A DNA stretch of 64,000 nt from Alphaproteobacteria bacterium PA4 (GTDB lineage Bacteria > Pseudomonadota > Alphaproteobacteria > Sphingomonadales > Sphingomonadaceae), in the NCBI GenBank assembly GCA_002256005.1, contig NKIQ01000001.1:1-64000 (forward strand), read 5' to 3'. Positions 1-64,000 of this stretch are shown piece after piece (position 1 is the first letter of the stretch; every line of letters starts with the position of its first letter). The notes under the pieces are model-generated. The model was not told the DNA's origin and did no database searches. It was given only the letters and a program-made list of their open reading frames with translations. The position numbers were made by a program, and so were the translations under genes.

Positions 1-1
1 C

Positions 2-895
2 ACCCCGCCCCCTTCGGTCGAACGCGAAATCGCCCCCAACGCCACCGACCCTGCCATCACCACCAATCTTGCCGCCCATGTCGCCATCAACCCCGATCCG
101 GCGGTCGCGCCGCGCGGCCGGCTGTTCGTCATGCTGCCCGGCACCGGCGCCATCCCGCGTCTTTATCGGCTGATCGTCCGAACCGGGGCGCAGCGCGGCT
201 ATCACGCCATCGGCCTGACCTACCCCAATGACGAAGCCATCGACACGCTGTGCGGCGCCGGCGCGCCTGCCAATTGTTCGGGCGACACAAGGCGCGAAAT
301 CATCACCGGCATCGATTCAAGCCCGGTGGTCAGTGTCAATCCGGCCAATTCGATCACCGGTAGGGTGCGCGCGCTGCTCACTCACCTCCATACCAATTTC
401 CCCGCCGAAGGCTGGAACCAGTACCTGCGCGCTGGCGAACCCGATTGGCGGCTGATCACCATCGCCGGCCATTCCCAGGGTGCGGGCCATGCCGGCTATT
501 TCGCCAAGCTCCATGAATTCGATCGCGTCGCCATGTTCGCAGGACCCGGCGATGTCGGAGCCGGAGGCGCCGCCTGGCTGACTCTCCCCAACATCACGCC
601 GGTTGATCGCCAATTTGGCTTCGGCCATACCGGCGACACGCTGGTGCCGCGCGCCCTGGGCACCTTCAACTGGTCACAGATCGGGCTGTCCGCCTTTGGC
701 CCGCCAGTGTCGGTTGATGGCGCCGCGCCACCCTTTGCCAACAGCCGCCAGTTGCTTACCAGCCTGGCGCCGGCCAATGCCCCGACCGTCATCGCCCCCG
801 AACACAGCGCCATGATCGTCGATGCCGCAACGCCACTGGCGGGGGACGGCACGCCGGTCCTCCGCCCGGTTTGGGTTTATATGGCCTTCCCTTAA
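2..895 (+). CDS. alpha/beta hydrolase-like protein, BPSS1187-type (5' end outside window)
   Basis: The reading frame is open from the left edge and ends with TAA at 893-895, so the N-terminus is outside the window. The protein reads through an early oxyanion-loop-like segment (LFVMLPGTGA) and a nucleophile elbow GHSQGAG encoded near 469-486, both typical of serine alpha/beta hydrolases. Late in the chain are an Asp-containing stretch (FGHTGDTLVP) and a histidine (PEHSAMIVD) that could complete the triad. The layout resembles the BPSS1187 family, which is often exported or membrane-anchored and whose substrate is unknown. A signal peptide cannot be checked because the start is missing. No gene follows on the same strand for 3 kb, so it is probably the last gene of its transcript. 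Confidence 0.6.
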   Translation, partial: TPPPSVEREIAPNATDPAITTNLAAHVAINPDPAVAPRGRLFVMLPGTGAIPRLYRLIVRTGAQRGYHAIGLTYPNDEAIDTLCGAGAPANCSGDTRREIITGIDSSPVVSVNPANSITGRVRALLTHLHTNFPAEGWNQYLRAGEPDWRLITIAGHSQGAGHAGYFAKLHEFDRVAMFAGPGDVGAGGAAWLTLPNITPVDRQFGFGHTGDTLVPRALGTFNWSQIGLSAFGPPVSVDGAAPPFANSRQLLTSLAPANAPTVIAPEHSAMIVDAATPLAGDGTPVLRPVWVYMAFP

Positions 896-1206
896 GGAAA
901 CTCTCAACAAGTCGGCCTTGCGACGGTAATAATGTTGTGATTCTCTGCACAGATAGAGGGACCGATGGCGTAGAGACGTTGTATAAAGACTGGGATATGC
1001 CGGTTAAATCCTCCACTAATGGGGCGGCGATCAAAACGCTGCCGCCCATTCACTTGTATCGGATTTGTCCGCCTTTTGACGGGTCCGTTCCCCGCAGACT
1101 CCCTTCTTGCAACCTCACAATCGCCACCGGTCATCGTTTTCGCCTGCCCGTTCCAACGTCTGCTCCTGCCAAGACCGGACGTTTACATGCGAGCGGAATA
1201 ATGGCG

Positions 1207-1227
1207 ACAATTGAGTCGACAGCGGCC
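1207..1227 (+). repeat. short dispersed repeat, copy 1
   Basis: A 21-nt sequence beginning ACAATTGAGTCGACAGCGG matches 3360-3380 at 20 of 21 positions. Both copies lie in gene-free, decayed DNA on either side of the 1422-2992 genes. Similar relics seem common between sphingomonad genes, but that is recollection rather than a search result. Confidence 0.5.
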
Positions 1228-1329
1228 ATGCCTTTGGTGTCCGAGGGGGACCGTGAAACAACCACCACATCCGCAGCAATCGCATCGTCGCTCTGGCGAT
1301 TACCTCATGTTTTCTGTCCCACTGCTACT

Positions 1330-1359
1330 CAAAGCCCTACCAGACTGAGCTACGTCCCG
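1330..1359 (-). pseudogene. 5' fragment of a tRNA gene (tRNA-Pro-like)
   Basis: Read on the minus strand, the sequence starts CGGGACGTAGCTCAGTCTGG. That is a 7-nt acceptor strand, the T8-A9 pair and a D-arm (GCTC, loop, GGGC) of standard form. The anticodon arm, T-arm and matching 3' acceptor strand are absent, so it cannot be a working tRNA. The CGGGACG acceptor strand would suit alphaproteobacterial tRNA-Pro. It may be a relic of an integration or recombination event. Confidence 0.4.
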
Positions 1360-1421
1360 AACGTCAGTGAAAACGGGCAATTAGCGGCGCCTATCCCCAC
1401 GGCGCGGCGGCTTTTTTAGTA

Positions 1422-2669
1422 TCACCTGCTGCCCAGCACTTCGCGGCTGCGCAGCAAGGCGTCGATGCGGCCGGTCATGGCGCGGTAATCGGCGCTTTCG
1501 ATCGTGCCATAACGCTCCTTGAAGGCGTCGTTGCTCACGCCTTCGGCCAGCACCGTTGCATCCAGTGGCAGCAACGTAGCATTCGTTGCCGCCGCCATAT
1601 CGGCGCGGAAAGCCAGCGCGCGCGCGGGATCTATCGCAGCCTTGCCGACAGCGAGTCCGGCGCGATCGGCCGCGACATCGACGAACGAAAAACCCGAGCC
1701 TCCCGGCAAGCTGTCGGACAATTCCTTCCAGTTGCCCATTGCCTCGCTGACATCACCACCCAGCGTCGCCCCCAGTGCTGCCGAAAGCGCCCAGTGCTTG
1801 GCGAGATCGTCGCGCCTGGCAAGTTGCGGCTGGCGCAGTTTCTGACTGCATTCACCTATCCGCTTGCCGGCATCGCTCGCCAGCCGTCCGGCTCGCGGCC
1901 CCACCGCCATCATTGATACCGCGACCAGCGCGGCGCGATTTTCGGCAATCGCGGCGGTGCCGGATGCAGGCGTGCCCAGCGCCATCGCGCGTGCCAGGTG
2001 CAAGGCAATATCGCTCTGCGGCGCGGCGACTTCGGCGGCTACAAGTGCACAATAGATCGCCGCCGTGCGCGCCGGATCGGCCGGAGCGCTGACAATGCCG
2101 ACGAGATTGTCGACGACACCGGTGGTGATGACCGGGGATTTAACCGTCATTATCAGCACACCGTCCGCCACCGCAAAACCCCGAACCAGACCATCGAGCG
2201 CCGGCAGGTCACGGCCACGCCAACGCAACAACTGCAGTGCCGTTTCCACGCCGAACCGCGTGAGGAAGCCCGGCACCGGCAAGTTCCCAACCTGCGCCGT
2301 CAGCCGCGGGAAACCACCCGTCGGCCAGGCATCGAGCCGGGCATTGGCCCACAGCCCGAGCGGCAACGGCACGCTGGCCACAGCGCTGGCATGGTCCTCC
2401 GAAACCTCGGCATCGACGCGGCGGAGATGCAGCGCATTGCCGGCGAGCGACGCGATGGCGCGCGCATCAGCATCGGCAAAGCGCACCTCGGCCTCGGGTG
2501 GGGGAGCGGCAAGCGCGTCACGCAACCGGCGAAAACTTTCTTGGCCCGCACGTACCTGCCTGGCCGTAGGCGCCCCCGTTTCAGGCAGTTTCGGGGCGAT
2601 TTCGAATGCCAGCATGGATAGCAAGACCAGCGCTGCCGCCAGTGTGAGCAAGACCGCCCGGGTTCGCAT
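1422..2669 (-). CDS. membrane-anchored protein of unknown function
   Basis: A 415-aa protein with one N-terminal hydrophobic segment (MRTRAVLLTLAAALVLLSML), fitting a signal anchor with the rest in the periplasm. The remainder is Ala-rich and mixed alpha/beta, with no motif I can place. I chose the ATG at 2669 because it overlaps the stop of the upstream reductase remnant as TGATG; a start 12 codons earlier is possible but lies inside that gene. The stop overlap implies an ancestral operon with the reductase. Function unknown. Confidence 0.6.
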   Translation of the reverse strand: MRTRAVLLTLAAALVLLSMLAFEIAPKLPETGAPTARQVRAGQESFRRLRDALAAPPPEAEVRFADADARAIASLAGNALHLRRVDAEVSEDHASAVASVPLPLGLWANARLDAWPTGGFPRLTAQVGNLPVPGFLTRFGVETALQLLRWRGRDLPALDGLVRGFAVADGVLIMTVKSPVITTGVVDNLVGIVSAPADPARTAAIYCALVAAEVAAPQSDIALHLARAMALGTPASGTAAIAENRAALVAVSMMAVGPRAGRLASDAGKRIGECSQKLRQPQLARRDDLAKHWALSAALGATLGGDVSEAMGNWKELSDSLPGGSGFSFVDVAADRAGLAVGKAAIDPARALAFRADMAAATNATLLPLDATVLAEGVSNDAFKERYGTIESADYRAMTGRIDALLRSREVLGSR

Positions 2670-2992
2670 CACGCCCCCGTCACTGTCAGCATCTCGGCAA
2701 CGCACACCAGCTTTTCGCGATGCGCCCCGGGCCGGCCACGGGCGATGTCGGCTGCATCACCTCTCCCACCGGCGTTGCTGGCACCGTCCACTTTGCCCAC
2801 GGCGAAATCAGCGGCAATCGCATCGTCAACGGCAAAGCCATCGGAGCGATTGGTGCCGATCGTTCCCGAAAGCCCGCGCCGAGCCCATCCGCTGGCATAA
2901 AGCCCCAGCAAAATGAAGCCATTATCGTCACACGGAAAGCGCCCGGGTTCCGGCGCATGTGGAGGCCCGTCGATCGTGCTGGTGCGATAACT
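2669..2992 (-). pseudogene. C-terminal remnant of an FprA-like ferredoxin-NADP reductase
   Basis: About 107 residues are readable from SYRTSTIDGPP to a TGA at 2669-2671. The segment GLYASGWARRGLSGTIGTNR is the conserved NADP/FAD C-terminal signature of FprA-type (adrenodoxin-reductase-like) ferredoxin-NADP reductases, and the ending GRPGAHREKLVCVAEML fits the usual tail. Intact members are about 450 aa. The FAD-binding N-terminal domain (GxGPAG) is not found in any frame within the next kilobase upstream. The remnant has kept its frame and its stop-start overlap with the next gene, so the loss looks like one large deletion or replacement of the 5' part. Confidence 0.65.
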
Positions 2993-3359
2993 GATGCAGG
3001 CGATGTTGAGCATCACGCTGGCCTCCAAAGATCCCGGGGATGCGATACGGGTGCATGCCGGCCGCGGTCAAGCAAACAGGCCTTTGGCGTGGGTGGGGAT
3101 CGGCGCCGAAGCGCACCCCACCTATTCAGCACAGGCGGTTGAAGTTGTTCAAGAAAGCCATTTTTGGCGAAGTCCCGAACGGCGTCGATCGGGACCCCGC
3201 ACAACTTGAGATTCCACAACTGGAAAAAAGTGCTTAGCGCGGATGTCATAGGACCCGCTTCAACGCCTATCCACATTCGGGATGGAAATGCCGCTCGAAA
3301 CCGCACGAATGGCGGGTTTCAGTCGGAGCGGCCATTCGCGCGAGCGCCACTGAACGGCT

Positions 3360-3380
3360 ACAATTGGGTCGACAGCGGCC
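3360..3380 (+). repeat. short dispersed repeat, copy 2
   Basis: A 21-nt sequence that differs from 1207-1227 at one position (A to G). It is in the same orientation. The flanking sequence is not obviously similar beyond a few bases. Confidence 0.5.
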
Positions 3381-3926
3381 GTGACGACAACGGCAGCTAT
3401 CCTCGAATACCGGTCCTAAAGCGGTCCGTCGGCAGACGGCCCAATTGCTGCCGATGCGCTGATAAATTCAATGTCGCTCCGAGTGGTCGCTTTGGCAAGG
3501 CCTGCGGCGGCAGCGGAATGCATATCAACATCCGATCTGCATCGAGTTTGGGGTCATGGTGCCCGTCACCGGAGATTATGCACGAGCGTGAGCTCATTTT
3601 GAAACGAGAGACCCGATTGATAACGCACCATAGTGCGTCGGCAATCGCAAACCTACGGACGGTGCCACCCCAGGAAAGGTGGGATGAATACCACCAAATC
3701 CCGCATGATCCCGGTTAATCCCGCCAGATCAGCAGGGCGGTGCCACGTTGGTGAATCGAATGAGCAAACCCATCAATATTGGCATTATTATATAAACATT
3801 ACAGTATGTTATGGCATTTGCGAGATGCCGGTGACGTCTTCAAGATCCTTTTCAGATCCAAAAACAGCGATTCTACCTCGGTTAATCGAGGTCCACAAAA
3901 AGATGCCAAATAGGTTGAAAAATTGC

Positions 3927-3961
3927 CAAAAGCGAGAGGCTGATTTACGTAGCCTCTCGCT
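3927..3961 (-). terminator. intrinsic terminator of tRNA-Thr
   Basis: A perfect 11-bp stem AGCGAGAGGCT/AGCCTCTCGCT (3931-3941 with 3951-3961) has a 9-nt loop. Read on the minus strand it is followed by CTTTTGGC and then more T-rich sequence. It lies 32 nt past the CCA end of the tRNA. Confidence 0.75.
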
Positions 3962-3993
3962 AAGTATCTGATTTAGAACGATAATTTTATGGG

Positions 3994-4069
3994 TGGTGCC
4001 GCTTAGGTGACTCGAACACCTGACCCCATCATTACGAATGATGTGCTCTACCGGCTGAGCTAAAGCGGC
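3994..4069 (-). tRNA. tRNA-Thr (anticodon CGU)
   Basis: Minus-strand cloverleaf: acceptor GCCGCTT pairs with AAGCGGC, the D-arm is GCTCAGCCGGTAGAGC, the anticodon arm is CATCA/TGATG with loop TTCGTAA (anticodon CGT), and the T-arm has TTCGAGT. The discriminator is A (3997) and CCA is encoded (3994-3996). An intrinsic terminator follows. Confidence 0.96.
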
Positions 4070-4162
4070 GGTGCGCGGGCATTATCAGTGCCTCGGTGAT
4101 ATCGCAAGCCGGCAATCGCTGCGCCGTTACTCCTCGTATCGAAATCGTCGGGAGCCTGTGGA

Positions 4163-4672
4163 ATGCGCTGGGGTCTTGCAGAATCCAATCTCGATCTGCC
4201 GTTGCCGTTCCGGCTGGTGGAGCGGCGGCTGGCCGGACTGGCGCTGGATGCCTGGGTGGCCAATGGGCGGCAGCGAGTGCTGGGGTTCGATTCACAAAGT
4301 CTGATCGTCAACGATCCCGCCGGCGCCCAGATCCTTGACAGGGTGGGCGCTGCGTTTGTCCAGCGCTTCGGGCTGGTGACCGGCGCCGTGCTCGGCCGTA
4401 GTACCGGTCTGGCGAGCGAACTTTCGGCTGCCTGTGACCTGATCGCTCTGCTGCCGCGGCCGGTGCCGTTCGAATCCAGCCTGATCGATATGGCGGGCTG
4501 CGTGCTGTTGCGCGGAGTGGCACTGCCGGTCGATGAGGGGCGATCGGTGCAGGTGGTGGCGAATTGGCGCGATGTGTTGAATCGCGCGGCAACGCGGCTT
4601 TTGCGGCAGGAATTGACGCAATCCTTGCGACTTTCGGGGCAAAAACAGGCATTTTCTGATCCATTTTCGTAA
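4163..4672 (+). CDS. conserved hypothetical protein, 169 aa
   Basis: The ATG follows a GGAG ribosome site about 8 nt upstream. The protein is soluble, without a signal peptide or membrane segment. The text around LPLPFRLVERRLAGLALDAW and QVVANWRDVLNRAAT suggests a small regulatory or PAS-like fold, but I cannot place it. It ends 100 nt before the glutamate dehydrogenase gene on the same strand and may share its transcript. Function unknown. Confidence 0.6.
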   Translation: MRWGLAESNLDLPLPFRLVERRLAGLALDAWVANGRQRVLGFDSQSLIVNDPAGAQILDRVGAAFVQRFGLVTGAVLGRSTGLASELSAACDLIALLPRPVPFESSLIDMAGCVLLRGVALPVDEGRSVQVVANWRDVLNRAATRLLRQELTQSLRLSGQKQAFSDPFS

Positions 4673-4771
4673 AAATCATCGAATATTCCGCAAAAGCCGC
4701 TGCTGCGGGGTTGCTCTTGTCGAACCGCCGGACGCATAAGCCGAAGCCCTCAGGCCAAGCGGAGCAGAGAC

Positions 4772-7700
4772 ATGTCGAGCCAGCCCAAAGCGTCGCGCGA
4801 TGCGCTTTCCCCCGCCACGCTGGATGCCCTGGCCAAGGCATTGTTCGAAACCGCGTTGCCCGGCGAAGTCGAAATGCTCGACGCCGCGGCACGCACCGAT
4901 ATCGCCCGCTTCATGGCAGGTGCCGCCACCCAGCGCCCGGGCGGCGATGCCATCGTCCATCTCGACCCCAGCGCCCATGATGAGGCGGCACCCGGCCGCC
5001 GCCGCATGATGCTGGCGATCATCGGTGACGATCGGCCGTTCCTCGTCTCCTCGACCTCGGCCGCCATCACCGCCGCCGGGCTCGATATCGAGCGGCTGCT
5101 GCATCCGATTGTCGATGTCCGCCGCGACGCCAAGGGCGCACTGATCGAGATTCTCGGCATTGCCAGTGGTTCGCTGGCGCTGGGCGTCACCCGCGAATCG
5201 ATGATCTATATCGAGGTGGCGCGCGCCGGTGCGCGCGCGCGTGCCGAACTGGTCGAAACGCTGAAAGGCGTGCTCGCCGATGTCCGCGCCGTCGTCGAGG
5301 ATTGGCCGGCGATGCAGGCGGCGCTGAAGGATGCGGCGCTGTCGCTTGCCGAAAATCCGCCGCCGGTGGCGCCGCACCGCGCCGCCGAGGCGACCGCCTA
5401 TCTCGAATGGCTGGCGACCAACCATTTCACCCTGCTCGGCATGCGCCGCTATGATCTCGCCGGCGATCTCGACGATCCGGCGATGCAGCCGAGCAGTGAT
5501 GCCGGCCTCGGCCTGCTGCGCGATCCGCATTATCCGATGTGGACGGGCAGTGGCGATGCCGGCGACACGCCGGCGGCGCTGAAGGCACTGCTCGCCAATC
5601 CGGAGCCGCTGCTGATCACCAAGGCCGGCGCCGTTTCCACCGTCCACCGCCGCGCGCCGGGCGATATCGTTTCGGTCAAGGGCTTTGATCGCCAGGGCCG
5701 TGTCGTCAGCGAAACCCGCTTCCTTGGGCTGTACACCTCGGCGGCGGTCGGCACGTCGCCGCGCAAGGTGCCGTTCCTGCGCCGGAAGGTCGGCGAGGTC
5801 ATCGATTCGATGGGCTATACCGCCAATGGCCATACCGGCCGCGCGCTGGAATTCATCCTTGAAACCTTCCCGCGCGAGGAACTGTTCGAAGCGTCGGTGG
5901 CGCGGCTGCGCACCATGGCGCTGGGCCTGCTGTCCCTGCTCGACCGGCCGCGGCCCAAGCTGTTCGCCCGCGCCGATGCCTTTGGCCGCTTCCTGTCGGT
6001 GCTCGTCTATGTGCCGCGCGACGCCTATAACAGCCGCCTGCGTGAAGCCGTGGGCGCCATGCTGGCCAGCGGCACCGGTGGCAGCATCGCCCGCTATGAG
6101 GTCGAATTGCGTGCCGAAGGGCTGGCGCGCGTGCATTATGTCGTCAGTGTCAGCGATGCCGCGCGCTTCGGCGATGCTGACGAAGCGGAACTGGACCGCA
6201 AACTGCGCCAGATCGTCCGCGGCTGGGAGGAAGATCTGGAGGCGGCGCTGGTCAGCCTGGCCGGCGCTACCCGCGCCGCACGCCTGTCGATGAGTCACGG
6301 CCGGGCATTTTCAGCCAGCTATCGCGACCAGCACAGCCCCGAGGAAGCCGCCGCCGACCTGATGGCGCTGGCACCGCTGCACGATGACAGTGACCGCGCC
6401 GTGCGATTGCTGACCGGCAGCGAGCCCGGCCAGCTGCGCCTGAAGATCTACCGGCTCGGCAAGATCATCCCGCTGTCGGAGGCGGTGCCGGTGCTGGAAA
6501 ATTTCGGCCTGAAGGTCATCGAGGAATTCCCGTTCGATCTCGCTGGCGGCAAGCTCGGTTGGATTCATGATTTTGTGCTGGAAACCGCCGACACTGGCGC
6601 GCTCGCCGATTGGGAGGCGCTGAAGGCCCGGATCGAGCCGGCGCTGAATGCCGTGCTCACCGGCGCCCAGGAAAATGACGGTTTCAACGCGCTGATCATC
6701 GCCTGCCAGCTCGATGCCGAGGCGGCGGGCTGGCTGCGCGCCTATTTCCGCTATCTGCGCCAGACCGGCGTCACCTATGGCCTGATGACCGTCGTCGATG
6801 CGTTGCGCCGCTATCCGGACATCAGCCGGGCGCTGGTGGCGCTGTTCCGCGCGCGCTTCGGCACCGGCCTTGCCGATCGCGCCGGCGAGGCAGCGGCGCA
6901 GCTGGCGGCGATCGATGCCGGGCTGGCCGATGTCGCCTCGATCGACGACGATCGCATCCTGCGCCTTTATCGCGCTGTCATGCTGGCGACGCTGCGCACC
7001 AACGCCTTTGTGCCGGGCGGGCCGGAAGCACTGGCCTTCAAGCTCGACAGCCATGCCGTGCCGAATCTGCCGCCGCCGGTGCCCTATCGCGAGATCTGGG
7101 TGTACAGCCCGCGCGTGGAGGGTATCCATTTGCGTGGCGGGCCCATCGCCCGTGGCGGCCTGCGCTGGTCCGACCGCCGCGACGATTTCCGCACCGAGGT
7201 GCTGGGCCTCGTTAAGGCGCAGAAGGTCAAGAACACCGTCATCGTGCCGACCGGCGCCAAGGGTGGCTTTTTCCCCAAGCAATTACCGCCGCCGGCCAAT
7301 CGCGACGCCTGGATGGCGGAAGGCACCGAATCTTATCGCATCTTCATCCGCGCCTTGCTGTCGCTGACCGACAATCTGGCGGCCGACGGCAGCAACATCC
7401 CGCCGGCCGACGTGGTCTGCCATGATGCGCCCGATCCCTATCTGGTCGTCGCCGCCGACAAGGGCACCGCCACTTTCTCCGACACCGCCAATGCCATTGC
7501 CGAGGCGCATGGCTTCTGGCTGGGCGACGCTTTCGCCAGCGGTGGCAAGAATGGTTACGACCACAAGGCGATGGCGATCACCGCGCGCGGCGCCTGGATT
7601 TCGGTGCAGCGGCATTTCCGCGAACTCGGCGTCGATGTGCAGAGCGATCCCATCCGCGTTGCCGGTGTCGGCGACATGTCGGGCGACGTCTTCGGCAATG

Positions 7701-9532
7701 GCATGCTGCTGTCGCCGGCGATCCTGCTGGTCGCCGCCTTCGACCACCGCCATTTCTTCTTCGATCCCACGCCCGATGCCGCCGCGAGCCTGGCCGAGCG
7801 CCAGCGCATGTTCGCGCTGCCGCGGTCGAGCTGGGACGATTATGACCGGGCGAAGATCTCGGCCGGTGGCGGTGTCTTCCCGCGCAGTCTGAAGGCGGTA
7901 CCGCTTGCCCCCGAAGTGCAGGCGATGCTCGGCGTTACGGCCGAAACGCTCAGCCCGTCGGAACTGATCACCGCCATCCTGAAGATGAAGACCGATCTGC
8001 TGTGGTTCGGTGGCATCGGCACCTATGTGAAGGCGGCAAGCGAGAGCAATGCCGATGCCGGCGATCGCGCCAATGATGCCCACCGCATCGATGGCCGCGA
8101 CATCGGCGCGCGGGTTGTCGGCGAAGGTGCCAATCTGGGTGTCACCCAAGCCGGGCGTATCGAATTCGCCACGAAGGGCGGCCGCATCAACACCGATTTC
8201 ATCGACAACAGCGCCGGCGTCGATTGCTCGGACAACGAGGTCAACATCAAGATCGCGCTGAACGGCGAGACACTGGCCGGCCGGCTGAACGCCGCCGACC
8301 GCGACGCGCTGCTCGTCGACATGACTGACGATGTCGCCGACCTGGTGCTGGCAGACGATCGCCTGCAGACGCAGGCGCTGTCGATCGCCGAACGCGGCGG
8401 CAGCGCCGCGCTGCCCGGCCATATCCGGCTGATCCAGACGCTGGAGGCCAGCGCCGCCGAGCTCGACCGCAAGGTCGAGGGGCTGCCCGGCGACGACATA
8501 TTGGTGCAGCGTGGCCGCAGCGGTGGCGCGCTGGAACGGCCGGAACTCGCCGTCGTCATGGCCTATGCCAAGATGGCGGTCTATGACGCGCTGGTCATGG
8601 CGCCGCTGGTCGATGATGCGCTGCTGGTGCCCGATCTGCACGCCGCCTTTCCGTCGGCCATGCAGGCACGCTTTGCCGTCGCCATCGATGGCCATCGTCT
8701 GCGCCGCGAGCTGATCGCCACCAAGCTGGCCAATGAACTGGTCAATCGCGGTGGCCTCGGCCTCGCCTTCGAACTGGCCGAGGAAATGGGCGTCGGCCTC
8801 GCCGATGTCGCGGCCGCATTCGTGGTGGCGCGCGACCTGTTCGATTTCCGTCGGCTCTGGGCGGATATCGATTCAGCGCCCATCGCAGGGACTGTCCAGC
8901 TCGACCTGCACGTCGCCGCCATTGCAGCACTGCGCACGCACATGGCCGATCTGGTGCGCACCACCCAGGGGCAGGCGCCATCGACCGTTGTCAACCGGCT
9001 GAAGCCCGGCCTCGGCCGCCTCGCTGCCGGGCTCGACGGCGTGCTGCGGCCGGAACCGCGCGCGCAGATCGATCGCTATGCCGCAGCCCTCGCCGCCAAG
9101 GGCGCGCCGGCGGACATCACGGCACGGCTGACCGCCATCGAGGCGCTGGACGGTGCCATCGCCATCGGGTTGCTGGCCGCCGATCTCGGCCTGGGTGAAG
9201 CCGCGGTCGCTGCGGCCTATACGGCGCTCGGCGATGCCACCGGGCTCGACTGGGCCAAGGGCGCCGCTGCGACCCTCGACCCCGCCGACCCTTGGGAACG
9301 TTTGCTCAAGGCCGGGCTGGTCCGCGACTTCGAACAGCTGCGCGTCGATCTGTTGCGCCGCATCATTGCGCCGGGCAGCGATGCTGCCGCCGCGGTTGCG
9401 GACTGGCTGGCGAGCCATGCCGATCCTGTCGCTCGCATCGCCACCCCGGTTGCCCGCGCGCGCGCCGGCGGCGTGGTGACGACGGCGATGCTGGCGCATC
9501 TGGCCGGGCAGGCGCGGGTGGCGCTGGTTTGA
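4772..9532 (+). CDS. gdhZ: NAD-specific glutamate dehydrogenase, GDH-180 type
   Basis: A 1586-aa cytoplasmic enzyme that oxidatively deaminates L-glutamate to 2-oxoglutarate with NAD+. The length fits the 180-kDa class. The catalytic domain shows the signature GGPIARGGLRWSDRRDDFR at about residues 789-807, then KAQKVKNTVIVPTGAKGGFF with the substrate lysines, and later the dinucleotide-domain part (GVGDMSGDVFGNGM). The N-terminal roughly 700 residues are the long ACT-like regulatory part of this class (an ACT-like start is seen around residues 60-150). No frameshift is visible. The gene lies in front of a palindrome that may end its transcript. With gltBD nearby it marks a glutamate/ammonia locus. 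Confidence 0.95.
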   Translation: MSSQPKASRDALSPATLDALAKALFETALPGEVEMLDAAARTDIARFMAGAATQRPGGDAIVHLDPSAHDEAAPGRRRMMLAIIGDDRPFLVSSTSAAITAAGLDIERLLHPIVDVRRDAKGALIEILGIASGSLALGVTRESMIYIEVARAGARARAELVETLKGVLADVRAVVEDWPAMQAALKDAALSLAENPPPVAPHRAAEATAYLEWLATNHFTLLGMRRYDLAGDLDDPAMQPSSDAGLGLLRDPHYPMWTGSGDAGDTPAALKALLANPEPLLITKAGAVSTVHRRAPGDIVSVKGFDRQGRVVSETRFLGLYTSAAVGTSPRKVPFLRRKVGEVIDSMGYTANGHTGRALEFILETFPREELFEASVARLRTMALGLLSLLDRPRPKLFARADAFGRFLSVLVYVPRDAYNSRLREAVGAMLASGTGGSIARYEVELRAEGLARVHYVVSVSDAARFGDADEAELDRKLRQIVRGWEEDLEAALVSLAGATRAARLSMSHGRAFSASYRDQHSPEEAAADLMALAPLHDDSDRAVRLLTGSEPGQLRLKIYRLGKIIPLSEAVPVLENFGLKVIEEFPFDLAGGKLGWIHDFVLETADTGALADWEALKARIEPALNAVLTGAQENDGFNALIIACQLDAEAAGWLRAYFRYLRQTGVTYGLMTVVDALRRYPDISRALVALFRARFGTGLADRAGEAAAQLAAIDAGLADVASIDDDRILRLYRAVMLATLRTNAFVPGGPEALAFKLDSHAVPNLPPPVPYREIWVYSPRVEGIHLRGGPIARGGLRWSDRRDDFRTEVLGLVKAQKVKNTVIVPTGAKGGFFPKQLPPPANRDAWMAEGTESYRIFIRALLSLTDNLAADGSNIPPADVVCHDAPDPYLVVAADKGTATFSDTANAIAEAHGFWLGDAFASGGKNGYDHKAMAITARGAWISVQRHFRELGVDVQSDPIRVAGVGDMSGDVFGNGMLLSPAILLVAAFDHRHFFFDPTPDAAASLAERQRMFALPRSSWDDYDRAKISAGGGVFPRSLKAVPLAPEVQAMLGVTAETLSPSELITAILKMKTDLLWFGGIGTYVKAASESNADAGDRANDAHRIDGRDIGARVVGEGANLGVTQAGRIEFATKGGRINTDFIDNSAGVDCSDNEVNIKIALNGETLAGRLNAADRDALLVDMTDDVADLVLADDRLQTQALSIAERGGSAALPGHIRLIQTLEASAAELDRKVEGLPGDDILVQRGRSGGALERPELAVVMAYAKMAVYDALVMAPLVDDALLVPDLHAAFPSAMQARFAVAIDGHRLRRELIATKLANELVNRGGLGLAFELAEEMGVGLADVAAAFVVARDLFDFRRLWADIDSAPIAGTVQLDLHVAAIAALRTHMADLVRTTQGQAPSTVVNRLKPGLGRLAAGLDGVLRPEPRAQIDRYAAALAAKGAPADITARLTAIEALDGAIAIGLLAADLGLGEAAVAAAYTALGDATGLDWAKGAAATLDPADPWERLLKAGLVRDFEQLRVDLLRRIIAPGSDAAAAVADWLASHADPVARIATPVARARAGGVVTTAMLAHLAGQARVALV

Positions 9533-9541
9533 GGCGTCTCT

Positions 9542-9670
9542 GCTCCCTCCCCCTTGCGGGGAGGGCGACTCGGCGCCAGCCGAGCGGGGTGGGGGTTACG
9601 CTTGATGCTACACGGGCGCCCCCCACCCCGCTCGCTTCGCGAGTCGCCCTACCCGCAAGGGGGAGGGAGT
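9542..9670. repeat. long REP/MITE-like palindrome between convergent genes
   Basis: Two arms of about 50 nt, 9544-9595 and 9619-9669, are near-perfect inverted repeats. Each begins CTCCCTCCCCCTTGCGGG and contains the block CGAGCGGGGTGGGGG or its complement. The centre is about 23 nt. Such CTCCCTCCCC palindromes are dispersed in many alphaproteobacterial genomes. Placed exactly between gdhZ (+) and fzlA (-), it could fold into a strong hairpin and act as a two-way terminator, though no T-tract is present. Confidence 0.8.
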
Positions 9671-9676
9671 GAGAGA

Positions 9677-10342
9677 TCAGAAATCCAGCTTGTCGTAGTG
9701 GAGCGGCGGTGACAGGCCTTCCATGCGTTCACCGAGCAGCGGGCGGAAGGCCGGGCGGGATTTCAGCGCCGAATACCAGATGCGCGCCGGTTCATGGCCA
9801 TCCCATTCGACGCCGCCCAGATAGTCGGCAACGGAAATTTGTGCGGCGGCGGCGATATCGGCGAGGCCGAAGGCGGGTCCGGACAGCCAGCGCCGCCGAT
9901 CGAGCAGGAAATCGAGATAGTCGAGATGCGCCTCGGCATTGCGACCGGCGTTGCGCACGCTGCCGGCATCGGGCGCCTGGCGCAGGATCAGCCGCTTGTA
10001 CATGCGTTCGGAGAGCAGCGGCGCAGTGACCTCGGCATAGAATTTCTGGTCGAACCAGGCGATCAGCCGTCGCGCTTCGGCGCGTTCCTCGGGACCGGCG
10101 CCGAGCAACGGCGTCTTTTCGACGGTTTCCTCGAAATAGTCGCAGATGGCGGCGCTGTCGGCGAGGACGATGGCGCCATTGGTCAACACTGGCGTCTGCG
10201 CCGCCGGGTTCAGCGCCGCAAAGCCGTCACGGCGCTCCCAGGGGTATTCATTGACCAGCTCCAGTGTCACGCCCTTCACCGCACAGGCAAAGCGCACCTT
10301 TCGGCTGAACGGACACAAGGGATATTGAAACAGGCGCCACAT
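9677..10342 (-). CDS. fzlA: FzlA-type GST-fold cell-division protein
   Basis: A 221-aa protein with a glutathione S-transferase fold: thioredoxin-like N-terminal domain (YPLCPFSRKVRFA, residues 7-19) and an all-helical C-terminal domain. The ending SPPLHYDKLDF and the helix LIAWFDQKFYAEVTAPLL fit FzlA, the Caulobacter FtsZ-binding GST homologue that links the Z-ring to septal wall synthesis. FzlA proteins are thought not to be active glutathione transferases. The gene is downstream of two small genes on the same strand (57-nt gap), and its 3' end faces gdhZ across the palindrome. A generic GST is the alternative. Confidence 0.75.
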   Translation of the reverse strand: MWRLFQYPLCPFSRKVRFACAVKGVTLELVNEYPWERRDGFAALNPAAQTPVLTNGAIVLADSAAICDYFEETVEKTPLLGAGPEERAEARRLIAWFDQKFYAEVTAPLLSERMYKRLILRQAPDAGSVRNAGRNAEAHLDYLDFLLDRRRWLSGPAFGLADIAAAAQISVADYLGGVEWDGHEPARIWYSALKSRPAFRPLLGERMEGLSPPLHYDKLDF

Positions 10343-10399
10343 GACTGTCGCCAGCCATAGCGGTTTAACGGCCGCGATGGAAAGGCCGCGCGCGCCGAT

Positions 10400-10855
10400 T
10401 CAGCGGCTGATGCGGCGTTCGTCGACCAGCGTGCGCCGGAACGGCACGCCATCGCGCCGCCATTGCCAGCTGCGCATGCGAATGCCCTGCGCCTCGTCCA
10501 GCTCGATCATTTCCAGAATCGCGATACCCGGCAGATCGACGCGGGCAAAGCGCAGGAACAGGGCGTGCGGCGCGTCGGCCGTGGTGAAGGCCGTGCCGTT
10601 CAGGCGTTCGGTCGACCAGTGCAGACGATTTTCGCGCAACACGCCCGGAAACACATGTTCCTCGGCGCGGCCGTCATCCCATAGAAAGCGGCTGGTCTGT
10701 ACATAGGCGTACGGGCCGGATTCGGGAAAGGCGTTGATGATCTCGCTGGCGTGATCGTCGACGAGGACGCCGTCAGTGTCGAAATGGCGATAGCGCCCGC
10801 GCCACAGCCCGACATGCGGCCGGCACACGGCCATGATGTCGGGTGCGTCGGCCAT
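10400..10855 (-). CDS. small lipocalin-like protein of unknown function
   Basis: A 151-aa soluble protein. The start VCRPHVGLWRGRYRHFDTDG and the regular beta-strand pattern (FLWDDGRAEEHVFPG, LHWSTERLNG) resemble DUF3598-like or lipocalin-type barrels that bind small hydrophobic ligands. There is no signal peptide. The ATG is 6 nt after the stop of the upstream coiled-coil gene, so the two are probably co-transcribed and translationally linked, and fzlA follows. No catalytic residues can be assigned. Confidence 0.6.
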   Translation of the reverse strand: MADAPDIMAVCRPHVGLWRGRYRHFDTDGVLVDDHASEIINAFPESGPYAYVQTSRFLWDDGRAEEHVFPGVLRENRLHWSTERLNGTAFTTADAPHALFLRFARVDLPGIAILEMIELDEAQGIRMRSWQWRRDGVPFRRTLVDERRISR

Positions 10856-10861
10856 CGCGGC

Positions 10862-11167
10862 TCAGGCCTTTTTCGCCTTGGGCCTGGCCGCCTTCAGCCG
10901 GGCGATTTCGGCTTCCAGCTGCTGGATCTTCACCGCCTGGTTGATGATGATGTCCTGCAGCGCGGCCTTTTCGGCGCTGAAATCCGGGGCGGGCTCGGCG
11001 GCCGGCGGCGGCGTTGGCGTGACGTTGACCACGGTTTCGGCGGCTTCGGCTTCGCGGCTGCCGGTCTTGAACATGCCCGATTCGCGGGCCCGCTTGATCA
11101 GCGGCGCGGCACTGACGGCGAGCGCCATCAGGCTTTCGATCAGCGGGTCCTGTTTGTTGTCGGCCAT
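10862..11167 (-). CDS. small coiled-coil protein, 101 aa
   Basis: The true start is the ATG at 11167 (MADNKQDPLIESLMAL); a longer frame upstream runs into gltB and lacks natural composition. The N-terminal half is an amphipathic helix, then a Pro/Ala-rich linker (TPTPPPAAEPAP, about residues 50-61), then a coiled coil (ALQDIIINQAVKIQQLEAEIARLKA, roughly 68-93) and a Lys-rich tail. This architecture suggests a structural or adaptor protein. It lies just after gltB on the same strand (59-nt gap). Function unknown. Confidence 0.65.
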   Translation of the reverse strand: MADNKQDPLIESLMALAVSAAPLIKRARESGMFKTGSREAEAAETVVNVTPTPPPAAEPAPDFSAEKAALQDIIINQAVKIQQLEAEIARLKAARPKAKKA

Positions 11168-11226
11168 GGCGGCGTCCTTTCCGGCGATTGTATTAGCGAG
11201 ATAGGACGCCCCCCGGCGCGTTTCAA

Positions 11227-15735
<4,509 letters not shown>

Positions 15736-15746
15736 CGTCTCGGGTC

Positions 15747-16331
15747 CTACTTCTTCGCGGGTGGCGGGGCGCTGTTCAGCGGCGCCAGCGCGGCGCGCAG
15801 CTGCGGCTCGGCAGCGTTCATCGCGGCATCGATCTTCTGGCCGATGATGCGACCGCTCGCCTGGCTGATCTCGGCGCTGATGCGTGGCTGCTTGCGGTTC
15901 AGCGCCTGGCCGGCAGGCGTGCGGAAAAACGCCGTCAGCGCCTGCAGCTCGGCCAGCGTGTAACTGCGGGCATAGGATTGCACGGCGGCGTTGAGCACGG
16001 CCTGGCTGTTGTCGCGGATCACCTTTTCGGCGATGCCGGCCTGGATCGCGCCGGCCTTTTGCAGGGCAGCGTCGAACTTGGCCTTGTTGGCATTATAGGC
16101 CGGCACAAAGCCCGGCTGCTGCGCCAGCATCGACCGCATGGCAACGCCCGAGCGCATCATCTGGACATTCTGGTTCATGCTGGCAGCGAGCTGTTCGCGC
16201 ACGCCGAGCAATTGCACCAGCCCGGCGGCGGCCTGCACGGACGCGGCGGATGGCGCCGGGGCAGTGGCAGGGGCCGCGGCGGGCGCGGCATTGGCGACGA
16301 CAACGGCTGTCAGCAACATCAACATGGACAT
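15747..16331 (-). CDS. DUF2059-family exported protein (first of pair)
   Basis: Up to 194 aa. An N-terminal hydrophobic stretch ending ANAAPAAAPA fits a signal peptide. The core SYARSYTLAELQALTAFFRTPAGQA is the DUF2059 signature, a helical periplasmic domain of unknown role. The reported ATG is only 1 nt from GAGGA; the ATG two codons later (16325) has better spacing and may be the true start. It is encoded 11 nt before gltB and 22 nt after its paralogue, within the glutamate synthase operon, which is an unusual position. Confidence 0.8.
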   Translation of the reverse strand: MSMLMLLTAVVVANAAPAAAPATAPAPSAASVQAAAGLVQLLGVREQLAASMNQNVQMMRSGVAMRSMLAQQPGFVPAYNANKAKFDAALQKAGAIQAGIAEKVIRDNSQAVLNAAVQSYARSYTLAELQALTAFFRTPAGQALNRKQPRISAEISQASGRIIGQKIDAAMNAAEPQLRAALAPLNSAPPPAKK

Positions 16332-16353
16332 ATCCTCACGAACGCTCGCAGGC

Positions 16354-16923
16354 TCATTGTTTGGCGGCTGGCATATCCAGCGCCCGCAATTCGGCGGCGA
16401 CGCTGGCCATGCGCGGCTGCATGTCGGTCATCATGCGGCTCATGATCTGCTGCATCATTGCCGCATATTCGGGGTCTGCCAGCACGTCGGTCGCCGCAAG
16501 CGTATAGGCCTGACCGTCCGGTGTGGCGAAAAATGCTTTTGCCTTGTCCATCTGCGCGATGGTGAGCCGCCGAGCATAAGAGCGGGCAGCGGCTGTCATC
16601 ATGGTCGGCATCATGTCGCGCATTGTTGTGCGCATGAACACGACCTGTTCTGCGAGGAAACGTTCGAAGATAGGCTTGGCCTTGGGCTGCGTCTCGAACA
16701 GCTTTGCCATGTTCGGCGTGTTCATGACGGCCGACTGCATGTTGGTCATCATTGTCGTGCTGGTCTGCTCGATCATGCGGTTGCGCAGCGCCGGCGGCAT
16801 CACGACTTCGACAAGGCCAGTGGCTGCCGCCAATCGGGCGGGATCAACCGCCGCCGGTGCGGCCGTCTGGGCGGCAACAGGGGCTGCAAAGAGCAGCAAG
16901 GTCAGGGCAAGAACCATGCGCAT
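16354..16923 (-). CDS. DUF2059-family exported protein (second of pair)
   Basis: A 189-aa paralogue of the neighbouring gene. The start MRMVLALTLLLFAAPVAAQTAA is a clear signal peptide with likely cleavage after VAAQ or nearby. The core ARSYARRLTIAQMDKAKAFFATPDGQA matches DUF2059. The middle is rich in Met (MIEQTSTTMMTNMQSAVMNTP; MRTTMRDMMPTMM). I chose the ATG at 16923 because the longer frame lies inside gltD. It is 19 nt after gltD in the same operon. Function unknown; periplasmic location inferred. Confidence 0.8.
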   Translation of the reverse strand: MRMVLALTLLLFAAPVAAQTAAPAAVDPARLAAATGLVEVVMPPALRNRMIEQTSTTMMTNMQSAVMNTPNMAKLFETQPKAKPIFERFLAEQVVFMRTTMRDMMPTMMTAAARSYARRLTIAQMDKAKAFFATPDGQAYTLAATDVLADPEYAAMMQQIMSRMMTDMQPRMASVAAELRALDMPAAKQ

Positions 16924-16942
16924 GGGTACGCTTCCTTTCGAA

Positions 16943-18361
16943 TCAAGCGGCTGCTGCCGTTGCCCCTGCCCGAGCCCGCAGATACTGGTGCATCTGCGCC
17001 GCCACGTCACGCCCGTCGCGCACTGCCCACACCACCAGCGAAGCACCACGCACGATGTCGCCGGCGGCGAACACGCCGGGCAGCGAGGTCATCATCGTCT
17101 TGTGGTCGCAGCGCAGCGTACCCCAGCGCGTCACCGACAGGTCGGGCGCCCCGAACAGGCCGGGCAGATCCTCGGCATCGAAGCCCAATGCCTTGATGAC
17201 CAGATCGGCCGGGGCGGTGAAATCGCCGCCGGGATCGACCTCGGGCGCACGGCGGCCATCGGCGCCGGCCTGCCCCAGCCGCATTCGCGTGGCAGTGACG
17301 CCGCCCGGCACGATCGCCGCCGGTGCCGCCAGCCAGACGAATTCGACGCCCTCTTCCTCGGCATGGGCGACCTCGCGGACCGAGCCCGGCATGTTGGCGC
17401 GGTCGCGGCGGTAGAGGCATTTGACGCTGGCGGCGCCCTGCCGCACCGCGGTGCGCACGCAATCCATGGCGGTATCGCCGCCACCGATGACGACGACATG
17501 CTTGCCGGCCGCATCGAAATTCTTGGGCAGCGCATCGCCGAAGCCGGCGCGGTTGCTGGCGGTCAGATAATCGAGCGCCGCCACGACGCCGGCGCCATCG
17601 GCCCCCGGCACATCGACATCCCGCGCCTTGTAGACGCCCGTCGCCACCAGCAGGGCATCATGGCGGCCGCGCAGCTCGGCGAGGCTGGCATCGCGGCCGA
17701 CCTCGAAATTGCTGTGGAAGATCACGCCGGCATCGCGCAGCCGGTCGACACGGCGCATGACCACCGGCTTTTCCAGCTTGAAGCCGGGGATGCCATAGGT
17801 CAGCAGGCCGCCGGCGCGGTCGTAGCGATCATAGACATGGACGGTGTACCCCTTGGAGCGCAACAGCTCCGCCGTCGTCAGCCCGGCCGGGCCGGCGCCG
17901 ATGATGCCGACCGACTGGCCAGAGCGATCGGCTGTGATGCGCACCGGCTTGACCCAGCCCATGTCCCAGGCGGTGTCGGTGATGAACTTTTCGACGGAGC
18001 CGATGGTGACGCTGCCGAAATCCTTCTCGATGACGCAATTGCCCTCGCACAGCCGGTCCTGCGGGCAGATGCGGCCACAGATTTCCGGCATGGTGCTGGT
18101 GGCGGCGGACAGCTCATAGGCTTCCTCCAGCCGGCCCTCGGCGGTCAGCTTCAGCCAGTCCGGGATATTGTTGTGCAGCGGGCAATGCACCTGACAGAAG
18201 GGAACGCCACATTGCGAGCAACGTGCTGCCTGTTCCTCTGCCTTGGCGACGATATAGGGACGGGCGATTTCGAGGAAATCATTGGCGCGTTCTTCGGCGG
18301 CGCGCTTCGACGGATAGGTCTGCGCCCGGTCGGTAAACTTCAGCATCCGTGTCTCGGCCAT
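16943..18361 (-). CDS. gltD: glutamate synthase small subunit
   Basis: A 472-aa NADPH-dependent partner of GltB that feeds electrons through FAD and 4Fe-4S clusters. The N-terminal cysteines (ARCSQCGVPFCQVHCPLHNNI at about residue 46; CGRICPQDRLCEGNC near 94) bind two 4Fe-4S clusters. SVGIIGAGPAGLTTAE is the FAD site and HVVVIGGGDTAMDC the NADPH site. The C-terminal GVFAAGDIVRGASLVVWAV is the second FAD motif. It leads a four-gene operon (gltD, DUF2059, DUF2059, gltB) and has a strong inverted repeat in its promoter region. Confidence 0.96.
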   Translation of the reverse strand: MAETRMLKFTDRAQTYPSKRAAEERANDFLEIARPYIVAKAEEQAARCSQCGVPFCQVHCPLHNNIPDWLKLTAEGRLEEAYELSAATSTMPEICGRICPQDRLCEGNCVIEKDFGSVTIGSVEKFITDTAWDMGWVKPVRITADRSGQSVGIIGAGPAGLTTAELLRSKGYTVHVYDRYDRAGGLLTYGIPGFKLEKPVVMRRVDRLRDAGVIFHSNFEVGRDASLAELRGRHDALLVATGVYKARDVDVPGADGAGVVAALDYLTASNRAGFGDALPKNFDAAGKHVVVIGGGDTAMDCVRTAVRQGAASVKCLYRRDRANMPGSVREVAHAEEEGVEFVWLAAPAAIVPGGVTATRMRLGQAGADGRRAPEVDPGGDFTAPADLVIKALGFDAEDLPGLFGAPDLSVTRWGTLRCDHKTMMTSLPGVFAAGDIVRGASLVVWAVRDGRDVAAQMHQYLRARAGATAAAA

Positions 18362-18425
18362 GATCGCAGCCCCTTTCGGAAGCCGCGTTAACCGGGCGAA
18401 TCGGACGAGTCACGCAAATAATGGC

Positions 18426-18452
18426 ATATAGGACAGTATTTATGTCCTATAT
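18426..18452. promoter_or_regulatory. inverted repeat operator in front of gltD
   Basis: A perfect 10-bp inverted repeat, ATATAGGACA-N7-TGTCCTATAT, 65 nt upstream of the gltD start. Half-site spacing suits a dimeric regulator such as an Rrf2- or GntR-type protein. No regulator gene is adjacent, so the binding protein is unknown. Confidence 0.6.
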
Positions 18453-18508
18453 AGATGACGTTTTTGCGAGTTTGCAGACAATTTGTCGATATAATGGCCG
18501 ATACGGAC

Positions 18509-19312
18509 CTATCTGGCCAACAGCCAGACCGCTGCCGCGCCGCCGACGATGATGCGGTACCAGGCAAAAGGTGCGAAGCCGAACCGGCTGACGATGGCGA
18601 CAAAGCCTTTCACCACGGCCAGCGCCACCACGAACGACACGGCAAAGCCAATGCCTATGGCCGACAGCTGGCTGGTATCGAGGCTGTCGCGGTTCTTCCA
18701 CAGCAGCAGCACCGTTGCCCCCATGATGGTCGGCACGGCGAGGAAGAAGCTGAACTCCGCCGCGGTCTTGCGATCGATGCCGAGCAGCATCGCCGACATG
18801 ATGGTGGCGCCGGATCGCGACACGCCGGGGATCATCGCAACACATTGGCCGACGCCAACGAGCAGTGCCGAGCGCGCCGGCGTTGCCTCGATGCTGTGCA
18901 CCGACGGCGCCATGGCGTTCTTTTCGATCCACAGAATCGCGATGCCGCCGACGATCAGCGCCACCGCCACCGTCATCGGGCTGAGCAGCATCGCCTCGAA
19001 CGCCTTCAGGAACAGCACCCCGGCGATACCGGCCGGCACGAAGCCGAGCAGGATGTTGCGCAGGAACGCCAGCGGTCCCGCCTGCATGGAGCCAAGGCCG
19101 ATGATGACATCGAGAAAGCGCCGCCAATAGGCCACGACAACAGCAAGGATGGCGCCGGACTGGATGGCGATCTCGAACGTCGCATTGGCCTCGCTCTTGA
19201 AACCGAGCAACTCGCCGGCGAGGATCAGATGACCGGTCGACGACACCGGCAGGAACTCGGTCAACCCTTCGACGATGCCGAGCAGGATGATGTCGAAGAG
19301 GCTGTGATCCAC
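18509..19312 (-). CDS. uppP: undecaprenyl-diphosphatase (BacA/UppP)
   Basis: A 267-aa integral membrane enzyme that dephosphorylates undecaprenyl pyrophosphate to recycle the lipid carrier for cell wall synthesis. The active-site motifs EGLTEFLPVSSTGHLIL (near the N-terminus) and GVSRSGATI (middle) are intact, with about eight membrane segments. The start used here is GTG at 19312, preceded by GGAG at a good distance; an upstream ATG at 19375 would overlap the neighbouring gene. Probably co-transcribed with the gene in front of it. Confidence 0.93.
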   Translation of the reverse strand: MDHSLFDIILLGIVEGLTEFLPVSSTGHLILAGELLGFKSEANATFEIAIQSGAILAVVVAYWRRFLDVIIGLGSMQAGPLAFLRNILLGFVPAGIAGVLFLKAFEAMLLSPMTVAVALIVGGIAILWIEKNAMAPSVHSIEATPARSALLVGVGQCVAMIPGVSRSGATIMSAMLLGIDRKTAAEFSFFLAVPTIMGATVLLLWKNRDSLDTSQLSAIGIGFAVSFVVALAVVKGFVAIVSRFGFAPFAWYRIIVGGAAAVWLLAR

Positions 19313-19349
19313 GTGGTTCTCCGCTGCCGGATGCCCCCGGCGAAAAGGT

Positions 19350-20342
19350 TCAGGCGTCGCGGTTGAAACGGCCACTGGGGCGATAGCGCTCCAGCATGGC
19401 CGGCACGAACGCCGCCATCGGCGTCGGCGTCACGCCCAGATCAGCGAGGCCGGACGCACTGGCGCTGACGACGTTGTCCTTCTGCAGCATGGCGAACTGG
19501 TCGGACGTCATCGGCATGAACGGCAGCAGGTCGCCCATCCGGCCCATCAGCGCCGCAATGCCATCGGGCACCTCGACCAGCCGGCGATGCTGCCGCGTTT
19601 CGCGGTTGATCATCTGCAGGATGGCGCGGAAGCTCAGCGCCTCTGGACCGCCGAGCTCATAGGTCCGGCCCATCGCGTCGCGCTGCATCAGCGCCGCCAC
19701 CGTCGCATCGGCGACATCCCTGACATAAACCGGCTGGAAGCGGCTGCTGCCGGCGATCACCGGCAGCAGCGGTGCCAGCCGCGCCATGGCGGCAAAGCGG
19801 TTGAGGAATTGATCTTCCGGCCCCACCACCAGGCTGGGGCGCAGGATGGTGGCCGTCGGCAGCGCGGCCAGCACGGCGGCTTCGCCTTCGGCCTTGCTGC
19901 GCGCATAGGGCACCGGCGAAGTGGCATCGGCCCCGATCGCCGACATCTGGACGTAGTGACGAACGCCCGCCGCTGCAGCCGCGCGCGCCGCTCGCCCGGC
20001 GCCGGTGGCCTGCACGGCATCGAAGCGCTGACCCGACCTTTCATCGAGGATGCCGACGAGATTTATGCCGGCGTCGGCGTCCGCGAAGGCCGCCGTCATC
20101 TGCACATCGGAGGTGATGTTGCCATGCACCAGCTGGATCTGCCCGAGATCGCCGAGCGGTTTCAGGAACAGTGCGGTTTCAGGATGGCGGACAGCAACGC
20201 GTACGCGCAGGCCACGCTCGGCCAGCCGCCGCACGATATAACGGCCGATGAAGCCGGAGCCACCGATGACGGTGACCAGCGCGCCGGGCGGCAGCGGAAC
20301 GATGCTGGGACCGGTCAGGGAATCGGATACGGAATCAGTCAT
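19350..20342 (-). CDS. NDUFA9-like NAD(P)-binding protein
   Basis: A 330-aa atypical short-chain dehydrogenase. The Rossmann motif VTVIGGSGFIGRYIVRRLAERG sits at about residues 23-44, followed by VRHYVQMSAIGAD and PYARSKAEGE, the degenerate YxxxK region. This is the complex I NDUFA9-subunit family, common in alphaproteobacteria and possibly involved in complex I assembly or quinone-linked metabolism. Start at ATG 20342; the longer frame has no ribosome site. It leads uppP on the same strand with a 37-nt gap. Confidence 0.8.
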   Translation of the reverse strand: MTDSVSDSLTGPSIVPLPPGALVTVIGGSGFIGRYIVRRLAERGLRVRVAVRHPETALFLKPLGDLGQIQLVHGNITSDVQMTAAFADADAGINLVGILDERSGQRFDAVQATGAGRAARAAAAAGVRHYVQMSAIGADATSPVPYARSKAEGEAAVLAALPTATILRPSLVVGPEDQFLNRFAAMARLAPLLPVIAGSSRFQPVYVRDVADATVAALMQRDAMGRTYELGGPEALSFRAILQMINRETRQHRRLVEVPDGIAALMGRMGDLLPFMPMTSDQFAMLQKDNVVSASASGLADLGVTPTPMAAFVPAMLERYRPSGRFNRDA

Positions 20343-20488
20343 GGCGCTGCCCTTTAGCGCGGCCAGCGTTCTCTGTCGCGCTGCCAGTTGCCGCTGGCAG
20401 CACCGCACGCCCCCTGAAAATGTCGCTCGAAACCACAAGGCGATTGACAAGCCCCGCGCCGCCCCCTAACCGCCCCCTCCTACCCCGT

Positions 20489-20575
20489 GCCCGGATGGCG
20501 GAATTGGTAGACGCACCAGCTTCAGGTGCTGGCGCTCGCAAGGGCGTGGAGGTTCGAGTCCTCTTCCGGGCACCA
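20489..20575 (+). tRNA. tRNA-Leu (anticodon CAG)
   Basis: A class II tRNA: acceptor GCCCGGA pairs with TCCGGGC, the anticodon stem CCAGC/GCTGG encloses loop TTCAGGT (anticodon CAG), and it has a long variable arm (GCGCTCGCAAGGGCG region), T-arm GGTTCGAGTCC and encoded CCA. Its 3' end is the integration site of the island, and integration has regenerated a complete tRNA. Confidence 0.96.
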
Positions 20576-20601
20576 TCACCCCGGCCGCCAGCGGCCGCCG
20601 G
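20553..20601 (+). repeat. attL of the genomic island
   Basis: A 49-nt block covering the T-arm, acceptor and CCA of tRNA-Leu plus 26 nt beyond. It recurs at 36243-36290 with one missing G in the acceptor (CCGGG to CCGG). The distal part, a CCGGCCGC/GCGGCC hairpin, is probably the ancestral tRNA terminator. Confidence 0.93.
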
Positions 20602-20688
20602 AGGTTGAAAAAACCCTTTAAATCAGCTACTTTAGCTCTCGCATTGACCGCCTGTGTTCGCCGACATTCGCCGGCAAGCGCAGATTTC

Positions 20689-20708
20689 TGGGGGCCTTTT
20701 TGGGGGCC
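20689..20708 (+). repeat. left arm-type repeat pair TGGGGGCC
   Basis: Two copies of TGGGGGCC spaced 12 bp apart (20689-20696 and 20701-20708), separated by TTTT. The same pair, identical over 22 nt including flanks, lies at 36169-36188 just inside attR. Phased repeats of this kind next to att sites are typical arm-binding sites of P4-family integrases. Confidence 0.7.
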
Positions 20709-20750
20709 TTTTTCCAAGCGGCTTTGCAGCACGGCTGCGAGGGTAAACCG

Positions 20751-21968
20751 ATGGCATTGACAGATACCGCAATCAAGCAAGCTAAACCCGGCGACATCGA
20801 CCGCAAGCTGGCCGATGAAAAGGGGCTTCACCTGCTGGTGACAACCGGCGGATCGAAGCTGTGGCGGTTGAAATATCGCATCGACGGCAAGGAAAAGAAG
20901 CTGGCGCTCGGCAGTTACCCCGACGTGGGCTTGAAGGAAGCCCGAGCCCGCCGCGACGCGGCGCGCACCGCTGCAGAAGCGGGCAGCGATCCGGCAGCAG
21001 CCAAACGCGAGGCCCGAATCGCTCGGCAATTCTCAGCAGCCAACACATTCGGCGCGATCGCTGAGGAGTATATCGCCAAGCTGGAAGCGGAGGATAAGGC
21101 ATACGTCACTATCGCTAAAACCCGCTGGCTGCTGTCAAAGCTTTCGCCATCCTTAGGCAAGCGACCGATCGCAGACATCACACCGCACGAATTGCTTACC
21201 GTACTGAGAGCGGCCGAACGCAAAGGCCATCGCGAAACTGCCCGCCGCCTGCGATCCTTCGCGAGCCGTGTGTTTCGGTACGCCGTTGTGACAGCGCGGG
21301 CGACCGCTGATCCCGCGCAACCGCTTCAAGGTGCGCTGGTGGCGCCGAAAGTCACTCACCATGCGGCCATTATCGATCAGGCTGCCTTCGGTGGTCTGCT
21401 GCGATCAATCGAAAGTTATTCTGGCCAGCCGGTCACAAGGCTGGCGCTGCGCTTCACCGCGCATGTTTTCCAACGGCCCGGCGAAATTCGTCAAGCAGAG
21501 TGGGCTGAGATTGATTTCGAAAAGGCCGTCTGGACGATCCCAGCGGCCCGCATGAAGCAGCGCCAGGCGCATCGGGTGCCGCTGTCGTCGCAAGCCGTTG
21601 CAGTGTTGCGCGAAGCCCAAACAATTTCCGGTGGTGGTCGCTACATCTTTCCCAAGCTGGGGTCGGCCTTAAAGCCGATGTGCGAAAACGCCATCAATCA
21701 GGCGTTGCGGCGCATGGGCTATGGCAAGTACGTCATGACCGCGCATGGGTTCCGTTCAACCGCATCCTCCCTTTTGAATGAAAGCGGCAAGTGGAACCCC
21801 GATGCAATTGAGCGAGCATTGTCGCACGCCGACAGTGATCAGGTGCGATCAGCCTACCATCGCGGAGAGCACTGGGCTGAGCGGGTCGAGATGGCGCAAT
21901 GGTGGAGCGACCATATAGATGTACTGCGCGATGGCGCTACGGTTATCCCCTTTCGGCAGCCAGCATAG
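20751..21968 (+). CDS. P4-type tyrosine integrase
   Basis: A 405-aa site-specific recombinase. N-terminal DUF4102-like arm-binding domain (MALTDTAIKQAKPGDIDRKL; LWRLKYRIDGKEKKLALGSY), a core-binding domain, then the catalytic domain with Arg in FQRPGEIRQAEW, the HGFRSTASSLL box (His-x-x-Arg), His in ALSHADSDQVR and the nucleophile Tyr in RSAYHRG. All catalytic residues are present, so it should be active on tRNA-Leu. I use the ATG at 20751, preceded by GAGGG; a longer frame starts inside the arm repeats. It is transcribed away from attL. Confidence 0.95.
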   Translation: MALTDTAIKQAKPGDIDRKLADEKGLHLLVTTGGSKLWRLKYRIDGKEKKLALGSYPDVGLKEARARRDAARTAAEAGSDPAAAKREARIARQFSAANTFGAIAEEYIAKLEAEDKAYVTIAKTRWLLSKLSPSLGKRPIADITPHELLTVLRAAERKGHRETARRLRSFASRVFRYAVVTARATADPAQPLQGALVAPKVTHHAAIIDQAAFGGLLRSIESYSGQPVTRLALRFTAHVFQRPGEIRQAEWAEIDFEKAVWTIPAARMKQRQAHRVPLSSQAVAVLREAQTISGGGRYIFPKLGSALKPMCENAINQALRRMGYGKYVMTAHGFRSTASSLLNESGKWNPDAIERALSHADSDQVRSAYHRGEHWAERVEMAQWWSDHIDVLRDGATVIPFRQPA

Positions 21969-22258
21969 GCGCTGAAGCCACCTGGTCGGTACACACCGAG
22001 GATTCACATCGCATCAAGAGCTAATCAGCGCCCATTCCCAGGAGGGCTAAAACCCCAATCGCGCGTGGACCGCTAGCGCTGTAATGCGGGCAGCGGCTAG
22101 GCCAGGATGGAGGCGTATTGCATTTCCATTTGAGTCGACAATTCGCATGTTCGTGTTTTGTCCTGTACATTTCTCTGGCGCTTCAACGGAAGGGATGGCT
22201 TGGAACCGTTGCCGCGCGCGCCTATCCGGGTAGCCGGCTAAGTTGGGATGAGTTCGAA

Positions 22259-23677
22259 ATGGCGAATATCTGGTGTCATCGGCGGATAGGTGAAGCCGCC
22301 GACGAGGGAAGTGTCGCGAAGCTCGACCCGGTGCGCTCTCGCTTCCAACAGGATTATGATCGTTTGCTGTTCTCAACGCCTGTGCGGCGTCTTTCGGACA
22401 AAACGCAAGTATGGCCGATGGACGACAACGACGGTGTCCGGACACGCCTTACTCACTCGCACGAGGTCGCCAATCTCGCTCGCTCTATCGGTACGCGCAT
22501 TCACGCCTTCAAGCCTGAACTTTTCGCTGACGCTGACGTCCACAACGTCGTGCAGCCGATGCTGTCGGCGATCGGGCTCGCGCATGATCTTGGGAACCCG
22601 CCTTTCGGGCATCAGGGCGAGGCCGCGATCGGCCGCTGGTTCGAGGAGCGTAAAGAATGGATTTTCAATAATCACGACGAACGTGGGCGCGGTCTCCCGC
22701 TGGCTATCCCCGACGACCTACACAAGGAATTTCTGCAGTTTGACGGCAACCCGCAGACGCTCAGGCTCATCACGAAGCTCCAAACAAACATCGCGCACTT
22801 GGGCCTCGACCTTACGACCGCAACTTTGGCAGCGGTTATGAAATACCCCATCGGCGCCCCCAGCCAGAACAAAGGCAGCCCGCTTACGAAGAAGTGCGGC
22901 TATTTCGAATCCGAGCGCGCTCTTGTTGAGACCATCCGCGCAGAGACTGGCTTAACGGAAGGGGAGCGCCACCCACTTACTTGGATAATGGAGGCGTGCG
23001 ATGACATCGCTTACTCGGTTTTGGACGTCGATGACGCGATGAAAAAAGGCGTGATTTCGCCGGACGACGTGCTTGCCAGCCTTCTTGCCGATGGTACCAC
23101 CAAGAACGAGCCAGTTATTGCTAGGGCGTCAGCGAAATTTGCCGAAGTCGTGGCCGCTGACCGGCGACCGGAGATCGCGCGGGACATTAAGATTGGCTAT
23201 CTGCGCGCCTACTTCATCGATGCGCTAATTGAGCACGCAAGCAACGGGTTTGTGATGGCGGGCGATGCGATCAACAACTTTTCGCATCAGATGCCGCTTA
23301 TGGACAACAACGCGATCTGCGAAAAGCTGAAGTTGCTGGCACGCCAGCATGCGTTCGGCAATCCGGGCGTGCTTCGCATGGAGGCGAGTGGAGCAGAAGC
23401 TATCGATGGCCTGATGTCAGCCTTCTGGGATGCAATTCACGACCGCCCGAGCGCGAAGTTCGACGATCTCCTCACGCGGCGCTCCGGAGCCAAGAGCAAG
23501 TATGTATTTGCCCTGATTAGCCAGAATTATTTGGAAGATGCCTCACGGACGAAAACCCTAAGTGGCATTGCGGGTTCAGTCCGGTACCGAGAGCTGCGGC
23601 TGCTGACGGATATGGTCTCGGGGATGACAGACACTTTCACCATCAAGCTCTGGGCAGAGCTGAAGGAAATGAAGTAG
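22259..23677 (+). CDS. dGTPase-like HD-domain dNTP triphosphohydrolase
   Basis: A 472-aa HD-superfamily enzyme of the Dgt type, which cleaves dNTPs to deoxynucleosides and triphosphate. Metal and catalytic residues: His in TRLTHSHEVANLAR (about residues 62-75), the HD pair in GLAHDLGNPPFGHQGE (about 106-121) and Asp in EACDDIAYSVLDVDDA. The N-terminal RSRFQQDYDRLLFSTPVRRLSDKTQV is the family's start motif. I chose the ATG at 22259; an earlier start has poor composition. It is followed without gap by a nucleotidyltransferase gene. Mobile dGTPases can starve phages of dNTPs, so a defence role is plausible. Confidence 0.88.
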   Translation: MANIWCHRRIGEAADEGSVAKLDPVRSRFQQDYDRLLFSTPVRRLSDKTQVWPMDDNDGVRTRLTHSHEVANLARSIGTRIHAFKPELFADADVHNVVQPMLSAIGLAHDLGNPPFGHQGEAAIGRWFEERKEWIFNNHDERGRGLPLAIPDDLHKEFLQFDGNPQTLRLITKLQTNIAHLGLDLTTATLAAVMKYPIGAPSQNKGSPLTKKCGYFESERALVETIRAETGLTEGERHPLTWIMEACDDIAYSVLDVDDAMKKGVISPDDVLASLLADGTTKNEPVIARASAKFAEVVAADRRPEIARDIKIGYLRAYFIDALIEHASNGFVMAGDAINNFSHQMPLMDNNAICEKLKLLARQHAFGNPGVLRMEASGAEAIDGLMSAFWDAIHDRPSAKFDDLLTRRSGAKSKYVFALISQNYLEDASRTKTLSGIAGSVRYRELRLLTDMVSGMTDTFTIKLWAELKEMK

Positions 23678-24457
23678 GTGGTCCCGGCCGATTCCCTGCC
23701 CAAGCTGAAGCGGCGCATCGACGATTATCTTCGCGAAACGGCACCGCCTATCCAGCGTTTGCGCGAGATGCTGGACAGACAATTCAAGCCGCTCGGGCCC
23801 GTAGCTATCATCGGCGGTATGGTTCGCGACTTCGCGCGCAAGGGAAAGGTGGGCTTCAGATCAGACATAGACCTGGTTATCGACGCTGAGCCGTCCGTGG
23901 TGACTCGCCTCGCGGCGGAGATGGACGCAAAGCCAAACCGCTTCGGCGGCTTCTCCTCTAAGCACCCGCATTGGAAAGTCGACTTTTGGTCGCTGCCGAA
24001 CACATGGGCGTCAGCGGTCGGGCTTGTGCAGGTCCATTCGCTCGCAGATCTGGTTCACACCACCTTCTTCGACTGTGACGCCATCTGCTATGAGATAAAG
24101 GCGAAGGGTGGAGTGTTACACGCGCGGGACGGCTATCTTGAACGGATCGCCGCGCGCACCATTGACGTAAACCTGCTTCCTAATCCGTCTATCGACGGAA
24201 ATCTCCTAAGAGCAGCGCGGCGCATCCTACTTTGGGGTTTCACACCTGGGCCAAGCCTGCGCCAGTTTATCGAGAGGGAACTCAACCAAGAGTCATTCTT
24301 GCGCATCGTCCACACCGAGCAACTCATTTACCCCAACGCAGTCGTGAGTATGTTTTCTAATGGCAAAACCTTGGTCTCAGCCTTGCTCGATCCAAATGCG
24401 CCACAGTCGTTTGCAGGGCTGGGCGAGCAGTTAGAGCTGCCCGGCTTCAACGATTAG
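23678..24457 (+). CDS. Pol-beta-type nucleotidyltransferase coupled to the dGTPase
   Basis: 259 aa. IIGGMVRDFARKG then FRSDIDLVIDA (residues 44-70) is the nucleotidyltransferase signature of the CCA-adding/poly(A) polymerase type: GG, R-D, then D-x-D. A third acidic residue is in HWKVDFWS. The rest is helical and not a standard tRNA-binding body. The start is GTG directly after the dGTPase stop, which implies translational coupling and a joint function. Possible substrates are RNA ends, a protein or a small molecule. I do not recognise a named system with this exact pair. Confidence 0.75.
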   Translation: MVPADSLPKLKRRIDDYLRETAPPIQRLREMLDRQFKPLGPVAIIGGMVRDFARKGKVGFRSDIDLVIDAEPSVVTRLAAEMDAKPNRFGGFSSKHPHWKVDFWSLPNTWASAVGLVQVHSLADLVHTTFFDCDAICYEIKAKGGVLHARDGYLERIAARTIDVNLLPNPSIDGNLLRAARRILLWGFTPGPSLRQFIERELNQESFLRIVHTEQLIYPNAVVSMFSNGKTLVSALLDPNAPQSFAGLGEQLELPGFND

Positions 24458-24460
24458 CCA

Positions 24461-24556
24461 GCGCGGGTCCCGATGGCGCAGTGGTGAAACGACCATGTTG
24501 GGACGTTGCGCGATGGGGGGACCATCATCCCGTTCACGGTCGCCCGAAGCGGCTAA
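24461..24556 (+). pseudogene. C-terminal relic of a second P4-type integrase
   Basis: Reading from about 24461, the translation is ARVPMAQW-stop-NDHVGTLRDGGTIIPF, ending at TAA 24554-24556. It matches the end of the intact integrase (ERVEMAQWWSDHIDVLRDGATVIPF) almost residue for residue, with one in-frame TGA replacing TGG. Only the last ~30 codons remain, right after the nucleotidyltransferase stop. It marks the edge of an earlier or tandem element and places the dGTPase pair between two integrase 3' ends. Confidence 0.8.
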
Positions 24557-24959
24557 ACATCGGTAAATTGACCACTCGGGCGGTCCGGATGTAGCCATCT
24601 GGCAAACCTGCATATCTGACGTGATCAGCCGTTTGAGCCTGTCCCAATCGCACTGATTTCTTCTGCCGGCACGCTGCGCTGATTCGGTGACGCGCCCATC
24701 TACTCGCTCATTTGCGGCGTGCCTTAGCCGCCCGGGCCGGCGTTTGAGATAAGGGAAACAAAAATATGTGGATAACTTTTTCGAGAAAAATATCAAGTTC
24801 GTGATATAATTTATAGAAATATATCATTGGCATAATATATTAATTTTACAGGTCCAACTCCATCGTTTGCACGGTGATTTCGCTGGTATTGAAGTTCGGA
24901 CGAGCACGGACGAGTATCAGCGTGTGCGGATTTGACCGCCTGATCACCGAGAGACGATC
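24557..24959. other. intergenic region with A+T-rich promoter-like segment
   Basis: No gene seen. From about 24760 to 24850 the sequence is far richer in A+T than the rest (ATATAATTTATAGAAATATATC), with an imperfect inverted repeat GATATA/TATATC. It lies just ahead of the excisionase-like and replication-type genes and is a likely control region for them. Confidence 0.45.
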
Positions 24960-25133
24960 ATGAACATTCTCAACACCGTCAAGGATACGTGCAGCATGCT
25001 CAGCATGAGCCGCACGACTTTCTACGCGATTGTGAAGGCCGGCGAAATTCGTGCTGTGAAGCTCGGCAACCGCACGTTGGTTCATAAAGATGAAATTGAA
25101 CGCTTCATCGGGTCATTGGCCCGCTTGGAATAG
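24960..25133 (+). CDS. excisionase/AlpA-like helix-turn-helix protein, 57 aa
   Basis: The ATG follows GAGAGACG. The translation MNILNTVKDTCSMLSMSRTT, then FYAIVKAGEIRAVKLGNRTL and VHKDEIERFIGSLARLE, is the standard MerR-type winged-helix HTH_17/AlpA fold: a helix-turn-helix with SRTTFY, then a wing ending in a Lys/Arg contact (VKLGNRTL). Members act as excisionases or activators of integrase genes. It leads the genes 25171-27008. No signal or membrane segment. Confidence 0.8.
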   Translation: MNILNTVKDTCSMLSMSRTTFYAIVKAGEIRAVKLGNRTLVHKDEIERFIGSLARLE

Positions 25134-25170
25134 TCGCATTCACCCCCAATCCATTGCCGACGGTGACGCG

Positions 25171-25785
25171 ATGACTCCCGCGCAGATTTGGTTCACGGCT
25201 TCGACTGGCGCAACCGATTTGCAGCGCGAGGCGACGGCTCGCTTGCTTGGCACCACTAACCCGTATGCGCTGGCACCATTCGCAATGATGCGGACGTCAA
25301 AAGGCTTGCGGCTGGCTGTGGCAATGGAGCCGCCCCCGTGTCTTGACGTTGACGCTGTGCTGTCATGGCAACCCAACGGCGACGTTGTGCTGGTCGACCC
25401 CGACACCGGCAACACATCACTGCTCGGCGATAGCGGCGGCTGGATTGTTGGCGACATCCCCTTCGGTGACACCGTAACGCTTTATACATGCGGACTGATA
25501 TGGGCCCGCTCGTGGGCTTCTAAGCGCCTCGCATGGCTTGACCTGCACAAACAGGCCGCAATCCCCAGTTTAGCGATCAGCGAGCCGCTCGACTATGCCT
25601 TGCCTGGCCTGTTGCTTGCAGGTCAGTTCAAGGCGGTGCGCAGTTGGCTTCCATTGCTCGACCGCGCGAGCGTCGCCGTCGATCAACCTGCCATGATCCG
25701 GCCGCTGGCAGCGGCACTGTTGCGTGCGAAGCGCGTCCCCCATGTTAAGGCGCTTGCGCCACAAGCTTGGAAGGTGGCGGCATAA
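25171..25785 (+). CDS. island protein of unknown function, 204 aa
   Basis: I take the ATG at 25171; an in-frame start further up overlaps the excisionase gene. The soluble protein begins MTPAQIWFTASTGATDLQRE and has a beta-rich middle. No known motif is seen. Its TAA overlaps the ATG of the RepA-like ATPase gene by one base (TAATG), so the two are translated together. In similar islands a gene in this place accompanies the replication-like ATPase, so a role in element maintenance is a guess. Confidence 0.65.
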   Translation: MTPAQIWFTASTGATDLQREATARLLGTTNPYALAPFAMMRTSKGLRLAVAMEPPPCLDVDAVLSWQPNGDVVLVDPDTGNTSLLGDSGGWIVGDIPFGDTVTLYTCGLIWARSWASKRLAWLDLHKQAAIPSLAISEPLDYALPGLLLAGQFKAVRSWLPLLDRASVAVDQPAMIRPLAAALLRAKRVPHVKALAPQAWKVAA

Positions 25786-27008
25786 TGAGCCTTAGCCCCG
25801 ATCAACAACATTGTGGCGTTCGGCCTCCCCCGAAGCAGCAACCCGGCGCGCCGCCAGCGCCCGCCAAAGGGCTTCGCCTGCTCAATCCGGCGTCATGGGC
25901 CGGGCTTGTTCCCACGTCGCGCCGTTGGGCGCTTCCCGGCTGGATTCCGTCGCGGCAGGCGACCTATCTCACCGGGGCAGGCAGCGCGGGCAAGTCGCTG
26001 CTGGCGCAACAACTTTGCACCTGCATTGCGGCCGGGGTCCCCTTTCTTGGCATGGAGGTTTCAAACGGCGTCGCCATCTACGTAACGTGCGAAGATGATG
26101 ACGACGAGTTGCAGCGGCGGCAGGTGGCTATCTGTGAAAGCCTAGGCGTGTCGCTAGAATCGCTCGCGGGCCAATTGCACCTTAGCAGCCTCGTGGGCGA
26201 AGTCGGCAACGAACTCGCAACGTTCGATCACCTCGGCCGGTTGGCGACAACGCCACGATGGGCGGAGTTGCAAAAGACCGTCATCGACACTGGGGCCATT
26301 TTCGTCGCGCTCGACAACGTGGCTCACCTGTTCAGCGGTAACGAGATCGTCCGGTCACAAGTTGCGGGCTTTTGCGGCCTTCTCAACCGGCTGGCAATCG
26401 AGTGTAATACGACTGTCTTGTTCTTGGGCCATCCGAACAAAAAGGGCGAGGATTTCAGCGGCTCAACCGCATGGGAGAATCAGGTCCGGTCACGTCTATT
26501 TATCGAGACACCGACTGATAAGGACGGCGACGCTATCGACCCCGATGTTCGCAAGCTGTCGGTTGGAAAGGCTAATTACTCCCGTAATGGCGAGACGCTT
26601 TCTTTCCGCTGGCATCGTTGGGCGTTCGTTCGCGAAGAGGATATAGAAGCCACAGAGCGGGCGCGCGTTGCAGCCGAAATAGCCGCAGCCAACCAGGACA
26701 CCGCTTTTCTTCGCTGCCTTGCCAAAATCACCGAAGAGAAGCGCGCAACGTCCGCCTCAAAGTCTGCCAGCAACTATGCGCCCAAAATGTTTGCGGCGAT
26801 GCCCAGCGCCAAGGGAATGACGAGCAAGGGCTTTGAAGCTGCATTACAACGGCTCTTGCATACAGGTAAGATCGTCAACGCTGCCAAGGTTTATCAGCGG
26901 GACAATCGGGCATGGGTAACTGGCCTTGGGCTTGCACCAACCCCTGCACCAACCCCCGCACCAACGTTGCACAAACCATGCACCGACCCTGACGGCGACG
27001 CAGCGTAA
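25785..27008 (+). CDS. RepA-like AAA ATPase
   Basis: A 407-aa AAA_25/RepA-type hexameric helicase-like ATPase. Walker A is GAGSAGKSLLAQQL (about residue 65 of this start), Walker B IFVALDNVAHLF, and the sensor-like LFLGHPNKKGEDFSGSTAWENQVRSR matches the RecA-like core of plasmid RepA proteins. The C-terminus is a winged-helix-like segment and then a Pro/Thr repeat (TPAPTPAPT). It is translationally coupled to the gene before it. It probably replicates the excised element or helps its stability. Confidence 0.8.
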   Translation: MSLSPDQQHCGVRPPPKQQPGAPPAPAKGLRLLNPASWAGLVPTSRRWALPGWIPSRQATYLTGAGSAGKSLLAQQLCTCIAAGVPFLGMEVSNGVAIYVTCEDDDDELQRRQVAICESLGVSLESLAGQLHLSSLVGEVGNELATFDHLGRLATTPRWAELQKTVIDTGAIFVALDNVAHLFSGNEIVRSQVAGFCGLLNRLAIECNTTVLFLGHPNKKGEDFSGSTAWENQVRSRLFIETPTDKDGDAIDPDVRKLSVGKANYSRNGETLSFRWHRWAFVREEDIEATERARVAAEIAAANQDTAFLRCLAKITEEKRATSASKSASNYAPKMFAAMPSAKGMTSKGFEAALQRLLHTGKIVNAAKVYQRDNRAWVTGLGLAPTPAPTPAPTLHKPCTDPDGDAA

Positions 27009-27294
27009 AGGTTGCACGAACCTGCACGCACTCACCCCCGATATATAAATATAACCGGCGCGGCCTTTGGGGCCTTCGCGCCGATTCAAAATAAAGGCTG
27101 CGATGCCCTTCTGACATGCTGATGATGCGCGCTCGCCACGCGGTCTTCGGCCTGCATAACTGAATACGCTTACCGACTATAAAAGGAACGCCATCATGGG
27201 ACTGACCCATGTTTGGTGCTTCCGAGCGGTAGGGACCTACGCCGCTCCGATCGCATGGCGATGCCGAAAAGCCGTCCCCATAAGATACACTTTT

Positions 27295-28755
27295 TTACGG
27301 CGTTTCGAGTAGCCTCTCCGCCATTCCGGTCATGCGCGGTCGCCACGCCAAACGGCTTGTCCAAGCCTGCGGCAAGGCGGAGGCTCCGTAAAGTGCGCCT
27401 GCCAGCTGCCCTGTGATCGCTGCGGTTGTGTCCGCGTCATCACCAAGATTGGCGGCTGCCAGCACGGCCGCCTGAAAACTTGCGCTTCGGCCAACGGCCC
27501 ACATTGACGCTTCCAGCGAGTGAGCAACATAGCCTGAAGCCCGGACATCAGTTCGAGCGAGACCGCGCCACAAGCCTGCCATGATGGCGGCTATGGCGCC
27601 GGTGTAATTGGCATCACGGCTTCGCAGAACGTCCGTTCGCGAGCGCCCCTCGATCGCGTCGGCAAGAGCTTCAGCAAAGGCGACGCAGGCATCAACAGCT
27701 TCGGGTGCGGCGTGCGTGGTTCGGCTTTGCCGCGCTGCGACATCGCGTAATTTTGGTCGGTCCCTGAAGAACCGGATTGCCACAGGAGACAGCCGCATCA
27801 GACTGCCATTGCCGGCAGTGTTCGGAGCTGTTGAGCCGGCGAACGGATCACCAGTCGCTTGCCATCGCGACAGTGCGTTTCGCGTCGTTACGCCGATATC
27901 GAAACACTTACCGGTGCAGGAATAGACTCCATCCCGCCACCATTGAACGAAGCGACGCATCAGGTCAGCTTCGTCCAGGTCAGCCTTTGCATGCAACGAG
28001 TCAGCCAGTGCCAGCGCCATTGCGGTGTCGTCGGTCCACTCGCCCGCTTGCAGCTGGAAAGGCCCGCCGCCGATCATGTCAGTCAGCAGCGGGTAGCTAT
28101 CCCGAAGCCGGAACTCCAACGTCGTGCCGAGGGCATCACCCACAGCAAGCCCCAGCAGCGCGCCGATAGCGCGGTCGCGCACGCCTTGCGCCGACGTGTC
28201 CGGAATGGCCTCAGGAATGGCGCCCAGGGCCTTTACATGGGCTTCCTGCCCAAAGGTCTCAATAGCCCCCGGCCGCACGGCTCGAACCGCTGCGATCGCA
28301 TCGGCTGGCGCCATACCAAGCTCGACTAGCAATCGCGCGCCAACAGTGCCGGCTCGGCCCAGCCCGCCCTTGCAATGCACCAGCACATTGAAGCCCGCCC
28401 TCAACCGAGCACGCAATCCTTCGCCCACATCCTGCCAGCTTGACTCGAACGTCGAGTTTGGCACCGACATGTCCCGGATCGGCAGGTGAATCCACGCCAT
28501 ATGCCGCTGCCGCGTCATTTCACCGATGGCGACTACATCAAGCGCCTTCAGTTCATGGCCTTGGACCAATGTGACAACCGCAGTCGCACCCCAAGCTGCA
28601 ACAGCGTCAAGGTCGACTCCCAAGTCGCGGTTCCAGCCGCCCGTTTCGGCGACGGGCTGTTTTTTGCCTGGGCAAAACGTGATGCCGACTTTGCCATAGC
28701 CCGGTGCTGCCTGAATTTCGGCAATCAGCAGCGGGTGGGTGATGCTTGTCCGCAA
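27295..28755 (-). CDS. dual-specificity phosphatase fused to ADP-ribosylglycohydrolase
   Basis: 486 aa. Residues roughly 1-190 are a PTP/DSP fold with the CX5R loop VHCKGGLGRAGT (Cys about 128, Arg about 134). Residues roughly 190-480 are a DraG-type ADP-ribosylglycohydrolase: RAIGALLGLAVGDALG, the metal-site acids in GEWTDDTAMA and the GDDADTTAAITGQLAGA motif. The start is TTG at 28755, set by a strong AAGGAGG 8 nt away; the open frame beyond it is not coding. It could remove ADP-ribose and phosphate marks from host or phage targets. It is co-transcribed with the lipoprotein gene 14 nt upstream. Confidence 0.85.
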   Translation of the reverse strand: MRTSITHPLLIAEIQAAPGYGKVGITFCPGKKQPVAETGGWNRDLGVDLDAVAAWGATAVVTLVQGHELKALDVVAIGEMTRQRHMAWIHLPIRDMSVPNSTFESSWQDVGEGLRARLRAGFNVLVHCKGGLGRAGTVGARLLVELGMAPADAIAAVRAVRPGAIETFGQEAHVKALGAIPEAIPDTSAQGVRDRAIGALLGLAVGDALGTTLEFRLRDSYPLLTDMIGGGPFQLQAGEWTDDTAMALALADSLHAKADLDEADLMRRFVQWWRDGVYSCTGKCFDIGVTTRNALSRWQATGDPFAGSTAPNTAGNGSLMRLSPVAIRFFRDRPKLRDVAARQSRTTHAAPEAVDACVAFAEALADAIEGRSRTDVLRSRDANYTGAIAAIMAGLWRGLARTDVRASGYVAHSLEASMWAVGRSASFQAAVLAAANLGDDADTTAAITGQLAGALYGASALPQAWTSRLAWRPRMTGMAERLLETP

Positions 28756-28769
28756 TCCCTGAACCTCCT

Positions 28770-29135
28770 TCAAAGGCAGCGTCTGATCTGGTCTTCGACA
28801 CCGCGGTAGTCGTTCGCCCTCAATCCGGCCATTCGATAAAATCTCACGCGCGTTTTGCCGTCGACCAACTCGGCATCGACAAACATCTGAAGATTGCCGG
28901 TCGAAAGCAGCAGGGTCGGCAGCGCAACAGCAACCGTGCCGCCGGTCGGAAGTGGCGTGTACTGCGTCGTGCTCCCCTGCCGCTGCCAAGCCTCATTGAT
29001 GCAACCGAGCACACCCGACGGCGCCTTTCCCGAGAAGAGTTCCAGCCGGGGGGCCTGCTCCCGGTATCCCTTGGACGTACGTGCGCAGCCAACCAGCGCC
29101 AGGGCAGCGCCCAAAGGTAAAATTATTGCTTTCAT
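28770..29135 (-). CDS. small lipoprotein
   Basis: 121 aa. The signal MKAIILPLGAALALVGCARTS ends in a lipobox (LVGC), so it should be lipidated and placed on the inner or outer membrane. The mature part has a pair of Cys (CINEAW and IRRCL) that may form a disulphide. Start ATG 29135 has GGGGGAAA in front. It lies 14 nt ahead of the phosphatase-ARH gene. It has no assigned family. Confidence 0.75.
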   Translation of the reverse strand: MKAIILPLGAALALVGCARTSKGYREQAPRLELFSGKAPSGVLGCINEAWQRQGSTTQYTPLPTGGTVAVALPTLLLSTGNLQMFVDAELVDGKTRVRFYRMAGLRANDYRGVEDQIRRCL

Positions 29136-29759
29136 TATATTTCCCCCTGACCGGCGACCAAGCGGTGCCATCATGTCTGTTTTCGGAGGCTGGCGGCGGA
29201 AAGCCGGGTGTTCGAAACCTCGGCAGAGCGCAAGGCGCGGACGCCTTTGGACCCCGAAGGGTCTTGGACATGCGCGCCCGCCACCCGGCCACGATATCGT
29301 GACCGGCGCTCTGCGTTTGAGGTTTCGAAGCCTCACCGCCCCTCTCAGGGCAGCAACGCGGTTATGCTCGGTCTGCCGGCGGTTGCAAGTCTTCGCGACG
29401 AGCGCCGTGGCGTAGGCAACAATGGCCTCGTCACTCACGCCAGCACGACAGCGCTAACTAGCTATGCCTGCATGCAAACGACCCTCGGACGATATAGTGG
29501 TCAAAGTCTGACGCTTGGTGCCCATGACGGCAAAGGCCGCTTCCGACCCAAACCCGGATGTTCGCGCACGCGGCATCGAATGGCCGCTTGAAATAGAAAA
29601 GGCCGTTCGAGTCGCTTAGAGCAGACGATCAGCTTGGCGCCAGGGGGGCGTTAAATTGCCCAATCCGACTTTGTAAGATCGGCCATTCACAGCAGCGTTA
29701 ACGCGCTTCATTACGCCCGCAGGGTTGAATGCGGGAGAGAGCAAACGTACATCTTCGCA
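29136..29759. other. gene-free region with a compact structured segment
   Basis: I see no supported gene. 29209-29333 holds an outer inverted repeat (TTCGAAACCTC with GAGGTTTCGAA, and CAGAGCGC with GCGCTCTG) enclosing smaller hairpins, GACCCCGAAGGGTC and the palindrome CACGATATCGTG. This could be a structured RNA, a MITE or a recombination site. The remainder is unremarkable. Confidence 0.5.
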
Positions 29760-30125
29760 ATGGCAAATTGGAATCCCGAGCAGGTCCAACAACAACTCAA
29801 GGCGCATGAGCGTCGCAAGCACGATGATGCGGCGCGTTGCAGGACCGAGGTCCGTTTCGTAAAGGCAGATTACAGGCGATTCTACGACGAAGAAACTGCG
29901 GAGGAGACCGTGGCATTCGTTCTCGGTACGGCCTCCGCGCTCGAAAGTCGTGACCGGATGTTGGTTCGGCTGGAAGAGATGCGTCGGGACGTTACCGACG
30001 GCCGCTTAGACGCGACCGGGATCTATGACGCTGCGACATTTCGCGAGGCAGCGATTGACTTTATCGATCACTTGAAGGCCCGCTTCACTGACACGTCTCG
30101 ACCTGTCGACATCCGCTCGTTCTGA
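29760..30125 (+). CDS. small acidic/basic helical protein, unknown function
   Basis: 121 aa, strongly helical (VQQQLKAHERRKHDDAARCRTE; SALESRDRMLVRLEEMRRDV), no signal or membrane part. The ATG at 29760 has a weak upstream GGGAGAGAG, about 18 nt away, so the start is uncertain. It may bind nucleic acid or another island protein. I recognise no family, and it is the only rightward gene between the lipoprotein and the hydrolase. Confidence 0.55.
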   Translation: MANWNPEQVQQQLKAHERRKHDDAARCRTEVRFVKADYRRFYDEETAEETVAFVLGTASALESRDRMLVRLEEMRRDVTDGRLDATGIYDAATFREAAIDFIDHLKARFTDTSRPVDIRSF

Positions 30126-30178
30126 CGGGATCAGTCAAACTTGATAACCGGTGTCGGGGCTGCGCTTTGCCTTCCCCC

Positions 30179-31021
30179 CTATTTCGGTGGCTCTCCGATT
30201 TTAGGTGGCGGCTGAAGCGTGCGTGACTTCGGCCTGCCCGGATAGACCACGAAATCGTGTTCGCCAAAGCGATCGAGCGACAGAACAGGGTAGAAGGTGC
30301 GCTCATAAGCGAGCAATGGGCGGCCAAACAGCGATACCTTTTCGTCCGTTGTGGTGTCTTTCACCGCGTAAGGCAGATAATTGCGATGACGATAAACCTT
30401 CACGACCTGCGGTGAGCCACCGATCGATGAATTCCTATCCTGGGATTTAAGGAGACACGACAGCGCTTCCAACGGCTGAAAGTTGAGTTCGGTCTGTTGC
30501 TCGTGGATTAGTGTTCCGAGGATCTTTAAGTAGGCGGCGCGCTCGTCGCCGATGAAGCCGACCTTGAAGCCTTTGCCGCCGCTCCGCAGTCCGCCAAATT
30601 CTTCCCGCTCGTATTGGCCGGTCGTGCGACTGTAGCGAATGATGCGCTGGTAGGCGTCCCCGGTATCGAAATTGTATCCGCCGATCAGAAAGGAAGTTTT
30701 GGTAAACTGCGCCAGCTTCCGGTCATCGACCAGTGACGCCATCTGGTTGGCAATGGCGAGAAAGTCCTTCGTCACCTCCGAAATCGGTGCGGCTCCGTTC
30801 GCAAATCGCTGATAATTTCGGACCATGCACTGAAACTGAAATAATACCGGAAAGCCAAAGTCGGCGTCGCCGGCAAAAGAAATGCAAAAATTAGGTCCTT
30901 CGATCGGAAAGATTTTTTGTGCGCAATCCCAACGGTAACCGGCTGACAATCGGCTGTCGGATGCGAAAACGATTTCATCTACACCCTGAAATTTTCGTCG
31001 CCAGCATAATGAGATTGTCAC
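30179..31021 (-). CDS. proteasome-like Ntn-hydrolase protease
   Basis: 280 aa. The chain starts (GTG)-Thr-Ile-Ser-Leu; after Met removal Thr1 would be the N-terminal nucleophile. DEIVFASDSRLSAG supplies the Asp and CAQKIFPI the Lys of the proteasome/HslV Thr-Asp-Lys triad. ISFAGDADFGFPVLFQF corresponds to the conserved AGDA region. The start is GTG 31021, with a strong AGGAGG at a 9-nt spacing, which supports Thr as residue 2. The C-terminal third is longer than HslV. No HslU-like ATPase is nearby. A role in island defence is inferred from context. Confidence 0.7.
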   Translation of the reverse strand: MTISLCWRRKFQGVDEIVFASDSRLSAGYRWDCAQKIFPIEGPNFCISFAGDADFGFPVLFQFQCMVRNYQRFANGAAPISEVTKDFLAIANQMASLVDDRKLAQFTKTSFLIGGYNFDTGDAYQRIIRYSRTTGQYEREEFGGLRSGGKGFKVGFIGDERAAYLKILGTLIHEQQTELNFQPLEALSCLLKSQDRNSSIGGSPQVVKVYRHRNYLPYAVKDTTTDEKVSLFGRPLLAYERTFYPVLSLDRFGEHDFVVYPGRPKSRTLQPPPKIGEPPK

Positions 31022-31535
31022 CCAGATAGCCTCCTATTGCCAGACATACATTGCCATTCAATGATCGAACCAGCTGTCAAGCGGCTTGTCCAGACTACTC
31101 ATTGATCTGTCTTTTCGGAAAAAAGTCCCAGTTCCATCTTTCCCTATGGCTGGCTCCGGTCTGACCGGCGTGCAGAAGCCTTCGCGTAGAGCCTGATCGG
31201 CTCGTGGCCGCCCGCAGCTGGCTTGCTCGTTCCGGGGTGCCATGTCGGATGCTCGTAGAATGTCCATCCTGCCGAATGCTGACCTTCGGCGTCCGACAGG
31301 GAAAGAACGCTTCGTTCCATATCCCGTCATTCGCAGACCCATCAAGATATGGACCAAGGGTCAGATTTTGACCATTAGCATGGCGATTGGCTAGCTGTGC
31401 CAATTGCGTGATTGGCTGAATACCCAGCTTTGTCTGCGTCTATGTCGGCAATTCAGATCAAGAGGCAACACCGCTTGCCGGCACTGCCCGAGGCCCGCTA
31501 AGTCTGGCGCCGAGAACGGGGATCGCTAGTGAGTA
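31022..31535. other. intergenic region between Ntn hydrolase and restriction gene
   Basis: No gene is convincing. A leftward frame ending at 31058 codes a plausible tail (SSLDKPLDSWFDH) but has no good start or ribosome site. The right part is likely the promoter of the restriction-methylase gene. Composition is lower in G+C than the chromosome. Confidence 0.4.
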
Positions 31536-34500
31536 TTGAACGGCTGTGGTGCATTTGTGACTGATCCAAGCCTCTTCACGGCCGGGTCATTGTTCACCCA
31601 GGATTATCTGTCGGAAGGCATCACCGGCACTGCGCAGTATTGCGGCGTCGATACCGCCAGAACCCGCGAAGCGTTGAAAGCCATCTTCGCCGGCTTCCCG
31701 CATGGCAGCAAACCCAATGAGGCGACGACCGAAGGCGATTTGATCTGGCCGATCCTCGCGGCGCTCGGATGGTCGCAGTACCTCACCCAGCAGAACCTGT
31801 CCGCAACCGGCCGGGTGGACGTACCCGATGGCCTGCTGTTCATCGACGCGGCGGCAAAGGCCAAGGCGAACGAATACCCCGAAGAATGGAAGCGCTACCA
31901 GTTCGGCGCGGCGATCATCGAGAGCAAGCGCTGGGGCCGCGCGCTGGACCGTGCAGAAGGCAAGACCGAAAAGGACACGCCCTCGACGCAGTTGCTGCGC
32001 TACCTGCGCCGCATCGATGACCTGACCAACGGCGACCTGCGCTGGGGCATCCTCACCAATGGCACCAAGTGGCGCCTTTACTTCGCCGGCGCTCGCTCGA
32101 CGATCGATGATTATCTGGAACTCGACCTGTCGCGCATCATGCGGCTGGATGGCGACTTGCTCGATACCGGCATCACCGATGCCGAGCGCGACCATTGGCT
32201 GGCGGTGTTCGTCGCCATGTTCGATCGCACCGCGTTCGAGCGCGCCAGCGCCAAGGCCCCAAGCTTCCACGACACCGCCCGCCGCGATGCCGCCTTCTAT
32301 GAAGAGCGCGTCGCCAAGAGCCTGTCGGACCTTGTCTTCGCCCGCCTCTATCCCGCGCTGGGCAAGGCCGTTGCCAACGCCGCCCCAGCCGCAACCGAAC
32401 TCGACGAGGTGCGCCAGGCGACGCTGATCCTGCTCTATCGCCTGCTGTTCGTGCTCTATGCCGAAGACCGGGGCCTGTTGCCCGTCCGCGACAAGCGCTT
32501 CGATGACTATGCCCTGCGCCACGCCCGGCTGGATATTGGCCGCCGCATGGATGAAGGCGATGTGTTTTCGACGCGCGCAAAGAACATCTGGAACCGCGTC
32601 GCCGACTTGTCCGAAATGATCGACAAGGGCGACCCCTCGGTGGGCCTGCCGCCCTACAATGGCGGGCTGTTCGCCGCCGAGCGCACGCCGCTGCTCAAGG
32701 CCATCACCCTTGCCGACGATGTCATGGCCGAAGCCATCGATATTCTGTCCTTCGAACAACAGGACGGCCGGCGCCGCTACATCAACTATCGCGATCTGTC
32801 GGTGCAGCAGCTGGGGTCCATCTATGAACGCCTGCTCGAATTTGAACTGGTGCGCGATGCCGACGGTGCGGTCGATGTCCGCCCCAATCTCTTCGCCCGC
32901 AAGAACTCCGGCAGCTATTACACCCCCGACGATCTGGTGCTGCTCATCCTCGATGAAACCCTCGAACCGCTCATCACCGACGCGCTCGACGCCTTCCGGG
33001 CCGAACTGGCGCGGCTGAAGCCGGCGGACAGCGAGGATTATCGCATCACCCAGCTGCAAAAGGTCGATCCGGCGCGGGCGATCACCCGGCTGCGCGTCTG
33101 CGATCCAGCCATGGGGTCGGGCCACTTCCTCGTCAGCCTCGTTGACCGGCTGACCAACCACACCCTCGACGCCATCGCCGAAGCGCGCGCGCTGGCGCAT
33201 GATGTCGCCGGGCTCGACTATGAGTCCCCGGTTGCCGAGGAAATCCGCAAGGTCCGCGCCACCATCCGCCACAATGCCGAGGACCAGCGTTGGACGGTCA
33301 GCGACGCGCAACTCGACGACCCGCAACTCGTCAAGCGTATGGTGCTGAAACGCTGCGTCTATGGCGCCGACAAGAATCCCATGGCGGTCGAACTGGCCAA
33401 AGTATCGCTGTGGCTGCACACCTTCACGGTCGGCGCCCCGCTCAGCTTCATCGATCATCACCTCGCCGCCGGGGACAGTCTGTTCGGGCTGTGGGTGCGC
33501 GATGCCATCGACAAGGCCGGCAAGGGCGGCGAACTCCTCTATGTCGAGGAACTGCGCACCGCCGAGCGCCAGGCGGCGGTCATGCAGCGCATCGAGGCGC
33601 TGACCGATGCCGAGATTGCCGAGGCGCATCACAGTGCCGAAATGTGGCGCGACGTCGAATTTCAGGTCGGCCCGCTCGATAGTTTTGTCAGCTTCATGCA
33701 CGCGCTCGACTGGCTCGACGTGAAGGGGCCGGACAAGGCGCTGGTCACGCAATGGCTTGATGGCCAGTTTGGCGACCCACTGCCCATCGCACGGGGCAAG
33801 AAGGCGCCAGAAGCGTATCGCGGCAAGCCTGACGAGGCCGAGCGCTTCCACGCCATCTGGACGGTGGCACGCGCGCTGATCACTGAGGAACGCTTCCTCA
33901 ACTGGCAGATCACCTTTCCCGGCGTGTGGAGCAACTGGGCGAGCAGCGGGCGCGAAGGCGGCTTCGACGCCTTGGTCGGCAACCCGCCCTGGGACCGCAT
34001 CAAGCTGCAACAGATCGAATGGTTCGCCGCCCGCCGGCCTGACATCGCCAAGGCGCAGCGCGCGTCCGACCGGACGAAGATGATCAAGGCGCTGGAAAAG
34101 GCCGACGACCCGTTGTTTGCCGATTATGCCAAGGCCGACCGCCGCGCCGCCGATACGCTGCGCATCGCCCGCCGCTCGGGGCATTATCCCCTGCTCAGCC
34201 GTGGCGACATCAACCTTTACAGCCTGTTCGTCGAACGTGCGCATGCGCTGGTGCGACCGGGCGGCATGGTCGGCCTGCTCACCCCAAGCGGCATCGCATC
34301 CGACCTGTCGGCGAGCGAGTTTTTCCGCAAGTTGGCAACCGGCGGGCATTTGAAGGCCCTGTATGACTTCGAGAACCGCCGCACGCGCTATGCGCTGGAG
34401 CCATTCTTTCCCGATGTCGACAGCCGCTTTAAATTCGCAGCAATGATAGGCAGCCCGAGCCGCAAGTTCCCGGCGGCGCAGTGCGGGTTTTTCCTGCAAT

Positions 34501-35675
34501 CGGTTGAAGAACGGAAAAACCCCGATCAGGCGTTTCCGATCACGGCGGCGGGCTTTGCGCGGGTCAACCCGAATACCGGCACCGCGCCGATTTTCCGCAC
34601 GCGCCGCGACATGGCGCTGACAACTGCCATCTATGAGCGGTTGCCAGTGCTGGTGGACAGGTCAGGCCGCACGCCGGTCGCGACATGGCCGGTCAAGTAT
34701 GTCCGAATGTTCGATATGGCCAACGACAGCAGCCAGTTTCGCACGAAGACGGAATTGGAGACGCAAGAGGGTGCTTGGGACATCGGCGGCAACCGATGGC
34801 AATCGCAACAGGGGGAATGGGTGCCACTCTATGAGGGCAAAATCATTCAATCGTTCGATCACCGCGCGGCCGACATCACTATTAACGACGAAAACCTGTT
34901 TCGGCCCGGGCAGCAGACGGGGCTGACGGTCGACGAACACGCCAATCCCGATCGGGGCGCCACCCCCCGTTATTGGGTTTCGCTAGGCGCTGGGCAGTGG
35001 GAAGCGCCGGTTGATTGGGTTTTGGCGTTCAAGGATGTGACGGCAGCAACGAATGTGCGCACGTTCATCGCAAGCCTTATGCCGAAATTCGGCGCCGGCC
35101 ATACCTTGCCGGTTCTGTTTCCGGCGAATCGTGATGCCGATAGCGAATGGGGTTCGCTCCAACCGCTGATGGTTGCAAACCTCAATTCCATTATCTTGGA
35201 CTACCTGGCCCGGCAAAAGGTACACACCAATCACCTAGCCTGGTATTTGGTCGAACAACTCCCGGTAATCCCCCCGGCGGCCTACACTCGCGCCTTCGGC
35301 CCAAAAACCGCCGCCGAGATAGTCCGCGCCGCCGTCCTCGAACTCACTTACACCGCCCATGACATGGCGCCCTTCGCCCGCGACATGGGTCACACCGATG
35401 CCGCCGGCGACGTGCTGCCGCCCTTCATCTGGGATGAGGACCGCCGCCTGCACCTGCGCGCCCGGCTCGATGCGCTCTATTTCATCCTTTATGGCGTCTT
35501 TGACCCGGCCGACCCCGCCGCCAGCCGCGACGATATCCGCTACATCTATTCCACCTTTCCGATCGTGGAGCGGCAGGAGATCGTCGCCCATGGCCGCTAC
35601 CGCAGCCGCGACCTGTGCCTCGCCTACATCAACACCCTCATCGCCGGGCAACCCGACGCGGTGGTGGCGGGCTGA
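31536..35675 (+). CDS. type IIG restriction endonuclease / adenine methyltransferase
   Basis: A single 1379-aa polypeptide. An N-terminal PD-(D/E)xK nuclease appears as VPDGLLF (D about residue 98) and IIESKRW (E129, K131). The methyltransferase part has motif I VCDPAMGSGHFL (about 521-532) and motif IV NPPW (about 816-819), giving N6-adenine methylation. The C-terminal third is a target-recognition region. This is the Eco57I/BREX PglX-like organisation. The start is unclear: TTG at 31536 or GTG at 31557, neither with a clear ribosome site. It should protect the island and host from foreign DNA. Confidence 0.9.
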   Translation: MNGCGAFVTDPSLFTAGSLFTQDYLSEGITGTAQYCGVDTARTREALKAIFAGFPHGSKPNEATTEGDLIWPILAALGWSQYLTQQNLSATGRVDVPDGLLFIDAAAKAKANEYPEEWKRYQFGAAIIESKRWGRALDRAEGKTEKDTPSTQLLRYLRRIDDLTNGDLRWGILTNGTKWRLYFAGARSTIDDYLELDLSRIMRLDGDLLDTGITDAERDHWLAVFVAMFDRTAFERASAKAPSFHDTARRDAAFYEERVAKSLSDLVFARLYPALGKAVANAAPAATELDEVRQATLILLYRLLFVLYAEDRGLLPVRDKRFDDYALRHARLDIGRRMDEGDVFSTRAKNIWNRVADLSEMIDKGDPSVGLPPYNGGLFAAERTPLLKAITLADDVMAEAIDILSFEQQDGRRRYINYRDLSVQQLGSIYERLLEFELVRDADGAVDVRPNLFARKNSGSYYTPDDLVLLILDETLEPLITDALDAFRAELARLKPADSEDYRITQLQKVDPARAITRLRVCDPAMGSGHFLVSLVDRLTNHTLDAIAEARALAHDVAGLDYESPVAEEIRKVRATIRHNAEDQRWTVSDAQLDDPQLVKRMVLKRCVYGADKNPMAVELAKVSLWLHTFTVGAPLSFIDHHLAAGDSLFGLWVRDAIDKAGKGGELLYVEELRTAERQAAVMQRIEALTDAEIAEAHHSAEMWRDVEFQVGPLDSFVSFMHALDWLDVKGPDKALVTQWLDGQFGDPLPIARGKKAPEAYRGKPDEAERFHAIWTVARALITEERFLNWQITFPGVWSNWASSGREGGFDALVGNPPWDRIKLQQIEWFAARRPDIAKAQRASDRTKMIKALEKADDPLFADYAKADRRAADTLRIARRSGHYPLLSRGDINLYSLFVERAHALVRPGGMVGLLTPSGIASDLSASEFFRKLATGGHLKALYDFENRRTRYALEPFFPDVDSRFKFAAMIGSPSRKFPAAQCGFFLQSVEERKNPDQAFPITAAGFARVNPNTGTAPIFRTRRDMALTTAIYERLPVLVDRSGRTPVATWPVKYVRMFDMANDSSQFRTKTELETQEGAWDIGGNRWQSQQGEWVPLYEGKIIQSFDHRAADITINDENLFRPGQQTGLTVDEHANPDRGATPRYWVSLGAGQWEAPVDWVLAFKDVTAATNVRTFIASLMPKFGAGHTLPVLFPANRDADSEWGSLQPLMVANLNSIILDYLARQKVHTNHLAWYLVEQLPVIPPAAYTRAFGPKTAAEIVRAAVLELTYTAHDMAPFARDMGHTDAAGDVLPPFIWDEDRRLHLRARLDALYFILYGVFDPADPAASRDDIRYIYSTFPIVERQEIVAHGRYRSRDLCLAYINTLIAGQPDAVVAG

Positions 35676-35676
35676 C

Positions 35677-36129
35677 ATGGCGCGCAAAGCCAACGCCGTG
35701 GTGCGCGCCGACGGTATCCTTTGGCTGGACATAGACGCAACCGCGAAGCGTCTGGGCACCACCCGGATCAAAATTGTCGAACGCGCCCTCGCGGGGGAGT
35801 TCAGGTTTCTTGAAACCAAATATGGCACCCCAGGCTGGATTGCCGAACCTGACATTGCGCCCTTGCGCGCCGCCAAGCTGACCGCTGACCGCGATAAAGC
35901 CGCCGCGCTCGCCGTCAGCCGCGAGCGAGGCGCCAAACGCCGAGAGGCCGCCAAACAAGCTGCCGAGATAGAAAGGGCCGCTGCGGCGCCGCGCCCCAGA
36001 CCGGACACCGTGCCGGAGGTGGAGAAGGTGGTGCAAGAGGTCGTCGACGTTCGCAAACGTACCCGTGAAAACGGCTATCAATTGCGCATGCCACTACCAT
36101 TCCCGTACCCGGGCAAAGAATCAAAGTGA
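35677..36129 (+). CDS. small DNA-binding-like protein coupled to the restriction gene
   Basis: 150 aa, with its ATG one base after the restriction gene stop. The first ~60 residues (ILWLDIDATAKRLGTTRIKIVERALA, then a wing ending near WIAEPDIAPL) look like a helix-turn-helix of excisionase type. The rest is a charged coiled-coil (RERGAKRREAAKQAAEIERAAAA). It may be a control protein for the restriction system or a specificity helper. It is the last gene before attR. Confidence 0.6.
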   Translation: MARKANAVVRADGILWLDIDATAKRLGTTRIKIVERALAGEFRFLETKYGTPGWIAEPDIAPLRAAKLTADRDKAAALAVSRERGAKRREAAKQAAEIERAAAAPRPRPDTVPEVEKVVQEVVDVRKRTRENGYQLRMPLPFPYPGKESK

Positions 36130-36168
36130 CCGATTGTCAGCAAATTTTTTCAGGCCGCCAATCTTCAC

Positions 36169-36188
36169 TGGGGGCCTTTTTGGGGGCC
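36169..36188 (+). repeat. right arm-type repeat pair TGGGGGCC
   Basis: Two TGGGGGCC copies 12 bp apart, identical with flanks over 22 nt to 20689-20708 and in the same orientation, about 55 nt inside attR. They fit arm-binding sites of the island integrase. Confidence 0.7.
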
Positions 36189-36242
36189 TATTGAAACTGA
36201 CTGAAATAATTATTCAGATATTTGAGTTGTTTATAGGCATGC

Positions 36243-36290
36243 TTCGAGTCCTCTTCCGGCACCATCACCCCGGCCGCCAGCGGCCGCCGG
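36243..36290 (+). repeat. attR of the genomic island
   Basis: A 48-nt copy of the tRNA-Leu 3' end and following hairpin, matching 20553-20601 except for one lost G in the acceptor strand. No functional tRNA remains here. Beyond it the chromosome resumes with the end of the glycosyltransferase gene. Confidence 0.93.
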
Positions 36291-36311
36291 GATGTTTGCC
36301 TCTCACTTGCT

Positions 36312-37154
36312 TCAGTCGCGGCCGTTCACGCGGCGATCCGGCAACCATGCGGTCGTTGCCGATGGCCTGGCTTGGTGCTGCGCTGCCAGTCGGGCCGCGA
36401 CAAATGCCCAGGCGCCAATGGCCGTATCGGGTCGCAGCAATTGGCTGAAGAGCGCCCGATACTGGCGGGGGTGACGTGGAACGGACAGTCCCATGGCTGC
36501 CAGTTCGACCTCACCCCGACGCCAGCGCGCCCGCATCCGGATCCAGCCGGCGAAGTCTGCCGGGGCAAAGCTGGTGGCCAACGCGCCTGCAATGCGCAGC
36601 CGGCGCGCTGCCGGGATGGTCGCTGAAACAAAGATGTCGTCGCCTGTGACATCTGGCCAGCGACCCCAGCGTGCACGCCCGGCCGCCGATACGCCCAGCA
36701 CCATCGAATAGGCGAGGCTGCTGCCATGCGGCAGCGCCAGCCAGCAGGCCGCAATCCGGGCCGACAGCCAGGATGACCGTGACACATCATAGTCAAGCGC
36801 CGGCGCCACCAGATCGGCGTCGCCGGCGTGCAGGGCGTGTACCCGCGGCGCCAGACCCCCCGGCCCGATCCAGCAATCAGCATCCACATAAAAGCGCGGA
36901 AACAGGTCGCCCAGCGCCGTGTCGCCGGCCTGCAAGGCCGCGATCTTGCCGGGCAGGGGCAGGACGATCACTTCGGCATCCGGGCCCGCAAGGTGTCGGA
37001 TGATCGCCGCGCTGTCGTCGCTGCAGCCGTTGCAGACCCAGACGATGCGTGCATTCTCGCCTGCTGTTGCGGATAGCAGGCGCAGCACGGTCAACGGCAG
37101 CAGCGCCGCTTCGTTGCGAACCGGCACGACGATGCCATAGTCGACGCCGACCAT
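36312..37154 (-). CDS. family 2 glycosyltransferase
   Basis: 280 aa. The N-terminal GT-A fold reads YGIVVPVRNEAALLPLTVLRL (nucleotide-sugar site), then the DxD-like VDADCW at about residues 91-95. It is soluble, without membrane segments in the first 200 residues. It has no signal peptide. It is the last of a tight four-gene operon, its ATG one base after the preceding stop. The acceptor is unknown; in this cluster it may glycosylate the product of the NOS and radical-SAM enzymes. Confidence 0.8.
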   Translation of the reverse strand: MVGVDYGIVVPVRNEAALLPLTVLRLLSATAGENARIVWVCNGCSDDSAAIIRHLAGPDAEVIVLPLPGKIAALQAGDTALGDLFPRFYVDADCWIGPGGLAPRVHALHAGDADLVAPALDYDVSRSSWLSARIAACWLALPHGSSLAYSMVLGVSAAGRARWGRWPDVTGDDIFVSATIPAARRLRIAGALATSFAPADFAGWIRMRARWRRGEVELAAMGLSVPRHPRQYRALFSQLLRPDTAIGAWAFVAARLAAQHQARPSATTAWLPDRRVNGRD

Positions 37155-37155
37155 G

Positions 37156-37647
37156 CTATTCCTTGGGATTGGTCATCAGGAACCCGGTCGATGCCAGCAG
37201 CAACGCGACTGCCACAGCCAAGGGTGCGATGTTGCGGCCGACGCCGAGCCATAGCGCCAGCAGCAGCGATGCCGCCTGCAGGCCGATGAAGACGCCCTTG
37301 GTCGAGATCAGCCAGCGTGTGCCGAGCAGTCGCTGCGGCCGGTTGGCACGCAGCCAATGTTCCCAATCCTGGCGCGGTGCGGTTGCATCGTCGCGCAGCA
37401 AAAACTGGGTGATCTGCCGGATACGGATGCCATGATGGCACCAGATCAACGCCAGGCCCAAACCGGTTATGCCCTCGACCGCGGCGACCAGTGCCGCCTG
37501 TTCGGGTCGAATCATTGCCAGCCCGGCCAATGCAGTGAACGAAAGCAGCGACAGCATAAGTAGCAGATTCTGCAGAAGAATGCGTAGCGACAGTTCCCGA
37601 CGCAGCACCAGGGCATCGTCGCGGGCCGCAGCCAGATCGTTGATCAC
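37156..37647 (-). CDS. four-helix membrane protein of unknown function
   Basis: 163 aa with four predicted membrane helices (around LLQNLLLMLSLLSFTALAG, LVAAVEGITGLGLALIW, GVFIGLQAASLLLALWL, LAVAVALLLASTGFLM). The GTG start at 37647 overlaps the NOS stop as GTGA, so it is translationally coupled; a longer frame starting at 37734 would overlap NOS by 91 nt and lacks a ribosome site. It may be a transporter, quinone-linked component or anchor for the cluster's enzymes. No family recognised. Confidence 0.7.
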   Translation of the reverse strand: MINDLAAARDDALVLRRELSLRILLQNLLLMLSLLSFTALAGLAMIRPEQAALVAAVEGITGLGLALIWCHHGIRIRQITQFLLRDDATAPRQDWEHWLRANRPQRLLGTRWLISTKGVFIGLQAASLLLALWLGVGRNIAPLAVAVALLLASTGFLMTNPKE

Positions 37648-38921
37648 CACGGCATTCGTTTCCAGATCTTCCAGCGCCGCCGCACGCGGTCGATCCACAT
37701 CGAGGCGCGCCAGCGGTAATGATCGCCATACCATGGCATAAGCCGCAGGCCGTCACTCCCCCGGTCGCGATAGAAATTCGGCACTGGCTGGAAATTCTGC
37801 ATCGGCAGGTGAAATACCTCGCAGGCGGCGCCGGCCTGGGGTGGCACGATCCAGCGCCATTCGGCGGGTACGCGCCGGCCCTGGGCCTGTTCCCGGGCGT
37901 GAAAGGCCATGAACTGGTCGGATGCGGTGTGATGATCGACCATGGTCACCCCCGCGACCTTGTAGGAATGCAGCACGGCGCGATTGAGTTCGGTCAGCGC
38001 TACGTCGCGCCATAGCGGCGAGGCTTTGCTATCAACCGCGAGATCCAGTGCGCGTGCCACGGCCGGCAGGAGGTCATAGCGCTTGGCATCGGTCAGGTCG
38101 CGCGAGGCGATCTCGGTGCCCATGTAAAAACCATTGAAAGGCGCGCAGGGGTAGTCGACACCGCCAATGGTCAGGATCGTGTTGCTGACCAGCGGCACCG
38201 CATACCATTTCAGGCCCAGCCACGACAGGCCGGGATGGTCGGGATGGTGGATGTCGATTTCGCGTACCGCCCCTGGTGGCAGTTGGCACAGATGGCGGCG
38301 ATCGGCGGCATCGCGAAGGAAATAGGGCAGCAGGTCGAAGGCGCTCGGCGTGGCCGGCGGCTGCCAGCCCATGGCGATGGCGATGCGTGTCGCCTCGACA
38401 TTCTGGCGGTCGCCGAGCAGCGAGCCGTCGGGCTGGGGGTAGCAGGCATATTGGGCGATCTGCGGGCTTTCGATCCAGGCGGGCAGGGTGTCGCGCCCGG
38501 CCGGTGCAAAGATCGAGATCATCGATCGGATACGGCCATCGCCATAGGCATCGTCGAGATGGCGACGGATCTGGGTCTGGATGGCTTCCGGGTCGGTGAT
38601 CGCCCGGCAATCGACGACCTCCAGACTTTCCCACAGCAAGCGGCCGATACAGCGACCACTGTTGCGCCAGGCAAGGCGCGCGCCATAGGCGAGTTCCTCC
38701 GGCGTGTGGACATAGGTGCCGGTGCGCGACAATTGCCGACGCACGTCGGACCAGCGCGCCTTGCGCTGGCGCGGTTCGGTGTTGCTCGCCGCGTGAAAGG
38801 CGGCCAGGAAGGTGCGCGCTTCCTCGCGCCGCTCCGCTGTCGACAGACGTCGCAATCGGCGGGCCAGCGGGTTGCCCGCTGCAGCCGAGCGATAGCGGGT
38901 GGACGACAGCAGTCGCCGCAT
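37644..38921 (-). CDS. nitric oxide synthase oxygenase domain protein
   Basis: 425 aa. The heme-thiolate motif AWRNSGRCIGRLLWESL (Cys about residue 91) and the arginine-site region FNGFYMGTEIASRDLTDAKRYD, followed by VDHHTASDQF and WRWIVPP, match bacterial NOS oxygenases almost throughout; the bacterial enzyme turns L-arginine to citrulline and NO. It has about 50 extra N-terminal residues and no reductase domain, as usual for bacteria. The ATG overlaps the radical SAM stop (TGATG). NOS is rare in alphaproteobacteria. Its operon mates suggest the NO or a nitrosylated/nitrated product goes into synthesis rather than signalling. Confidence 0.93.
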   Translation of the reverse strand: MRRLLSSTRYRSAAAGNPLARRLRRLSTAERREEARTFLAAFHAASNTEPRQRKARWSDVRRQLSRTGTYVHTPEELAYGARLAWRNSGRCIGRLLWESLEVVDCRAITDPEAIQTQIRRHLDDAYGDGRIRSMISIFAPAGRDTLPAWIESPQIAQYACYPQPDGSLLGDRQNVEATRIAIAMGWQPPATPSAFDLLPYFLRDAADRRHLCQLPPGAVREIDIHHPDHPGLSWLGLKWYAVPLVSNTILTIGGVDYPCAPFNGFYMGTEIASRDLTDAKRYDLLPAVARALDLAVDSKASPLWRDVALTELNRAVLHSYKVAGVTMVDHHTASDQFMAFHAREQAQGRRVPAEWRWIVPPQAGAACEVFHLPMQNFQPVPNFYRDRGSDGLRLMPWYGDHYRWRASMWIDRVRRRWKIWKRMPW

Positions 38922-40489
38922 CACATCAAGCCATCGAACTGGCGGGCCGTATCGCGCAACTGGCGACTGTTGATGCGATAGACGATGTCGAGCGCCTGCG
39001 CCTTCGCCCGGCGATATTCGCGGCCGCGATCCTCGGCGCGGCGGTAATGGACGCGGGCGCGCCGATCATCGCGGCGGGTGACATTCAGCACCGCCTCGGC
39101 GGCGGCCTTGTCGGTGATCGCCTGCCAGATCGGCGTGCCGGTGTGGATGGTGAATTCGTTGAAGCGGACGCGATCGAGATAGGGGGCGTGTTCGTCGAGA
39201 AAACGCACCGTCGCGTCCATGTCGGCGGCAGTTTCGCCGGGAAAGCCCTTGAACATCGTGCAGCGTACCGACAGGCCGGCCGCATGCGCATCCTTGATGA
39301 AGGTGGAGTTTCGCGGCACCGAAGTGCCCTTGTGCATCAGGTCGAGCAGCCGCTGGCTGCCGCTTTCGAGGCCGAACGATACCCGCCGCATGCCACCGTC
39401 GACGGCAGCTTCCAGGTCGGCGCGGGACAGGCCGTTGTCTGGCCGCTGATCGACATGGACCGTGCCGATCCATTCTGCCCCCTGCACATAGCGGCCGATG
39501 CCCCTGGCGATGCCGCGGATCATGTCGGGCCAGCTGTTCAGTTTCAGGTCGAGGAACAGGAAATTCGACGTCTGGTGGCGGCGCGCCTGTTCCTGCATCT
39601 CCAGCAATACATTTTCGACGCTGCGCGTGCGGAAGGTGCGGCCCGAGACGGAGATCACGTCCGAACAGAAACGGCATTTGTCCCACTGGCAGCCGCGCCC
39701 GGTCATCATCGGCACGATGCGCCCGGCATAGCGATCCCAGGGGAAATCGGTGAAGTCGGGGACCGGCGTGTCGTCGAGATTGCGCAACGGCGCCGCCGCG
39801 ACCGACTTGCGACCATCCGGCATCACCACACCCGGATAGGCCAGCGGATTGCCGTCGCCGCACAGCGATTCCATCAGATCGGGCAGCTCGCGATCGACTT
39901 CGGCGCCGACGATGGCGGCGACGCCCGGGATGCGCCGCCAGGTGTCGGCCACTTCGGCAATGTTGAACATCGGGCCGCCAATAATCACCGGGATACCGCG
40001 GGTCTTGGCCAGGGCGGCAATGGCCTCGGCACTGTTGAAATGCTGCAGATAGGCGGAAATCAGCACTGCATCGGGACGCAGGTCCAGCGCCTTGGCGATT
40101 TCGCGCAGCACGATCGGATGGGTGCGTTCGACGCGCACGGTTTCGGCGCGGCGCAACAGGTCGCGCACGCCGAGGAACGGCCGCCAGTCCGACAGATGGA
40201 TGCGGCGGCGGACATGATCGACAAGCGTCTCGCGACGTTCCCGCTCCGTCGCCGGCACGTCATGGGCAAGCGGGCAAAGCACGTCGACGCGGTGGCCGCG
40301 ATTGCGCAGCGACGCGACCAGCAGCCCTACGGCAAGCGTCGGGAAGCTGGCGAAATTATTGAGATCGACGACCAGGAAGCGACGGCCACGCGGCGCTGCT
40401 TCGGGTTGCGCCCGATCCGATACGATAACGCGTGCCGGCTGCAGCGCGCGCGCCGCGCGCAATGGGCGATCCGATCGCTCTGTCGCCAT
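38921..40489 (-). CDS. B12-type radical SAM protein
   Basis: 522 aa. An N-terminal cobalamin-binding-like Rossmann domain (NNFASFPTLAVGLLVASLRN, then AVLISAYLQHFNSAEAI and VIIGGPMFNIAEV) lacks the classic DxHxxG. The radical SAM core has cysteines in GCQWDKCRFC (CX4CX2C), and later VSFGLESGSQRLLDLM and FKGFPGETAADMDATVRF fit the BchE-like/B12-rSAM class. Such enzymes do methylation or ring-closing radical chemistry. It starts at ATG 40489 (GGGGG upstream) and leads the operon with NOS. The substrate is unknown. Confidence 0.85.
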   Translation of the reverse strand: MATERSDRPLRAARALQPARVIVSDRAQPEAAPRGRRFLVVDLNNFASFPTLAVGLLVASLRNRGHRVDVLCPLAHDVPATERERRETLVDHVRRRIHLSDWRPFLGVRDLLRRAETVRVERTHPIVLREIAKALDLRPDAVLISAYLQHFNSAEAIAALAKTRGIPVIIGGPMFNIAEVADTWRRIPGVAAIVGAEVDRELPDLMESLCGDGNPLAYPGVVMPDGRKSVAAAPLRNLDDTPVPDFTDFPWDRYAGRIVPMMTGRGCQWDKCRFCSDVISVSGRTFRTRSVENVLLEMQEQARRHQTSNFLFLDLKLNSWPDMIRGIARGIGRYVQGAEWIGTVHVDQRPDNGLSRADLEAAVDGGMRRVSFGLESGSQRLLDLMHKGTSVPRNSTFIKDAHAAGLSVRCTMFKGFPGETAADMDATVRFLDEHAPYLDRVRFNEFTIHTGTPIWQAITDKAAAEAVLNVTRRDDRRARVHYRRAEDRGREYRRAKAQALDIVYRINSRQLRDTARQFDGLM

Positions 40490-40660
40490 GGTCAAGACGC
40501 CCCCTAAACCGTCCGAAACGCGGACTCGACAAGCCATTGTTAATGTTTTGTCGAGCGTCGGGCCATACGCAATCTAACGAAGTGCTGCGCACGGCCTTGA
40601 TTGATTACCCCGAATCCGTGTGAACGCCTATCGGTTCATCCGGTTCCATGCGGCGCCAGA

Positions 40661-40674
40661 TTGATCGTGATCAA
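40661..40674. promoter_or_regulatory. FNR/Dnr/FixK-type binding site
   Basis: TTGATCGTGATCAA is a perfect match to the FNR-family consensus TTGAT-N4-ATCAA. It lies 60 nt upstream of the AcsF-like gene and 172 nt upstream of the radical SAM-NOS operon, in their shared divergent promoter region. FNR/FixK proteins respond to oxygen, and Dnr/NnrR proteins to NO. Confidence 0.75.
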
Positions 40675-40733
40675 GGCCGAACCGGCAGGCGCCGGCTAGC
40701 CATCCGGGGTGCAGACCAGGCGCGGGAGGGCGG

Positions 40734-41807
40734 ATGATGACGACCATGACACTGACGGCAGCGCCAGGGGTGGACCGCTGGAAACAACAGATCAGCAATG
40801 AAACCATTCTATCGCCGCGCTTTTACACCACCGATTTCGCTGCGCTCGACCGCATCGACGTGTCGCCGGTGCGGTCGGAATGGGAAAAACTGCTGGCGAT
40901 CATGGAGGCCGATCCCAATCGCCTCCATTTTCGCAAGCGCGAGGCCTTTACCGGCATCGTCGAAGCACTGCCCGGCGACGTCCGCGAAGAATTCACCGCC
41001 TTCCTGATCTCGTCGATGACGTCGGAATTTTCGGGCTGCGTGCTTTATGCCGAAATCGCCCGGCGCACGCAGAACCCGGATATCCGCCGACTGATGCGGC
41101 TGCTCGCGCGTGACGAAAGCCGCCATGCCGGGTTGATCAACGACAGTCTGAAGGATGCCGGCATCGTCATAAGCCTGTCTTATCTGACCCGCGCCAAGCG
41201 CTATCATTACTTCAGCCCGAAGTTCATCCTTTTTGGTACCTATCTCTCGGAAAAGATTGGCTATGCCCGCTACATCACCATCTGCCGGCATCTGGCACAA
41301 CATCCGGAGCATGCCTTTCACCCGCTGTTCGCGCGCTTCGAGGCATGGTGCAACGACGAATATCGCCACGGCGAGGCGATCGCGCTGATCCTGCGCGCCG
41401 ATCCGGCCCTGACCCGCGGGCTGAACCGGCTGTGGATCCGATTTTTCCTGATCTCGGTCTATGCCACCATGTATTGCCGGGATCACATGCGTCCGGCCCT
41501 GCATCGTGCCATGGGCCTCGACATCACCGACTATGATTATCAGGTGTTCGATACCTGCACGGCCATCAGCCGCCAGGTGTTTCCGATGACGCTGGACACC
41601 GCCGCGCCGCGCTTCCGTGCCGGCATGGAAGCGATGCGGCGCGCATCGCTGCGGCTGGAGGAAGCGCGCCAGGCCAGCGGGCTGCGCCGTGCCATCGGCC
41701 GGGTTACTGCCAGCATCGGGGTCGGTCTCGCCTTTGCCCGGCTGTTCCTGCTGCCGACCCGGCCGAACACACCACCGGATACGGTGTTGCTGCCGGCGGT
41801 CTGGTAG
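40734..41807 (+). CDS. AcsF-like di-iron oxidative cyclase
   Basis: 357 aa. The start ETILSPRFYTTDFAALDRID and the di-iron residues in SEFSGCVLYAE (about 98-107), RDESRHAG (E128, H131) and NDEYRHGE (E209, H212) are those of aerobic Mg-protoporphyrin IX monomethyl ester cyclase (AcsF), which forms the bacteriochlorophyll E ring with O2. GGGAGG precedes the ATG at 40734; ATG 40737 is also possible. No bch, puf or crt genes are near, and it lies opposite the NOS operon under an FNR-type site. It may act on a non-chlorophyll substrate. A paralogue of a photosynthetic AcsF elsewhere cannot be excluded. Confidence 0.85.
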   Translation: MMTTMTLTAAPGVDRWKQQISNETILSPRFYTTDFAALDRIDVSPVRSEWEKLLAIMEADPNRLHFRKREAFTGIVEALPGDVREEFTAFLISSMTSEFSGCVLYAEIARRTQNPDIRRLMRLLARDESRHAGLINDSLKDAGIVISLSYLTRAKRYHYFSPKFILFGTYLSEKIGYARYITICRHLAQHPEHAFHPLFARFEAWCNDEYRHGEAIALILRADPALTRGLNRLWIRFFLISVYATMYCRDHMRPALHRAMGLDITDYDYQVFDTCTAISRQVFPMTLDTAAPRFRAGMEAMRRASLRLEEARQASGLRRAIGRVTASIGVGLAFARLFLLPTRPNTPPDTVLLPAVW

Positions 41808-41808
41808 G

Positions 41809-42780
41809 TCAGGTGGCGATCAACGCCATGTGTTTTGCCCAGGCGAGGAACAGGTCAGGCCAGGCCGCAGCCGGTTTGCCCTGCACGAGGCGCAGGCCAA
41901 AACCATGGCCGCCTTCGGCAAACAGATGCGTTTCGACCGGGATGCCGCGTGCCCGCAACGCCGCGCGCAGGCCGAGCGTGTTGGCCACCGGGACCGTCGG
42001 ATCGTCTTCGGCATGAAGCAGGAAGTGCGGCGGCGCGTCGGCCGGAATGTTGCGATCGGGGCTGTGTGCCGCCTCCAACCTGGCATCGTCGCCGATCAAC
42101 AGCCGGCGCGACCCGGGATGGGCCAGGGGCGGCGTCATCGACACGACCGGATAAAGGGGCGCCGCCAGCATGGGACGCGCCGACAGTCGATCGGCCCCAT
42201 CCCCGGCTTCTGCGCATGGCAACGCAAAGCGCGCCGCCAGATCGGCGCAGACATGGCCGCCGGCGGAAAAGCCCATGGCGGCCACCCGCGCCGGGTCGAT
42301 ACCGAAGTCGCCGGCGCGATGCCGGATCAACCGCATGGCACGCTGGGCATCGGTCAGCGCCACGTTCGGCGCGTCGGCCCAGCCTTCGCCGGGCAGGCGA
42401 TAGAACAGCACAAAGGCGGTGATGCCGCGTGCCGCCAGCCAGCGGCCCATTTCATAACCTTCCTTGTCGACCACCACCCAGCGATAGCCGCCGCCCGGCA
42501 TGATCAGCACGGCCGCGCCATTGGGCCGCGCCGGTCGGAACACCACCATGCGCGGCCGCGCGATGCCGAGCACGGCCCGATCGTTGAAGCCGGCATCGTT
42601 GCTGCGTTCCAGCACCTGTTCGGCCGGCAGCGGACCCTGACGGCCAGGCGCGCCCGCCGGCCACAGGTCGATGCTTTCCACCGGATCGGGCAGTGCCAGG
42701 GCGCGCGGGCCCAGTGGCGGCGGGGTCTGTGCGGCAGCTGGCGCGGCAAGGGCGGCCAGCAGCAGGTCACGGCGGTTCAT
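41809..42780 (-). CDS. exported alpha/beta hydrolase (carbohydrate esterase-like)
   Basis: 323 aa. An N-terminal export signal (MNRRDLLLAALAAPAAAQ) and the nucleophile elbow GFSAGGH (about residue 169) with VLIMPGGGYRWVVVDKEGYE ahead mark a BD-FAE/acetylxylan-esterase-like hydrolase. Late motifs LLHAEDDPTVPV and EGGHGFG give Asp and His. It probably removes acetyl or methyl groups from pectin/xylan oligomers. Its ATG overlaps the GH43 stop (ATGA), so it is the last gene of the TonB receptor operon. Confidence 0.8.
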   Translation of the reverse strand: MNRRDLLLAALAAPAAAQTPPPLGPRALALPDPVESIDLWPAGAPGRQGPLPAEQVLERSNDAGFNDRAVLGIARPRMVVFRPARPNGAAVLIMPGGGYRWVVVDKEGYEMGRWLAARGITAFVLFYRLPGEGWADAPNVALTDAQRAMRLIRHRAGDFGIDPARVAAMGFSAGGHVCADLAARFALPCAEAGDGADRLSARPMLAAPLYPVVSMTPPLAHPGSRRLLIGDDARLEAAHSPDRNIPADAPPHFLLHAEDDPTVPVANTLGLRAALRARGIPVETHLFAEGGHGFGLRLVQGKPAAAWPDLFLAWAKHMALIAT

Positions 42781-44381
42781 GGCAGCGCCCGATAGGTGAA
42801 ATTGGCAAAGCGCGCCGCCCCCGTCCCCGCGGCGTAGAGCGCCGGCCTGAGGCTGAGGAAATCATAGGCGACATTGTGGTGATAGCCTGACACCTCCATC
42901 TGCACGTCGAACTTGCGCCAGTTGGCGCCCTGATCGTTGCTGGTGTGGATGGTCAGGATGTTGCGGTCGTTGGTGAGGCGCAGGCGTAGTGGCTGGCCCG
43001 GTGGTTCGCCACGGGTGCGTTGCAGGCCATAGCGGTGCATGACGAGGCCGCGGTCGCCGATGCCCAGCCCGGCATAGAGGCGGCGGTTGTAGAACAGCAG
43101 CAGCCCGGCCTCGGCGCCGGGATCGACCTCGACATCCGCCTCGAACCGATAGGCCTGGTCGCCGGCGATCAACGTCATCGGCGAACAGTCCGACGGTGAC
43201 CGCCCCTTGGCCGCGAGCGTCAGCACGCCGTTGCGGCGGCTGGCCCGGCGCGCCTCGCCGGGGCCGGGGTCATAGAAGGACCAGAGCAGGCCCATGCGGT
43301 CGCTGCGAAAATCATCGCTCAACGGCTGGCCGTGCGACTGGTCGGGCAGGCGGCGGGGCAGTTTCAGGCTGTGCGACAGATCACCGCCCTGCGGCACCGG
43401 CCAGCCTTCGGCGTCCCAGTCGAACGGTTGCAGCAGCGTCTGCCGGCCCAGCGTCCAATAGCCATTTTCATAGCCGTGCAGGATCATGTACCATTGCCCG
43501 CCGGGCCCTTCGAACGGTGTGGCATGGCCGCGCGACCACCATTTTTCCTGTGCCGAACGGGTGCGCAGGACGGGGTTGTGCGGGCAATGCTGCCACGGGC
43601 CGTCGAGGCTGCGGGACCGCGCCATGATGACCATATGGCTGGTCGGCGGTCCGGCGGTGCCGCCCACCGCCAGCGTCATGTAGAAATAGGGGCCGCGGCG
43701 GGTGATTTTGGGGCCTTCCGGGGCGAAGCTTTCGACGACCCAGTCCACCGGATAGCGCCAGGGGTCATAGACATGCTCGACCGGTCCGGCCGTGGCCAGA
43801 CCGTCGGCGGTCAGCGGTACGCGGTCACCGCCTGACAGGAACAGCCAGCGCCGGCCATCGGCCCCGACGGCATGGCCGGGATCGATGTGCAGCGGCAGCT
43901 TCAGGTCGATGGGGTCGGACCATGGCCCCGCAATGTTATCGGCATGGATGACGTAGATAGATTTATAGTCGGGAAAGCGCGCCGGAATGTAGCAATAGAA
44001 GCGGCCAGCGTGCGCGACGAGTTCCGGTGCCCAGACCGATCCGATCGGTTTCGTCAGGGCGGCGGTGACCGGCTGCCAGTTCACCAGATCGCGGCTGTGC
44101 CAGATGACGATGCCGGGATAGGCGTCGAAGCTGGAAAAGGTCAGATAGTAATCATCGCCGACCCTGAGGATGCTGGGATCGGGATGGTCGCCGGCAAAGA
44201 TCGGGTTCCGAAACTGGCCATTGCCGAGATCGGCGCGGCGCTGGCCTTCGAAGCCCTGGCCCCAGCGCAACCGGGCGTGCGGGTCGAGCGATGATGTCGC
44301 CGCCGATCCTTGTGCCAGCGCGGGCGCGGCACCGCTGCCCAGCAGGGCCAGGCCGGAGAGCGCGGCGCGACGATCGATCAT
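42777..44381 (-). CDS. glycoside hydrolase family 43 protein
   Basis: 534 aa with a signal (IDRRAALSGLALLGSGAAPALAQ). The five-bladed propeller starts NPIFAGDHPDPSILRVGDDYYLTF (catalytic base Asp in DPS), then SVWAPELV and, late, GHATPFEGPGGQWY. A C-terminal lectin-like module (DUF1349 type) is likely from about 350 on. Such enzymes are beta-xylosidases or alpha-arabinofuranosidases; here probably side-chain arabinose/xylose removal from pectin. The start at 44381 follows the TonB receptor stop by 31 nt. Same operon. Confidence 0.88.
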   Translation of the reverse strand: MIDRRAALSGLALLGSGAAPALAQGSAATSSLDPHARLRWGQGFEGQRRADLGNGQFRNPIFAGDHPDPSILRVGDDYYLTFSSFDAYPGIVIWHSRDLVNWQPVTAALTKPIGSVWAPELVAHAGRFYCYIPARFPDYKSIYVIHADNIAGPWSDPIDLKLPLHIDPGHAVGADGRRWLFLSGGDRVPLTADGLATAGPVEHVYDPWRYPVDWVVESFAPEGPKITRRGPYFYMTLAVGGTAGPPTSHMVIMARSRSLDGPWQHCPHNPVLRTRSAQEKWWSRGHATPFEGPGGQWYMILHGYENGYWTLGRQTLLQPFDWDAEGWPVPQGGDLSHSLKLPRRLPDQSHGQPLSDDFRSDRMGLLWSFYDPGPGEARRASRRNGVLTLAAKGRSPSDCSPMTLIAGDQAYRFEADVEVDPGAEAGLLLFYNRRLYAGLGIGDRGLVMHRYGLQRTRGEPPGQPLRLRLTNDRNILTIHTSNDQGANWRKFDVQMEVSGYHHNVAYDFLSLRPALYAAGTGAARFANFTYRALP

Positions 44382-44412
44382 GGCGTCGCGCCCTCCGGAT
44401 CTTCGGTCGGTG

Positions 44413-47310
44413 TCAGAGACGGAACCGCGCACCGACCAGGATGGTGCGGCCGAAATGGTTGTTCTCGTAATTCCGCTGCGCATCTTCATCGGTATAGCGA
44501 TAGCGGTAATTGTCGGTCAGGTTGACGCCTTCCAGCGACACTTCGACATGCTCGTTGATCTTGTAGCGCACCGAGGCATCGAGGTTGAAGGTCGAGCCAT
44601 AGCCTTCGAAGATGTTGCCGGTACCGCTGTTGGCGTCGTTGAATTCGCTGCGATAGGTGCCGGAAACGCGGGCCGAGAAGGCGCCGTCATCATAATAGAG
44701 CGTGCCGTTGAACGACTGCTTCGACAGGCCGAACAGCGTTGAACTGCGGACCGAATTGACCAGCGGACCGAAGCCGTTGCCCGGTACGACGTTGGCGACC
44801 ACCGCCGGGCCTGAAACCGAATAATCGGCGCTCGAATCGACGAATGTCGCGTTGGCGATGCCGCCGAAGTTCGACCAGAAGCCAGGCAGGAAGCGGAACG
44901 GCGCCTGCACGGCGATTTCGATGCCCTTCAGATTGGCGCCGGTGCCGTTGGTGATCGAATTGATCGTCCACAACTGGCCTTCCGGATTGACCGCGGCGGG
45001 CGACGACGGCGGGATGATCGACGTCGGCAAGCCGGTGGAGGCAAAGGTGTCCTGTCGGGTCTGTGCCACCGGGAAGCTGGCGACATCCTTCTTGAACAGC
45101 GCCACCGAGAAGATCGATTCCGGTGCGAAATACCATTCCAGCGCGATGTCATAGCTGTTGGCGCGGAACGGTTCGAGGAACGGATTGCCATAGCTGATGC
45201 GGTAGTTGAAGCCATCGACGGTGCCGCCCGGCGTCAGATTGCCGAGGCTTGGGCGCGTGATGACCTTGGCCGCTGCAAAGCGCAGCACGATATCGTCGGT
45301 CGGGAACAGCGCCAGGTTGAGGGCCGGCAGCCAGTCGTCATAGCTGCGCTCGACAGTCGCGGCGACGCCGCTGACCAGCCCGGTCGAGGATTGATCGGTG
45401 TGGACATAGCGCAGGCCAAGATTGAAGGCATAGCGCACCCCGAAGACTTCCGACTTGCTGCCCACTTCGAAATAGGCGCCCTTCACGGTTTCGGTGACGC
45501 TACGCGTGTTGCCGGCATCGACGACTGCCGGGCGTTCGTACAATTTGGTGAAGGCGGCGCCGGCGGCGAGATCGGGGACCACCCAGCTCGTCGTGGTGCC
45601 GGCCGGCTGGCCGGCGTTGCCCAGATTGACCGTCTGCGACAGCGCTGCCGTGCCCGGGAAGCCATAGATGGCGGTGGGGCCGAAGGCCGAGGTCGGCGAG
45701 CAGGTCAGGGTGCCCAGCACACGGTCGACGCCGCCATTGCCGCAGACGACGGTGTCACGGGTAAAGCCGGCCGTATCGAACTTGAAGCGGCGATAGACGG
45801 CGCCGGCCTTGAGCGTCAGCCCGTCCATTACATCCCATTCGGTACGCAGCTGGGCGGTGCGGAAGGTGTTGACGGTCGACGACGGCCGGTCGCGGATTTC
45901 CGAGAGCTGGAAGTTGGCCGGGTCGGTGACCGAGGTGCCGAAGGTCAGCAGCGGCCGCCGCATGTCGGTATAGTCGTATTTGTAACCCTGGGCGTCGCGA
46001 TCGTCATAGATCAGCGTGGTTTCAACCGGGATCGAGGCGTCCGACTTGGAGGCGCCGCCCAACAGTGTGAAGCGGAAGGAATCGCCAAGGCTCTGGTCCC
46101 AGCTGCCGCCGATCTGGTAGAATTCGGTCTGCGACTTGCGATAATAGTTTTCCGTGCGCACCGGCACATCGTTGAAGGTGCCGGCGATCAGATTGTTGTT
46201 GCCGTCGATGGTGTAGTTGACGACGTCGATCGGGCGCTCAAGGCTGCGGAACAGCACTTCTGCCCATTTTTCGCGGCGATCCTCGCGGAAGCGCGAATAA
46301 AGGCCGTCGATCGACACTTTGGTGGCATCGCTGGGCGCCCATTGCACGCTGCCGGTGATGCCCAGACGTTCGCGGTCATTTTCGATGACGCCATAGCGCG
46401 GGATGCGCGGATGGAAGGCCAGGGCCACCGAATCGCAAGTCGCGCTGGGCGTATAAATGCCACCGCTGTTCGGACGGGCGGCGCCGGCGGCGGTGCCGGT
46501 CGATGTGAAGCAGGGCGTGCCATTCACCGAATCGAAGCGGGCCTGGGCCCAGCGCACCGTATTGTTGCCGAGCTGGTCGATTTCGGTGTTGGAGAAGGCC
46601 GCCGACAGCGAGGCGCCGAACGTGCCTTCGGCATTGCGCCACGAAATCAGGCCGGCGAGGCGGGGACCGACATATTTCGACAGGTCGTTGTAGGATCCGA
46701 CGACGCTGGCCACCGCGGTGATGCCGGCCTTGCCGGCGAGCGGATTGCCGGTGTTGAGATCGACAACCGCGCCCAGCGAGCCTTCGTCGAGCGAGGCTTC
46801 GGCGGTCTTGTGGACCACGATCGAGCTGAACAGTTCCGACGCGAAGACGTTGAAGTCAAAGGAGCGGTCGCGGTTGGCCGAGGCGCCGTCGGTCGAGGTG
46901 GCGACGGTTTCGAGGCCGTTGACGCGGACGCGGGTGAACTGCGCGCCAAGGCCGCGCACCGTGATGGCACGGCCTTCGCCGGCGTCGCGCTGGATGGCGA
47001 TGCCGGGAATGCGCTGCAGCGATTCGGCGAGGTTCTGGTCAGGGAATTTGGCGATGTCTTCGGCGACGATGGCATCGACGGCGGCGACATTGTCACGCTT
47101 GATGTTCAGCGCCTTGGTCAGCGAGGCGCGGAAGCCAGTGACCAGGACTTCCTCTGCCGCCGGCTCGGCCGCAGCATCGGCCGCGGCCGTTGCGGGCGCC
47201 GCTGCCGGAGCCGCCGTCTGCGCCTGGGCGGCACTGATCGCCAGCGCCGACAAGGAAGCGCAGGCCAGTGCGCGGCCGGCGATGAAGTGGAAACGCGAAT
47301 GGAAGCCCAT
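44413..47310 (-). CDS. TonB-dependent receptor for oligouronides
   Basis: 965 aa outer-membrane receptor. The signal ends about ISAAQAQTAAPA; the plug domain starts EEVLVTGFRASLTKALNIKR and includes LQRIPGIAIQRDAGEGR and VRVNGLETVATSTDG. The C-terminal beta barrel ends with NNHFGRTILVGARFRL, a terminal aromatic-type strand. The ATG at 47310 has a GGGGAGAG ribosome site. It leads the operon with GH43 and the esterase, and its promoter region holds shared operator sites. Import of pectin oligomers is inferred from neighbours. Confidence 0.9.
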   Translation of the reverse strand: MGFHSRFHFIAGRALACASLSALAISAAQAQTAAPAAAPATAAADAAAEPAAEEVLVTGFRASLTKALNIKRDNVAAVDAIVAEDIAKFPDQNLAESLQRIPGIAIQRDAGEGRAITVRGLGAQFTRVRVNGLETVATSTDGASANRDRSFDFNVFASELFSSIVVHKTAEASLDEGSLGAVVDLNTGNPLAGKAGITAVASVVGSYNDLSKYVGPRLAGLISWRNAEGTFGASLSAAFSNTEIDQLGNNTVRWAQARFDSVNGTPCFTSTGTAAGAARPNSGGIYTPSATCDSVALAFHPRIPRYGVIENDRERLGITGSVQWAPSDATKVSIDGLYSRFREDRREKWAEVLFRSLERPIDVVNYTIDGNNNLIAGTFNDVPVRTENYYRKSQTEFYQIGGSWDQSLGDSFRFTLLGGASKSDASIPVETTLIYDDRDAQGYKYDYTDMRRPLLTFGTSVTDPANFQLSEIRDRPSSTVNTFRTAQLRTEWDVMDGLTLKAGAVYRRFKFDTAGFTRDTVVCGNGGVDRVLGTLTCSPTSAFGPTAIYGFPGTAALSQTVNLGNAGQPAGTTTSWVVPDLAAGAAFTKLYERPAVVDAGNTRSVTETVKGAYFEVGSKSEVFGVRYAFNLGLRYVHTDQSSTGLVSGVAATVERSYDDWLPALNLALFPTDDIVLRFAAAKVITRPSLGNLTPGGTVDGFNYRISYGNPFLEPFRANSYDIALEWYFAPESIFSVALFKKDVASFPVAQTRQDTFASTGLPTSIIPPSSPAAVNPEGQLWTINSITNGTGANLKGIEIAVQAPFRFLPGFWSNFGGIANATFVDSSADYSVSGPAVVANVVPGNGFGPLVNSVRSSTLFGLSKQSFNGTLYYDDGAFSARVSGTYRSEFNDANSGTGNIFEGYGSTFNLDASVRYKINEHVEVSLEGVNLTDNYRYRYTDEDAQRNYENNHFGRTILVGARFRL

Positions 47311-47355
47311 GTTGAAACTCTCCCCTGAATGCCCCGCGCCGCGCGCCTTGCCGAT

Positions 47356-47370
47356 TGACACCGGTTACCA
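47356..47370. promoter_or_regulatory. shared uronate operator, TonB receptor promoter
   Basis: TGACACCGGTTACCA, a near-palindrome (ACCGGT core), 46 nt upstream of the TonB receptor start. The same sequence or its complement recurs at 47507-47521, 54508-54522, 55669-55683 and 58624-58638. It suits a LacI-family dimer. Confidence 0.75.
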
Positions 47371-47506
47371 AAACACGCGGCCGAAAATGGTCGACGTCCT
47401 GCCTTGCCAATGCGACGTTATGTGCTGAAATTTGCGCCCGACTGTCGGGTGCGCCTTTCCTCCCCATCACGCCACATTTGCTGTGGTCTGCACCGGTTTT
47501 CCTGCT

Positions 47507-47521
47507 AAGTAACCGGTGTCA
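47507..47521. promoter_or_regulatory. shared uronate operator, pectate lyase promoter
   Basis: AAGTAACCGGTGTCA (one mismatch to the complement of the site at 47356), 58 nt upstream of the pectate lyase start. A weaker copy, CTGCACCGGTTTTCC, lies just to its left at about 47489. Confidence 0.7.
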
Positions 47522-47578
47522 TAAACGACATTGTCGCGTTCGCACGACCTTGTCAAGCAAGTTGGGGGGAGATGACCT

Positions 47579-48937
47579 ATGCATCGTGAAGCGCTTCGCG
47601 GGACGATTGGCGTCGGTTTGTTGCTGGCGGTGCTGGCCGTCGTGCCGGTGCGGGCGGCCGAGCCGACACCTCCCACCGGCGGCACCGCCACCACCGGCGG
47701 CCGCGGCGGCGCCATCATCCGGGTGACCAGCCTGGCCGCCGACGGGCCGGGGTCTTTTCGCGCTGCGGTCGAGGCCAAAGGGCCGCGCACCATCGTCTTC
47801 GAGGTTGGCGGTGTCATCGATCTTGGTCGCTCCACGCTGACCATCACCGAACCCTATCTGACCATCGCCGGGCAGACGGCGCCATCGCCTGGCATCACCA
47901 TCATCCGCGGCGGCATCGACCTGAAGGCGCACGACGTCATCATGCAGCATATTCGGGTTCGCACCGGCCGCGATGGCCAGCCGGCGCTGTCGGGCTGGGA
48001 GGCCGATGCCTTTTCGACGGTCGCTGCCCATGATGTCATCGTCGACCATTGCAGCTTCACCTGGGGCATCGATGAGAACATGTCGGCGTCGGGACCGCGC
48101 TTCAATGGCGCCAACGTCGCCGAATGGCGGCGCAATACCAGCCACAACATCGTGTTTTCCTACAATCTTGCCGCCGAAGGCCTGGCCAATGCCAGCCATC
48201 CCAAGGGCGAACATTCCAAGGGCAGCCTCATCCACGACAATGCCACCGGGATCGTCTTCTACCGCAACATCTGGGCGCACAATGTCGAACGCTCGCCGCT
48301 GCTGAAGGGCGGGGTGCAGGCGGTGATGATCAACAATCTGATCTATGATCCCGGCATGCGCGCCGTGCACTATAATCTGATGAACCTCGAATGGGTTGGC
48401 CAGCCCTATGTCGAGGGGCGACTGACGGCGATCGGCAATGTGCTGCGCGGTGGCCCGTCTACCGCTGCCGGCCTGCCGTTCCTCACCCTGGGTGGGGATG
48501 GCGACCTGCGCTATTTCGGCAAGGACAATATCGCCGTCGACAAGTTCGGCGCACCGCTGCCGATGTTCGGTCGTTATGGCGAAACGCGCGCACAGCTGAT
48601 CACCGCCGAGGCGCCCGATCCGGCGCCGGCGGGCCTTGGCGTGCTGGCGGCGCGCGATGTCGAAACCCATGTGCTGGCCAATGCCGGGGCGCGACCCTGG
48701 GACCGCGACGCTGACGACATCCGCGTGTTGTTCTTCGTTGCCGAAGGTCGCGGCGCCATCATCGATGATGAGGCGGTGGTTGGTGGCTATCCGAAGCAGG
48801 CCCCGACCCGGGCGCCGTTCGTGGCCGCCGATTGGGATCTGGCGACGATGACTCCGCGCAGCGGCCGCTATCCGGGGCAGAAGGCGCCGGCGCCACAGGA
48901 GAAGCTGTCGGCGCGCGATGCGGCAATGCGGCAATAG
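47579..48937 (+). CDS. exported pectate lyase-like protein (PL1-type)
   Basis: 452 aa with a signal ending VPVRAAEPTPP. The right-handed beta-helix begins GGRGGAIIRVTSLAADGPGSFRAAVEA and continues with TIVFEVGGVIDLG, HDVIVDHCSFTWGIDENM and NIVFSYNLAAEGL, the family's calcium-binding and catalytic strands. It should cleave polygalacturonate by beta-elimination outside the outer membrane. It faces away from the TonB receptor, and the two share a control region with operator sites. Confidence 0.9.
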   Translation: MHREALRGTIGVGLLLAVLAVVPVRAAEPTPPTGGTATTGGRGGAIIRVTSLAADGPGSFRAAVEAKGPRTIVFEVGGVIDLGRSTLTITEPYLTIAGQTAPSPGITIIRGGIDLKAHDVIMQHIRVRTGRDGQPALSGWEADAFSTVAAHDVIVDHCSFTWGIDENMSASGPRFNGANVAEWRRNTSHNIVFSYNLAAEGLANASHPKGEHSKGSLIHDNATGIVFYRNIWAHNVERSPLLKGGVQAVMINNLIYDPGMRAVHYNLMNLEWVGQPYVEGRLTAIGNVLRGGPSTAAGLPFLTLGGDGDLRYFGKDNIAVDKFGAPLPMFGRYGETRAQLITAEAPDPAPAGLGVLAARDVETHVLANAGARPWDRDADDIRVLFFVAEGRGAIIDDEAVVGGYPKQAPTRAPFVAADWDLATMTPRSGRYPGQKAPAPQEKLSARDAAMRQ

Positions 48938-48949
48938 CCGAACGCGCGC

Positions 48950-50485
48950 TCAGCTGCCCGGCTGGATATAGGGCACGCGGGCAAACAGTTCGCGTTCCCA
49001 GCCGCGCGGGTTGTCCATGACGCGGGAGACACTGTCGAAGATCATCGTGGCGCGGCGGTCGCTGCGATATTGCGGCCAGGGCAGGGTGCCGGTGCGGGCA
49101 AAGCCGAGCAGCGCCGCCTGCATCGCCCGGCTGGTGGCCTGGGCGCCAGGCGACGTGCCGCTGGGTGAACCGGCGGCGGCCAGGGTGCCGAACATCAGCG
49201 GGATGTCCATCGTATGCATGGCGCCCGCTTCAGGCCGCGCCGGATCGGCGAAATCGAGTTGATAGACCCAGGTCGGTGCGGCGACGGCGGCACGCATTTC
49301 GGCCTCGATGATCTGGCCGCGCCAGCTGCGCCCGGCCGTGACGGCGCGCCACAGCAGCGCGCGCGGTGTTATGTCCGGCTCACGGGCGCGATATGCGGCG
49401 ATCACCCATTCGGGCAATATGTCGACGCGCAGCTCGGGCGCCAGCCGCGCTGCCAGATTGTCCCAGTCCAGCCCCGCCAGCTTCGCCGAATCGGGCGGCA
49501 GGAACGCCCGTGCCTCGTCGCGGGTGTTGCCAAGCAGCATCGGAATCGCGCGGGCCTGGGGGGCGGCATCCGGCCAATAGGGGTGGCGCAACAAGTGGCG
49601 CATATCGAGCACCGGGCCGAAATAGACGCCGCCGCCGAGCACCGGATCGGTGGCCGCCAACCCCTCCAGGACCTTTGCAACCGGCATGGTCAGCAGGGGC
49701 GCCAGATTGTCCGGCCTGACCCCGACCCGATCGAGGAAGGCCCGTGCCCGTGCCGTCGCATTGAGCGGGCCGGAGGCGGTGACCTGTTGCCCGCTCATCG
49801 TCACGGCGCGGTGGAACAGGTCGGCCGCGGCCGGCATCGCCATCAGCGTCGCGATCTTGGCACCGCCGCCCGACTGGCCGAAAATCGTGACATTGCCGGG
49901 ATCGCCGCCAAAGGCCGCGATATGGTCGCGCAGCCAGCGCAGCGCGAGGACGAGATCGAGCTGCCCGGCATTGCCGCTGTCGGCGAAGCGTGGGTCGAAG
50001 CGGGCGAGATAGAGATAGCCAAGCGCATTGAGCCGGTGGTTGATGGTGACGACAACGACGTCGCCGGCCGCCGCCAGTGCCGCGCCATCATTCTGCGGGT
50101 CGGTGACGCTGCCATTGGCATAGGCGCCGCCATGGACATAGACGAGCACCGGTCGCCGTTGCGCATCCGGTGCCGGCGTCCAGATGTTCAGGAACAGACA
50201 GTCTTCCGATTGCGGGCCATAGCGGGTGCCGGCCTGGGGCGCGACCGGGCCGAAGCCGGTGGCGGCGATGCGCTGGCCGGGTTTGATTTCGGCGCGCGGC
50301 GCGGCGAAGCGATCGGCGCGGCCATAGCGGATGCCGCGAAACACGCTGAGGCCCTTTTCGCGGGTGCCGGCAAAGGTTCCGGCCGGGGTGGCGACAGCCG
50401 GATCGCCGGCATGCGCCGGGCTGGCCAGCAGCAGCGCGGCCGCGCCGATCACCCTTCGTCGGGAAACCCCGTCAGCGCCGGACAT
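48950..50485 (-). CDS. type B carboxylesterase
   Basis: 511 aa with a Tat-like signal (SRRRVIGAAALLLASPAHA). The oxyanion loop VYVHGGAYANGS, the nucleophile elbow IFGQSGGGAK (about residue 201) and TSHE-like later regions mark the carboxylesterase/para-nitrobenzyl-esterase class. Probably periplasmic, de-esterifying pectin fragments or feruloyl/acetyl groups. The ATG at 50485 overlaps kdgK by 14 nt, so it is the last gene of the uxaC-kduI-kduD-kdgK operon. Confidence 0.85.
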   Translation of the reverse strand: MSGADGVSRRRVIGAAALLLASPAHAGDPAVATPAGTFAGTREKGLSVFRGIRYGRADRFAAPRAEIKPGQRIAATGFGPVAPQAGTRYGPQSEDCLFLNIWTPAPDAQRRPVLVYVHGGAYANGSVTDPQNDGAALAAAGDVVVVTINHRLNALGYLYLARFDPRFADSGNAGQLDLVLALRWLRDHIAAFGGDPGNVTIFGQSGGGAKIATLMAMPAAADLFHRAVTMSGQQVTASGPLNATARARAFLDRVGVRPDNLAPLLTMPVAKVLEGLAATDPVLGGGVYFGPVLDMRHLLRHPYWPDAAPQARAIPMLLGNTRDEARAFLPPDSAKLAGLDWDNLAARLAPELRVDILPEWVIAAYRAREPDITPRALLWRAVTAGRSWRGQIIEAEMRAAVAAPTWVYQLDFADPARPEAGAMHTMDIPLMFGTLAAAGSPSGTSPGAQATSRAMQAALLGFARTGTLPWPQYRSDRRATMIFDSVSRVMDNPRGWERELFARVPYIQPGS

Positions 50486-51485
50486 CGAGGCCGCCGCCAA
50501 GGAACGCCGCCAGATCGGCCGGGCCGAACAGGCTGGCATCGCCGGGCAGCGAATGCTTGAGCGCGGCCAGCGCCAGACCGATGCGCGCGGCATGATGGAT
50601 GTCGCCAGTCGTCAGCCCGTGCAGCACCCCGGCGGCAAAGGCATCGCCGGCCCCGATGCGATCGACGATGCCGGTGACGGCAATCGCGTCGGTCTGCGCC
50701 GCATCGCTGCGGGTGTCGATGCGCGCCGCGATGCGGTGATCATCGGCGGCAACCACCTGCCGGGCCGTGGAGGCGATCAGCTGCAGCCGCGGAAATGCTG
50801 CGAACGCCGCCTCGGCTGCGGCGCGCCGCCGGTCGGCGCCATCGCCCGAAAACTCCTTGCCCAGCAGCAGCGCGACATCCTGATGATTGCCGAACAGCAT
50901 GTCGGCATGGCTGACGAGCGCGGTCAGGATGCGACGCGGATCGCTGTCCCATGCCTCCCACAACCGGGCGCGATAATTGCCGTCGAAGGACACGGGTACG
51001 CCGGCGGCGGTGGCGGCTTCGGCCGCGGCCAGCGCCATGCGTGCCGGTTCCGGCCCCAGCGCGGGGGTGATGCCGGACAGATGCAGGCGTGATGCCCCGT
51101 CGAGCAGCGTCGGCCAGTCGAAATCGGCCGTGCTGGCCGTGGCAAAACTGCTGTGCTCGCGATCATAAACGATCTCGCTGGCGCGCAGGCCCGCGCCGGG
51201 GCTGAGGAAATACAGGCCCATGCGCCCCGGCCGGGAGGAGACGCCGCTGGTATCGACGCCCTGCGCCCGGACGGCAGCGCGCGCGCCACGCCCCAGTGCC
51301 GTATCGGGCACCGCGCTGACCATCGCCGTGGCATGGCCGAGATTGGCCAGCCCGATGGCGACATTGGCCTCGGCGCCGCCGACATGCACATCGAGCGATG
51401 GCGTCTGCAGCAGCAGAGCATGACCCGGCGCCGACAGGCGGATCAACAGTTCGCCGAAACAGACGATGCGGCCCGGAGTGGTCAT
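50472..51485 (-). CDS. kdgK: 2-keto-3-deoxygluconate kinase, PfkB family
   Basis: 337 aa ribokinase-like kinase. FGELLIRLSAPG starts the fold, VGGAEANVAIGLANLG is the sugar-binding region, and IVDRIGAGDAFAAGVLHGL is the ATP site with catalytic Asp. It phosphorylates KDG to KDPG, the last shared step of uronate breakdown before aldol cleavage. The ATG overlaps the kduD stop (ATGA). KDG specificity is inferred from the operon. Confidence 0.9.
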   Translation of the reverse strand: MTTPGRIVCFGELLIRLSAPGHALLLQTPSLDVHVGGAEANVAIGLANLGHATAMVSAVPDTALGRGARAAVRAQGVDTSGVSSRPGRMGLYFLSPGAGLRASEIVYDREHSSFATASTADFDWPTLLDGASRLHLSGITPALGPEPARMALAAAEAATAAGVPVSFDGNYRARLWEAWDSDPRRILTALVSHADMLFGNHQDVALLLGKEFSGDGADRRRAAAEAAFAAFPRLQLIASTARQVVAADDHRIAARIDTRSDAAQTDAIAVTGIVDRIGAGDAFAAGVLHGLTTGDIHHAARIGLALAALKHSLPGDASLFGPADLAAFLGGGLDVRR

Positions 51486-52234
51486 CGCGCCAGCCAGCCG
51501 CCGTCGACGGCGAGGATATGGCCATCGACATAGTCCGATGCCGATGAGGCGAGGAACACCGCCGCACCGCCCAGGTCGCTGGCCTGGCCCCAGCGGCCGG
51601 CCGGGATGCGCGCCTCGATTGCCGCATTGCGCGCGGTATCGGCGCGCAGCGCATCGGTGTTGGCGGTGGCGATATAGCCGGGCGCGATGGCATTCACATT
51701 GACGCCCTTGGCCGCCCATTCATTGGCGAGCAGTTTCGTCAGCCCGCCGACGCCTGATTTCGAGGCGGTATAGCTTGGCACGCGGATGCCACCCTGAAAG
51801 GTCAGCATCGAGGCGATGTTGATGATCTTGCCGTGCCCTTGTGCGATCATCACCCGCCCGGCGGCCTGGGCCAGGAAGAACACCGATTTCAGATTGGTGT
51901 CGATGACGGCATCCCAATCGGCCTCGCTGAAATCGACACTGTCGGCGCGGCGGATGATGCCGGCATTGTTGACAAGAATGTCGAGTCCCCCCAGCCCGTC
52001 CCGGGTTTCGGCGATGATGCGATCAACCGGTGAGATCGTCGACAGGTCGGCGGCAACGAGCAAGGCGCGCCGCCCCAAAGCCGTGATCTGGGCCGCAGTC
52101 TCCTCTGCCGGCGTACGGCCGACGAGGGCGACATCGGCGCCGGCGCCGGCCAGCGCCACGGCAATGGCCTGGCCGATGCCGGTGTTGGCGCCGGTGACGA
52201 TGGCCACCCGGCCGGAAAGATCGAACAGGCTCAT
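51482..52234 (-). CDS. kduD: 2-deoxy-D-gluconate 3-dehydrogenase / DKI reductase
   Basis: 250 aa classical short-chain dehydrogenase. [20 protein letters not shown] binds NAD(P), NNAGI is next, and Ser/Tyr/Lys are in INIASMLTF...[10 protein letters not shown]. The start [14 protein letters not shown] and end [16 protein letters not shown] are typical KduD. It reduces 2,5-diketo-3-deoxygluconate to KDG. It overlaps kduI at its 5' end by 4 nt and kdgK at its 3' end. Confidence 0.93.
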
Positions 52235-53064
52235 TTCAGCTGACAGATATCGAGAACGTTCATGTCGGTATAGTCGAGGTTTTCGCCGCCCATCGCCCAG
52301 ATGAAGGCATAGGCGCGGGTGCCCGAGCCCATGTGCACCGACCAGGGTGGCGAAATCACCGCCTCCTCATTGGCGATGACGATATGGCGCATGGCATCGG
52401 GCTCCCCCATGTAATGGAAGACCCGGTCATCGGCGCCGAGATCGAAGTAGAAATAGATCTCGCTGCGCCGGTCATGCAGGTGCGGCGGCATGGTGTTCCA
52501 GACACTGCCGGGCTTGAGGATGGTGAGGCCGAGCAGCAGCTGCGCCGAATCGCAGATGCCGGGGATGACCATCTGATAGATGGTGCGTTCGTTGGAGCCG
52601 TCGAGGCCGCCGCGCTCCAGCGGATTGGCTGCGGCGATGGCGATCTGCTTCACCGTCTTGGCGACATGCGCCGGGGTGGAGGCGAGATAGAAGCGCGCAC
52701 CTTCGCCTTCGAACAGCACTTCGGTCGTGCCCATCGGGATGTAGAGACAGTCGCGCGGCGCCATGGCGAAGCGCTGGCCATCGACACTGATCGTGCCGGG
52801 GCCGCCGACATTGACCGCCGCCAGCTCGCGACGTTCGAGGAACGGCTTGCCGGCAGCGGAGGCCGGCACCGTCTGCATCGGCAGGGCCAGCGGCACGGCG
52901 CCCGGTGTGGCGCCGCCGATGACGAAGCGCTCGTTGTGGGAATAGTTCAGCACCACCTCGCCGCTGCGGAACAGGCCGGTGACCAGATAGCGGTCGCGCA
53001 GGGCTTCGTTGCTGACTCCATCCATCATGTCCGGGTGGGTGGCGTGATAGGTTTTTTCAAACAT
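52231..53064 (-). CDS. kduI: 5-keto-4-deoxyuronate isomerase
   Basis: 277 aa cupin-type zinc enzyme converting 5-keto-4-deoxyuronate (from unsaturated galacturonate) to 2,5-diketo-3-deoxygluconate. [20 protein letters not shown] at the start and [20 protein letters not shown] (metal histidines and Glu) are the family signatures. I use the ATG at 53064 with GAAGGACC in front; a longer frame overlaps uxaC and is not coding. It overlaps the uxaC stop by 8 nt. Confidence 0.95.
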
Positions 53065-54499
53065 GGGTTGGTCCTTCGGGCAAAGAGTCGAGCCGATACG
53101 CCCGGCGCGGCAGGCGCCAGGCGAGATCGACGGCAAGTTCGGCGGCTTCGTCCTCGTCGAGGCGATGCTCGGCGACAAGCCGGGCAAGGAAGGCGCAATC
53201 GCTGCGCCGCGCCACATCGTGCCGCGCCGGAATCGACAGAAAAGCGCGGGTGTCGTCGTTGAAGCCGGCGGTGTTGTAGAAGCCCGCTGTCTCGCTGGTC
53301 ATTTCGCGGAAGCGGCGCATCCCCTCCGGACTGTCGTGGAACCACCAGGCCGGGCCGAGGGTGAGGCAGGGATAATGGCCGGCGAGCGGCGCCAGTTCGC
53401 GGGCATAGGTCGCCTCGTCGAGCGTGAAGAGAATGAGCGACAGGCGCCGCTCATTGCCGAAGCGGCCGAGCAGCGGGCGCAGCGCCTCGACATAGTCGGT
53501 GGGGCCGGGAATGTCGGCGCCCTTGTCGCGGCCATGGCTCCGGTGCAGCCGGGCATTGTGGTTGCGGCGGCTGCCGGGATGCAGCTGCATGACCATGCCG
53601 TCATCGAGGCTCATCGCCGCCATTTCGGTGAGCATCTGGGCCCGAAACAGCTCGGCCTCGGCGGCTGTGACCTTGCCGGCGACGACCCTGGCGAACAGCG
53701 CTTCGGCGTCGCTGCGCGACAGGTCGGCGGTCGCGGCGCTGGGGTGGCCATGGTCGGTCGCCGTCGCCCCGGCGGCGCGGAAATCGGCCCGGCGGCGGCG
53801 GTGCGCGGCGAGATAGCCGGACCAGCTGTACACATCCTCGCCGGTCAGTTCGCCGAACAGTTTGAGGGCGCTGCCGAACTCCTCATGCTCGGGATCGACG
53901 ACGGCATCGGGGCGATAGGTGGTGACCACCCGCCCGGGCCAATCCGAGGCGCGGATGGCGGCATGATGATCGAGGCGTTCATGCGCGCCTTCGGTTGTCG
54001 CCAGCAGCGCGATGTTGAAGCGATCGAACAGCGCGCGCGGTCGGAAGTCTGGCGTCGCCAGCGCGTCGCCGATGGCATCATAGATCGCATCGGCCGAAGC
54101 GGGGCCGAGCGTCTCGGCAATACCGAACACGACCGACAGGACGTGATCGAGCCACAACCGGGACGGGGTGCCGCGGAACAGATGCTGATGCGCGGCAAAG
54201 CTGCGCCAGGCCGCGCGCGGATCGAAGTCCGGCGCCTCGCCATGCGCCGGCACACCCAGCGACTCCAGTGTCACACCCTGGCTGTAGAGCATGCGGTAGA
54301 GGTAGTGATCCGGGGTGAGCAGCAGCTCGGTCGCATTGGCCCAGGCTGTGTTATCGGCAAACCAGGCCGGATCGGTGTGACCATGCGGGCTGATGATCGG
54401 CAGGCGTTCGACCAACGCAAAGAGCCGCCGGGCGATGACCCGCGTGCCGGAATCAGCCGGAAACAGCCGGTCGGGATCGAGAGAAAGGGGACGGCTCAT
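53057..54499 (-). CDS. uxaC: uronate isomerase
   Basis: 480 aa amidohydrolase-fold isomerase that turns D-glucuronate to fructuronate and D-galacturonate to tagaturonate. [18 protein letters not shown] near the N-terminus and, later, [14 protein letters not shown] and [23 protein letters not shown] are family landmarks. The start is ATG 54499. It leads the operon with kduI, kduD, kdgK and the esterase, behind an operator site. Confidence 0.95.
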
Positions 54500-54507
54500 G
54501 GCGGCCG

Positions 54508-54522
54508 TGGTAACCGGTGTCA
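54508..54522. promoter_or_regulatory. shared uronate operator, uxaC operon promoter
   Basis: TGGTAACCGGTGTCA, the complement of TGACACCGGTTACCA. It lies 9 nt ahead of the uxaC start, in the gap after the LacI-type regulator gene, so it can control the uxaC operon separately. Confidence 0.75.
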
Positions 54523-54564
54523 GCGCGCAAGACAATTGCCTTTTCACATAGGTCAGGACCGGCG

Positions 54565-55608
54565 TCAGCGGGGTGGCGCCACCGATGCCCGTTCGATCAG
54601 TTGCGACAGGAACAGGGTCGCGTCGGGCGCATTGGTCTGGGCGTCGACCGTGCCGGCGAGCAATTTGCGCGCCGCTGCCTTGGCCATTTCGATGATCGGC
54701 CAGCGCACCGTGGTCAGCGGCGGCCAGATGTGCGCGGCGATGGCGGTATCGTCAAAGCCGATGATGGAGAGATCGGCTGGCACATCGAGCCCGGCGGCGC
54801 GTGCGGCATGCAGGGCACCCGCCGCCATTTCGTCATTGCTGGCAAAGATCGCCGTGGGGCGCGGCGCGGCGGCCAGCAGCTGGCGACCGGCGGCGAGGCC
54901 CGATTCGAACCGGTAGTTGCCGCGCGTGACCAGTGCCGGGTCGAGCGCCAGCCCGGCAGCCGCCAGCGCCTCGCCAAAACCGTCCCGGCGTTCCCGTGCC
55001 GAACGAAAACCCTCCGGCCCTTCGATCAGGCCGATGCGGCGATGGCCGGCGGCAATCAGATGCGCGACGGCGGTACGCACCGCCTCGCGATCGTTCGACG
55101 CCACCATGCGCTCGTCGACATCGAGCAGCGCCGATCCCATGCGGACGTAACGGCAGCCGAGCGAATCGCACAGCCGCGCCAGATCGTCATTTTCCGAAAT
55201 CGGCGGCAGCAGCACGATGCCGTGCAGGCGCTGGCGTTCCAGAAAGGCCCGCACGTCATCGACCATCGACAGCGAGCCGCGATCGACCGGCCGCACGATC
55301 AGTTCATATTCGGTGCCCTTCAGCACGCTGAGCAGGCCCTGCTGCACGCCCAAAACGGTCTGGGCGTTGGGGTTGTCGTGCACCAATCCGATCAGGAAAT
55401 TGCGGCGCAGCGCCAGCGCACGCGCCTGCGGATTGGGCACATATCCGGTTTCGCGGATGATATCGTCGACCCGCTTGCGCGTTTCGGCATTAAGCAGCGG
55501 CGACCGGTTGATGACGCGACTCACCGTCTTCTTCGACACGCCCGACAGTCGGGCAATATCGTTGATGGTCGGCTTGCCCTGGCCGGGTGAATCGCTGTCG
55601 CTGTCCAC
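54565..55608 (-). CDS. LacI-family regulator of the uronate locus
   Basis: 347 aa. The helix-turn-helix TINDIARLSGVSKKTVSRVINRSP with the hinge EYELIVRPVDRG-type linker region is at about residues 14-60, followed by a periplasmic-binding-protein-like effector domain ending in SIIGFDDTAIAAHIWPPLTTVRWP. The start is GTG 55608 with AAAGGGG in front. It lies among the catabolic genes, divergent from uxaA, with operator copies on both sides. It most likely binds the TGACACCGGTTACCA sites and senses a uronate or KDG metabolite. Confidence 0.85.
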   Translation of the reverse strand: MDSDSDSPGQGKPTINDIARLSGVSKKTVSRVINRSPLLNAETRKRVDDIIRETGYVPNPQARALALRRNFLIGLVHDNPNAQTVLGVQQGLLSVLKGTEYELIVRPVDRGSLSMVDDVRAFLERQRLHGIVLLPPISENDDLARLCDSLGCRYVRMGSALLDVDERMVASNDREAVRTAVAHLIAAGHRRIGLIEGPEGFRSARERRDGFGEALAAAGLALDPALVTRGNYRFESGLAAGRQLLAAAPRPTAIFASNDEMAAGALHAARAAGLDVPADLSIIGFDDTAIAAHIWPPLTTVRWPIIEMAKAAARKLLAGTVDAQTNAPDATLFLSQLIERASVAPPR

Positions 55609-55668
55609 GTCTGTCCCCTTTGCAGGGCTCCTCTACCGCGCCCCGCCACGAACCGCCACCATGGACAA

Positions 55669-55683
55669 TGACACCGGTAACCA
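55669..55683. promoter_or_regulatory. shared uronate operator, lacI-uxaA gap
   Basis: TGACACCGGTAACCA, with one base different from the 47356 copy, in the 89-nt gap between the divergent regulator gene and uxaA. It can control both and suggests autoregulation. Confidence 0.75.
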
Positions 55684-55697
55684 TTAGCGCATGCGGC

Positions 55698-57176
55698 ATG
55701 GTCGATTCGCATCTTCCTGCTGTCCTGCAGGTCACGCCCCGTGATGGCGTGGCGGTGGCACTGCGCGATCTGAACATGGGGGAATCCTGTGCCGGCGTGA
55801 TCGTCAACAGCCCGGTGCCGCGCGGCCACAAGCTCGCGCTGCGGCCGCATGGCGTTGGTGAGCCCGTAACGAAGTACGGCTTCTGCATCGGTCGGGCGAC
55901 AACGCCCATCGCGCCCGGCGATCATGTCCACAGCCATAATCTGGCAACGGCGCTGGCTGGTGAGCTGGTTTATGCCTATCGACAATCGACGCCGCGCCCG
56001 ACGGCATCGCCCTCCGCGCGGCGCTTTCAGGGCTTTGTGCGCGGCGACGGCCGGGTCGGTACCCGCAATGAAATCTGGGTGCTGCCGACGGTCGGCTGCG
56101 TCGCCCGCACAGCGCAGAAGATCGCGGCGGCCGCCGACGCGGCCGGCAGCATTTCCGGTGTCCATGCCTTTGGCCATCCGCACGGTTGTTCGCAGCTGGG
56201 CGACGATCTGTCGGGTACCAGGGCCATTCTGGCGGCGCTGGCCGATCACCCCAATGCCGGTGGTGTGCTGATTGTCGGCCTTGGCTGCGAATCGAACCAG
56301 ATCGACGCACTGCTGGCGCAGATTCCCGCTGCGCGGCGCGAGCGTATCCGCACGCTCCGGGCTCAAGGCGACGGTGACGAGATCGCCAGGGGGGTGGCGT
56401 TGGTTGCCGAGCTGGTGGCGCTTGCCGGCGCTGACCAGGCGGAGCTTGTGCCACTCGATCGGCTTGTGGTCGGCCTCAAATGCGGCGGGTCCGATGCCTT
56501 TTCGGGGCTGACCGCCAACCCGCTGGTCGGTCGTATCGCCGATGCCGTCACCGATGCCGGCGGCAGCGCGATCCTGACCGAAATTCCGGAAGTCTTCGGC
56601 GCCGAAACGCAGTTGCTGGCGCGCGCCGCCGATCACGCGGTCTTTGATGCGACCGTGGCGCTGGTCAATGATTTCAAACGCTATTTCCTCGATCATGGCG
56701 AGCCGGTGTCGGAAAATCCCTCGCCCGGCAATATCGCTGGCGGCATCACCACGCTGGAAGAAAAATCGCTCGGCGCCGTGCAAAAGGGTGGCCATGCGAC
56801 AGTCGTCGACGTCATCGACTATGGCCAAACGCTGCGACGGCAGGGGCTGACCCTGTTGTCGGCGCCCGGCAATGATGCGGTGTCGTCGACCGCGCTTGCG
56901 GCGGCGGGGGCAACCATCATCCTGTTCACCACGGGCCGGGGTACGCCGCTCGGCTTTCCGGTGCCGACGCTGAAGATCGCCTCGAACAGTGCACTGGCCG
57001 CGGCCAAGCCGGGCTGGATCGACTTCGATGCCGGACGGGTGCTGGGCGAGGGGGTGGATGTTGCTGCCGAAGCGCTGCTGGCGACGGTTATGGCCATCGC
57101 ATCCGGCCAGCCAACCGCCGCAGAGCGCAACGACGAGCGCGAGATCGCCATCTGGAAACGCGGCGTGACGCTGTGA
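55698..57176 (+). CDS. uxaA: altronate dehydratase, fused UxaA type
   Basis: 492 aa. The small SAF domain is at the start (PVPRGHKLAL; CIGRATTPIAPGDHVHSHNL), followed by the large UxaA domain with iron-binding motifs FGHPHGCSQLGDD, IVGLGCESNQ and VGLKCGGSDAFSG. It dehydrates D-altronate to KDG. The ATG at 55698 has no clear ribosome site and lies 14 nt after an operator. It is followed 10 nt later by the UxuB-type gene on the same strand. Confidence 0.92.
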   Translation: MVDSHLPAVLQVTPRDGVAVALRDLNMGESCAGVIVNSPVPRGHKLALRPHGVGEPVTKYGFCIGRATTPIAPGDHVHSHNLATALAGELVYAYRQSTPRPTASPSARRFQGFVRGDGRVGTRNEIWVLPTVGCVARTAQKIAAAADAAGSISGVHAFGHPHGCSQLGDDLSGTRAILAALADHPNAGGVLIVGLGCESNQIDALLAQIPAARRERIRTLRAQGDGDEIARGVALVAELVALAGADQAELVPLDRLVVGLKCGGSDAFSGLTANPLVGRIADAVTDAGGSAILTEIPEVFGAETQLLARAADHAVFDATVALVNDFKRYFLDHGEPVSENPSPGNIAGGITTLEEKSLGAVQKGGHATVVDVIDYGQTLRRQGLTLLSAPGNDAVSSTALAAAGATIILFTTGRGTPLGFPVPTLKIASNSALAAAKPGWIDFDAGRVLGEGVDVAAEALLATVMAIASGQPTAAERNDEREIAIWKRGVTL

Positions 57177-57186
57177 GCCGCCTGCA

Positions 57187-58626
57187 ATGAGATTGTCGCG
57201 CGCCGTGCTTGCCGATCTGTCGCCTGGGATCGCCCGACCGGGGCCGATCCCGCGCGCCACCGGCATCGTGCATTTCGGGCCAGGTGCCTTTCATCGCGCC
57301 CATCAGGCGGATTACATCGATCGCCTGCTGGCACAGGATCCGCGCTGGGGCATCGCCGAAGTGTCGTTGCGCAGTGGCGCCGTCACCGCCGATCTCGCGG
57401 CGCAGGACGGTCTCTATACGCTGGCGCTGCGGGATGCGGTGCCCGACTTGCGCATCATCGGCGCGGTCGCCGGCGTCATTGGCCCCGGCGAGAACGCGCG
57501 CCTGGCCAGCTGCCTTGCCAGTCCCGATGTGCGACTGGTGACGACGACGGTCACCGAAAAGGGCTATTGCCTTGGTGGCGATGCGACGCTCGCCTTCGAT
57601 CATCCCGATATCGTCCATGATCTCGCGCATCCCGAGGCGCCGCGCAGCGTCATCGGCTGGCTGGTGCGGGGGCTGGCGCTGCGCCGGGCTGCCGGGCTGC
57701 CGGCCTTTGCCGTGGCACCGTGCGACAATCTTCCGGACAATGGTGGCCGTGTCGGTGCCGCCGTGCAGGCTCTGGCGGCGCGGCAGGATCCACAGCTTGC
57801 CGCATGGATTGCCGGTGAAGCCCGTTTCGTTGGCACCATGGTCGACAGCATTACCCCGGCCAGTGATGCCGAGCTTGGTGTCCGTGTCGCCACAGCCATC
57901 GGCTGTGCCGATCATGTGCCGGTGCAGCGCGAACGCTTCACGCAATGGGTGCTGGCTGACAATTTTCCGGCCGATGGCCCCGATCTGGCCAGCGTCGGCG
58001 CCATCATCACCAGCGATGTCGCCGGTTTCGAACGGGCCAAGCTGCGCCTGCTGAATGGCGCGCATTCGAGCCTGGCCTATCTTGGCCTGTTGCGCGGCGC
58101 CACCAGCGTCGCCGCTGCCATGGCCGATGCACCGTTGTCGCGCTTTGTCGAAACCATGCTGCATGCCGATGTCAGGCCGGGCCTGCCGCCGCTGCCGGGC
58201 CTCGATCTGGCCGATTACATCGACACGGTGCTGATGCGCTTCCGCAATTCGGCCATCGTCCACAACCTCGCACAGATCGCCATCGATGGCTCGCAGAAGC
58301 TGCCCTATCGGTTGCTCGATTCGGTACAGGCGGCGCGCGCTGAAGGCCGGCCGGTCGAACGGCTGCTGCTGCCGGTGGCGGCCTGGCTGCGCTGGCTGTC
58401 CCGGGCCGACACCCCGGCGGCCATTGCCGATCCGCTGGCGGTGCCGTTGTGGCATGCCGCCCGTGCCGCCGATGATCCGGTCGGGCAGTGTCTGGCACTG
58501 TCGGCGGTGTTTCCAGCCACGCTGCGTGGCGATGCGATGGTCCGCGCCGCCCTCGACGCCGGTTGGCGGGCGACCGCCGATGCCGGCCAGCTCGATACGG
58601 CACTTGCATCCTTGTCGCGTTTATGA
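57187..58626 (+). CDS. uxuB: fructuronate reductase-type polyol dehydrogenase
   Basis: 479 aa long-chain mannitol dehydrogenase-family enzyme. GIVHFGPGAFHRAHQADYID at the start is the UxuB/MtlD NAD-binding signature, and KLRLLNGAHSSLAYLGLLRG is the catalytic helix region. UxuB reduces fructuronate to mannonate. Here it sits in an operon with UxaA (altronate), so it may really reduce tagaturonate. No separate UxaB-type reductase or UxuA is seen. It ends at an operator site. Confidence 0.85.
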   Translation: MRLSRAVLADLSPGIARPGPIPRATGIVHFGPGAFHRAHQADYIDRLLAQDPRWGIAEVSLRSGAVTADLAAQDGLYTLALRDAVPDLRIIGAVAGVIGPGENARLASCLASPDVRLVTTTVTEKGYCLGGDATLAFDHPDIVHDLAHPEAPRSVIGWLVRGLALRRAAGLPAFAVAPCDNLPDNGGRVGAAVQALAARQDPQLAAWIAGEARFVGTMVDSITPASDAELGVRVATAIGCADHVPVQRERFTQWVLADNFPADGPDLASVGAIITSDVAGFERAKLRLLNGAHSSLAYLGLLRGATSVAAAMADAPLSRFVETMLHADVRPGLPPLPGLDLADYIDTVLMRFRNSAIVHNLAQIAIDGSQKLPYRLLDSVQAARAEGRPVERLLLPVAAWLRWLSRADTPAAIADPLAVPLWHAARAADDPVGQCLALSAVFPATLRGDAMVRAALDAGWRATADAGQLDTALASLSRL

Positions 58627-58638
58627 CACCGGTTTCCT
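58624..58638. promoter_or_regulatory. shared uronate operator, hydratase promoter
   Basis: TGACACCGGTTTCCT, two or three bases off the consensus. It begins in the TGA stop of the uxuB gene and is about 45 nt upstream of the hydratase-like gene. Confidence 0.6.
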
Positions 58639-58681
58639 AACAGACAGAACAATCAGGCGGAGACACGCCGGCGTGAGCGGA

Positions 58682-59506
58682 ATGGGGGACATGGCCAGCA
58701 CGGCACCTACAGCGACAGCAAGCCAGTCGATTGCGGCGGCGCTGGTTGCGGCGCGGCGTGCGGCGCGGCCGCTGCCCGCCTATCCCGGCACGCTGCCGGC
58801 CAGCCTTGCCGACGCCTATGCCATTCAGGATGACGCCTTGCGCGCCATGGGCGGCGATGTCGCCGGCTGGAAGGTCGGGCGCATCTGGCCGCCACACGAG
58901 CAGGATTATGGCAGCAACCGCCTCGCGGGGCCGATCCTCGCCCGCCGGGTCTTCACTGCCGACAGCGCCCCGGCCATGCCGGTCTTCCGCGGCGGCTTTG
59001 GTGCGGTGGAGGCGGAGTTCGTATTTCGGCTGGGCCATGTGCCGCTGGGACAACAGCGTTTCACCCTTGCCGAGGCCGCAGCGACGGTCGCTGCCGTGCA
59101 TGTCGGTATCGAGATTGCCAGCTCGCCGCTGGCGCAGATCAATGATCTTGGCCCCGCCGTGACGGTTTCGGATTTCGGCAACAACCATGGTCTTGTCATC
59201 GGTCCGGCCATCGCCGACTGGGCGAACGCCGACATCGATGCCTGGCCGATCACGCTCGCCATCGACGGAGTCACTGTCGGCAGCGGCCGGTCCGGCGACT
59301 TTCCGGATGGCACGCTCGGCTCGTTGCGTTTTCTGCTCGAATTGCTGGTCGCGCGCGGCATCGCGGTGCCGACCGGCACGTTGGTGTCGACCGGCGCCAT
59401 CACCGGCGTCCATCCGATCGCCGCCGGCCAATCGGCCAGCATGGACTTCGGTGGGCGCCATCGCATTGCCTGCCATATCACGGACGCCGTGCCGGACATC
59501 GCCTGA
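58682..59506 (+). CDS. 2-keto-4-pentenoate hydratase-like protein
   Basis: About 274 aa, MhpD/fumarylacetoacetase C-terminal superfamily. Signatures: AGWKVGRIWPPHEQDYGSN, AEFVFRLG (metal acid), HVGIEIASSPL and DFGNNHGLVIG. The start is ATG 58682, with ATG 58691 also possible. Such enzymes hydrate or dehydrate 2-keto acids. Within a uronate locus it may handle a 2-keto-deoxy acid from KDG-type intermediates or a related sugar acid. It lies upstream of the transporter and shares its direction. Confidence 0.8.
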   Translation: MGDMASTAPTATASQSIAAALVAARRAARPLPAYPGTLPASLADAYAIQDDALRAMGGDVAGWKVGRIWPPHEQDYGSNRLAGPILARRVFTADSAPAMPVFRGGFGAVEAEFVFRLGHVPLGQQRFTLAEAAATVAAVHVGIEIASSPLAQINDLGPAVTVSDFGNNHGLVIGPAIADWANADIDAWPITLAIDGVTVGSGRSGDFPDGTLGSLRFLLELLVARGIAVPTGTLVSTGAITGVHPIAAGQSASMDFGGRHRIACHITDAVPDIA

Positions 59507-59536
59507 CGCGGGCCGGCCTTCTTGGGGAGCCATGGA

Positions 59537-60814
59537 ATGACCAGCGCCGAAACGCCGGCTAGCAGCGCGCCGCCCATCGGGCGGTACCGCTGGGTCATCG
59601 TCGGTCTGTTGTTCGCGGCAACCGCGATCAACTATGTCGATCGCCAGATGATCGGCGTGTTGAAGCCGACGCTGGCCGCCGACCTCCACTGGTCGGAAAC
59701 CGATTTTGCCAACGTGATCTTCTTTTTTCAGCTCGCTTATGCCGTTGGCTATCTGGGCTTTGGCCGCGTCGTCGATGTCATCGGGGAACGGCTGGGCTAT
59801 GCCGTCGCCTTCACGATCTGGACGCTGGCGCATATGGCGCATGGCGGAGTCTACAGCGTCACCCAGTTCGCCATGGCGCGCTTTGGTCTCGGTATCGGTG
59901 AATCGGGCAATTTCCCGGCTGGCATCCGCGCCGTCACCGAATGGTTCCCGGCCCGCGAACGCGCCACCGCCATCGGCATCTTCAACGCCGGCGCCAATGT
60001 CGGCGCCATCATCACGCCATTGCTGGTGCCGGCGCTGACCATTGCCTATGGCTGGCGCTCCACCTTTGTCATCACCGGTGGCTTCAGTATCGCCTGGTTG
60101 ATTGCCTGGCTGATGATCTATCGCCGCCCCGCCGAAAAGCCCCAGGTCGGCGCCGCCGAGCGCGCCTATATTGCCGAGGACCCCGCCGATCCGATAACGC
60201 CGATGCCCTGGAAACGGCTGCTGCGCCGTCGCGAAACCTGGGCCTATGCGCTGGGCAAATTCTGCATCGATCCGATCTGGTGGTTCTTCCTGTTCTGGTT
60301 GCCCGGCTTTCTCGGCACCCGCTACCATCTCGATCTGGTCAGCTTCGGGCCGCCACTGGTCGCCATCTATCTGATGTCCGACGTCGGCAGCATCATCGGC
60401 GGCTGGTCGTCATCGCGGATGATCAAGGCCGGGCGCAGTGTCAATTTCGCCCGCAAGATGACGATGCTGGCCTGTGCCGTCGCCGTGCTGCCGGTCATGT
60501 TCTCGCAGACCATCGACAGCCTCTGGCTCAACGTCCTCATCATCGGCGTGGCGACCGCAGCGCATCAGGCCTTTTCGGCCAATCTCTACACATTGCCGTC
60601 CGATCTGTTTCCGCGCAGTGCCGTCGGCTCGGTGATCGGCATCGGTGGCACCGTCGGCGCCATCGGCGGCATGGCCATGGCGAAATATGCCGGCTTCATC
60701 CTCGATGGCATCGGCAGCTACACGCCACTGTTCGTCGTCGCCGGCTCGGCCTATTTCATCGCGCTGGCGCTGGTGCATTGGCTGAGCCCGCGATTGGCGC
60801 GCGCCGAGGTTTGA
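59537..60814 (+). CDS. ExuT-like hexuronate MFS transporter
   Basis: 425 aa with 12 predicted membrane helices, anion:cation symporter family. The first helix region RYRWVIVGLLFAATAINYVDRQ is typical of ExuT/GudP. Later GIGESGNFPAGIRAVTEWFP and GIFNAGANVGAIITP match the family loop motifs. The ATG at 59537 has GGGGAG upstream. It likely imports galacturonate or other uronates through the inner membrane for UxaC and the Kdu enzymes. Confidence 0.88.
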   Translation: MTSAETPASSAPPIGRYRWVIVGLLFAATAINYVDRQMIGVLKPTLAADLHWSETDFANVIFFFQLAYAVGYLGFGRVVDVIGERLGYAVAFTIWTLAHMAHGGVYSVTQFAMARFGLGIGESGNFPAGIRAVTEWFPARERATAIGIFNAGANVGAIITPLLVPALTIAYGWRSTFVITGGFSIAWLIAWLMIYRRPAEKPQVGAAERAYIAEDPADPITPMPWKRLLRRRETWAYALGKFCIDPIWWFFLFWLPGFLGTRYHLDLVSFGPPLVAIYLMSDVGSIIGGWSSSRMIKAGRSVNFARKMTMLACAVAVLPVMFSQTIDSLWLNVLIIGVATAAHQAFSANLYTLPSDLFPRSAVGSVIGIGGTVGAIGGMAMAKYAGFILDGIGSYTPLFVVAGSAYFIALALVHWLSPRLARAEV

Positions 60815-60830
60815 GTCTGAAAGAAGCCGC

Positions 60831-61583
60831 TCAGCCCCGCGTCGCCGCCACCACCGCCCGGGCCGAGTCTGTCAGCATCAGCAGGTCCGGCGTTACCGAG
60901 ACGATATCGCAGCCGGCGGCAATCATGCGCCGGGCATAGGCGGCGCCGGAGCAATAGATGCCGACGCGTTTGCCGGCGGCCTTGCAGCGGGCGATGATGT
61001 CGCTGATGGTGGCGATGAGCAGCGGATCGTCATTGTCGGGACGCGGCGACAGGCCGAGGGCGAGGGCCAGGTCGGACGGCCCGATGAAGATGCCGTCATA
61101 GCCGGGGACGGCGAGGATGGCGTCGAGATTGGCGAGGCCATCGCGGGTTTCGACCATGGCCAGCGACACCACCGAAGCGGATGCGGCGGCGAGATAATCG
61201 GGGCCGAAGCGGCGCTGCGGCCGGCGCGGGCCATAGGAACGGCTACCGCGTGGCGGATAATGCAGGGCGTCGGCAAAGGCCTGGGCTTCGGCGGCCGAAT
61301 TGATCATCGGCGCGATGATGCCATAGGCGCCGAAATCGAGCAGCCGCATGATCTCGGCGGCGTTGTTGGCGGCCACGCGCGCCAGCGGCTCCGCCCCGCC
61401 ATGCTCGATCGCCAGCAGCAGTGCCGGCGCGTCGTCAAGCGTGGCGGCACCGTGCTGCAGATCGACTAGCAGCCCGTCATAGCCGCAGCCGGCCAGCGCT
61501 TCGGCGGACAGGATGGACGGGATGTTCAGCCAGCCGATGATGGCGGCACCGCCAGCATTCCAGATAGCGCGGATGCGGTTCAT
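60831..61583 (-). CDS. HpcH/HpaI-type 2-keto-3-deoxy acid aldolase
   Basis: 250 aa class II pyruvate aldolase. GYDGLLVDLQHGAATLDDAP, AMVETRDGLANLDAI (metal Glu) and GIFIGPSDLALALGL (metal Asp) are the family's signature. It could cleave a 2-keto-3-deoxy sugar acid such as 2-keto-3-deoxyglucarate/KDG-like to pyruvate and an aldehyde. It starts at ATG 61583 (GGGAGAG upstream) and is divergent from a LacI regulator gene. No classic KDPG aldolase (Eda) is seen in the window. Confidence 0.88.
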   Translation of the reverse strand: MNRIRAIWNAGGAAIIGWLNIPSILSAEALAGCGYDGLLVDLQHGAATLDDAPALLLAIEHGGAEPLARVAANNAAEIMRLLDFGAYGIIAPMINSAAEAQAFADALHYPPRGSRSYGPRRPQRRFGPDYLAAASASVVSLAMVETRDGLANLDAILAVPGYDGIFIGPSDLALALGLSPRPDNDDPLLIATISDIIARCKAAGKRVGIYCSGAAYARRMIAAGCDIVSVTPDLLMLTDSARAVVAATRG

Positions 61584-61688
61584 TTGGCTCTCCCGATCGA
61601 CCTGTCTCTGCCGACACTTTTCGCGCTTGTCGATGATATTGCCACGGAAAGCATTGAGCCGCCCCGCCATGACCGATAAGGGCTGGTT

Positions 61689-62735
61689 ATGGCCAAGCAG
61701 CGTGACGAGCCGGGCAAGATGCAGGTGCCGCCACCGGTCGGTATCGCCAATGTCGCGCAACTCGCGGCGATCGCCGGCGTGTCGGCCTCTACCGTATCCC
61801 GCGCGCTTGCTGGCAATACCGCCATCAGTACCGCCACCCGCCAGCGCATCACCGCGCTCGCCGATGCCCATGGCTATCGCATCAACCAGCAGGCCCGCAA
61901 TCTGCGGCTGAAGCGCACCGAGGCCATCGGCGTCGTGCTGCCGTTGGGCCATGAAATCGGGCAGCATCTGTCCGATCCCTTCTTTATCGCCATGCTCGGT
62001 CATCTCGCCGATGCACTGGCCAATCGCGGCCATGATCTGCTGCTGTCGCGGGTGATTCCCACCGATGATGCATGGCTGGCGCGCATCCTCGCCTCCGGCC
62101 GCACCGATGGTACCATCGTCATTGGCCAGTCCAACCAGCTGGAGACGCTGGAACGTCTGGCCCTGGACGCGCCGGTGGTGGTGTGGGGGGCGAATCGCCC
62201 CGGCCAGCGCCATGTCAGCGTCGGGTCCGACAATCGCGCCGGCGGCCGGCTGGCCACCGAGCATCTGATTGCCCAGGGCCGCCGCCGGTTGCTGTTCCTC
62301 GGCAATACCGAGGCGCCGGAACTGGCCGAACGTCAGCAGGGCTTCGCCGGCGCATGCGCCGCCGCCAGCCTTGCGGGTGACAGCCTGCCGGTCAAGCTGA
62401 CCGCCGATGCGGCCTATGTCGCCATCCGCGATCATCTTGCCCGCCATCCGGCGCCGGATGGTATCGTCGCTGCCTCCGACATCATTGCCATGATGGCGAT
62501 CCGCGCGCTGACCGAAATCGGACTGCGCGTGCCGCAGGATGTCGCTGTTGTCGGTTATGACGATGTCGCGCTCGCCGCCCATACCGCGCCGCCGCTCACC
62601 ACCATTCGCCAGGATATCGCGCGCGGCGCCGCGGCACTCGTTGATCTGCTGTTCCGCAAGCTGGCCGGCGAACCTGTCGAGTCGCTGGTCATGGCACCGG
62701 AACTGGTCGTGCGCGCGTCGACGGCGGCCGTTTAG
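61689..62735 (+). CDS. LacI-family regulator, second copy
   Basis: 348 aa. The helix-turn-helix IANVAQLAAIAGVSASTVSRALAG is at about residues 19-42, then the standard sugar-binding core (TEAIGVVLPLG; FFIAMLGHLADALANRGHDLLLS; ending VVGYDDVALAAHTAPPLTTIRQD). It is divergent from the aldolase gene, with 105 nt between them, and probably controls it. Its TAG stop lies in the left arm of a two-way terminator. Effector unknown. Confidence 0.88.
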   Translation: MAKQRDEPGKMQVPPPVGIANVAQLAAIAGVSASTVSRALAGNTAISTATRQRITALADAHGYRINQQARNLRLKRTEAIGVVLPLGHEIGQHLSDPFFIAMLGHLADALANRGHDLLLSRVIPTDDAWLARILASGRTDGTIVIGQSNQLETLERLALDAPVVVWGANRPGQRHVSVGSDNRAGGRLATEHLIAQGRRRLLFLGNTEAPELAERQQGFAGACAAASLAGDSLPVKLTADAAYVAIRDHLARHPAPDGIVAASDIIAMMAIRALTEIGLRVPQDVAVVGYDDVALAAHTAPPLTTIRQDIARGAAALVDLLFRKLAGEPVESLVMAPELVVRASTAAV

Positions 62736-62767
62736 AGTCGATTGCAGTCGGACGGCAATCGACTCTA
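62733..62767. terminator. bidirectional terminator formed by both genes' stop codons
   Basis: A perfect 13-bp stem TAGAGTCGATTGC/GCAATCGACTCTA encloses a 9-nt loop. The left arm begins with the TAG stop of the LacI gene (62733-62735), and the right arm ends with the complement of the TAG stop of the MFS gene (62765-62767). On the plus strand GGCCTTTTT follows. Confidence 0.85.
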
Positions 62768-64000
62768 GGCCTTTTTCACCGCCAGCGTCGCGGCGGCTGC
62801 CACCAGCATCATGCCGCCCCCCAGCAACAGCACGTTCCGGGCATCGCCGCCCAGCAGGCTGTCATAGAACAGCGGCATGGTCAGGCTCTGGATCAGCATG
62901 GGGATGACGATGAACATGTTGAAGATGCCCATGTAAACGCCGGTGCGTTCGGGCGGGATGGCGTCGGCGAGCATGATGTACGGGCAACCCATCATGCCGG
63001 CCCAGCCCAATCCGATGCCAAGCATGGGAATGGCAAGGGCAAGCGGCGTTGCCATCTCAGGGATCGCCAGCATGGCGAGGCCGGAGGCGGTAAGGCAGAC
63101 GGCGTGCACCGGCCGCGCGCCATGACGGCGGGCAAAGGGCACCAGCGCAAAGGCGGCGAGAAACGCAACGAAGTTATAGGCCGCCCCGGCCTGGCCGGTG
63201 ATCAGCGCCGCCTCGCGGAATTCGGGTGTCGCCGCGCCGGTGGCGCCGAACAGCGAGCGGGCGAGCGCGAAGCTGATGAACTGCCAATAGCAGAACATCG
63301 CATACCATTGGAAAAACATGGCCACGGCGAGCTGGCGCATCGGCCGGGGCATCTCGCGCACCGCCAGCGCGATATCGCTGAGCGTGGTGCGGGCCGATAG
63401 CGGCTCGGCGCGCATCGCCGCGGTTTCGGCCGGCGTCAGCGGCAGTTCCGGCACACGCAGCACCGACCACAGGATGGTGGCGATCGACAGCACCGCGCCG
63501 ATGACAAAGGCGATATGCGTGGTCACCGGAATGTTGTTGCTGGCGACCGCGTCGCGGCTGATGCCGGCCCAGACCAGCAGCGACGGCGACAGATAGGCGA
63601 GCGTCTGGGCAAGCCCCGTGAAGGCACTTTGCGTGAGGAAGCCCAATGGTCGCTGCGGCGCGTCGAGCCGGTCGCTGACATAGGCGCGATAGGGCTCCAT
63701 GGTGATGTTGTTGGCCGCATCGAGGATCCAGAGCAGGCTGGCCGCCACCCACAGCGCCGGGCTGTAGGGCATGGCGAGCAGGCCGAGCGAGCAGAGGACG
63801 GCGCCGATGAGGAAATAGGGCGTGCGCCGACCCAGCCGTGTGACGGTGCGGTCGCTGAGCGCGCCGACCAGCGGCTGCACGATCAGCCCGGTCATCGGCC
63901 CGGCCAGCCAGAGCAGCGGCAGCGTCGCCTCATCAGCGCCGAGATAGGCGTAGATCGGGCCCATGTTGGCCTGTTGCAGACCGAAGCTGAATTGCAGGCC
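62765..64000 (-). CDS. SLC45-like MFS sugar transporter (5' end outside window)
   Basis: At least 411 aa, incomplete; the frame continues past the right edge, where the codons read [22 protein letters not shown]. This start, plus [21 protein letters not shown] and [18 protein letters not shown], is typical of the SLC45/sucrose-type MFS permeases common in alphaproteobacterial sugar loci. About ten helices are visible. It faces the LacI gene across a shared terminator. The sugar cannot be told. Confidence 0.88.

Follow-up and report, generated by a model that had tools for sequence, protein, structure and literature searches.

Bacterial nitric oxide synthases (NOSs), relatives of the animal enzyme, have few known jobs, and the question raised by the locus described here is what such an enzyme does when it is encoded beside a radical SAM enzyme (RSAM) that carries a B12-binding-type domain. 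Radical SAM chemistry is oxygen-sensitive and NOS requires O2, and here one operon joins oxygen-sensitive and oxygen-using enzymes. A sequence-only reading of the window, the whole stretch of 64,000 nucleotides that was analysed, had proposed a five-gene biosynthetic system in which these two enzymes are accompanied by a membrane protein, a GT2 glycosyltransferase and, on the opposite strand, an AcsF-type enzyme.

Gene content and layout

The five genes and their associated features are arranged as follows:

36312..37154, minus strand: GT2-family glycosyltransferase (PF00535, E 3.5e-10)
37156..37734, minus strand: small four-helix membrane protein (model helices 21-75, 77-114, 140-163 and 169-188)
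37644..38924, minus strand: stand-alone NOS oxygenase domain (PF02898)
37647..37757, minus strand: cationic, Trp-rich C-terminal tail of NOS, present in most RSAM-linked NOSs
38921..40537, minus strand: RSAM with a B12-binding-type N-terminal domain (class-B-like predicted fold, CX4CX2C motif, C-terminal FDGLM)
40370..40537, minus strand: Arg-rich, mostly disordered N-terminal extension of the RSAM (from the predicted model and a comparison of starts)
40661..40674, no strand assigned: FNR-like box TTGATCGTGATCAA between RSAM and AcsF2, a perfect match to the FNR/FnrL consensus
40734..41807, plus strand: AcsF2, a second paralog of AcsF (Mg-protoporphyrin monomethyl ester cyclase; TIGR02029)

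All five genes of the earlier proposal are real, in that their reading frames are open at these coordinates and all except the membrane protein match known families; NOS matches PF02898 over nearly its whole length (residues 32-387; 424 bits, cut-off 22.7; E 5.8e-127), and the RSAM has a second possible ATG start at 40489. The four minus-strand genes look like one operon, with AcsF2 divergent from it. They had been described as overlapping, which holds for the RSAM stop and NOS start (4 bp) and for NOS and the membrane protein (91 bp), but not for the membrane protein and GT2 genes, which have 1 bp between them. The 196-bp gap before the RSAM of the window leaves little room for a RiPP precursor. 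The membrane protein matched no Pfam family, and its fold finds its best match among solved structures at E 0.98. Of 196 genomes from the order, 2 carry its family and each of these also has RSAM-NOS; among the genomes examined the family is confined to RSAM-NOS loci. The locus adds a membrane-protein family without a Pfam entry.

Distribution of the RSAM-NOS pairing

RSAM and NOS adjoin in 37 distinct loci, which come from Alpha-, Beta- and Gammaproteobacteria and from contigs labelled Planctomycetota; with starts chosen mechanically, the two genes lie at most 27 bp apart in 37/37 distinct loci that have both, and the 4-bp overlap recurs in 19 of the 37. From these neighbouring loci, the association is far beyond chance, and among the matches listed by our search of the open-access literature none described the pair. 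Genomes that carry the pair include those of Methylorubrum suomiense, Novosphingobium subterraneum and Glacieibacterium frigidum, which are culturable. Since NOS is tied to one type of RSAM in many unrelated bacteria, often together with GT2 and the membrane protein, the linkage points to an undescribed pathway. NOS itself is rare in alphaproteobacteria, as the sequence-only reading had stated, being present in 1 of 385 genomes of a class sample (the sole carrier is the host) and in 6 of 396 genomes of an order sample. Searches with NOS returned eight members of the RSAM-linked clade, several of them also returned by RSAM searches, and an RSAM adjoins all eight. Conversely, 16 of the 53 RSAM loci have no NOS alongside, and no NOS was found anywhere in 14 of those 16 genomes, several of which are incomplete MAGs (the contigs of L058 and L061 stop inside the RSAM). 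NOS therefore seems to depend on the RSAM and not the reverse. Left out were 13 distant RSAM matches (<=30% identity) among 61 loci and the duplicates L034, L035, L080 and L083; the adjacency script marked L022 and the first NOS of L031 as RSAM-less, yet the former is adjacent by domain coordinates and the latter follows a partial RSAM match.

The neighbours of NOS are also conserved together in relatives, with GT2 at 21 of the 37 RSAM-NOS loci versus 1 of 16 RSAM loci without NOS, and the membrane-protein family at 12 of 37 versus none of 16. The tailoring genes are not universal, since GT2 goes unrecognised at 16 and the membrane protein at 25 of the 37 linked loci (some contigs end close by), and at some RSAM-NOS loci a sulfotransferase-like gene or a different glycosyltransferase gene stands in place of GT2 and the membrane protein. 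The copy in the window was transferred in from a source of Rhodobacterales type, in which the identical gene order recurs, and its GT2 is 44-58% identical to those of eight other Rhodobacterales-type RSAM-NOS loci (some over partial length). Viral carriage of the module was considered and rejected, the 10 viral-contig matches showing 21-32% identity and including no close ortholog; phage records yielded just two distant staphylococcal NOS matches. The module is small enough for experiments, comprising four genes here and lying on a 21-kb plasmid in Jannaschia, and the pairing across several classes offers a clear genetic entry point to a new role for NOS.

AcsF2 and phototrophy

AcsF2 matches TIGR02029 with 430 bits (cut-off 192.5) and nests in the tree among sphingomonad photosynthetic AcsFs; its sister, from L085 (support 99/95), lies inside a photosynthesis cluster, and both are long branches. 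The earlier remark that photosynthesis genes are missing is correct within the window but not for the 3.0-Mb host genome, whose contig C9 carries bchH, bchL, bchM, puhA, puhC, acsF, puhE and hemA; two genes of PufL/M type lie on contig C12. The two host AcsF copies are about 60% identical to each other. AcsF2 is probably a neighbour and not a member of the module, a divergently placed spare chlorophyll cyclase and perhaps a low-oxygen isoform. The cyanobacterial ChlAI and ChlAII, similarly two AcsF copies in one phototroph, are 57% identical, and ChlAII is important mainly under micro-oxic conditions (PMC4500134). Unlike these pairs, a second AcsF occurs here in just 1 of 54 AcsF-positive relatives, namely the host, and its oxygen role is putative.

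A five-gene system with AcsF as a pathway enzyme, as first proposed, is very improbable. The AcsF2 start lies 196 bp from that of the RSAM, in divergent orientation, and the interval holds a single perfect FNR-like box, so that co-regulation is possible, but upstream of the RSAM in 53 stretches, representing 52 other loci, the box was never perfect and once had a single mismatch; shared FNR control of the operon was rejected for this reason, and the box probably belongs to AcsF2. Phototrophs do occur among the RSAM genomes, with PufL/M over the cut-off in 13 of 49 distinct genomes, but the other 36, many of them MAGs, have none over the cut-off, so phototrophy is not required and was rejected as the common factor. 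(The 53 handles give 49 genomes, as three genomes bear two handles apiece and G325 is without such an RSAM; the genomes of L058, L061, L081 and L082 are left out.) Membership of AcsF in the pathway was rejected on the tree position of AcsF2, the canonical acsF within the host's own photosynthesis cluster, and the absence of AcsF from the other RSAM-NOS loci examined.

Enzyme features, candidate chemistry and known systems

The RSAM consists of a B12-type Rossmann domain (PF02310, 36.8 bits, cut-off 32.1, E 3.8e-9) followed by a radical SAM barrel (PF04055, 51.1 bits, cut-off 29.5, E 2.3e-13). Its cluster motif, CX4CX2C (Cys283, Cys288 and Cys291, invariant in 49 sequences), departs from the canonical CX3CX2C, which is not counted as exclusion from the superfamily because some radical SAM proteins have other spacings. 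It scores below every NCBIfam cut-off (best TIGR03975, 106 bits versus 282), and an identity as BchE was rejected (TIGR02026, 43.6 bits versus a cut-off of 481). The predicted fold resembles those of the class B, cobalamin-binding enzymes TsrM, MgmA, OxsB and CysS (Foldseek E 2.3e-17, 4.3e-17, 1.3e-15 and 1.9e-15), from which the RSAM differs in being 14-18% identical, in its own signatures DLNNFA.FPTL and FDGLM, and in CX4CX2C. The enzyme is probably cobalamin-dependent; AprD4 is also among the fold matches and is not known to require cobalamin, so the fold need not mean cobalamin use or methylation, and the RSAM may be called methylase-like by predicted fold only and is not filed as a cobalamin-dependent methylase. 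Residues 1-45 have a pLDDT below 50, and the N-terminal extension is long in the clade holding the NOS-linked RSAMs and short in 12 NOS-unlinked outgroup RSAMs (starts chosen mechanically; the tree leaves out the second RSAM of L041). An Arg motif at the N-terminus, a pattern picked after looking, occurs in 11/41, and none of 2000 shuffles exceeded 6.

The RSAM-linked NOSs form one clade, split with 100/100 support and a stem of 0.63 from a comparison set of 11 other prokaryotic NOSs, which includes Deinococcus but not TxtD, RufN or PtnF; L016, whose NOS is split over two frames, was excluded from the tree and the first NOS of L031 from the residue count. In eNOS numbering, the heme Cys, the guanidinium-binding Glu361, Gln247, Tyr331, Tyr357, the pterin-site pair Trp445/447 and Arg365 are kept in 36/36 linked NOSs, including that of the window. 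Trp356 is altered in 35 of the 36 (W in 9/11 other NOSs), Arg250 is Gln in 29 (R in 10/11), and 33 have Ser at the second position ahead of Gln247 (Asn in 11/11). Because no change was seen at any of the catalytic or arginine-contacting residues checked, linked NOS may simply use free L-arginine, and the altered substrate-channel residues need not imply a changed substrate.

Building on the genes, their linkage and phylogeny, the residue changes and the predicted RSAM fold, all directly established, we infer, tentatively but as our preferred reading, a two-enzyme biosynthetic core in which the RSAM modifies a substrate and NOS N-oxidises it, with optional glycosylation and membrane handling. 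The RSAM would functionalise an unactivated carbon, most likely by C-methylation, of a substrate that is probably guanidine-bearing; NOS, presumably coupled translationally to the RSAM in most loci, would next N-hydroxylate or oxidatively cleave the guanidine using heme, pterin, O2 and electrons from a housekeeping reductase. Here and in related operons GT2 and the membrane protein may glycosylate the product and/or handle it at the membrane, roles that a sulfotransferase-like enzyme or another glycosyltransferase could take at other loci. A bolder version, which we think rather unlikely, holds that NOS has ceased to make NO from L-arginine and acts as a guanidine N-oxygenase on an RSAM-C-methylated substrate, yielding an undescribed N-oxidised metabolite of phototrophic and other proteobacteria that is associated with the membrane and often carries sugar or sulfate, with the membrane protein as a new dedicated family. 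The pairing raises the possibility of a non-arginine NOS substrate and of a new natural product or lipid.

Two other explanations keep NOS as a source of NO. The first, in which NO produced by NOS from free L-arginine nitrosates or nitrates an RSAM-made scaffold, perhaps by trapping a radical of the substrate, is somewhat less likely than our preferred reading: the catalytic residues are kept in all 36 linked NOSs, and published reports describe dedicated NOSs in the thaxtomin, rufomycin, lajollamycin and 8-azaguanine clusters, whose pathways use the NO they make (PMC10831120, PMC7109123, PMC7674941), one 8-azaguanine cluster having a HemN-like radical SAM gene (PMC7674941). Yet no P450 appears among the annotated neighbours (a minority of all neighbours at the 37 loci); in particular, a pairing with a nitrating P450 of the TxtD/TxtE type is not seen, as there is no P450 among eight window proteins (35662-44489) or among the named products at two plasmid loci, where hypothetical proteins are included. 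The channel residues of linked NOS are changed, whereas those in the active site of PtnF are reported to be highly conserved (PMC7109123), and an oxygen-sensitive RSAM beside an O2-needing NOS is awkward, a burden shared by every model. That NO serves as a signal or stress protectant in biofilm formation or respiration, with the RSAM product loosely connected, is improbable, as tight coupling to one RSAM type and a one-clade distribution would be unexpected for a general NO source, even though such roles are reported for other bacterial NOSs, including that of the roseobacter Silicibacter TrichCH4B (reviewed in PMC9500659).

Compared with canonical bacterial NOSs (Bacillus, Geobacillus, Deinococcus), linked NOS likewise consists of the oxygenase domain only, with no fused reductase, and keeps the heme, arginine and pterin residues, but Trp356 and Arg250 are usually changed, a basic tail is present and an RSAM adjoins in the members examined. 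Like the NOSs of the thaxtomin (TxtD), rufomycin (RufN), lajollamycin and 8-azaguanine (PtnF/8-AzgA) clusters, it is a dedicated, stand-alone enzyme found in a biosynthetic context; those clusters, in contrast, are actinobacterial and contain P450, PKS/NRPS or GTP-cyclohydrolase-like genes, and the 8-azaguanine RSAM is HemN-like with CX3CX2C, whereas the RSAM here has a B12-type domain and CX4CX2C. Linked NOS lies in a clade apart from the 11 other NOSs compared, and has changed channel residues and usually a cationic tail.

Pairing of the radical SAM and NOS genes

The operon lies on the minus strand, beside an integrative element and an AcsF-like gene that is a second copy (AcsF2) to the host's canonical acsF.

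Operon and adjoining features
38921-40537, minus strand: RSAM, B12-type radical SAM gene, 538 aa, open frame
37644-38924, minus strand: NOS, nitric oxide synthase oxygenase, 426 aa, open frame
37156-37734, minus strand: TM, small membrane protein, 192 aa, open frame
36312-37154, minus strand: GT2, glycosyltransferase, 280 aa, open frame
40734-41807, plus strand: AcsF2, AcsF-like gene, 357 aa, open frame
20489-36290: integrative element with a tyrosine integrase, from tRNA-Leu (20489-20575) to a 33-bp direct repeat (20569; 36258-36290)

Profiles agree with the families that the sequence-only reading assigned to RSAM, NOS, GT2 and AcsF2, while TM has no family match in Pfam or NCBIfam. That reading described four overlapping genes, which holds for RSAM/NOS (4 bp) and NOS/TM (91 bp) but not for TM and GT2, which lie 1 bp apart. 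Its expectation that NOS is rare is borne out, with NOS in 6/396 genomes of the order sample, 1/385 of the class sample (the host itself) and 3/398 of the phylum sample (the host, G062 and G934). RSAM stands directly upstream of NOS on the same strand in five of the six NOS-bearing order-sample genomes, host included. The sixth NOS (L010:5126-8269) is of another kind, a single sphingomonad protein of 1047 aa in which apparent cyclic-nucleotide-binding and ferredoxin/reductase-like parts, read by eye, precede the NOS domain.

Searching genome contigs with five RSAM queries gave 61 loci, of which 48 were kept as orthologs (identity at least 35% over most of the available length) and 13 distant ones dropped. 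Once the window, four loci from the family and two from plasmids are added and duplicates removed, RSAM and NOS occur together at 37 distinct loci, so that the NOS neighbors are conserved together in relatives, as the sequence-only reading had asked, and the pairing is a real association; two of these loci, L082 and L046, are almost identical. By label, the carriers comprise Rhodobacterales, Methylobacterium/Methylorubrum, Caenispirillum, sphingomonads, Burkholderiales and Limnohabitans MAGs, gammaproteobacterial MAGs and Planctomycetota MAGs; contigs labelled Phycisphaerae (L018) and Kiritimatiellae (L026) sit within a Rhodobacterales subclade and may be misbinned. With mechanically picked start codons, 23 of the 37 pairs overlap, 19 of them by 4 bp, and the widest gap is 27 bp. 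Two pairs are plasmid-borne: one on a 21-kb plasmid of Jannaschia sp. W003, near genes annotated as nitroreductase, glycosyltransferase and Crp/Fnr regulator, the other on a conjugative plasmid of Novosphingobium sp. ES2-1, where RSAM, NOS and a glycosyltransferase are consecutive. A Limnohabitans-labelled contig carries two RSAM-NOS units in tandem (L031:5317-10808), the first with a partly matched RSAM and a NOS containing a stretch of unidentified residues; this contig may be misbinned, because the trees place its second unit with planctomycete-labelled rows. In Rhodobacteraceae QY30, the nearest RSAM relative of the window, NOS is broken across two reading frames (L016:9539-10841), through either decay or sequencing error.

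The linked NOS clade and its accessory genes

A 48-sequence NOS tree puts the RSAM-linked ones (37 rows from 36 loci, L031 giving two and L016 being excluded) on one side of a single branch with support 100/100 and a stem of 0.63. Across it lie 11 NOS, namely L010, three from two RSAM-bearing genomes and seven from plasmid records (9 of 14 records covered), none with an adjoining RSAM in the stretches examined, three of which covered 1.5 kb per side. To reduce the bias of finding NOS via RSAM, clade members returned by NOS searches were counted separately; RSAM adjoins NOS in all eight (G000, the host; G062, G105, G233, G362, G934, Jannaschia and Novosphingobium), several of which were RSAM-search matches too. 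Among the plasmid NOS, that of Rhizobium rhizoryzae (L118:3782-4990) lies beside an SDR gene and one annotated CoF synthetase, possibly a further NOS biosynthetic setting, and that of Micromonospora (L124:2315-4737) is directly followed, in the same direction, by a globin-domain gene, resembling the cyanobacterial globin-NOS, in which the two are fused rather than separate genes.

Sixteen RSAM loci have no adjoining NOS, including two contigs (L058, L061) that end inside RSAM, and several of the genomes are MAGs. Whole-genome searches found NOS in two of the 16 genomes, two genes in Actinoplanes and one in an Amaricoccus MAG, none of the three belonging to the linked clade or linked to RSAM in the stretches examined. 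The Amaricoccus MAG has two tandem RSAM copies with no neighboring NOS (L041:7923-11302), its NOS being of the other kind and elsewhere. Outgroups account for most NOS-less rows of the 54-row RSAM tree (Thiotrichaceae, Nitrosomonas with a planctomycete MAG, Actinoplanes, a flavobacterium), the positions of L059 and L056 being unsure because of their long branches; four others (L020, L039, L041, L070) fall inside the NOS-linked clade, a pattern expected if NOS had been lost there. NOS therefore seems to depend more on RSAM than RSAM on NOS.

Accessory genes were counted within 3 kb of the pair, GT2 with a profile of five GT2 at 30 bits and the sulfotransferase-like gene named by reading its sequence. 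GT2, the membrane protein and the sulfotransferase-like gene occur at 21, 12 and 4 of the 37 linked loci, and at 1, 0 and 1 of the 16 loci without NOS; these are lower bounds, since some contigs stop close to the pair and the annotated glycosyltransferase next to the Jannaschia pair fell under the threshold. The order RSAM-NOS-TM-GT2 recurs in L017, L018, L024 and L026. Window GT2 shares 44-58% identity with its counterparts at eight loci (part-length for some) and 32% with that at L031. The membrane family is present in 10 of 36 RSAM genomes searched (those of L018 and L026, positive at the locus, lay outside the 36), the top match of each positive genome being at the RSAM-NOS locus, with a second, partial match beside it in one genome. 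Scoring at most 16 first-look candidates per genome for the membrane family and 7 for RSAM, we found the former in 2/196 order-sample genomes, both carrying RSAM-NOS, and RSAM in 3/196, NOS adjacent in all. The membrane-protein model (pLDDT 79.4) gave no match under E 0.98 among solved structures.

Origin of the window copy and the second AcsF

The sister of window RSAM is that of Rhodobacteraceae bacterium QY30 (99/93; 76% identical), and window NOS falls in a seven-row Rhodobacterales-type group (100/99), two rows of which are on MAG contigs with other labels. Since both genes group there, apart from most other sphingomonad copies, the pair was probably gained by transfer. NOS is absent from all six other genomes of the genus in the order sample, and no operon genes were found downstream of this tRNA-Leu in six congeners (stretches examined, two very short). 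The operon adjoins a tRNA-Leu integration hot spot, the element's end repeat (36258-36290) lying 21 bp from the GT2 stop. The element encodes a dGTPase-like HD protein, an AAA ATPase, an ADP-ribosylglycohydrolase with a dual-specificity-phosphatase-type domain and a type IIG/DrmMI-like restriction-methylase.

The sequence-only reading took AcsF2 for a possible pathway member and noted no photosynthesis genes around it; its membership is not supported, and the genome outside the window does have such genes. The window belongs to contig C5 of a 3.0-Mb sphingomonad genome whose contig C9 carries bchH, bchL, bchM, puhA, puhC, canonical acsF, puhE and hemA, and contig C12 two PufL/M-type genes, the gene set of an anoxygenic phototroph. 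AcsF2 exceeds the AcsF cut-off, is 60% identical to the canonical protein, retains DESRH and NDEYRH, which we take to be AcsF motifs, and nests among sphingomonad photosynthetic AcsFs (94/86); its sister is L085 (99/95), itself within a photosynthesis cluster, the sister relation being unsure because both branches are long. None of the other RSAM-NOS loci examined has AcsF, and among 298 family genomes with 54 positives only the host has two copies. Beside AcsF2, window positions 41809-47361 hold an alpha/beta hydrolase related to pectin and xylan acetylesterases, a GH43 enzyme and a large TonB-receptor-like ORF, perhaps a plant-polysaccharide utilization locus.

A perfect match to the FNR-type consensus box lies at 40661-40674 between AcsF2 and RSAM, two divergent oxygen-related genes. 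It is the sole window match at up to one mismatch (shuffle mean 1.04); 746 kb of other loci hold one perfect match, 53 stretches upstream of RSAM (52 loci) hold none and one near match, the background rate, and no box was found near the host's canonical acsF. The box hints at micro-oxic control of AcsF2, whose likeliest reading, by analogy, is a low-oxygen AcsF isoform. Cyanobacterial ChlAII (PMC4500134) would be its counterpart.

Proposed order of action and relation to known systems

The AlphaFold2 model of RSAM (48 sequences, pLDDT 87.2, pTM 0.85), in which residues 1-45 have pLDDT below 50, resembles the class B enzymes TsrM, MgmA, OxsB and CysS, plus AprD4. The cluster motif CX4CX2C is invariant, and RSAM falls under the cut-off of every NCBIfam family matched (BchE, 43.6 vs 481 bits). 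The N-terminus is longer in the clade with linked RSAMs (41 rows, 5 from loci without NOS), where the farthest start codon precedes the DLNN motif by a median of 45 residues, vs 14.5 in 12 outgroup RSAMs. In linked NOS, heme Cys184, Gln247, Tyr331, Tyr357, Glu361, Arg365, Trp445 and Trp447 (eNOS numbering) are unchanged in 36/36. At the Trp356 site the linked NOS have F (19), H (10), Y (5), V (1) or W (1), against W in 9/11 others; at the Arg250 site they have Gln (29) or Arg (7), against R in 10/11 others; and the site two before Gln247 is Ser in 33/36, against Asn in 11/11 others. These altered sites we take to lie at or near the amino-acid end of the substrate and the entrance. NOS ends in a C-terminal tail of 30 or more residues with a net charge of +5 or higher in 32/36 measured linked rows and in 0/6 measurable others.

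We tentatively favor, with somewhat less than even confidence, a scheme in which RSAM would act first on a guanidine-bearing substrate, which NOS would then N-oxidize. It draws on four observations: clade NOS was not met without RSAM, RSAM occurs without NOS, the NOS channel residues are altered and the genes mostly overlap. A serious rival, held somewhat less likely, is that NOS supplies NO for nitrosation or nitration. Methylation would be the default guess for RSAM, because it is said to be what cobalamin-dependent radical SAM enzymes most commonly catalyze (PMC11659888).

Among the matches listed, open-access titles and abstract starts contain no description of the pair, and no open-access paper matched nitric oxide synthase combined with cobalamin-dependent radical SAM. 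The main text of a NOS-guided mining study (PMC10831120) contains neither "radical SAM" nor "proteobacteria". The nearest precedent is 8-azaguanine, which involves NOS together with a HemN-like radical SAM gene (PMC7674941).
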